DNA from: a virus
IMG/VR virus record: IMGVR_UViG_3300021091_005443
Span: 1-28,261 of that record
Length of the DNA stretch: 28,261 bases
Direction: 5' to 3' (one strand)
The translations under genes were made by a program, and so were the position numbers. Numbering within the stretch: position 1 is the stretch's first letter; each line of letters opens with the position of its first letter. This document shows, one piece after another, positions 1 through 28,261 of this stretch. The notes beneath the pieces are model-generated. The model was not told where the DNA came from. It saw nothing but the letters and a program-made list of their open reading frames with translations, and did no database searches.

Positions 1-9
1 GGAGGGTGT

Positions 10-222
10 ATGCGAACCTGTGCTCGATGCAAGTGTTTCATTCCACAATCCCGGCTAGATGTGTTGCCTGACACTCAGACCTGTGTCACTTGTTCTGGTG
101 TGCAGAAATATGTGGGTGCCATGGTGTATGACCACAAGACAGCAGGCCGTTTGGAATTCGTCCGTCCAGAAAACAAGCAGGCACTTCATACTTTAACTCG
201 TTTTGTGAATCGAGGAAGATGA
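10..222 (+). CDS. Small DksA/TraR-type C4 zinc-finger protein
   Basis: A 70-residue protein with Cys at 4, 7, 9, 25 and 28. The spacing C4-x2-C7-x17-C25-x2-C28, with a RLDxLPDTxxC-like segment before the second pair, is the spacing of the DksA/TraR zinc finger (CxxC-x17-CxxC in E. coli DksA). It lacks the long coiled coil of full DksA, so it is a mini-protein like those common in phages. Such proteins can bind RNA polymerase, but that role is only inferred here. The start has a good ribosome site, GGAGG at 1-5, five bases into the window. Its TGA overlaps the ATG of the next gene, so the two are probably co-translated. It could also be a structural zinc ribbon without a transcriptional role. 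Confidence 0.75.
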   Translation: MRTCARCKCFIPQSRLDVLPDTQTCVTCSGVQKYVGAMVYDHKTAGRLEFVRPENKQALHTLTRFVNRGR

Positions 223-566
223 TGAATATACAAGTCACACCCACTGCTTTATCCGAGCTACAAACAGCATTAGAACGTGAGCAATGCGGTTACATTCGTA
301 TCACGGTGATACCAGGCGGCTGTTCAGGATTCAAATATTCCATGAACTTGGAGGAATCTACAGGAGAGGATGACATGGTGGTGGATGTGTCAGGATTCGT
401 CGGGATCTCGTGGAAACAAGTGAAACTACTTGTGGATCCTTTCAGTAGCCAATATCTGGAGGGATTGCATCTGGATTATGTGTCCACTATGGAAGCTTCA
501 GGATTTAAATTCAATAACCCTAATGCAACAGGCGGCTGTGGTTGTGGGAGCAGCTTCAGCGCCTGA
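219..566 (+). CDS. A-type iron-sulfur cluster carrier (IscA/HesB/ErpA family)
   Basis: A 115-residue protein of normal family length. The three cysteine ligands of A-type carriers are present: C35 in GGCSGFKY, and C107 and C109 in the C-terminal GGCGCGSSF. The family signature DPxSxxYLxGxxLDY is also visible near residues 73-87. Proteins of this family hold a [2Fe-2S] or [4Fe-4S] cluster and pass it to apo-enzymes in the cytoplasm. HesB/IscA-like genes occur in T4-like cyanophages. Two radical SAM proteins encoded later in this window need [4Fe-4S] clusters and are plausible clients; that link is inference. The start could be the ATG at 219 or at 222 (ATGATG), after GAGG. It overlaps the upstream stop. 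Confidence 0.93.
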   Translation: MMNIQVTPTALSELQTALEREQCGYIRITVIPGGCSGFKYSMNLEESTGEDDMVVDVSGFVGISWKQVKLLVDPFSSQYLEGLHLDYVSTMEASGFKFNNPNATGGCGCGSSFSA

Positions 567-575
567 GGATAAATT

Positions 576-1601
576 ATGATTCGTTATGCAGACATTGTGG
601 TGGATTTACAGGCAGGTGACACAGGCAAAGGGAAGGTATCCCATTGGTTAGCCAAGAATAATAACTATGACGTTGTGTTACGATATAATGGCGGCGCCAA
701 TGCCGGGCATACCATCTATCATGAAGGTAAGAAAATTGTCACGCACCAGGTCCCGGTTGGTATATTTTACGGCATTCCATGTGTGATTGGTGTTGGATGT
801 GTTGTGAATTTACCGAAGCTTCGTGAAGAAATTGAAATGCTTGAACAATTAGGATTTGATGCCCCCATCATGATTGATGCTCGATGCCATATCACAACAC
901 AAAAACATCTTGATGAAGATGGTAGCGATACAAAAATAGGCACTACTAGGCAAGGGATTGGTCCAACCTATCGTGACAAGTATGGAAGAACTGGAACTCG
1001 CATGCGCGAGTTTTTGAAGTATAATAGTTGGGACTTACCATATGATATGATTGATACCTATCATTTTTTTCATAACGAACATCGTGAATTGAACATCCTC
1101 TGTGAAGGAGCCCAAGGATTTCAAATTGACATTGATTGGGGTGATTATCCTTATGTGACTAGTTCACATTGCACCTCAGGTGCTGTGGCGTTGAATGGTG
1201 TGCCTCCTAGAACCTGGCGTAGTGTGTATGGCGTCATGAAGGCCTATGAAACCTATTCTGGATTCAAATCTTATAATGATAAAGGTGACCAAGAACTTCT
1301 AGACAAAATTCAACAAGTTGGACAAGAATTTGGTGCCACGACAGGCAGAAAGCGTCAGGTGCGTTGGTTACATCTAGATGATGTGATTCAAGCCATGTAT
1401 ATTAATGATGTCACAGACCTTATCATCAATAAGGTTGATGTTCTTGAAATTGTGGGTATGTTTGGTGTTTATCATCGAGGTGTTCGTCATACATTCAGAA
1501 ATGTGAATGATTTTAAACGTTTTGTAGAAACACAGATACGAAAGGAATATAAACCTGAATTACGAACCATAGTTTGGTCTACAACTCCGGAGGGAGTATG
1601 A
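576..1601 (+). CDS. purA: Adenylosuccinate synthetase, short phage form
   Basis: Adenylosuccinate synthetase joins IMP and aspartate with GTP to make adenylosuccinate, the first committed step from IMP to AMP. The P-loop-like segment GDTGKGK (residues 14-20) corresponds to GDEGKGK of E. coli PurA and keeps the catalytic Asp (D15). The catalytic His is kept in NAGHT (H45). The IMP-binding IGTTRQGIGPTY segment, the ATTGRKRQVRWLHLDD segment and NKVDVLE near the C terminus are recognisable. At 341 residues it is about 90 shorter than bacterial PurA and close to archaeal and PurZ-sized forms. PurZ (2-aminoadenine synthesis) replaces the catalytic Asp, so the retained D15 argues for ordinary PurA. 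A ribosome site GAGGA lies upstream, and the gene ends in an ATGA overlap with the next gene. GMP reductase at 5415 would feed it IMP. Confidence 0.9.
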   Translation: MIRYADIVVDLQAGDTGKGKVSHWLAKNNNYDVVLRYNGGANAGHTIYHEGKKIVTHQVPVGIFYGIPCVIGVGCVVNLPKLREEIEMLEQLGFDAPIMIDARCHITTQKHLDEDGSDTKIGTTRQGIGPTYRDKYGRTGTRMREFLKYNSWDLPYDMIDTYHFFHNEHRELNILCEGAQGFQIDIDWGDYPYVTSSHCTSGAVALNGVPPRTWRSVYGVMKAYETYSGFKSYNDKGDQELLDKIQQVGQEFGATTGRKRQVRWLHLDDVIQAMYINDVTDLIINKVDVLEIVGMFGVYHRGVRHTFRNVNDFKRFVETQIRKEYKPELRTIVWSTTPEGV

Positions 1602-2362
1602 GAATTTTAGTGATGGGTCTTCCTGGCTCAGGCAAGTCCACATTGGCAAAGGTGTTGGCAGAGAAGTTGGATGCTGTGTATCTGAATGCTGATGAAGTAC
1701 GCAAACAATACAATGATTGGGATTTCACAGAAGAAGGGAGAATTCGCCAAGCCCAACGCATGGCAGACCTGGCTTGGGTGGCAGAGGATTATGAAAAGCA
1801 TGTGGTGGCAGACTTTGTGTGTCCTACTGAACAGACTCGCCGCCGCTATTGTGCTGATTTTACTATTCTTCTGGACACCATTTCAGAAGGCCGCTTTGAG
1901 GACACCAACCGAGCATTTGAACGTCCTGTGCATCCTGATTATGTGATTACTGAATGGGGTGTTGTTGAGGATCAAGTAAAGGATATCATATGGCGTATCA
2001 ATATGGGTATTGCCTTTGACAGCAAAAAGCCTACCGGACTAATGATTGGAAGATTTCAACCCTTTCATGATGGTCACAAGAAATTGTTTGAGGAGATTTT
2101 GAAGAAACAAGGACAAGTGCTGATTATGGTGCGCGATACTCATGGTACTGATGAGAAGAATCCATTTGATTTCACCTTTGTAAAAAATAGAATTCATGAA
2201 GCATTGAAGGAATACAATAACAAATACATGGTCATACAGGCACCTAACATTTGTGGTGTGTATTACGGAAGAGATGTGGGGTATGAAGTTGAAAAAATTT
2301 CACTTGATGCTGAGACAGAAAACATCTCTGCCACCAAGATTCGCATGGAGATGGGACAGTAA
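1598..2362 (+). CDS. Fusion of APS-kinase-like P-loop kinase and HxGH nucleotidyltransferase
   Basis: A 254-residue two-domain protein. Residues 1-130 are a P-loop kinase with Walker A GLPGSGKST (7-15) and LNADEVR (30-36), resembling CysC adenylylsulfate kinase. CysC phosphorylates APS to PAPS, the sulfate donor. Residues 145-254 are a nucleotidyltransferase with GRFQPFHDGH (151-160) and the C-terminal ISATKIR signature (243-249), as in NMN adenylyltransferases of the NadM type. The start is the ATG at 1598, preceded by GGAGG; an earlier in-frame start at 1574 lacks this site and would overlap purA further. The next two genes are DUF2061 and sulfotransferase-like, which supports PAPS synthesis. 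The kinase could instead act on another small molecule, and the transferase substrate is not certain. Confidence 0.8.
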   Translation: MRILVMGLPGSGKSTLAKVLAEKLDAVYLNADEVRKQYNDWDFTEEGRIRQAQRMADLAWVAEDYEKHVVADFVCPTEQTRRRYCADFTILLDTISEGRFEDTNRAFERPVHPDYVITEWGVVEDQVKDIIWRINMGIAFDSKKPTGLMIGRFQPFHDGHKKLFEEILKKQGQVLIMVRDTHGTDEKNPFDFTFVKNRIHEALKEYNNKYMVIQAPNICGVYYGRDVGYEVEKISLDAETENISATKIRMEMGQ

Positions 2363-2578
2363 ATGGTTCATGTAAAGCGACACATTGCAAAGTCCATTTC
2401 ATATAGAATACTAGGAAGTTTACAAACTGTAATAATAGGATATATTCTTACAGGCAGCATTTATATTTCATCAATCGCAGGAGTTGTTGAATTAATAATA
2501 AAGCCTGTGATATACTTCATCCATGAACGTATTTGGTACAAGTATATAAATTTTGGATTAGAAAATAAAGGTGATTGA
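2363..2578 (+). CDS. DUF2061 small membrane protein
   Basis: A 71-residue protein starting KRHIAKSISYRILGS and containing IHERIWY near the C terminus, both hallmarks of DUF2061. Two hydrophobic segments (about residues 14-32 and 34-52) suggest an inner-membrane hairpin. Bacterial DUF2061 proteins are often encoded near sulfate-activation genes. Here the gene lies between the APS-kinase-like fusion and a sulfotransferase-like gene, the same association. The biochemical role of the family is not established. It starts immediately after the upstream stop codon. A second DUF2061 gene is at 12784. Confidence 0.85.
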   Translation: MVHVKRHIAKSISYRILGSLQTVIIGYILTGSIYISSIAGVVELIIKPVIYFIHERIWYKYINFGLENKGD

Positions 2579-3195
2579 TGTACTGTATCATATCATTACC
2601 CAGAACAGCATCCACCTTCACCTGGCATCAGATTCATGCAGGATTGGTGTTTCTGGATTTTAAAAATCGTAGTCCCTTTTCCAGTTCTATTTTTAATCCC
2701 AGATACAATACACCAGAACAGATACAAAAAAAATATGAAAAGGTTATAGTTGATTTACCTTTGATTAAGATTATTTCTAATCATAGCTGGGACATGGTGG
2801 AAAATATACTGAACAGTAAATATCAAACGATTTTTATTAAACCTAAGGATGTTCGAAGATATGTGTTAAAAAATGTTGTAGCTAAACAAACTGATTCTTA
2901 TGCAAATAAAGAAGCTAGATATCCCTACGTTGGTACATTGGTTATAACTGAGCAGGAGATACAGGAACGATTGGAGTATTATTATAAGCACATGAATTTT
3001 GAATCTAGGTGTAACTATAGTTTTTATGATTTAGATATTCTTAATAATCCATTCATAATAAATGAAACATTAAATTTGCCTATTGTAAAAAATCAATATA
3101 GCTATAGGCCATCTAAATATAGTGATGAAGAAATGTTACAAGATGTGAATCAATTCAACCAATTATTTGAGAGTGTTTATGAGCGGCAAAGGTGA
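2578..3195 (+). CDS. Sulfotransferase-like protein
   Basis: A 205-residue protein whose N terminus reads ISLPRTASTF (residues 5-14), matching the PAPS 5'-phosphosulfate-binding loop (PRSGSTW-like) of sulfotransferases. The rest is divergent and too short for a full eukaryotic-type enzyme, as is usual for phage members. It would transfer sulfate from PAPS to an unknown acceptor. A TTG start at 2575 is possible, but the ATG at 2578 has AAAGGTG at suitable spacing. The neighbours (APS-kinase-like fusion, DUF2061) fit a sulfation role. A second sulfotransferase-like gene begins at 28162. It could also have lost activity, since the acceptor-side residues cannot be judged by eye. Confidence 0.65.
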   Translation: MYCIISLPRTASTFTWHQIHAGLVFLDFKNRSPFSSSIFNPRYNTPEQIQKKYEKVIVDLPLIKIISNHSWDMVENILNSKYQTIFIKPKDVRRYVLKNVVAKQTDSYANKEARYPYVGTLVITEQEIQERLEYYYKHMNFESRCNYSFYDLDILNNPFIINETLNLPIVKNQYSYRPSKYSDEEMLQDVNQFNQLFESVYERQR

Positions 3196-3397
3196 TAGTC
3201 CCAGACCCATGAGTGTGAAGAAACAACAGTTTGATGACAATTGGGATAGAATTTTCAATAAAAGCATTGCAGATGAACTAACGAAAATTTCACAGGAGAT
3301 AGGATTATATGATGCACCCAAACGAAGTGAAGTTGACATCACAGAATTTCCCAGAGTGGATGAAGATGGCAACAGAATTGAGTGGACAGCATGTTGA
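3179..3397 (+). CDS. Small conserved phage protein of MSGKG...NWDRIF type
   Basis: A 72-residue protein starting MSGKGDSPRP and followed by FDDNWDRIFNK. This pattern (MSGKG, RP, then an NWDxIF segment) recurs in small phage proteins of unknown function. I chose the ATG at 3179 over an upstream TTG at 3167 because the protein then begins with the conserved MSGKG and GAGAG lies just upstream. It overlaps the 3' end of the sulfotransferase-like gene by 17 bases. No catalytic or membrane motif is visible and the function is unknown. Confidence 0.75.
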   Translation: MSGKGDSPRPMSVKKQQFDDNWDRIFNKSIADELTKISQEIGLYDAPKRSEVDITEFPRVDEDGNRIEWTAC

Positions 3398-3435
3398 GGC
3401 TCTAAAAGAACAAGCCACCAGACAAGGAGTGAACT

Positions 3436-3528
3436 ATGCCACATCCGCATAAGAACAGACCACGCCGTGGTCGTAGAAAAATTGGTAGTAAGAAGCGCAA
3501 GGCCCGTTCCAATCGGAGAAAGCGTTAG
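3436..3528 (+). CDS. 30-residue arginine/lysine-rich peptide
   Basis: A very short reading frame with a near-perfect ribosome site, AAGGAG, seven bases before the ATG at 3436. The 30-residue product begins MPHPHKNRPRRGRRKIGSKK and ends in RSNRRKR. About half of its residues are Arg or Lys and there are no acidic residues. Its composition resembles tiny ribosomal proteins (bL34, THX) and phage nucleic-acid-binding peptides, but I do not recognise a defined family. The strong ribosome site and the placement between a coding gene and a promoter (3532) support it as a real gene. Binding to DNA, RNA or the ribosome is inference. Confidence 0.65.
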   Translation: MPHPHKNRPRRGRRKIGSKKRKARSNRRKR

Positions 3529-3531
3529 GAC

Positions 3532-3560
3532 TTGACTTTTCTGGTAGAATGTGTTATATT
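3532..3560 (+). promoter_or_regulatory. Sigma70-type promoter with extended -10, upstream of uvsE
   Basis: TTGACT (3532-3537), a 17-base spacer, then TATATT (3555-3560), with TGT directly before the -10 as in extended -10 promoters. Start of transcription is expected near 3567, about 19 bases before the uvsE ATG. Two other promoters in the window (20681, 23344) have the same architecture. Host RNA polymerase should recognise it without phage factors, so early expression is likely. Confidence 0.8.
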
Positions 3561-3585
3561 ACAATATGACTTCAAGTGAGGTGTT

Positions 3586-4482
3586 ATGCCGCATCAAGTT
3601 GGGTACTGCTGTATCAATCTGACACTAGGCAAACAGAAAATCACCACAGGCAGGACGTTACGTCAGGCTTCGTTCCGTCAGGACACGAATCTAGAACGGA
3701 CGTCCTTGCTTACTTTACAGAATGCCAAGGACCTGGTGACCATTCTGAAATGGAATGTCACCAACAACATTCGTGTGTTTCGGATTGGCAGCAACATCTT
3801 TCCTTGGTTTGAGGAATACCATGAAACAGACCTGCCAGATTATCAGCAGATCCTGTTGGCATTGCGTGAGGCAGGTGAAATCATCATGGCAAGTGGTATG
3901 CGTGTGAGTTTTCATCCTGACCATTTTGTGAAGCTGGCATCCAACAAGCCTCAGGTGGTGGAACGCAGCATCAAGAATTTACATCATCACAACCTGCTGT
4001 ATCAAATGATGGGGGTTCCTGGTGGTCATTATTATCCCTTGAACATTCATGTGGGTATGAATCGTTCGCAGGATGTGGTGGACAAGTTTTGTGAGCAGTT
4101 TCAGAACTTGAACAGTTCCACACAACAGCGGTTGGTGGTGGAGAATGATGACAAGGAAAATTCCTTCTCGGTGAAGCAGTTGTACGAGGACATTTACACT
4201 TGTATCAAAACACCCATCACATTTGATTATTTTCATCACACATTTCATACTGATGGATTGTCCTCACAACAGGCAGCTGAACTGGCGGCATCCACTTGGG
4301 GCACCACACCGTTGTTTCACTACAGCGAGAGTAAGAATCTGAATGAAAATGTGAATGGCAATCCCCGAGCACATTCTGATTACACTTTCTGGAAGATTAA
4401 TGATTTCGGTCTAAATATAGATGTTGATTTGGAGGCCAAGGCCAAAGAATTAGCTTATTTCAAATACTTGGAGGTATTATGA
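3586..4482 (+). CDS. uvsE: UV-damage endonuclease (UVDE/UvsE family)
   Basis: A 298-residue protein that aligns by eye along its length with bacterial UVDE, a TIM-barrel metal-dependent endonuclease that nicks DNA 5' to UV photoproducts. Motifs in order: GYCCINLTLG at the N terminus, RTLR, FRIGSNIFPW (65-74), SFHPDHF with H110, LNIHVG with H155, VVENDD with E186, FDYFHH with D214 and H217, FHYSES with H245, and DLEAKAKE with E283. These correspond to the metal ligands of the Thermus enzyme. It sits behind its own promoter at 3532, with a GAGGT ribosome site, and ends in an ATGA overlap with the PspC-domain gene. The likely role is repair of sunlight-damaged phage DNA. Confidence 0.93.
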   Translation: MPHQVGYCCINLTLGKQKITTGRTLRQASFRQDTNLERTSLLTLQNAKDLVTILKWNVTNNIRVFRIGSNIFPWFEEYHETDLPDYQQILLALREAGEIIMASGMRVSFHPDHFVKLASNKPQVVERSIKNLHHHNLLYQMMGVPGGHYYPLNIHVGMNRSQDVVDKFCEQFQNLNSSTQQRLVVENDDKENSFSVKQLYEDIYTCIKTPITFDYFHHTFHTDGLSSQQAAELAASTWGTTPLFHYSESKNLNENVNGNPRAHSDYTFWKINDFGLNIDVDLEAKAKELAYFKYLEVL

Positions 4483-4733
4483 AACGTTGGTATCGTGACA
4501 AAAAGAAGGGAAAACTAGGTGGACTATGTGCAGGGTTGAGCGAAATGTTGGGAGTGGATGTAACATTGATACGTTTCATCTGGGTTGCTGCCATATGGAC
4601 CCCGTTCCCAGCAATATTAGGTTATTTTATAGCATGGTTCATTGTACCAGACAAGGAGGAACTCCATGCTACAACTACTACTGATACTACAACTCCAGGC
4701 ACCAGCGGTAACAAAGAATTTCTTGCCGGGTAA
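4479..4733 (+). CDS. PspC-domain membrane protein
   Basis: An 84-residue protein whose first 60 residues are a PspC domain: KRWYRDKKKGKLGGLCAGLSEMLGV, then VTLIRFIWVAA and one hydrophobic helix (about 30-56) ending in IVPDKEE. PspC in bacteria acts in the inner-membrane stress response (phage shock). A phage copy beside an amidase could influence membrane integrity at lysis, which is inference. The last 20 residues are a Thr-rich low-complexity tail encoded by the same DNA that encodes the Leu/Gln-rich start of the amidase at 4666. It starts within the stop codon of uvsE. Confidence 0.88.
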   Translation: MKRWYRDKKKGKLGGLCAGLSEMLGVDVTLIRFIWVAAIWTPFPAILGYFIAWFIVPDKEELHATTTTDTTTPGTSGNKEFLAG

Positions 4734-5175
4734 AATACCACGTGATACTACACGTAATTACATTGTACTACATAATGATGGAGGTAATTTAAATGCCAGT
4801 AGTACGAGATTGGTTCTTAGGACAAGAAGATTGGCCTATCATTATTTCATACAGCGTGATGGGTCCATACATCAATTTATGGATTTACGGTATATCGCAA
4901 AACATGCAGGCATTACTTCCTGGAATGGTATATCAGGCTGGAACAATTTTAGTATAGGTATAGCATTACAAGGTGTAAATTTTATGGAATACACCTGTAA
5001 TCAATACAAGAGCTTGAAAAAATTATTAGATTATATTAACTTACGGTATCCTGATTCAAACAACTATCCTATACTGACACATGCAGAGATTGCATGGCCC
5101 AGGGGTAGAAAACATGACCCAGGACCAAACTTTGATTTGAGGAGATTAAACCATGACGTTAGCTGCGACCCCTGA
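4666..5175 (+). CDS. N-acetylmuramoyl-L-alanine amidase (Amidase_2, endolysin)
   Basis: A 169-residue zinc amidase of the AmpD/T7-lysozyme type that cleaves the bond between muramic acid and the stem peptide. Zinc ligands by comparison with AmpD: H36 in VLHNDGG, H139 in THAEI and D151 in GRKHDPGPNF, with K149 matching the AmpD active-site Lys. The AmpD general-base Glu position reads FSIGIALQG here (A100), so catalysis probably follows another subgroup's pattern. The start at 4666 has AAGGAGG upstream; an earlier in-frame ATG at 4642 has no such site. The first 12 residues are hydrophobic (MLQLLLILQLQA) but lack basic residues, so export is uncertain. It overlaps the PspC-domain gene by 68 bases and the dsbA gene by 23. 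Probable lysis enzyme. Confidence 0.88.
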   Translation: MLQLLLILQLQAPAVTKNFLPGKIPRDTTRNYIVLHNDGGNLNASSTRLVLRTRRLAYHYFIQRDGSIHQFMDLRYIAKHAGITSWNGISGWNNFSIGIALQGVNFMEYTCNQYKSLKKLLDYINLRYPDSNNYPILTHAEIAWPRGRKHDPGPNFDLRRLNHDVSCDP

Positions 5176-5413
5176 AGAAAAACTGAAGCTACTTGATGCA
5201 TTGAAAGAAATTTCCGCCAGCATGTCCCGTGTTGAGGCAGAGCGTGACCTTATTAAAAATCTGAAGGATGACATCTGTGATGCACTACAACTGAACAGAA
5301 AAGTGCTAAACAAGCTGGCGCGCACCTACCATAAGGGCAACTACAATGAAGAAGTAGAACTGCACAAGGATTTTGAAACCTTGTATGAAACTGTAACAAA
5401 AAAGGTTCTGTAA
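5153..5413 (+). CDS. dsbA: T4 DsbA-like dsDNA-binding transcription regulator
   Basis: An 86-residue, mostly helical protein. Its central part (IKNLKDDICDALQLNRKVLN, then LARTYHKGN and an acidic EEVEL...FETLYETV end) follows T4 DsbA, an 89-residue protein that binds DNA at late promoters and stimulates late transcription. The correspondence includes the LYD/LYE segment near the C terminus and the YHK(D/G)N turn. It is preceded by GAGGAG and overlaps the end of the amidase gene. Its presence is one of the better markers that this is a T4-like phage. The regulatory role here is inferred from the family. Confidence 0.82.
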   Translation: MTLAATPEEKLKLLDALKEISASMSRVEAERDLIKNLKDDICDALQLNRKVLNKLARTYHKGNYNEEVELHKDFETLYETVTKKVL

Positions 5414-5414
5414 T

Positions 5415-6434
5415 ATGAATGTGAAGTTGGATTTTGATGATGTATTGATTGTCCCACAATTCTCTGACATCACCTCACGACAACAAGTGAAGGTGGAAAC
5501 ATCCATTCAAGGCAAATGGGGCGCCAGAATTTCTGGTGTTCCCATCATTGCTGCCAACATGGATGGTGTGGGAACCTTCAGTATGCATCATGCCTTGAAA
5601 AAATTCAATGCCTTCACAGCCATTACTAAACATCATACCTTGGCAGATTGGGTGCATCAACATGATGTCAGCCATGCTTTCATCACCATAGGGTTGAATG
5701 ATAATGAAATGGAGATGGCCTTTGATATTGTGAAGGTATGGAAAGACAGAACTGATGTGTTCACACCGAAAATTGTGATTGATGTGGCAAATGGATACAT
5801 GAATTCCTTCTATGACTTCATTTCCAAGGTGAGAAATCACATTCCAGACGCCTTCATCATGGCAGGAACCGTGGTGACACCTGAGGCAGTTGAACGGTGT
5901 ATCATGTCTGGTGCTGATTTAGCACGTGTAGGCATCGGGACTGGTGCTGTTTGCACCACTCGACGTGTAACAGGTGTGGGTTATCCACAATTTTCCGCCT
6001 TGCAAGAGTGTGTTCCTGCCGCAGAATCAGTGGGAGGTGGTGTGCAAAGTGATGGAGGTTGTGTTTTTCCTGGAGATTTTTCAAAAGCTTTGGCTGCAGG
6101 CGCTAAAATGGTGATGGCCGGCAGTGTTTTTGCGGGTCATGATGAGTCAGAACAGGAAATTCGTGATGGAAAGGTGACTTTTTACGGGATGAGCAGTCAT
6201 GCAGCCCAACAGCGACACAATCAAGTGAAAAATTATCGTGCTTCTGAGGGAAGAGTTGTGCAATTGCCCTATAAAGGCTTGGTGGAACACACCATGTCTG
6301 ACATTTTAGGTGGAATTCGTTCAACTTGTGCCTACGTAGGTGCACTAAATATTTCTGAACTGCCAAACAAGGCAAAATTCATTCAAGTAAACAACCAACT
6401 AAACCGCTCTTTAGAGCAATACACGGTGCGATGA
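5415..6434 (+). CDS. guaC: GMP reductase
   Basis: A 339-residue TIM-barrel enzyme that reduces GMP to IMP with NADPH, releasing ammonia. It follows E. coli GuaC (347 residues) almost throughout: FDDVLIVP at the start, GVPIIAANMDGVGTFSM (41-57), IDVANGY, the catalytic loop GIGTGAVCTTR with C180 and T182, SDGGC (212-216), AGHDES, FYGMSS, YRASEG with E278, and DILGGIRSTCAYVGA. There is no CBS pair, unlike IMP dehydrogenase, and the YRAxEGK-type segment is that of GMP reductase. It starts one base after the dsbA stop and overlaps the next small gene by one base. Together with the adenylosuccinate synthetase at 576 it would route guanine nucleotides toward AMP. Confidence 0.93.
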   Translation: MNVKLDFDDVLIVPQFSDITSRQQVKVETSIQGKWGARISGVPIIAANMDGVGTFSMHHALKKFNAFTAITKHHTLADWVHQHDVSHAFITIGLNDNEMEMAFDIVKVWKDRTDVFTPKIVIDVANGYMNSFYDFISKVRNHIPDAFIMAGTVVTPEAVERCIMSGADLARVGIGTGAVCTTRRVTGVGYPQFSALQECVPAAESVGGGVQSDGGCVFPGDFSKALAAGAKMVMAGSVFAGHDESEQEIRDGKVTFYGMSSHAAQQRHNQVKNYRASEGRVVQLPYKGLVEHTMSDILGGIRSTCAYVGALNISELPNKAKFIQVNNQLNRSLEQYTVR

Positions 6435-6544
6435 TGAAAATTATTGATAAAATCGTAGATTTTTTGTTGAAAAAATTGATGGCATACAAAACCAAGAGAA
6501 AGTTAGAAGAATTAAAAAGACGGGATCCCTTCATTTATAATTAA
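6434..6544 (+). CDS. 36-residue basic protein ending in DPFIYN
   Basis: A short frame whose ATG shares one base with the guaC stop, the same tight coupling seen between longer genes here. The product is amphipathic and basic (MKIIDKIVDFLLKK, then KTKRKLEELKRRDPFIYN). The end pattern of charged helix followed by RRDPFIY is one I recall from small proteins of T4-like cyanophages, but I cannot verify that without a search. A membrane-surface helix in the first half is possible. The function is unknown. Confidence 0.6.
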   Translation: MKIIDKIVDFLLKKLMAYKTKRKLEELKRRDPFIYN

Positions 6545-6546
6545 AC

Positions 6547-7197
6547 ATGAGTAATGCACAAGAAATTGATAGCAACTTACTATCTACCATCAATTTTTCT
6601 TCAACACGTCTAATACAATGGATGAATGTTTTACGAGAAGAAAATATCCGACAACAAAATTCATATAGAATTCTGGAAAATTTTTGGGCTAGTCAAATAC
6701 GCAGCAAATCTTGGCTGATAAACGTCTTGAAGATGGAATTTCCAGACATTTCTGGCAATGCTTTGATTCTTGGGGGATGGTACGGTCTACTGGCTCAAAT
6801 GTTAGTGGATAATACTAACATTGAAAAAGTCATCAGTGTGGATATTGATGAAGAATGTAAGATTCTTGGTGAAAGGCTTTCTGAAAATGATCCCAGAATA
6901 GAATTCATGCACAAGGACATGAAATATTTTCTTAACTTTGAAAATATTTCATTGATTTTGAATACTAGCACAGAACACATGACTCAGGAGAAGTATGATG
7001 CTTGGTTAGAGCATATCCCTAATCACATACCTATTGTTTTACAAGGAAACAATTTTGTGAACTGTGTGGATCATGTGAGATGCCAAAATTCTTTAGACCA
7101 TTTTAATGTTGAAAGTAGGTTGAAGCGTATCGTATATACAAAATCTTTGGATTGTGTACAATTTCACAGATTCATGACCATAGGTTATAAAAATTAA
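6547..7197 (+). CDS. Class I SAM-dependent methyltransferase-like protein
   Basis: A 216-residue protein with a Rossmann-type core. ALILGGWYGLLAQML (72-86) is the glycine-rich motif I. VISVDID (95-101) gives the acidic residue that binds the SAM ribose (D99). HKDM (122-125) and LILNTSTEHM (136-145) follow in the motif II/IV positions. The GGWYG form is unusual compared with the common GxGxG. The substrate is unknown. It is the first gene of a 14-kb block of sugar and radical SAM genes, so a role in that pathway is likely. No clear ribosome site precedes the ATG, which lies two bases after the previous stop; translation may be coupled. Confidence 0.72.
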   Translation: MSNAQEIDSNLLSTINFSSTRLIQWMNVLREENIRQQNSYRILENFWASQIRSKSWLINVLKMEFPDISGNALILGGWYGLLAQMLVDNTNIEKVISVDIDEECKILGERLSENDPRIEFMHKDMKYFLNFENISLILNTSTEHMTQEKYDAWLEHIPNHIPIVLQGNNFVNCVDHVRCQNSLDHFNVESRLKRIVYTKSLDCVQFHRFMTIGYKN

Positions 7198-7214
7198 TTT
7201 GAGGTGGTTATACA

Positions 7215-8672
7215 ATGTCTTATAAGCAAGCGTTAGCTATTTTTCAAGACACAAAAAGAAAACTAGATGTCATTAGCCCGACCTTTTGTGCAGCCAAGTG
7301 GTTACAGGTAACCCTGCATCTTAGCACTGGCACCAATCACAGTTGCCATCATCCAAAAGTTCATTTAATTCCTTTAGAAGAACTACAAAAAAATCCTTCT
7401 GCACTTCATAATACAGAGTACAAAAAGGAATTACGAAAGCAGATGTTACAGGGTGAACGTCCAGGAGAATGTGACTATTGTTGGCGTGTAGAGGATTCTA
7501 CTAAAAATCAACCCAACGTGTTCAGTGACAGAACCACTAAAAGTTCTGAACTTTGGGCTAATCCACATATACCAAAAATTGCAAGAATGCCATGGGACGC
7601 AGATGTGGTCCCTACCTATGTGGAAGTGGACTTTGACACCACCTGCAACTTCAAGTGTGCCTATTGCTCTCCTTTGTACTCCACTACTTGGATGCAAGAA
7701 ATCAAATCTCATGGACCTTATGCATTAGATGGCAGTTCATTTAATGATATAAGTGACCTGAAGCCTGGAATGGGGCTACCTATTCTACAAAGTGAGGAGA
7801 ATCCTTACATTGAAGCATTCTGGAAATGGTGGCCAGATGCAGTTAAGGAAATGCATACCTTCCGAATCACAGGTGGAGAGCCTTTGTTAAGTAAAAATAC
7901 TTTCAAAGTCCTTGACTTTTTAATTGAAAACCCACAACCACAATTGGAATTTTCCATCAATTCCAATTTAGGGGCACCTGTAGAAATCATTGAAAAATTT
8001 TTAGAGAAGTTGGAAATAATAGAACAGAATAAAGCTGCTAAAGTAATTCATGTGTTCACAAGTTGTGAAGCAACTGGAAAAAGAGCAGAATATATACGTT
8101 TCGGTTTGAAATATGATTATTGGTTGGGTAACATTCATAAGATTCTACAAAGAATTCAGACAAGTAGAATTACTATCATGTCTACTTTTAATTTGTTATC
8201 TATCACCACATATAAAGATTTTCTTCAGGATATGTTGGATATCAAGAACACTTACGCAACTGCCAAGAGATTATTACCTTTAAGTGTAGATACTCCATAT
8301 CTCCGTCATCCGGAATTTTTAGCTCCCTGGATTGCCACGGAAAACTTCACACAGCACATTGTGGATTGTGTTACACTCATGTATAAAAATCAGGAAATAA
8401 CAGATTGGTTCCCACTACAAAATCGTGGCTTCTATGACCATGAAATTCACAGAATGCGTAGAATTCATAGCTTGATGATGGAACAACAGGGGGATAACAG
8501 AAGAAATATTCAGGCCAGAATAAATTTTGCAAAATTTGTAGACGAGTACGACAAGCGTAGAGGTACTAATTTCATTGAAACATTCCCTGAGTATGAAGAA
8601 TTCTATTATTTTTGTCGGGATGCACAAGTGTTACCACCTGACCTACAACTAAATTGGAAACCTGAGGTTTAG
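7215..8672 (+). CDS. Twitch-domain radical SAM protein
   Basis: A 485-residue radical SAM protein. The cluster-binding motif is C144-N-F-K-C148-A-Y-C151, and RITGGEP (217-223) is the SAM-binding GGEP segment. Extra cysteines before the core (C25, C44, C86, C89 in CDYCWRVED) suggest a second Fe-S site, as in twitch or SPASM-type proteins. Such proteins are common in T4-like phages beside epimerases and glycosyltransferases, but their substrates are unknown. The start has GAGGTGG upstream. It lies between the methyltransferase and the carbamoyltransferase with almost no spacing, so all three are probably one transcript. The IscA-like carrier at 219 may help load its clusters (inference). Confidence 0.88.
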   Translation: MSYKQALAIFQDTKRKLDVISPTFCAAKWLQVTLHLSTGTNHSCHHPKVHLIPLEELQKNPSALHNTEYKKELRKQMLQGERPGECDYCWRVEDSTKNQPNVFSDRTTKSSELWANPHIPKIARMPWDADVVPTYVEVDFDTTCNFKCAYCSPLYSTTWMQEIKSHGPYALDGSSFNDISDLKPGMGLPILQSEENPYIEAFWKWWPDAVKEMHTFRITGGEPLLSKNTFKVLDFLIENPQPQLEFSINSNLGAPVEIIEKFLEKLEIIEQNKAAKVIHVFTSCEATGKRAEYIRFGLKYDYWLGNIHKILQRIQTSRITIMSTFNLLSITTYKDFLQDMLDIKNTYATAKRLLPLSVDTPYLRHPEFLAPWIATENFTQHIVDCVTLMYKNQEITDWFPLQNRGFYDHEIHRMRRIHSLMMEQQGDNRRNIQARINFAKFVDEYDKRRGTNFIETFPEYEEFYYFCRDAQVLPPDLQLNWKPEV

Positions 8673-8676
8673 ATAT

Positions 8677-10128
8677 ATGGTAATTTGGGGAATTTCTGCC
8701 AACAGTCATGATGCTGCCATCACTGTGGTGCAAGACAAAGAAATATTGTTTGCCTCACAATCTGAACGTTATTCAGGTGTGAAGAATGACGCCCACCTGA
8801 ATGCTGGGATTATCACAGACGCAAATCGGTATGGAGAACCTGACCTAGTGATATGGTATGAACGCCCACTTATAAAGTCTCTACGTCAGTTACGAGCAGG
8901 ACAAGGATGGGTGAACAACAATGCTAAACAATATGTTCGCAAGTATGGAATAACTGCACCATTAGTTACAGTGGATCATCATCATAGCCATGCTGCCGGG
9001 GGATATTATACTAGCAACTTTGAAGAGGCTGCTGTGTTGGTGATTGATGCCATTGGTGAGTTTGACACCACCTCCATATGGCATGGAAAAGGTAGTAAAA
9101 TGGAGAAGAAGTTTTCCATTAAATATCCACATAGCTTAGGATTATGGTATTCAGCCATGACTCAACGAGTAGGTTTGAAACCCAATGAAGAGGAGTATAT
9201 TTTAATGGGCATGGCAGCCTATGGCGACCCATTAAAGTATACTAACTCCATTCTAGAAGATTTCTTTGATAGCCAACATATCTTGAAATTGAATCATAAT
9301 CTTCATCGTGGATGTACATGGTGGCGCCCGGAGTTAATCACAGAGCAGGATATGTATGATATTGCTGCGGCCACTCAATTCATTTATGAGTTATATCTTC
9401 ATGATTTGTTAGATAAGGCCCAAAAAATAACAGGTAGTAAGAATTTAGTATTGGGTGGAGGATGTGCATTAAACTGTGTGGCCAACAGAATTGCTTTTCA
9501 ATATTTTGAAAGAGTTTGGATCATGCCTAATCCTGGGGATGCCGGTAATAGCTTAGGTGCCATTACTGCATATCAACAGGAATTTTTGAATTGGAGAGGA
9601 CCGTATCTTGGGTTTGACATGGGAATAAAATACCCTACAGAACAATTGATTGAAACATTACAGAAAGAAAAAATTGCAGGTGTGGCATTTGGTAGAGCTG
9701 AGTTTGGGCCTCGTGCATTAGGTCACAGAAGTTTGTTGGCTGACCCACGCGGTGATGACATCAAAGACAAGGTGAACAGCATCAAGAAACGACAAAAGTT
9801 TCGTCCATTTGCACCTGCCATTCTGGCTGAACACGCTAATGAGTACTTTCATATGCCTACAACAGAAAGTCCTTACATGCAATATACTGCTGTATGTAAG
9901 CGTCCTTTGACATTTCCTGCTATCATACATGCTGATGGAACTTCTCGGGTACAAACAGTTTCCAAGACAGATTCACCTGACTTTTATGCCTTTTTACAAG
10001 AATGGTATCGTGAAACTGGATGTCCCATGGTGCTGAATACCAGTTTAAACATCAAAGGCAAGCCCATGGTGAACAACAAACAAGATGCCATAGACTTTGC
10101 TAACAAATACAGTGTAAGTGTGTTATGA
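8677..10128 (+). CDS. Carbamoyltransferase (NodU/CmcH/TobZ family)
   Basis: A 483-residue enzyme that transfers a carbamoyl group from carbamoyl phosphate through carbamoyl-adenylate to a hydroxyl, often on a sugar. The N-terminal Kae1-like domain begins GISANSHDAA (5-14) and contains the metal-binding cluster HHHSHAAGGYY (101-111) and GGGCALN (259-265). The C-terminal YrdC-like domain has FGPRALGHRS (343-352), ADPR and KFRPFAPAIL. The length is slightly below NodU (about 550-570). It ends in an ATGA overlap with the GT10-like gene, suggesting that a glycan is the substrate. Carbamoyltransferases of this kind are known in T4-like cyanophages. Confidence 0.93.
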   Translation: MVIWGISANSHDAAITVVQDKEILFASQSERYSGVKNDAHLNAGIITDANRYGEPDLVIWYERPLIKSLRQLRAGQGWVNNNAKQYVRKYGITAPLVTVDHHHSHAAGGYYTSNFEEAAVLVIDAIGEFDTTSIWHGKGSKMEKKFSIKYPHSLGLWYSAMTQRVGLKPNEEEYILMGMAAYGDPLKYTNSILEDFFDSQHILKLNHNLHRGCTWWRPELITEQDMYDIAAATQFIYELYLHDLLDKAQKITGSKNLVLGGGCALNCVANRIAFQYFERVWIMPNPGDAGNSLGAITAYQQEFLNWRGPYLGFDMGIKYPTEQLIETLQKEKIAGVAFGRAEFGPRALGHRSLLADPRGDDIKDKVNSIKKRQKFRPFAPAILAEHANEYFHMPTTESPYMQYTAVCKRPLTFPAIIHADGTSRVQTVSKTDSPDFYAFLQEWYRETGCPMVLNTSLNIKGKPMVNNKQDAIDFANKYSVSVL

Positions 10129-11453
10129 AACTAGCCTATGATTTTTATGACCACAGAAGAAATGAACCTTTTCCTAATTTAACACCTGCCATAGTGCGCG
10201 ATTACTACAGTAACAATCCGGTGAGTGAAATATTTCAGTATGATCCACCTTCACCTTTCAAGTTAAAAACTACATTAGGACAATTTTGGCAATATCTTCC
10301 TAAAAAGTTTGATGTGGTAACTTTGTCAGAAAGCTTTAATGAAAATGATTTTTTTCTCTACACATTTGGTCTATATGGGTATCATAGAGACCTATTGATT
10401 TCTTATGGAAACAAAGAGTCAGCTAAAGGAGAAAAATATAATGTGTCATTTGTGAGAAATGTTTCTGAAAAAGCTGTAGAATTATGCAAACAAGGAAAGT
10501 TGAAATTTATAGTGAACTACGCACATGAACCTTTCAATGATTTTGAATTTTTAGAACTGTTCCAACGAGACTTGGATCTATTAGGATTATCCTTGAAGAA
10601 TGATTTTGTGTTTTTCATTGGATCCTCCAATTTTTTTGACAGATACCCAGCAGCCGATGGATACAACTTCATTTGTGAAAACACACCCATGACTGATTGT
10701 GCCAATGTGTTGGAGGAAATGAAACTTCGTCCTATCCCTTCGGTTGGGTTCAAAAGTGCACTTATTCACGAACATGAACTGGATAACCCCAGGACAAAAC
10801 ACTTCATTACCATGAACAAGTCTCATAAAAGTCATAGAATTACTTTGGGATGTTTGTTTGAAAGTAGAAATATGTGGGACAAAGTATACGCCAGTTTTCT
10901 TCACACAGGAAATGATAATCCTGTGAAAACTGGAGATGAGGTGTTGGATGTTGAATTACATGAAGCCAGAGAACGCCTATTTTCTAAAATGCCTATTGTT
11001 TTGGATTCTCATGGGTATGATCCAAATGATATTCCAACCACTCGGTCATTCAAAAAACCGTTGTATCTGAATTCCTACATATACATTGTAACTGAAACAA
11101 TTTTCAATGATGATGTGTTCATTTCAGAGAAGATATGTAACCCTATCATTGTGTTACAACCATTCATTGTCATGGCCGGGCCACATTATTTGAAATATCT
11201 CAGAAAACTAGGATATCAAACATTTCATGGATTCATTGATGAAAGCTATGATGATGAAATAGACAATGGTAGACGTATGCATAAGATTTGCAAGGAGATT
11301 GAAAGAATATCCAATTTACCATTGAATGACCTTCATGAATGGTATCAATCCATTAAACCCATTGTTTTACACAACAGAAATTTATTGTCATCTAAATATG
11401 CACATAGACCTTTATATGTGAATACCTTGGAAACCCTTTATAATGCAATCTAG
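10125..11453 (+). CDS. GT10/fucosyltransferase-like glycosyltransferase
   Basis: A 442-residue protein. The N-terminal 300 residues are unfamiliar. Residues 318-375 carry a pattern resembling the nucleotide-sugar-binding region of alpha-1,3-fucosyltransferases (GT10): YIVTET, then FISEKICNPI, QPFIVMAGPHYLKYLRKLGY and a DESYDD acidic end. No signal peptide or membrane segment is apparent, so it would act in the cytoplasm. A second protein of the same plan is encoded at 17244. The donor and acceptor are unknown. It is coupled to the carbamoyltransferase by ATGA, and its end overlaps the next gene by 11 bases. Confidence 0.65.
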   Translation: MKLAYDFYDHRRNEPFPNLTPAIVRDYYSNNPVSEIFQYDPPSPFKLKTTLGQFWQYLPKKFDVVTLSESFNENDFFLYTFGLYGYHRDLLISYGNKESAKGEKYNVSFVRNVSEKAVELCKQGKLKFIVNYAHEPFNDFEFLELFQRDLDLLGLSLKNDFVFFIGSSNFFDRYPAADGYNFICENTPMTDCANVLEEMKLRPIPSVGFKSALIHEHELDNPRTKHFITMNKSHKSHRITLGCLFESRNMWDKVYASFLHTGNDNPVKTGDEVLDVELHEARERLFSKMPIVLDSHGYDPNDIPTTRSFKKPLYLNSYIYIVTETIFNDDVFISEKICNPIIVLQPFIVMAGPHYLKYLRKLGYQTFHGFIDESYDDEIDNGRRMHKICKEIERISNLPLNDLHEWYQSIKPIVLHNRNLLSSKYAHRPLYVNTLETLYNAI

Positions 11454-12384
11454 AATATTAATAACAGGCGGAGCGGGTTATCTTGGTTCAGTTGTTGCTG
11501 AACACTTTTTAAGTTTGGGCTTTCCCGTCACCGTGTTGGACAATCTTCATTACAAACAGTTGTCTTTGTTGCACCTGTTCAAACATACACAGTTTAAGTT
11601 TGTGTTGGGAGATGCTCGTAACAAGGAATTGTTGCAACGTTTGGTAAAAGAACATGATGTGATAATTCCACTTGCTGCTGTGGTGGGAATGCCCGCATGT
11701 GACAAGAATCCTCAATTAGCTATGGATTTGAATTTTCATCAGATTGAAAATGTTCTGGAAGTGTTGGAAGACCATCAAAAACTAATACTTCCCAACACCA
11801 ACAGCCAGTATGGCTCTTCCAGTGACATCATCACTGAGGAAAGTCCATTCAATCCTTTGTCTTTGTATGCCAGAACCAAATGTGATGCTGAAAATGCCAT
11901 GTTGGCAAAAGGTAATGGGGTGTCCCTACGTCTTGCCACTGTGTTTGGTGTGTCACCAAGAATGCGGCAAGATTTACTGGTGAATGATTTTGTGTACAAG
12001 GCATTGACAGATGGTTATTTGGTGTTGTTTGAAGCTGATTTCAAACGTAACTACATACACATACGAGACATTGCTCGAACCTTTCAATTCATCATGGAAA
12101 ACTATGACAAATGCAAAGGTCAAGCTTTCAACGTGGGATTGTCCACTGCCAATTTAAGTAAACTGGAACTGGCAGAAAAAATCAAGCAGTATATTCCTTC
12201 TTTGGTTATCAAGCAAGATAATTTCAAAGAGGATTTTGACAAAAGAAATTACATTGTATCCAATCAAAAAATTGAGCGATTGGGTTGGTTTCCTGTTTTT
12301 ACATTAGATTATGGTATTCAACAACTTACAGAAGCATACAAACTCATCATCACACACAACAATAGGAATTTCACAAATCTATGA
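11443..12384 (+). CDS. NAD-dependent epimerase/dehydratase (extended SDR)
   Basis: A 313-residue Rossmann enzyme. GGAGYLG (9-15) binds NAD(P), D58 lies in the GDARN segment, LAAVVG is the third strand, and the catalytic Y142-x3-K146 is intact in LYARTK. NTNSQYG precedes it in the position of the catalytic Ser/Thr strand. FKRNYIHIRDIARTF is the typical sugar-nucleotide epimerase segment. The likely substrate is an NDP-sugar, but epimerase and dehydratase activity cannot be told apart by eye. It starts 11 bases before the previous stop and ends in an ATGA overlap with the following gene. Confidence 0.88.
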   Translation: MQSRILITGGAGYLGSVVAEHFLSLGFPVTVLDNLHYKQLSLLHLFKHTQFKFVLGDARNKELLQRLVKEHDVIIPLAAVVGMPACDKNPQLAMDLNFHQIENVLEVLEDHQKLILPNTNSQYGSSSDIITEESPFNPLSLYARTKCDAENAMLAKGNGVSLRLATVFGVSPRMRQDLLVNDFVYKALTDGYLVLFEADFKRNYIHIRDIARTFQFIMENYDKCKGQAFNVGLSTANLSKLELAEKIKQYIPSLVIKQDNFKEDFDKRNYIVSNQKIERLGWFPVFTLDYGIQQLTEAYKLIITHNNRNFTNL

Positions 12385-12821
12385 CTGAACGCCGCTATTT
12401 GCACACCTTGGGTGATTTAATTGACCGTTTGAGCATTGTGCAGTTGAAAGAAGTATTCATTCCTGAGTACAAGAAAGAATATGCTCAAGAAATTGAAGAT
12501 ATTGTTCATGACATCCAATTGATTTTAAATGATGTAGAAGAACCCATCACAGCTGACACCATTCGTGCTATTGTAGTAGTTTCACAAATGAATCTTCATA
12601 TCTGGCATAATGAATCCAATTATCGTCGGGGGATCCGAGATGGAAACAACCTAGAACTGACACACGGATTAAATGGCATTCGTAATACTGCAAAGAATGT
12701 CATCCAGGAAGTTGTTGGTGGTAGAAAAGACTATAAGGTAGATTGTTTAGCAGCTGACTTTAAAGATTGGGAAGTAAGTTGGAATGGCAATACAAGAAAC
12801 CAAGAAACGAACGACGATTAA
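12381..12821 (+). CDS. Conserved helical protein of unknown function (HTLGDLIDRLSIVQLK type)
   Basis: A 146-residue protein starting with HTLGDLIDRLSIVQLKE, a segment I associate with small uncharacterised proteins found in phage and bacterial glycan clusters (possibly the DUF4254 group). It is acidic and appears fully helical, and has no cysteine pair or nucleotide-binding motif. It is encoded between an epimerase and a DUF2061 gene, joined by an ATGA start and a 38-base overlap at its end, so it probably serves the same pathway. I do not recognise a catalytic activity. Confidence 0.65.
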   Translation: MTERRYLHTLGDLIDRLSIVQLKEVFIPEYKKEYAQEIEDIVHDIQLILNDVEEPITADTIRAIVVVSQMNLHIWHNESNYRRGIRDGNNLELTHGLNGIRNTAKNVIQEVVGGRKDYKVDCLAADFKDWEVSWNGNTRNQETNDD

Positions 12822-12996
12822 AGCGATTACGTGGAGAGCTGTTGCAATTGTAAATTCATGGGTGATACTGAGTTTATCATTTAGCACATCCAATCTCACG
12901 AATGCTCTGTTAATGAACTTAACTGGGTTTTTCGCATTTTATTTTTTTGAACGTGTGTGGAGCAAAATTAATTATGGTAGATACTACCAGGAGTAA
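12784..12996 (+). CDS. Second DUF2061 small membrane protein
   Basis: A 70-residue protein with KAITWRAVAIVNSWVILS and FFERVWSKINYG, the DUF2061 signatures, and two hydrophobic stretches (about 15-35 and 40-55). It is a distant paralogue of the protein at 2363: the two share the WR/YR turn and the ER(V/I)W end but differ elsewhere. The gene overlaps the previous one by 38 bases and has GGAAG upstream. Having two DUF2061 genes in one phage segment is notable. The family function is unknown. Confidence 0.8.
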   Translation: MAIQETKKRTTIKAITWRAVAIVNSWVILSLSFSTSNLTNALLMNLTGFFAFYFFERVWSKINYGRYYQE

Positions 12997-12998
12997 TT

Positions 12999-14006
12999 AT
13001 GGAATTGAGAGGTAAAAACATCCTTGTGACGGGTGCCAATGGTTTAGTCGGGAATCCTACTGTTCGTAAATGTTTAGAAGCAGGTGCCAACAAGGTTTAT
13101 GCTGTAGACCTTCGTTTTTCAAAAGAATTACAACAATGGGCGATAGATTGCAGCGGGCAACTTCAATTAGTTGAAACAGACCTAACGTATTTGGAAAATT
13201 GTGAGAGATTGTTTCAAACGGCCATGGGCCGATGGGCCCAAGATAAGATTCATGTAGTATTGCACATTGCAGGTATCAAAGGATCACCATCCAGAACAGC
13301 TAAATCGCCAGCAGATTATTTGTTCCCTATGATGATGTTTAATACCAACATGATGAAAGCCTCTTTTGATGCACAAGTAGAATGGTTCGTCTATCTTTCT
13401 TCTGTGGGTGTGTATAGCCCAGCGGACGTGATGTACGAAGATAGTGTATGGGAAACCATGCCATCTAAAAATGATTGGCATCCTGGATGGTCCAAACGCA
13501 TGGGAGAATTGGCATTGGATGCTTTAAAAATACAACATGGTTGGGATAATTGGACCATACTGCGTCCATCAAACATTTATGGTCCCAATGATAATTTTTC
13601 TCCTGACGCCACGGTAATAAGCTCTAACATCTGGAAGTTAACAGGAACTAATTCTGAGGACATGATTTGTTGGGGTGACGGTTCTTCCAAGAGAGATTTT
13701 GTGTTTAGTGAGGATGTGGCTGATGCTACTATTGATGCTGTGAAAAATGAAGTTCGTGATGTGGTAAATTTTGGATGTGGTGAAGCAGTCTCCATCAAAG
13801 ATACTATTGAAACTATTGTGTCTGAATATCAGTCCATCACAGGCAATAGGAAAAACATCATCTGGGATTCTTCAAAGCCAAATGGAGATAAGTTGCGGTG
13901 TTTAAGCACAGAAAGACAACAGAAGTACAATTTGCTACCAACAACCTCATTAAGAGATGGTATACGAAAAACTTTGCAGATATTTCTAGGACCTAGTCCC
14001 AAGTAG
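12999..14006 (+). CDS. NAD-dependent epimerase/dehydratase lacking the catalytic Tyr
   Basis: A 335-residue extended SDR resembling GDP-L-fucose synthase-like phage proteins. TGANGLVG (11-18) binds NAD(P), D37 ends the second strand, IAGIKG (90-95) and YLSSVGVYSP (132-141) follow the fold, and LRPSNIYGPNDN is clear. The expected YxxxK reads HPGWSKRMGE: the Lys (K166) is present, but the position four before it is Pro162, not Tyr. The enzyme may use another acid/base, catalyse a different reaction, or bind only. Its ribosome site AGGAG is strong. The downstream SDR at 14788 shows the same loss. Confidence 0.83.
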   Translation: MELRGKNILVTGANGLVGNPTVRKCLEAGANKVYAVDLRFSKELQQWAIDCSGQLQLVETDLTYLENCERLFQTAMGRWAQDKIHVVLHIAGIKGSPSRTAKSPADYLFPMMMFNTNMMKASFDAQVEWFVYLSSVGVYSPADVMYEDSVWETMPSKNDWHPGWSKRMGELALDALKIQHGWDNWTILRPSNIYGPNDNFSPDATVISSNIWKLTGTNSEDMICWGDGSSKRDFVFSEDVADATIDAVKNEVRDVVNFGCGEAVSIKDTIETIVSEYQSITGNRKNIIWDSSKPNGDKLRCLSTERQQKYNLLPTTSLRDGIRKTLQIFLGPSPK

Positions 14007-14014
14007 GGAGAGGA

Positions 14015-14022
14015 CATAAATA
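14015..14022 (+). promoter_or_regulatory. Possible T4-like late promoter (CATAAATA)
   Basis: CATAAATA differs by one base from the T4 late -10 consensus TATAAATA and lies in one of the few true intergenic gaps (14007-14044), 23 bases before the oxygenase start. A DsbA-like late-transcription protein is encoded in this window. No -35 is expected for this class. The match is short and the region is AT-rich, so this is a weak call. Confidence 0.35.
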
Positions 14023-14044
14023 AAAACAAAGGAGATGAAGTAGT

Positions 14045-14770
14045 ATGAATATAAAGCAACAATCTTTAATTGAAAAAGGCTTCTATGTGGGCAAAGTAGA
14101 AGAATTGGTAACAGATTTAGATGAATTCAATCAGATGTGTGATTTTGTGATGAACTTCTCCTACACTGATGATAACTGGGATTGCTATTATCCGGTGAAA
14201 CCTGCTCCTGAAACACCAGCAGAAATAAAGAAGATGTATTATGATAATCCAGAATGTTGGCCATCTGTCATAAAAATGCATGAAGTTGAAGAAAGAAAAA
14301 TCTTACAGGACAAATACAAACTATCTTATGACCAAAAATGGTATCGTTTGTTAAATGATCCTCAGCCGGTAGCAGGTGTAAAATTTAAATATTTTCAAAA
14401 ACTATCTGAGAGATTTATCGCAGAAGCATATCCAGAAATGGATTTAAATTCTGCACATCATAACAATGTGTTTGCATTGTACGATGACAAGGATTGTTAT
14501 ATTGACCGACATAAAGATGGGCAAACAGGTAAGTTTTGTGGAATCATCATCTACTTAAGTCCTGAAGATACCTGGAAGGATGGCGGCGGCGAATTTCTAT
14601 GTGGCACAGACACTAACAACAATCCTGTGTCGGATAAGGTTATCCCAGTCAGAGGAAATTATGTGGTATTGGATTTCATGCGTCATGATGCCTGGCATGA
14701 GGTTTTACCTGTAAAGAATGGATTTAAACGTTGGTCTTACTTAGATTTCGTCCGAGAGGAAAAAAATTAA
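14045..14770 (+). CDS. 2-oxoglutarate/Fe(II)-dependent oxygenase
   Basis: A 241-residue protein with the double-stranded beta-helix signature of 2OG-Fe(II) oxygenases. The iron ligands are H156 and D158 in RHKDG and H218 in AWHEV; the 2-oxoglutarate-binding Arg is R229 in FKRWSY. GGGEFLCG and the LDFMRHDAWHEV segment match the 2OG-FeII_Oxy prolyl-hydroxylase-like group common in T4-like phages. It would hydroxylate a protein or small molecule in the cytoplasm using O2. The substrate is unknown. GGAG lies ten bases upstream of the ATG, a little far but usable. It sits between two SDR genes. Confidence 0.85.
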   Translation: MNIKQQSLIEKGFYVGKVEELVTDLDEFNQMCDFVMNFSYTDDNWDCYYPVKPAPETPAEIKKMYYDNPECWPSVIKMHEVEERKILQDKYKLSYDQKWYRLLNDPQPVAGVKFKYFQKLSERFIAEAYPEMDLNSAHHNNVFALYDDKDCYIDRHKDGQTGKFCGIIIYLSPEDTWKDGGGEFLCGTDTNNNPVSDKVIPVRGNYVVLDFMRHDAWHEVLPVKNGFKRWSYLDFVREEKN

Positions 14771-14787
14771 CTTAAAGGTGAATTGTC

Positions 14788-15762
14788 ATGATTGATAAAG
14801 ATTCTAGAATATTAATTACCGGTGGCGCAGGATTAGTTGGTCAAAATCTAACAAAATATCTTGTCGAACAAGGCTACAAAAACATCCGAGTGCCTATTCA
14901 TAGAAGAAGGCCCAGAGAACAATATGAGGGTGTTTTTTATTGGGATGCTGAGCTAACTGACTATAACAGTTGCTTGAAAATTACTGAAAATGTAGATGTG
15001 GTGATACACGCGGCCGCCTCTACTTCTAATGCAGTGGATACCGTCGTAGATCCTCTTGCTCATGTCACACCTAATGTGGCCATGAACAATTTTCTGATTG
15101 ATGCATCATATCGTAACAAAGTGAAAAAGTATATTTTCCTATCTTCCAACACAGTATACCCTCCTAAAGGAGATGAGCCTGTAGTAGAGACAGACTTTCT
15201 TTTTGATGCTCCCTATCCAGTTTACTTTCCAGTAGGATGGATGAAACGATATGCTGAAGTGCAATGTGAATTGTATGCCAAGTATCTGCCCAATCCTATG
15301 ACCACAGTAGTAATTCGACCAGCCAATTTATATGGTCCTCATGACAAGTATGATTTCAACAAGTGCCATGTAACACCTGCCACTATCAGAAAAGTTGCTG
15401 ATAACATGAATCCCATCCCGGTTTGGGGTGATGGTTCTGAACTTCGTGACTTGTTGTATATTGATGATTTTGTGGAAGCCATTGAATTAATCATGAGAAA
15501 ACAAGATAGTTATGAGGTATTCAATGTAGGCTCCAATACTGTGTATTCAGTGAATGAGGTGTTGAACACCATGAAGCGTTTGGTTGGTAATGATAATCCT
15601 GTAACCTATGTACAGGGTAAGCCATCTATGATTCCTGTCAGAAAAATCAATTCAGATAAAATCAAGAGTCAACTTGGATGGGAAGCCAAGACTTCTTTGG
15701 ATGAAGGGTTAATGAAAACTTACAATTGGTATATGCAACACCGTGGAGAATTTCAGAGATGA
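14788..15762 (+). CDS. NAD-dependent epimerase/dehydratase lacking the catalytic Tyr
   Basis: A 324-residue extended SDR. The first residues include RILITGGAGLVGQN (7-20), then VIHAAAST (72-79), FLSSNTVYPP (117-126) and VIRPANLYGPHDKYD. The catalytic-helix Lys is K153 in GWMKRYAE, but the position four before it is Val149; the nearest Tyr is Y146, seven before. This is the same arrangement as in the SDR at 12999, so the two may be a related subgroup. NDP-sugar epimerase or reductase activity is likely but not certain. A ribosome site AAAGGTG is present. The gene ends in an ATGA overlap with the SGNH-like gene. Confidence 0.83.
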   Translation: MIDKDSRILITGGAGLVGQNLTKYLVEQGYKNIRVPIHRRRPREQYEGVFYWDAELTDYNSCLKITENVDVVIHAAASTSNAVDTVVDPLAHVTPNVAMNNFLIDASYRNKVKKYIFLSSNTVYPPKGDEPVVETDFLFDAPYPVYFPVGWMKRYAEVQCELYAKYLPNPMTTVVIRPANLYGPHDKYDFNKCHVTPATIRKVADNMNPIPVWGDGSELRDLLYIDDFVEAIELIMRKQDSYEVFNVGSNTVYSVNEVLNTMKRLVGNDNPVTYVQGKPSMIPVRKINSDKIKSQLGWEAKTSLDEGLMKTYNWYMQHRGEFQR

Positions 15763-16721
15763 GCAACAGAGAAAATTATTTTGGTCAGGATTTCACGAAG
15801 TTCAAAACTCGGGATCCTAAAGTAACACGGGGAATAGCATTTGGAGGATGTTCATTTACTTGGGGACAAGGGTTGTATTACTACAGTAATCTACCTACAA
15901 TAAAAGAACCTATGCCAAATCATTTTGCTCGATGGTTGGTTAAAAGTGCTCATATCAGCTTCATGGAATCAGTTCGATATCCTAGACTGGTAGCTAAACA
16001 TTTCAATACTTTCGAAGAAGTACATCCTTATAATGGAGGATCGGATGAATCTGCTATAGATTTCTGGACCAGAACATTTGATCCTACCAGAGATGGTGTA
16101 CGTCACATGAATGATGACGGTACCTATAGCGTGTCTGACCCCAATTATGATTACAAAGAGTTTGCCTACTTTGTGTATCAATTCACACAACCTGAAAGGT
16201 CCAGATTTAAATTCACCTACCAGGGAAAACAATATCATTTCGTGGTGCACTACGCCAGAAATCAATCTGCTCCAGTAGTAGCAGCTTCAGGTGGAACTGG
16301 AAATGTGGTAGATGATTTTTCTGCTTTCAAAGGATGGTTACTAGAAAACAACATGACTTATGAGCAGTGGGAAGATTTGCATAGAAAAAATGTGGTGGCT
16401 GATGTGAAGACCATGTTGATGAATTTTGAAACCCATGGTGTGAAAACCAGGATTCTTGTGTGGCCAAATGAAATGGTGAATTATGTTTTAGCAGATCCTT
16501 GGATGAAAGAGCGGTTTGTGACACTATATTACAAAGATATGCCGGTGCAATCTTTTGCTGTTCTTATGGATTTACCAGAAATGAAAATTGATACAGACCA
16601 TCAGCATTTCATCACAACACCAGGAGACCATCATCCTTCATTGCTTTGTCATCAGGCGGTGGCTGAGTCATTGATAAGAACCATGGATGAAAACTACATT
16701 CACCGACCACATTATGAATAG
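15759..16721 (+). CDS. SGNH/GDSL-like phage protein (GCSFTWGQG)
   Basis: A 320-residue protein with GGCSFTWGQG at residues 29-38, the block I nucleophile segment of SGNH hydrolases (S32). A GDHHPSLLCH segment near the C terminus resembles the block V Asp-x-x-His. Such phage proteins are widespread but largely uncharacterised; they may be esterases acting on glycan acyl groups. I chose the ATG at 15759 (ATGA with the previous stop, GGAG upstream) over an in-frame ATG at 15726. It is one of three SGNH-like genes in the window (also 24035 and 24661). The next gene begins inside it. Confidence 0.68.
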   Translation: MSNRENYFGQDFTKFKTRDPKVTRGIAFGGCSFTWGQGLYYYSNLPTIKEPMPNHFARWLVKSAHISFMESVRYPRLVAKHFNTFEEVHPYNGGSDESAIDFWTRTFDPTRDGVRHMNDDGTYSVSDPNYDYKEFAYFVYQFTQPERSRFKFTYQGKQYHFVVHYARNQSAPVVAASGGTGNVVDDFSAFKGWLLENNMTYEQWEDLHRKNVVADVKTMLMNFETHGVKTRILVWPNEMVNYVLADPWMKERFVTLYYKDMPVQSFAVLMDLPEMKIDTDHQHFITTPGDHHPSLLCHQAVAESLIRTMDENYIHRPHYE

Positions 16722-17247
16722 TCCACAGTATACTCCTTATAAAGATGCACTGACCAACTCCATGAACTTATTGGCATCCAATAATTTTTTATTTGTAGGC
16801 CAACAGATTGTGTACGCTGGAAATCCTATGAGCACAACCTTAGGTGATGTTTCCAAAGAAAGGATGATTGAACTTCCAGTCATGGAAGAAACACAGATGG
16901 GGATGTCTTTAGGTATGGCCATGGCAGGAGATAAGGTGATAACTTTTTATCCACGTTGGGATTTCATTATTCTCGCAGCCAATCAACTGATTAATCATGT
17001 GGACAAGTATCAGATGATGACAGGAAAAAATTTAACATTGCTGATTCGTTTGGGAAAGGGTTCAGACAAACCATTAGATCCTGGCCATCAACACAAAGGA
17101 AACTATTTCTCCGAGTTTTCTTCAATGTGTAAAAATATTAAGTTTCATAACTTAACTGAATGGTCTCTTATTGAACCTGCGTATGCTGAAGCTGCACAAG
17201 GTGGAATTCATGTTCTTGTAGAATATCCAGAACTGTATTATAAATGA
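16687..17247 (+). CDS. ThDP-enzyme Pyr-domain subunit (E1-beta/transketolase-like), minimal
   Basis: A 186-residue protein matching only the pyrimidine-binding domain of E1-beta subunits of 2-oxo acid dehydrogenases and related enzymes. ELPVMEETQMGMSLGMAMAG corresponds to the PxxEqxxvGxaxGxAxxG segment, with E67 as the Glu that activates the thiamine aminopyrimidine. WDFIILAANQLINHVDKY and a LLIRLGKG segment follow as in the family. The C-terminal transketolase domain of normal E1-beta (about 325 residues) is absent. The matching PP-domain subunit is encoded at 18967, two genes downstream. The pair probably forms one enzyme active on a keto-acid or keto-sugar; the substrate is unknown. No good ribosome site is seen; an alternative start is 16714. 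Confidence 0.78.
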   Translation: MKTTFTDHIMNSPQYTPYKDALTNSMNLLASNNFLFVGQQIVYAGNPMSTTLGDVSKERMIELPVMEETQMGMSLGMAMAGDKVITFYPRWDFIILAANQLINHVDKYQMMTGKNLTLLIRLGKGSDKPLDPGHQHKGNYFSEFSSMCKNIKFHNLTEWSLIEPAYAEAAQGGIHVLVEYPELYYK

Positions 17248-18419
17248 AGAAATTTTGTTTTGTTCAGCATTGTCTAGATAGAACTAAGGAAAATTTTGAA
17301 AACTTTTGGACAGTTGAAGCTGACAAAGAGGTTTTCCAAGAGCTACCTTTTTCTTTAAGAAAGTTTACACAATTTCAACAAGTTCACTTTCATGATATAG
17401 ATTCTGATACCACATTGTTTGTAACAATGGAAGATTTCAAACATGAGGATTATCAAATAGAAAGTTTGAAAAAAGCCTTGAAGGGAAAATCGTTTAAAAA
17501 AGTTTTTTATGATTTTTCAACTTATGATAATCAAGACATCGCAGAAGAAATTTTAGACAAATTTGAAGGCATTGTGGATACACCTTCATTTTTTATCACG
17601 AAAAATCTTATATCCACAAGAAAAAATCATTTTTGGTTTGAAGTGTTGTTTCGACATTACATTGAAAATACTCCAGCCAATGATGAAGCTTTCAAGGCTT
17701 TTCGTTTAATTCGAGATGTTCAGACTCCTTTTTTAAGAAAGCACAAAGGAATGTACCATGTAGGACATATTCGGTTTCATAAAATACAACTTTTGGAATT
17801 TCTGTATCAGAACAAATTTCTAGAGGATTTTCTATGGGGAGCTACAGGTACTGATTATGATCCTGGATTATTTCCAGAGTTAGTACCTAAGAAGTTTCAA
17901 GATGAATTTAGGAAATTTCAAATTGTAAACCAACTACCTCACTTCTATGATTATGAAAACTATGACCATTATAATCAAAGAGGAAACAGTTTCAATTTCG
18001 TTACATATCTAGATACATATTTTGAAGTAGTAGCTGAAACAAAATTTTATCACTTCAAGAATCAAAGTGGTGCATTGGACACAGAAAAAGGCTGGAACAA
18101 CATCACAGAAAAGGTGATGCGACCAACATTTATTGGTCATCCGTTTATTCTTTTATCTAAGCCTAACACCATTAAAACTTTAGAATCTAAAGGGCTAACC
18201 TATCGTTTAGATTTTTGGAATCATAATTATGACATTATAGAGGATGACCAGGAAAGAATGCGTGCAATTCAGTCTACTATATCGAACATTCTTCATCTAA
18301 GTAAAAGAGAATTGAATGACTTTTACCGAGAATACAGCTTTGTGACCAGACATAACTATAGTAGAATGTATCACGAATTATATTCTGAACAAATTTTACA
18401 AATTTATAATGAGGCTTAA
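17244..18419 (+). CDS. Second GT10-like glycosyltransferase family protein
   Basis: A 391-residue protein with an unfamiliar N-terminal half and a C-terminal half of the same plan as the protein at 10125: YFEVVAET (near 260), NITEKVMRPTFIGHPFILLS (286-305), then a NTIKTLESKGLTYR helix and an acidic segment (IIEDD). This E-K-x-x-[RN]-P pattern resembles the fucosyltransferase-type (GT10) nucleotide-sugar-binding region. There is no signal peptide. Its position between the two ThDP subunit genes suggests it belongs to the same sugar pathway. The start overlaps the upstream TGA (ATGA). Confidence 0.58.
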   Translation: MKKFCFVQHCLDRTKENFENFWTVEADKEVFQELPFSLRKFTQFQQVHFHDIDSDTTLFVTMEDFKHEDYQIESLKKALKGKSFKKVFYDFSTYDNQDIAEEILDKFEGIVDTPSFFITKNLISTRKNHFWFEVLFRHYIENTPANDEAFKAFRLIRDVQTPFLRKHKGMYHVGHIRFHKIQLLEFLYQNKFLEDFLWGATGTDYDPGLFPELVPKKFQDEFRKFQIVNQLPHFYDYENYDHYNQRGNSFNFVTYLDTYFEVVAETKFYHFKNQSGALDTEKGWNNITEKVMRPTFIGHPFILLSKPNTIKTLESKGLTYRLDFWNHNYDIIEDDQERMRAIQSTISNILHLSKRELNDFYREYSFVTRHNYSRMYHELYSEQILQIYNEA

Positions 18420-18970
18420 TGATGTCCAATTATAAAAAGAAAAAATGGAATGACTACACAGTAAGTTATCTGAACACATTTCAGGAGTGGGTTCCTGTGT
18501 ATGTACCTTCCGTGTACCAAGAATATAGAGGAGAGATATTTACCACTTATCATAACACAGAACATCCTGTGAATAAGCTGGTGCCTTTGGACGGCGCCAT
18601 TCATTCAAGATTTTCCAAGTCCTATCGAGGCGTTTTACGTGGGTTACATTATGACTCAAAAACTTGGAAATTAGTTCAAGCTCTAGTTGGAGACATCTAT
18701 TTGGTTGTTTTGGATGTAAGAGAAGGTTTATCCACCTATGGCAAGTGGGAGTCCTATATAATTTCAGAGAAAACTCGCCATCAAGTATTGATACCTCCTG
18801 GGTTCGCTAATGGCCACTACGCATTGACAGATTGTATATTTCATTATAATTTGTTCTATTCAGGAAATTATGTAGATGAATCTCAACAAAAAGTCATAAA
18901 GTGGAATGATAGTCGTTTCAATATAGAATGGCCAACCGATACTCCTATTTTGCAAAAGAGGGACAAATGA
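18419..18970 (+). CDS. rmlC: RmlC-like dTDP-4-dehydrorhamnose 3,5-epimerase family protein
   Basis: A 183-residue cupin close to RmlC in length. YRGVLRGLHYD (69-79) carries the catalytic-base His (H77), K84 follows in TWKLVQ, and GDIYLVVLDVREGLSTYGKW matches the conserved strand-turn-strand. IPPGFANGHYAL and the IEWP segment near residues 169-172 complete the pattern. RmlC epimerises C3 and C5 of dTDP-4-keto-6-deoxyglucose on the way to dTDP-rhamnose; related enzymes act on other dTDP-keto-sugars. RmlA, RmlB and RmlD are not recognised here, so precursors may come from the host. The start could be 18419 or 18422; GAGG is upstream. It overlaps the next gene by four bases. Confidence 0.87.
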   Translation: MMSNYKKKKWNDYTVSYLNTFQEWVPVYVPSVYQEYRGEIFTTYHNTEHPVNKLVPLDGAIHSRFSKSYRGVLRGLHYDSKTWKLVQALVGDIYLVVLDVREGLSTYGKWESYIISEKTRHQVLIPPGFANGHYALTDCIFHYNLFYSGNYVDESQQKVIKWNDSRFNIEWPTDTPILQKRDK

Positions 18971-19596
18971 TTACTAACATTGAAAAATATCCAGATGTTC
19001 GCAATCCTAGCCACACTGTTGATGAATTGATTGCTTTTGAAACTGATATAGTACAAGAATGGGAAACTGGAAAGATTCGAGGTCCAGTGCACCTATCTCA
19101 TGGAAATGAAACTAGTTTAATTGAAATTTTTAAAAAAATAAAATCCACGGATTGGGTGTTTAGCACTTGGAGGTCACACTATCATGCTTTGCTCAAGGGG
19201 ATTGATCCTGCTTGGATAAAAACAGAAATTTTACAAGGCAAATCCATCACAATTTGTAATATTGATGAGAAATTCTACTCATCAGCTATAGTAACAGCCA
19301 CTCTTCCTATAGCTTTAGGTGTGGCTCAAGCTCTGAAAAAGTCAAACAGTTCAGACAAGGTTTGGTGCTTCATAGGTGATATGTGTTTTGAAACTGGAAT
19401 TTTTTATGAAGTGCATAAGTATGCTAGAAATTTCAATCTGCCACTACACTTTGTTGTGGAAGACAATGGAGTATCCACATACACACCCACTGAAGCCACT
19501 TGGCAAAAGAAAAGAGAAGTCCCAAATGATGTTCTATACTACTCCTATAAATCTAAGTACCCTCACTACGGTTCTGGGAAATGGGTGGCATTTTAA
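18967..19596 (+). CDS. ThDP-enzyme PP-domain subunit (E1-alpha-like), minimal
   Basis: A 209-residue protein corresponding to the diphosphate-binding domain of E1-alpha subunits. VHLSHGNETS (41-50) matches the start of the E1-alpha core. TWRSHYHALLKG (67-78) holds the active-site His pair region. GDMCFETG (137-144) through EDNG (N167) is the ThDP-Mg motif GD-x(~28)-N. Normal E1-alpha has about 330-360 residues, so this is a reduced form, like its partner at 16687. The start at 18967 forms ATGA with the rmlC stop and has AGAGGG upstream. The partner genes are separated by a glycosyltransferase-like gene and rmlC, tying this enzyme to sugar chemistry rather than central metabolism (inference). 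Confidence 0.8.
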   Translation: MITNIEKYPDVRNPSHTVDELIAFETDIVQEWETGKIRGPVHLSHGNETSLIEIFKKIKSTDWVFSTWRSHYHALLKGIDPAWIKTEILQGKSITICNIDEKFYSSAIVTATLPIALGVAQALKKSNSSDKVWCFIGDMCFETGIFYEVHKYARNFNLPLHFVVEDNGVSTYTPTEATWQKKREVPNDVLYYSYKSKYPHYGSGKWVAF

Positions 19597-20684
19597 TGTC
19601 TGAAAAACTGAAAAAGTATGTATGCAAAAATCCATTTACCTACCTGGATGTCCAACATAGCGGTCAATGGATTTGTTGTCCCAGCTGGGCTCCAACTAAT
19701 ATACGGTTGGATACACCTGTCTGGCAAGAAGACCTGTTGGAGAATTGGAAAGGTCCCATTGTACAAGATATCAGAAAATCTGTTTTGGATGGTAGCTATA
19801 GACACTGTGACCATAAAATTTGCCCGGCTTTGTCTAAACTGATTCATACCAATGAAGTCCCAGAAGAATTCATGGAAAAAGAGGAGTTCATGAAAATTAA
19901 TGAACTCACAACCATTGAAGATGTGGAAAATTTTCAAGGTCTTCCAGAATACATTCTGTTTGGATTTGACCGTAGTTGCAACCTGAAGTGCCCTTCTTGT
20001 AGAAAGACACAAATTCCCAACGATGATTTAGATTCACCCATACACAAGTATAAAGAAAATTTGTTAAAACAAATTGAGGAGAAATTTGCTTCTAACGTTA
20101 AGCGATTGATGATAACAGGAAGCGGTGACCCTTTCTATTCAAAACTCTATAGAAACTACTTGATTGATTTCAATCTCAAGAAATATCCTAAATTGAAGGA
20201 GATCCATGTGATAACCAATGGAAATCTTTTGAATGAAAAAATGTGGATGAGCTTGGGAGCTAGACCTTTCATCAAACGTGTGGAAATTAGCGTAGATGCT
20301 GGAACAAAAGAAACCTATGAAAATGTTACCAGATTGAACGGTGACTGGGACAGGCTGATTGACAATTTGAAGTTCCTTAGTACCCAACATAGTATAACGC
20401 ACTTCATAACCTCTATGGTGGTCAGTGAATATAACTATAAAGAAATGGAAACTTTCTACGACCTGGTTATTGACATTTTTAAAAACTCACCTATTCACCT
20501 GGGCATACATTATCGCCAGCACGTATATTGGGAAACTGGTGCCTATACTAAAGATGAAGTGGATTCTGTGTCTGTGTTTAACAACACCCATGACAAATTT
20601 GAAGATTTCAAACAAGAGTTATTAAAAGTACACAATAAACCATTCGTAGGACATAATTTTCACCATTTGTTAAATAACACTTGA
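19596..20684 (+). CDS. Radical SAM protein with extra N-terminal cysteines
   Basis: A 362-residue radical SAM enzyme with C128-N-L-K-C132-P-S-C135. MITGSGDPF takes the place of the usual GGEP segment (GSGDP), and VITNGNLL and VEISVDAGTKETYE follow as in SPASM/twitch proteins. Cysteines before the core (C10, C27, C28, C71, C76) suggest an auxiliary Fe-S cluster. The TAATG junction with the preceding gene fits the start at 19596; an in-frame ATG at 19581 is also possible. It differs from the first radical SAM protein (7215) in length and flanks, so the substrates probably differ. It is the last gene of the modification block; the ligase promoter begins at its stop codon. Confidence 0.85.
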   Translation: MSEKLKKYVCKNPFTYLDVQHSGQWICCPSWAPTNIRLDTPVWQEDLLENWKGPIVQDIRKSVLDGSYRHCDHKICPALSKLIHTNEVPEEFMEKEEFMKINELTTIEDVENFQGLPEYILFGFDRSCNLKCPSCRKTQIPNDDLDSPIHKYKENLLKQIEEKFASNVKRLMITGSGDPFYSKLYRNYLIDFNLKKYPKLKEIHVITNGNLLNEKMWMSLGARPFIKRVEISVDAGTKETYENVTRLNGDWDRLIDNLKFLSTQHSITHFITSMVVSEYNYKEMETFYDLVIDIFKNSPIHLGIHYRQHVYWETGAYTKDEVDSVSVFNNTHDKFEDFKQELLKVHNKPFVGHNFHHLLNNT

Positions 20685-20709
20685 CAAACAACATATATGG
20701 TGTTAGATT
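20681..20709 (+). promoter_or_regulatory. Sigma70-type promoter with extended -10, upstream of DNA ligase
   Basis: TTGACA (20681-20686, a perfect -35), a 17-base spacer ending in TGT, then TAGATT (20704-20709). It overlaps the stop codon of the preceding gene. Transcription should start near 20716, about 20 bases before the ligase ATG at 20736. The architecture is the same as at 3532 and 23344. The -10 is also the outer part of a 13-bp inverted repeat (20704-20745). Confidence 0.82.
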
Positions 20710-20745
20710 CCATAGTAACTCTAGGAGGAGAAACTATGGAATCTA
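20704..20745 (+). repeat. 13-bp perfect inverted repeat spanning the ligase -10, ribosome site and start codon
   Basis: TAGATTCCATAGT (20704-20716) is exactly complementary to ACTATGGAATCTA (20733-20745). The 16-base loop contains the ribosome site AGGAGGAG, and the ligase ATG (20736-20738) is inside the right arm. TTTTT follows at 20746-20750. RNA reading through from upstream would form this hairpin and bury the start codon. RNA started at the embedded promoter begins near 20716 and would lack nearly all of the left arm. It could alternatively be a protein-binding operator. Confidence 0.8.
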
Positions 20746-22049
20746 TTTTTATGGCGCTGGCAGCTACTTCCAGCCGGTTGGAAAAAGAAGCCATTTTGAA
20801 ACAACACCATGCAGTACAAGGAGCAGCTGCGGATGCAACACTCCGGCGTGTGTTGTTTCTTGCTCTTGACCCATATACACAATTTTATATTCGAAAGATT
20901 CCCACCTACACCAACACAACTCTGAAACACACCAAGAGTACCATGAGTTTGAATGGTGCCTTAGATAATCTGAACAACATCATCAATCGTGTGGTGACAG
21001 GTAATGCTGCCATCAATCATCTGAAAATCATTTTGGAAAGTGTCACGGCTGATGATGCCAAGGTGATTGAACGCATCATTGAGAAGGATTTGCGCTGTGG
21101 TGTGTCTGAGGCCACTGTGAACAAGATTTGGCCTGGATTGATTCCCACCTATCCTGTGATGCTGGCATCTGGCTTTGATGAAAAAATCATGAACAAGATG
21201 ACTTATCCTGCCTATGTGCAATTGAAGCTGGATGGGATGCGATTCAATGCCATTGTGAAGAATGGAGCAGTGGAGTTTCGTTCTAGAAACGGTAAGCAAA
21301 TTGACTTGCTGGGACATCTGGAACAGGAATTCTTGGAGTTGGCAGGAAACAATACAATAGTGTTTGATGGTGAACTGGTGGTGTTGGATGGCAATGGCAT
21401 CATGAATCGTCAGAAAGGCAATGGCATCCTGAACAAGGCTGTGAAAGGCACCATCACAGACAAGGAAGCTGGTATGGTTCATGCCACCATCTGGGATGTC
21501 ATCCCATTCACAGATTTCCAGACTGGACATTGTGACACACCCTATGGTGACCGATTCAACATGCTGGAACAGATGGAGTTGCCTGTTCGCATCTCGTTGA
21601 TTGAAAACATTGAAGTGGCTACTGAGGATGAAGCACATCACATCTTCGAGGAATATTTTCAGAAGGGTGAGGAGGGTATCATCTTGAAGGGCATCAATGC
21701 TCCCTGGGAGGACAAGCGTGTGAAACACCAGGTGAAGTTCAAGGGAGAATTGGAATGTGATTTGAAGTGTGTGGATTGGCAGGAAGGGACTGGCAAGAAT
21801 GTGGGCAAGTTGGGTGCCTTGGTGTTGGAGTCTGATGATGGAGTGGTGAAAGTGAATGTGGGTTCTGGCTTCACTGATGAACAACGTGATAAATACACAA
21901 GAGAAGAAACAGTAGGTAAGATTGTGGCTGTGAAGTACAATGCCAGAATTCAGGACAAAAAGACTTTGCAGCACAGTTTGTTTCTTCCAGTATTTCTTGA
22001 ACTTCGTGAAGATAAGGCAATTGCTGATGCTTCATCTTCCATCAAGTAG
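20736..22049 (+). CDS. ATP-dependent DNA ligase (T4 gp30-like)
   Basis: A 437-residue ligase that seals nicks in duplex DNA using ATP. The nucleotidyltransferase motif I is KLDGMR (K164 is adenylated). FRSRNGK is motif Ia/III-like, FDGELVV is motif III, KGEEGIILK is motif IV and KHQVKFK is motif V. An N-terminal helical DNA-binding region covers about residues 1-140 and the OB domain comes after about 345. The length is near that of T4 gp30 (487). I use the ATG at 20736, which has GGAGGAG upstream; the in-frame ATG at 20697 lies inside the promoter. Its translation is probably controlled by the 13-bp hairpin described at 20704. Confidence 0.93.
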   Translation: MESIFMALAATSSRLEKEAILKQHHAVQGAAADATLRRVLFLALDPYTQFYIRKIPTYTNTTLKHTKSTMSLNGALDNLNNIINRVVTGNAAINHLKIILESVTADDAKVIERIIEKDLRCGVSEATVNKIWPGLIPTYPVMLASGFDEKIMNKMTYPAYVQLKLDGMRFNAIVKNGAVEFRSRNGKQIDLLGHLEQEFLELAGNNTIVFDGELVVLDGNGIMNRQKGNGILNKAVKGTITDKEAGMVHATIWDVIPFTDFQTGHCDTPYGDRFNMLEQMELPVRISLIENIEVATEDEAHHIFEEYFQKGEEGIILKGINAPWEDKRVKHQVKFKGELECDLKCVDWQEGTGKNVGKLGALVLESDDGVVKVNVGSGFTDEQRDKYTREETVGKIVAVKYNARIQDKKTLQHSLFLPVFLELREDKAIADASSSIK

Positions 22050-22057
22050 AGGTCACT

Positions 22058-22237
22058 ATGGAAAAGCATGATGAATACTATGAAGAGGTTGAACGCCGAT
22101 TTCAATTTTTCATTACAGATATGCATGAAGAATTGGATAATATTGAACGTTTAGTTAATGGAAATGAGTCTGCTGTGTTGCTGTTACAATGGGTTCGAGA
22201 CACAATGCATCGTGTTGCGGAAAACTACGAAAGATAA
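22058..22237 (+). CDS. 59-residue acidic helical protein of unknown function
   Basis: A small frame between ligase and the FmdB-like gene, eight bases after the ligase stop, with AGAGG upstream of the ATG. The product (starting MEKHDEYYEEVERRF) is predicted fully helical, with alternating acidic and aromatic residues and a WVRDTMHRVAENYER end. It has no cysteines and no recognised motif. The tight spacing on both sides and the lack of any other frame here support it as a gene. Confidence 0.6.
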   Translation: MEKHDEYYEEVERRFQFFITDMHEELDNIERLVNGNESAVLLLQWVRDTMHRVAENYER

Positions 22238-22243
22238 ATAAAA

Positions 22244-22510
22244 ATGCCGACATACGAATACCAATGTGAAAAGTGTGAGCATTACTTTACACTATTCACC
22301 AGTATCTCTAACATGAACCAAGCCGAGGAACAACCATGTCCTAATTGTTTGGAATTGGCAGTCAAGAAGGTGATGTTCACAGCTCCTTCTATCGGTGATC
22401 CTGTTCGTCTACGTATTCGACGACCCGATAATGGCTTCAGAGAGGTACTACAGAAAATTCATGAAAAGACCCCCGGTTCAACAATTAAAAACAATAGTAG
22501 TTTCATTTAA
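22244..22510 (+). CDS. FmdB-type zinc-ribbon protein
   Basis: An 88-residue protein beginning MPTYEYQCEKC, the standard FmdB family opening. The zinc ribbon is C8-x2-C11 and C32-x2-C35, followed by the family's hydrophobic VKKVMF strand. The C-terminal half is polar and likely disordered. FmdB-like proteins are widespread, including in T4-like phages, and are called regulatory proteins without firm evidence of function. It is the last gene before a strong intrinsic terminator at 22532. Confidence 0.88.
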   Translation: MPTYEYQCEKCEHYFTLFTSISNMNQAEEQPCPNCLELAVKKVMFTAPSIGDPVRLRIRRPDNGFREVLQKIHEKTPGSTIKNNSSFI

Positions 22511-22531
22511 GGACTCTCCGTCCGTTTCATA

Positions 22532-22565
22532 CCCCGGTGAGGCTTCGGCCTCGTCGGGGTTTTTT
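22532..22565 (+). terminator. Intrinsic terminator with TTCG tetraloop
   Basis: A 12-bp stem (22532-22543 with 22548-22559; ten Watson-Crick pairs and two G-T wobbles) closes a TTCG loop and is followed by TTTTTT (22560-22565). This is an excellent Rho-independent terminator. It lies after the FmdB-like gene and 23 bases before the phoH ATG, so it should end the ligase transcript. Confidence 0.93.
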
Positions 22566-22588
22566 ACCTTCAACCCAGCGAGTACGTT

Positions 22589-23347
22589 ATGTCCAGAAAA
22601 AAGCGCCTTAAATTGGTATCTTCCCAAACGTACATTTTTCAAGAAGAGCAGGAATCTAAACACAAAGTTCAGCTTGTTGATTTAAAAGAAATCTGGGCTC
22701 TCACAGAAAATCAGGAGAATTTTTTCAATTACTATCGTAAAGGACACAAAGCCATTCTATGTCATGGAGTGGCAGGGACAGGAAAAACCTACATTGCCAT
22801 GCACAGCGCTTTCAAGGAGATATTAGAAAATTCCAATTATAATAAAGTTGTAGTTGTACGTTCAGCAGTGCCATCTCGGGATATTGGATTTCTACCAGGC
22901 AATGAAAAAGAAAAAGTGGAAGTGTATTCACAACCCTATCAAGAAATTTGCGCAGATTTGTTCCCTAGATTTGGAGAACGTGCTTATAACAAACTGAAAG
23001 AACAAAGTTTGATTCATTTCATGGTCACTTCCTATGTTCGTGGATTGACCTTGGACAACTGCATCGTGATTGTGGATGAGGCTCAAAACATGAATGACAT
23101 GGAACTGAACAGCATCATGACCCGAGTGGGACAGAACACCAAAATTATTTTCTGTGGGGATTTCCGTCAAACAGATTTACAAAAACGTTCTGATATGTCA
23201 GGATTGAAGAAGTTCATGGCCATCGCCAACCATATGCCTTCCTTTCGTCATGTAGAGTTTGGTGTAGATGACATTGTTCGTGGACCCTTGGTGAAAGAGT
23301 ATATTATGGCTAGAATGATGTATGAGGATGTTCTTGTGGCCTCTTGA
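22589..23347 (+). CDS. phoH: PhoH-like P-loop ATPase
   Basis: A 252-residue PhoH-domain protein. GVAGTGKT (60-67) is Walker A, RSAVPSRDIGFLPGNEKEK (91-109) is the diagnostic PhoH motif, and IVIVDEAQN (159-167) is Walker B. GDFRQTD near residue 190 is also typical. PhoH proteins are ATPases related to superfamily 1 helicases and are among the most common T4-like cyanophage genes. Their role in infection is unsettled, and phosphate control has often been assumed. No promoter is visible between the upstream terminator and the ATG, and the ribosome site is weak, so expression may depend on readthrough or a promoter I cannot see. Confidence 0.93.
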   Translation: MSRKKRLKLVSSQTYIFQEEQESKHKVQLVDLKEIWALTENQENFFNYYRKGHKAILCHGVAGTGKTYIAMHSAFKEILENSNYNKVVVVRSAVPSRDIGFLPGNEKEKVEVYSQPYQEICADLFPRFGERAYNKLKEQSLIHFMVTSYVRGLTLDNCIVIVDEAQNMNDMELNSIMTRVGQNTKIIFCGDFRQTDLQKRSDMSGLKKFMAIANHMPSFRHVEFGVDDIVRGPLVKEYIMARMMYEDVLVAS

Positions 23348-23372
23348 CAATAATATAATATTGTGTTATATT
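23344..23372 (+). promoter_or_regulatory. Sigma70-type promoter with extended -10, upstream of the exonuclease
   Basis: TTGACA (23344-23349), a 17-base spacer ending in TGT, and TATATT (23367-23372). It overlaps the phoH stop. The predicted start of transcription, seven bases after the -10, falls at about 23379, which is the A of the exonuclease ATG. This suggests a leaderless mRNA; there is no ribosome site between the -10 and the ATG. Confidence 0.82.
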
Positions 23373-23377
23373 ATTGT
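23347..23377 (+). repeat. 12-bp perfect inverted repeat over the exonuclease promoter
   Basis: ACAATAATATAA (23347-23358) is exactly complementary to TTATATTATTGT (23366-23377), with a seven-base loop. The repeat covers the end of the -35, the spacer and all of the -10, ending one base before the ATG. It could be an operator for a dimeric repressor or, in readthrough RNA, a hairpin blocking the start. Its arms differ in sequence from the repeat at 20704. Confidence 0.75.
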
Positions 23378-23378
23378 T

Positions 23379-24038
23379 ATGAAAACATTTCTACATGACC
23401 CAGTAACAATAGAAACCATTTCTGCTGTGAACCAGGAAGATGGAACCAGAGCCTATCAGACACCTGAGGGTAGGCTCTATCCATCTGTCACCACAGTGTT
23501 GGCTGAACACACCAAGAAAGGCATCCAGGAATGGAGGACCCGGGTAGGGGAGGTGGAAGCCAACAAAGTGTCTCGACAAGCTGCCACGTGGGGTACAAGA
23601 TTTCATACCATCACAGAAAAATATCTTCAGAACAATTTGACTGGGGGTGATTTATCACTTTGGGATTATGAAATGTTCAAGGTGGCCAATCCTGTGTTGG
23701 ATAGAATTGACAACATTCGAGCACAAGAAGTGGCATTGTGGTCCCATCATCTACGTTTGGCAGGACGTGTGGATTGTGTGGCTGAGTTTGATGGCAAGTT
23801 GAGTGTGATTGACTTCAAGACAGCACGCCGTGAGAAAGATGTAGAACACATTCAACACTATTTCATGCAGGCAGCTGCTTATGCCATCATGTTCGAGGAA
23901 CGAACCAAGATACCAGTGAACCGTTTGACCATTATGATAGCAGTATCAGATGGATTTATGCAAGTGTTTGAAAGTAAGAGAGACCACCATGTTGAACAGC
24001 TTTTATATTATCGGGACTTGTATGAGGTAATGAAATGA
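23379..24038 (+). CDS. PD-(D/E)XK exonuclease (RecB/Cas4/MGME1-like)
   Basis: A 219-residue nuclease. GTRFHTITEKYL (72-83; H76) matches the GxxxHxxxE-like motif, AGRVDCVAEFDG (128-139; D132) is motif II, and SVIDFKTARR (142-151; D145, K147) is the D-x-K catalytic site. Q164 in MQAAAYA is the conserved Gln of the RecB group. T4-like cyanophages encode a similar exonuclease beside other DNA-processing genes. The start at 23379 is set by the promoter: an earlier in-frame start at 23322 would lie inside phoH, upstream of the -10. It ends in an ATGA overlap with the next gene. Confidence 0.87.
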   Translation: MKTFLHDPVTIETISAVNQEDGTRAYQTPEGRLYPSVTTVLAEHTKKGIQEWRTRVGEVEANKVSRQAATWGTRFHTITEKYLQNNLTGGDLSLWDYEMFKVANPVLDRIDNIRAQEVALWSHHLRLAGRVDCVAEFDGKLSVIDFKTARREKDVEHIQHYFMQAAAYAIMFEERTKIPVNRLTIMIAVSDGFMQVFESKRDHHVEQLLYYRDLYEVMK

Positions 24039-24661
24039 AATTATTTGTTTTCGGTGATTCATTTTCCACCAATTATACCTTAGACAATCAAGTAAAGGTT
24101 GAAGAAAGTTGGCCAGTATTGTTGTCTGATGCATTGAATTGTAAATTATTGAATTATGCTAATGCTGGTATGTGTAACGGAGAAATCATCAACAGGTTCA
24201 TTCAGCATTATTATGAAATAGAAGCTGATGATATGGTTGTTATTCAGACTGGATTTTTTTCTAGATTCTTGAATCCATTTACCAATTCTACTATATTTGC
24301 TAATGACATTCTTAGTGGTTCTGAACACAAAAATCTAGATTCCAATACAAAACAAGACTATGATTTTTATCGTCAATATATGTTGACTTTAGACACCTAT
24401 ATAACCCATGATATGCTGAAGTATAAGTTCATCCTGGATTATTTGAGTATTCGAAACATCAAATTCTTTTTATGGTCAGTGGATCCGCACCCTTTTCTTG
24501 ATAAGTACATCATAAATAATTTTTCTGAGCGATATATGTTGTACCCTAAAGACTGGGAACGTATAACTAGTGATAGAAAATTTTGGGCTGGAAATGATAA
24601 ACACTTCAACGCTCCAGCTCATAGCTTTGTTTTTGAATGGTTTTATTCGAGGATGAGATAA
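24035..24661 (+). CDS. SGNH/GDSL-like hydrolase
   Basis: A 208-residue protein. FGDSFS (6-11; S9) is SGNH block I, NYANAGMCNGE (40-50; G45, N48) resembles blocks II/III, VIQTGFF covers the following strand, and DKHFNAPAH near the C terminus resembles the block V Asp-x-x-His. Such enzymes remove acyl groups from glycans or act as lipases; the substrate here is unknown. It overlaps the exonuclease stop by ATGA and shares one base with the next SGNH-like gene, so the two probably work together or arose by duplication. Confidence 0.72.
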   Translation: MKLFVFGDSFSTNYTLDNQVKVEESWPVLLSDALNCKLLNYANAGMCNGEIINRFIQHYYEIEADDMVVIQTGFFSRFLNPFTNSTIFANDILSGSEHKNLDSNTKQDYDFYRQYMLTLDTYITHDMLKYKFILDYLSIRNIKFFLWSVDPHPFLDKYIINNFSERYMLYPKDWERITSDRKFWAGNDKHFNAPAHSFVFEWFYSRMR

Positions 24662-25749
24662 TGAAATACATTGTAACCGCGGGTTGTTCATTCACCCGAC
24701 AAGGAACAAGAATAGGTATCAATGGTACTGAATACAATTTCATGAATGAATATAAGAATATGTGGAAGTGGCCACATTTCATTCAAGAGATGTATCCAGA
24801 GCACACTGTATTAAATTATGGTAACCCCACTAATGATAACAATTTGATAGCACAAAGTGTGTTGTATGGTGTGTCCAAGTTGCTAAAGGACAATGTTCCT
24901 GCGGAGAATATAAAAGTTATCGTACAATGGTCAGCTTGGTCCAGAAATTCATTTTTTGTATCCAAAAACAAACAAAGAGAAAAAAATTATGAGTTACGAA
25001 ATATTCAAGGAACATATCTGAATTCTGAAACAGACCATGATTATTTTGCACATCTTAATGATTTCATTACAGATAAAACTCACATTGGTGAGCATGGATA
25101 TTATGTTCTATCTGGGGGATACGGAGTGAATCATGTTTTGATTCCAGCCATAGAATTCTGGGAAGATTATGTGGATCATGTCTTTTCTGCGGATGAGCGG
25201 TTGATAGAACACTTCAAAAACATTTTACTAGTTCAGAACTTTTGTGAGATTCACAAGATTCCTTGTTTGTTTTTGAATATGCACAACAACTTTTCTTTTG
25301 AATACACCAATGACAGTTCTTCTCAGTCGGGTTGGCCTAGATGGAAACCAGAAAACAGTCAAAAGACTGAGGGTTGGCACGTTATTGAAGAAAAATATAT
25401 TCCTAATACCTGGGAAAACGACCACAAAGAAAGATTCACTTCTCCTTATGTGAAGTTTTTGTATGATATGATTGACTTGAAAAATTTTTGGTTTTACATA
25501 GAGCCAGGTGTCACAAAGTTTGGTGGCATCGTGGAATGGACTATTAAAAACTACAACTTTCAAGAAATGTCAACAGATGAACATCCTAACATCATATGGA
25601 TGGAAGCCATTCCTCTACTAGATGCAGGCAAGCACAACAAAGAAGATATCATCAGGTGGTTAGATAACACTGTGTGTTGGCAACATACCTCTGCATTTAT
25701 GTACAAGAAGTTTGTACAGAATGAATTGAAACCTTTCTTAGATAAATAA
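24661..25749 (+). CDS. SGNH-like phage protein (AGCSFT)
   Basis: A 362-residue protein beginning MKYIVTAGCSFTRQG, with the block I-like nucleophile S10 in AGCSFT. LNYGNPTNDNN resembles block II/III with Gly and Asn, and IKVIVQWSAWSR the following strand. A clear block V is not obvious by eye. I use the ATG at 24661 (TAATG junction, GAGGA upstream) rather than an in-frame upstream start at 24637. It is related in plan to the protein at 15759 (GCSFT). The last codons with the stop form GATAAATAA directly upstream of the tmRNA. Confidence 0.65.
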   Translation: MKYIVTAGCSFTRQGTRIGINGTEYNFMNEYKNMWKWPHFIQEMYPEHTVLNYGNPTNDNNLIAQSVLYGVSKLLKDNVPAENIKVIVQWSAWSRNSFFVSKNKQREKNYELRNIQGTYLNSETDHDYFAHLNDFITDKTHIGEHGYYVLSGGYGVNHVLIPAIEFWEDYVDHVFSADERLIEHFKNILLVQNFCEIHKIPCLFLNMHNNFSFEYTNDSSSQSGWPRWKPENSQKTEGWHVIEEKYIPNTWENDHKERFTSPYVKFLYDMIDLKNFWFYIEPGVTKFGGIVEWTIKNYNFQEMSTDEHPNIIWMEAIPLLDAGKHNKEDIIRWLDNTVCWQHTSAFMYKKFVQNELKPFLDK

Positions 25750-25759
25750 TTTTGTAGGA

Positions 25760-25822
25760 TGGTAGTAGAACAGCTTGAATTGAAACATAGCTTGGACAGG
25801 GGTTCGACTCCCCTCACCTCCA
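25760..25822 (+). other. tmRNA acceptor piece (tRNA-like 3' part)
   Basis: This segment would be the mature acceptor RNA. It ends with the T arm (25798-25814), the 3' acceptor strand CACCTCC and unpaired A25822, after which the host must add CCA. TAGCTT-GGAC (25788-25797) provides the 3' half of helix P2 and its junction. Its true 5' end lies somewhere between about 25750 and 25775 and cannot be fixed from sequence. Confidence 0.85.
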
Positions 25823-25844
25823 CTTGATGTACCGTAGGTCTTTC

Positions 25845-26013
25845 GGGGGTGCTTGGTTTCGACAGGTTAAGGATTAGATGAGAGAGCTACCCGAAAGGCG
25901 ACTGCCGTAAGCAGAGCAAAAACATTAACAGGCACATATAATACGCCTCTTGCATTAGCTGCCTAATTAGGTAGCATGCCGGGTTCGGGGTTTCCCTGGG
26001 AACAGAAAACCCC
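25845..26013 (+). other. tmRNA coding piece
   Basis: It starts with the 5' acceptor strand GGGGGTG and the D-like loop, then P2, the tag frame, and a 7-bp stem holding the end of the tag and its stop: GCTGCCT (25958-25964) with AGGTAGC (25969-25975), one wobble, loop AATT. This matches helix 5 of E. coli tmRNA. GGGGTTT (25987-25993) and AAACCCC (26007-26013) form a final helix; GTTC (25983-25986) with GAAC (26000-26003) would interlock with it as an H-type pseudoknot. The next gene starts ten bases later. Confidence 0.85.
25916..25966 (+). other. tmRNA proteolysis-tag reading frame
   Basis: From the resume codon GCA at 25916 the frame reads AKTLTGTYNTPLALAA and stops at TAA (25964-25966). 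The terminal ALAA is the form recognised by ClpXP and related proteases (E. coli tag ends YALAA). At 16 residues it is longer than the E. coli tag, whose variable part differs entirely. Confidence 0.85.
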
Positions 26014-26022
26014 ACTAAATTT

Positions 26023-26637
26023 ATGCTAATAGACATTCCTGAAAACACCGAAAATATCAATATTTTGTTGTCAGGTGGTGCAGACAGTACCCTGCTCACC
26101 TATTTGCTTTCCAAGCAAACTACCAAAAAAATCATTTTACACACTACAGGATCCTCAGATGTGGTGCATAAAAAAATCGTAGAACCTATCGTAACCCACT
26201 TGAAAACAATTTTTGGTGATAGATATCAAATCAATAAAATCAAAAAGAAAGATTTCTGGATTCGAGATGCAGTAAACTTTATTCTGTCCGTGTATCCAGG
26301 AGTGGTGTTGACTGGTTGCAATAAAGTGGTGACACATTTCACACCTACAGTTTACCTTCGTGGAGATACTCCTCCTGTACGAGGTTCTGTGTCTAGACCA
26401 GAACATCTGCGTCCTTTCATTGACATGGATAAAGTTGATATTTTGAAAATCTATCAACAGGAAAACATTTTAAATTTACTGAGTCTAACAAAATCTTGTG
26501 GTTTATCTAAGTTACCGCGCTGTGAGGGGTGCTATTTTTGTATGGAAAGAGCCTGGGCAGCCAATGTACTTGGGATAAATGATATAAATACTATAGAACC
26601 TCAGACCACTATGGAAATCAATCATGAAAACATTTAA
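26023..26637 (+). CDS. QueC-like PP-loop ATPase
   Basis: A 204-residue protein. LLSGGADST (15-23) is the PP-loop that binds ATP. Near the C terminus, T-K-S-C159 is followed by C167-x2-C170-x2-C173-MER, matching the zinc site of QueC (TxSC...CGxCxxCxxR). RPFIDMDKVDILKIY fits the helix before it. QueC converts 7-carboxy-7-deazaguanine to preQ0, used for queuosine and, in some phages, for modified guanines in DNA. QueD, QueE, FolE and a DNA transglycosylase are not in this window, so the role is uncertain; it is slightly shorter than QueC (about 220-230). No ribosome site precedes the ATG. The gene begins ten bases after the tmRNA 3' helix. Confidence 0.72.
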   Translation: MLIDIPENTENINILLSGGADSTLLTYLLSKQTTKKIILHTTGSSDVVHKKIVEPIVTHLKTIFGDRYQINKIKKKDFWIRDAVNFILSVYPGVVLTGCNKVVTHFTPTVYLRGDTPPVRGSVSRPEHLRPFIDMDKVDILKIYQQENILNLLSLTKSCGLSKLPRCEGCYFCMERAWAANVLGINDINTIEPQTTMEINHENI

Positions 26638-28147
26638 TATTGCCTATTCTGCTGATGTCAATGTTGCCTCATTATTATCAACATTGAATACTCAAGGAAC
26701 TGTTATCTATCATCTAGAAACGCTTCGTGTTGTAGGACTGGAAGTGTCGGATGAAACTACCTCTTCTGTGTTGGAGACTATCCCAGGTGTAATTCTTGTG
26801 GAACTAGACCTAGGGGCTACCGTGACTTCACATGCTGAATGGCATCAACTTCGTTTGGTTTCCGCAACACTTCCCATGAAACAAGTCTATAATCCTTCAC
26901 ATCATGGTGAGGGAGTAATAGTATATTTGATGGATTCAGGTGTAGACACCACGCACCCAGAATTCACTGGATCCAACATTGTCAATCTATATTCATACAA
27001 TGAAGATTTCTCAGACTTGAATGGTCATGGCACTGCTGTAGCTAGTTTAATTGTTGGTGACACCTTGGGTGTGTCTAATCAGGCAATCTTGAAATCTGTG
27101 AAAATCCCATTTGGATCCACATCCATCGGTCAACTTCTAACAGCTTTTGATGTGGTGTTATCTGACCATTTGTTAACCCCCGGTGTAAAAGTTGTGAATT
27201 GTTCTTGGGGTGTAGCAAAAAGCGCATTACTGGATAGTAAAGTAACAGAATTGCAAAATGCCGGTTTAGTTGTGGTGGCAGCAGCAGGCAACTCTGGAAT
27301 TTCTGCTGATAGCTTGTCGCCTGTAGGTTTAAACACAGTGCTCGGCGTGGCTGCTTCTGATGCCTATGACCGCGTTATTAGTTGGGGAGATGGTCAGTCC
27401 AGTAATTATGGTCCTGATGTTGACATCACTGCTCCTGGTATAGATGTAAACGTGGCAAATGTTTCCGGCGGGTACACGGAACTTTCTGGTACTTCCTTGA
27501 GCGCAGCCATCACATCTGCTGTGGTGGCACAATATGTGAATGGCAACTCTACGTTGACAGCACAACAAATTCAAACTATGGTTCTAGATTCCAGTGCTGA
27601 AAATATATTGTTTAGAAATGAAACCATTTATGGTAGCACACCTAATCGCTTACTTAAAACTTTATTTTTACGTGGGCTTCTTATTTGGGATCAACCTATA
27701 GGGACCATGTTTCCAGTACAGCGAGGTGTAACTACCACGTTAGCATTAAGCACGGTGGCTGATTTATCCAACGCATTATATGATGACTATTCTTCACCTG
27801 GTGTGATTCACAAAAAATTACCTTGGATTAACAGCAGCTACTCTGATAAAAATTTAACATTAACCATCACGCCTGATTCAGAAGTCACAGTTGGTTTTTA
27901 TAGTTTAATGATTCAGGCTGTAGATAAAGAAGGTGTCACCTACTATTCAAGATTTAAAGTGGGCGTATATGAAACCAATTTAAGTGAATTGGATACAGTT
28001 GAAACAGAATACTATTTAACTGTGAATGAAAACAATGAAACTCAGATTGCTGTGACACCATTCCCAGGTACATTTTGTGTTACAAATAATGATTGTCCCA
28101 AGGGTGAATACTGTTGTAACTACGTTTGCGGGGCGTACGCCTGCTAA
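26624..28147 (+). CDS. Subtilisin-like serine protease with propeptide and Cys-rich C terminus
   Basis: A 507-residue S8-family protease. Residues 1-65 look like an I9-type propeptide (VNVASLLSTL ... IPGVILVELD). The catalytic triad is D104 in YLMDSGVD, H135 in NGHGTAVA and S291 in SGTSLSAAI; N223 in AAAGNSG is the oxyanion Asn. Residues about 340-465 appear beta-rich (Ig- or cadherin-like fold possible). The last 23 residues hold six cysteines (485, 491, 497, 498, 502, 507) around DCPKGEYCC. There is no signal peptide, so it may be packaged in or on the virion or released at lysis. It overlaps the QueC-like gene by 14 bases. A role in maturation or host attack is inference. Confidence 0.88.
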   Translation: MKTFNIAYSADVNVASLLSTLNTQGTVIYHLETLRVVGLEVSDETTSSVLETIPGVILVELDLGATVTSHAEWHQLRLVSATLPMKQVYNPSHHGEGVIVYLMDSGVDTTHPEFTGSNIVNLYSYNEDFSDLNGHGTAVASLIVGDTLGVSNQAILKSVKIPFGSTSIGQLLTAFDVVLSDHLLTPGVKVVNCSWGVAKSALLDSKVTELQNAGLVVVAAAGNSGISADSLSPVGLNTVLGVAASDAYDRVISWGDGQSSNYGPDVDITAPGIDVNVANVSGGYTELSGTSLSAAITSAVVAQYVNGNSTLTAQQIQTMVLDSSAENILFRNETIYGSTPNRLLKTLFLRGLLIWDQPIGTMFPVQRGVTTTLALSTVADLSNALYDDYSSPGVIHKKLPWINSSYSDKNLTLTITPDSEVTVGFYSLMIQAVDKEGVTYYSRFKVGVYETNLSELDTVETEYYLTVNENNETQIAVTPFPGTFCVTNNDCPKGEYCCNYVCGAYAC

Positions 28148-28161
28148 TGTGATTCATTGTT

Positions 28162-28261
28162 ATGATAGTAACTTCCAAAATAGATGAGCAAAAATGGATT
28201 TGGGTGAAGGTTCCCAAAACAGGAACCCGAGCATATTTTGAGCTGTTTCAATTACCTAAAA
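28162..28261 (+). CDS. Sulfotransferase-like protein, N-terminal part (runs off the window)
   Basis: Only 33 codons are present. WIWVKVPKTGTRAYFELF contains the KxPKTGTR form of the PAPS 5'-phosphosulfate loop found in bacterial and phage sulfotransferases. It differs from the loop of the gene at 2578 (PRTAST), so it is a separate subfamily. The ATG at 28162 has no strong ribosome site. The acceptor and the rest of the gene are outside the window. Confidence 0.65.
   Translation, partial: MIVTSKIDEQKWIWVKVPKTGTRAYFELFQLPK

Follow-up and report, generated by a model that had tools for sequence, protein, structure and literature searches.

A promoter-embedded hairpin that probably insulates a phage DNA ligase gene from read-through translation

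An inverted repeat at the start of a phage DNA ligase gene is, in our assessment, very likely to act at the RNA level, as an insulator contained within the ligase promoter. Read-through into ligase would come from the co-directional sugar/cofactor gene block upstream. Transcripts of that block would contain both arms of the repeat, and in this RNA the start codon and part of the ribosome site would be locked in a stem, leaving ligase untranslated. Polymerase at the embedded host-type promoter would start where the left arm ends or immediately beyond it, and the resulting message, being without that arm, would be translated. Ligase output would thus be set by its own promoter, whatever the upstream transcription. 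Related phages largely keep, re-evolve, or drop the hairpin according to whether messages could run in from upstream.

Results

Gene layout and anatomy of the ligase promoter

The window analysed here is the whole of virus record IMGVR_UViG_3300021091_005443 (28,261 bases). Its + strand carries the main listed open reading frames from the window start through 20684, and the sugar-nucleotide and cofactor genes at 5415-20684 (IMPDH-like, carbamoyltransferase, epimerases, dTDP-sugar isomerase, E1-type dehydrogenase, and radical SAM) make up a long co-directional block. The features around the start of ligase are as follows.

19581..20684, + strand, radical SAM gene (367 aa), which ends the sugar/cofactor block co-directional with ligase
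20681..20686, + strand, -35 element TTGACA, retained by nearly all close relatives
20704..20709, + strand, -10 element TAGATT, with a TG extension at 20701-20702; forms the outer left arm
20704..20716, + strand, left arm TAGATTCCATAGT, complete in read-through RNA only, with covariation support
20716..20717, + strand, predicted transcription start, placed 6-7 nt past the -10
20722..20730, + strand, Shine-Dalgarno region AGGAGGAGA, in the hairpin loop
20733..20745, + strand, right arm ACTATGGAATCTA, which includes the start codon
20736..22049, + strand, ATP-dependent DNA ligase (437 aa)
20746..20750, + strand, T5 run (Ile-Phe codons ATT TTT), 3' of the stem; possible weak terminator tail

The first-pass annotation had proposed a perfect 13-bp repeat with the -10 in its left arm, the ribosome site in its loop, and the ATG in its right arm, belonging to a host-type promoter of a DNA ligase gene. 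All of this was confirmed. The arms TAGATTCCATAGT and ACTATGGAATCTA (20704-20716 and 20733-20745) are complementary at 13 of 13 positions, and the ribosome site AGGAGGAG sits within the 16-nt loop between them. The predicted promoter consists of TTGACA, a 17-nt spacer, and TAGATT with TG ahead of the -10, and the TGA stop of the radical SAM gene overlaps its -35. The gene product is a T4-type DNA ligase (phrog_114, E 4e-133) whose reading begins at ATG 20736. An in-frame ATG at 20697 has no evident ribosome site, and the proteins of relatives align from 20736.

Two perfect 13-bp repeats whose arms are separated by 3-30 nt occur in the window, against 0.015 expected from dinucleotide-preserving shuffles of the window; the second, at 6919, lies within a gene. 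An Rfam search at the hairpin gave nothing above the gathering score (let-7 appeared at chance level, E 0.97), and a second search gave no match here. The T4-type late motif TATAAATA was not found upstream of ligase; its single copy in the whole window, at 26583, is the number expected by chance.

The window also carries a tmRNA gene at 25712-26057, called by ARAGORN at 25733-26057 with the tag GTYNTPLALAA and matched in Rfam by beta_tmRNA (89 bits, 25712-26023) and tmRNA_permuted (112 bits, 25761-25966). The phage-borne tmRNA perhaps hints at a betaproteobacterial host.

Predicted folding and opening of the ligase start

RNA of 20690-20760 was predicted to fold at -24.8 kcal/mol (z -5.4), which no shuffle equalled, whereas without the left arm the fold was ordinary (z about -0.6 to -1.0). 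We calculated the cost of freeing the Shine-Dalgarno and AUG as model values at 37 C. Read-through RNA required 18.1 kcal/mol, RNA beginning at the predicted promoter start required 6.7 kcal/mol, and none of 200 upstream shuffles attained the former value. When the start site was scanned, the opening cost collapsed for starts at or beyond about 20712, and the expected start is 20716-20717. T4 gene e, used as a positive control, gave 15.6 kcal/mol for read-through and 4.5 kcal/mol for promoter RNA by the same measure, and T4's own ligase, gene 30, which is without such a hairpin, gave 4.2 kcal/mol.

These model values strongly favor, in silico, the earlier proposal that read-through RNA would fold and block ligase translation, with a predicted cost comparable to that of T4 gene e. 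The companion proposal, that RNA from the embedded promoter stays open, held in part: the predicted cost drops to 6.7 kcal/mol, but a weak local hairpin at the ATG, pairing CUAUGGAA with UUUUUAUGG, can still form. The ATG in promoter RNA would therefore be much more open, not fully open.

Conservation and covariation of the arms

Ligase relatives were found in many IMG/VR contigs, all of them metagenome sequences, and the ligase promoter is retained in nearly all close relatives. A near-identity DNA search among named phages gave no match, and the ligases of named phages are less than 60% identical to that of the window. A search of IMG/VR with the exact hairpin pattern returned true hairpins at ligase starts only; one further locus, L091, matches the pattern without the promoter/ATG hairpin anatomy and was rejected. 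A scan of genome contigs gave one distant locus.

Covariation was assessed in 16 sequences (15 distinct) picked for the presence of the hairpin. Among these, 91% of cells were paired, and the inner 8 pairs were unbroken in all 15 distinct sequences. The first-pass annotation had suggested looking for compensatory changes in related phages, and pairing proved to be kept through them. The pair ATAGT/ACTAT has become ATGGCATC/GATGTCAT in L009 and ATGATATC/GATATCAT in L013 and L034, and TAGATT/AATCTA has become TATATT/AATATA in L027; the arms have also changed from TTCCAT/ATGGAA to TTCAT/ATGAA in L011 and L023. Cells changed on both sides numbered 18, compared with 5.7 in shuffled data, and in a swap test on all 27 distinct close sequences, not selected for the hairpin, left and right sides from the same sequence gave a mean energy of -12.9 compared with -9.2 (sd 0.54) for permuted partners, with 0 of 20,000 permutations as low; the kinship of the sequences inflates both tests.

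A perfect dyad across a promoter could also be a DNA operator, at which a dimeric repressor would cover the -10 and the start by binding the two arms. We regard this as very improbable. The spacing between the core arms ranges from 13 to 16 nt among relatives, which breaks helical phasing. Wherever a pair of the inner 8 departs from Watson-Crick, the sense RNA has G-U, with no instance of A-C. Furthermore, L017 and L035 show the same effect with arms of unrelated sequence.

Presence of the hairpin and orientation of the upstream genes

Co-directional ligases mostly carry the hairpin, and it is present where the sugar block points toward ligase (the window, L034, L041, and L082). L084, with an inverted block separated from ligase by two co-directional genes, retains the hairpin. 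Seven close relatives (L003, L026, L039, L008, L010, L014, and L015) keep the promoter and have no downstream ATG hairpin. In three of these (L003, L026, and L039), genes for a dTDP-sugar isomerase, an E1-type dehydrogenase, and epimerases adjoin ligase and are encoded on the other strand, facing away from it, so that homologues of parts of the 5415-20684 block lie inverted beside ligase. Two of the opposite-strand genes are 64-69% identical to their window homologues on the ligase strand, and the L003 ligase is 96% identical to the window ligase. The other four (L008, L010, L014, and L015) have a co-directional gene upstream; ahead of the -10 they carry a G+C-rich hairpin that has the -35 in the loop and ATTTT after it.

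All seven relatives thus look shielded from read-through. The first-pass annotation had counted retention of the promoter with loss of pairing against its proposal. That combination literally occurs in these seven relatives, but each has a divergent block (three) or a terminator-like hairpin (four) upstream, and the losses therefore fit the insulation model rather than break it. The mean read-through penalty was 10.6 kcal/mol for hairpin leaders, 1.1 kcal/mol for divergent ones, and 0.5 kcal/mol for those with a terminator. The cost differences of 19 exposed and 7 shielded (divergent or terminator) loci were separated by a Mann-Whitney test (p 2e-5), in which kinship was uncorrected and the classes were post hoc, having been defined once it was known which leaders had no hairpin. 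Of 6 independent, well-supported pairs on the ligase tree, 3-4 agreed with this association and none disagreed (p 0.125), these pairs being too few for significance. A further point against the insulation reading is that promoter-leader modules probably recombine along with the upstream genes.

Four more co-directional relatives are without homologous arms. Two of them (L017 and L035/L036) have other, unrelated hairpins with the same effect, one (L037) has a marginal hairpin, and one (L030) has none; L037 and L030 are exceptions to the pattern and count against it. In L035/L036, CTCCTGAAG in the promoter spacer pairs with CTTCAAGGAG at the ribosome site.

The TTTTT directly 3' of the 13-bp stem in the window raises the question of an intrinsic terminator, by which the hairpin and T5 run would end read-through RNA in the first ligase codons and spare promoter RNA. 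The terminator-like hairpins borne instead at the equivalent locus by L008, L010, L014, and L015 are in keeping with this explanation. However, the stem is A+T-rich, and its distance to the T run varies from about 0 to 6 nt in relatives while the pairing of the ATG is constant. The hairpin is kept despite a broken T run in L023 (ATCTTT) and L032/L033 (ATTTTC), and the T run is kept without the hairpin in L003, L008, and L026, so that the run shows no tie to the hairpin among relatives. A terminator scanner did not flag the hairpin, which its 8-nt loop limit would exclude anyway. As a G+C-rich stem with an adjoining U run kept in relatives was not found at the ligase start, termination is an unlikely explanation of the window hairpin, and we retain the block on translation as the preferred reading.

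Other promoters of the same class

We compared the ligase start with 29 other starts in these genomes that have a promoter of the same class and a ribosome site. At 25 of the 29, the difference in opening cost was below 4 kcal/mol, so promoters of this class do not generally produce the hairpin effect as a by-product. The effect is not confined to ligase either, since the largest difference, 19.9 kcal/mol, was found at a phage peptidase-family gene (phrog_459; L216, on the L036 contig). There, an embedded-promoter hairpin (G016:7846-7911) has 12-bp perfect arms AAATGGTCTCCG/CGGAGACCATTT, the former in the promoter spacer and the latter extending up to the ATG.

These figures also bear on whether the pairing at ligase is a functionless by-product of promoter and coding constraints, given that an A+T-rich -10 and a conserved N-terminus restrict the choice of sequence. 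The small differences at most other starts, the scarcity of such repeats expected in the window by chance, and the results of the covariation and swap tests all speak against it, and we give this explanation very little credence.

The exonuclease gene of the window has a conserved TTGACA promoter (23343-23381) whose -10 ends about 6 nt 5' of the ATG, with homologues in L002, L004, L008, L009, L011, L014, L017, L026, L030, and L034; by its position, this -10 implies a putatively leaderless mRNA. An imperfect 17-nt inverted repeat (23342-23382) covers this promoter and the ATG in the window. It was considered as a second case of the hairpin and set aside, as it is not clearly retained in relatives. 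In a distant clade (L045, L049, L051, L056, L061-L063, L069, and L071), the ligase -10 likewise ends about 6 nt 5' of the ATG, which suggests that the ligase message there may be leaderless. A palindrome, GCTATATTATAGC, is centred on the -10 and repeated in several promoters (L008, L010, L220, L229, and L230).

Discussion

The ligase start of this phage and the orientation of its neighbours form a natural experiment, in which the element accompanies a neighbouring block that faces ligase and is missing where the block is turned directly away from it. Read-through insulation thereby becomes a selective force on phage gene order and mosaicism that can be tested. Any benefit to the phage would presumably lie in the dosage or timing of ligase. 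Should the upstream genes be expressed late, a replication gene would be shut off at that stage by the device, opposite to its use in T4. It is quite possible, although we do not lean toward it, that these environmental T4-like phages as a group generally insulate ligase from upstream transcription, with lineages using one or another of several interchangeable means: hairpins at the start codon whose arms co-evolve, unrelated hairpins at the Shine-Dalgarno, terminator hairpins enclosing the -35, or divergent neighbours.

Intrinsic terminators that insulate neighbouring co-directional genes serve the same purpose, preventing the next gene from being expressed by upstream transcription. They halt transcription, whereas the ligase hairpin would block translation instead. 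Close relatives seem to use such terminators as an alternative solution.

In Bacillus subtilis, a large hairpin at sigG has been proposed to keep read-through RNA of the spoIIGA-sigE operon from being translated, whereas RNA made from the sigG promoter does not form it (cited in PMC5942855). The read-through-hairpin logic is the same as at the phage ligase; sigG is, however, a chromosomal developmental gene under a sporulation sigma factor, without homology to the phage case.

The closest parallel is T4 gene e, whose logic the first-pass annotation had invoked, together with soc, 49, I-TevI, and segB of T4 and mobE of phage Aeh1. In these genes, long early transcripts form a hairpin whose left arm contains a late promoter (reviews PMC3014915, PMC2988022). 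The comparison is apt. As in gene e, read-through RNA would hide the Shine-Dalgarno and/or the AUG, RNA from the embedded promoter would be without the left arm, and the predicted energies are nearly equal (18.1/6.7 here and 15.6/4.5 in gene e). At the window ligase, pairing of the start region with upstream sequence in long transcripts is supported by predicted structure and covariation, and the location of the promoter in or over the 5' arm by sequence and conservation, with a predicted start site. On the other hand, in the T4 cases the promoter is the phage late one, TATAAATA, and the effect is to delay late genes, whereas the window has the host-type TTGACA/TAGATT and a DNA ligase. Unlike the window ligase, the ligase gene of T4 itself has no such hairpin. 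The phages described here thus extend a classic T4 control device, in uncultured phages, to host-type promoters and a replication enzyme; what is new is the replication gene, the host-type promoter, and the dependence on the orientation of the neighbouring genes.
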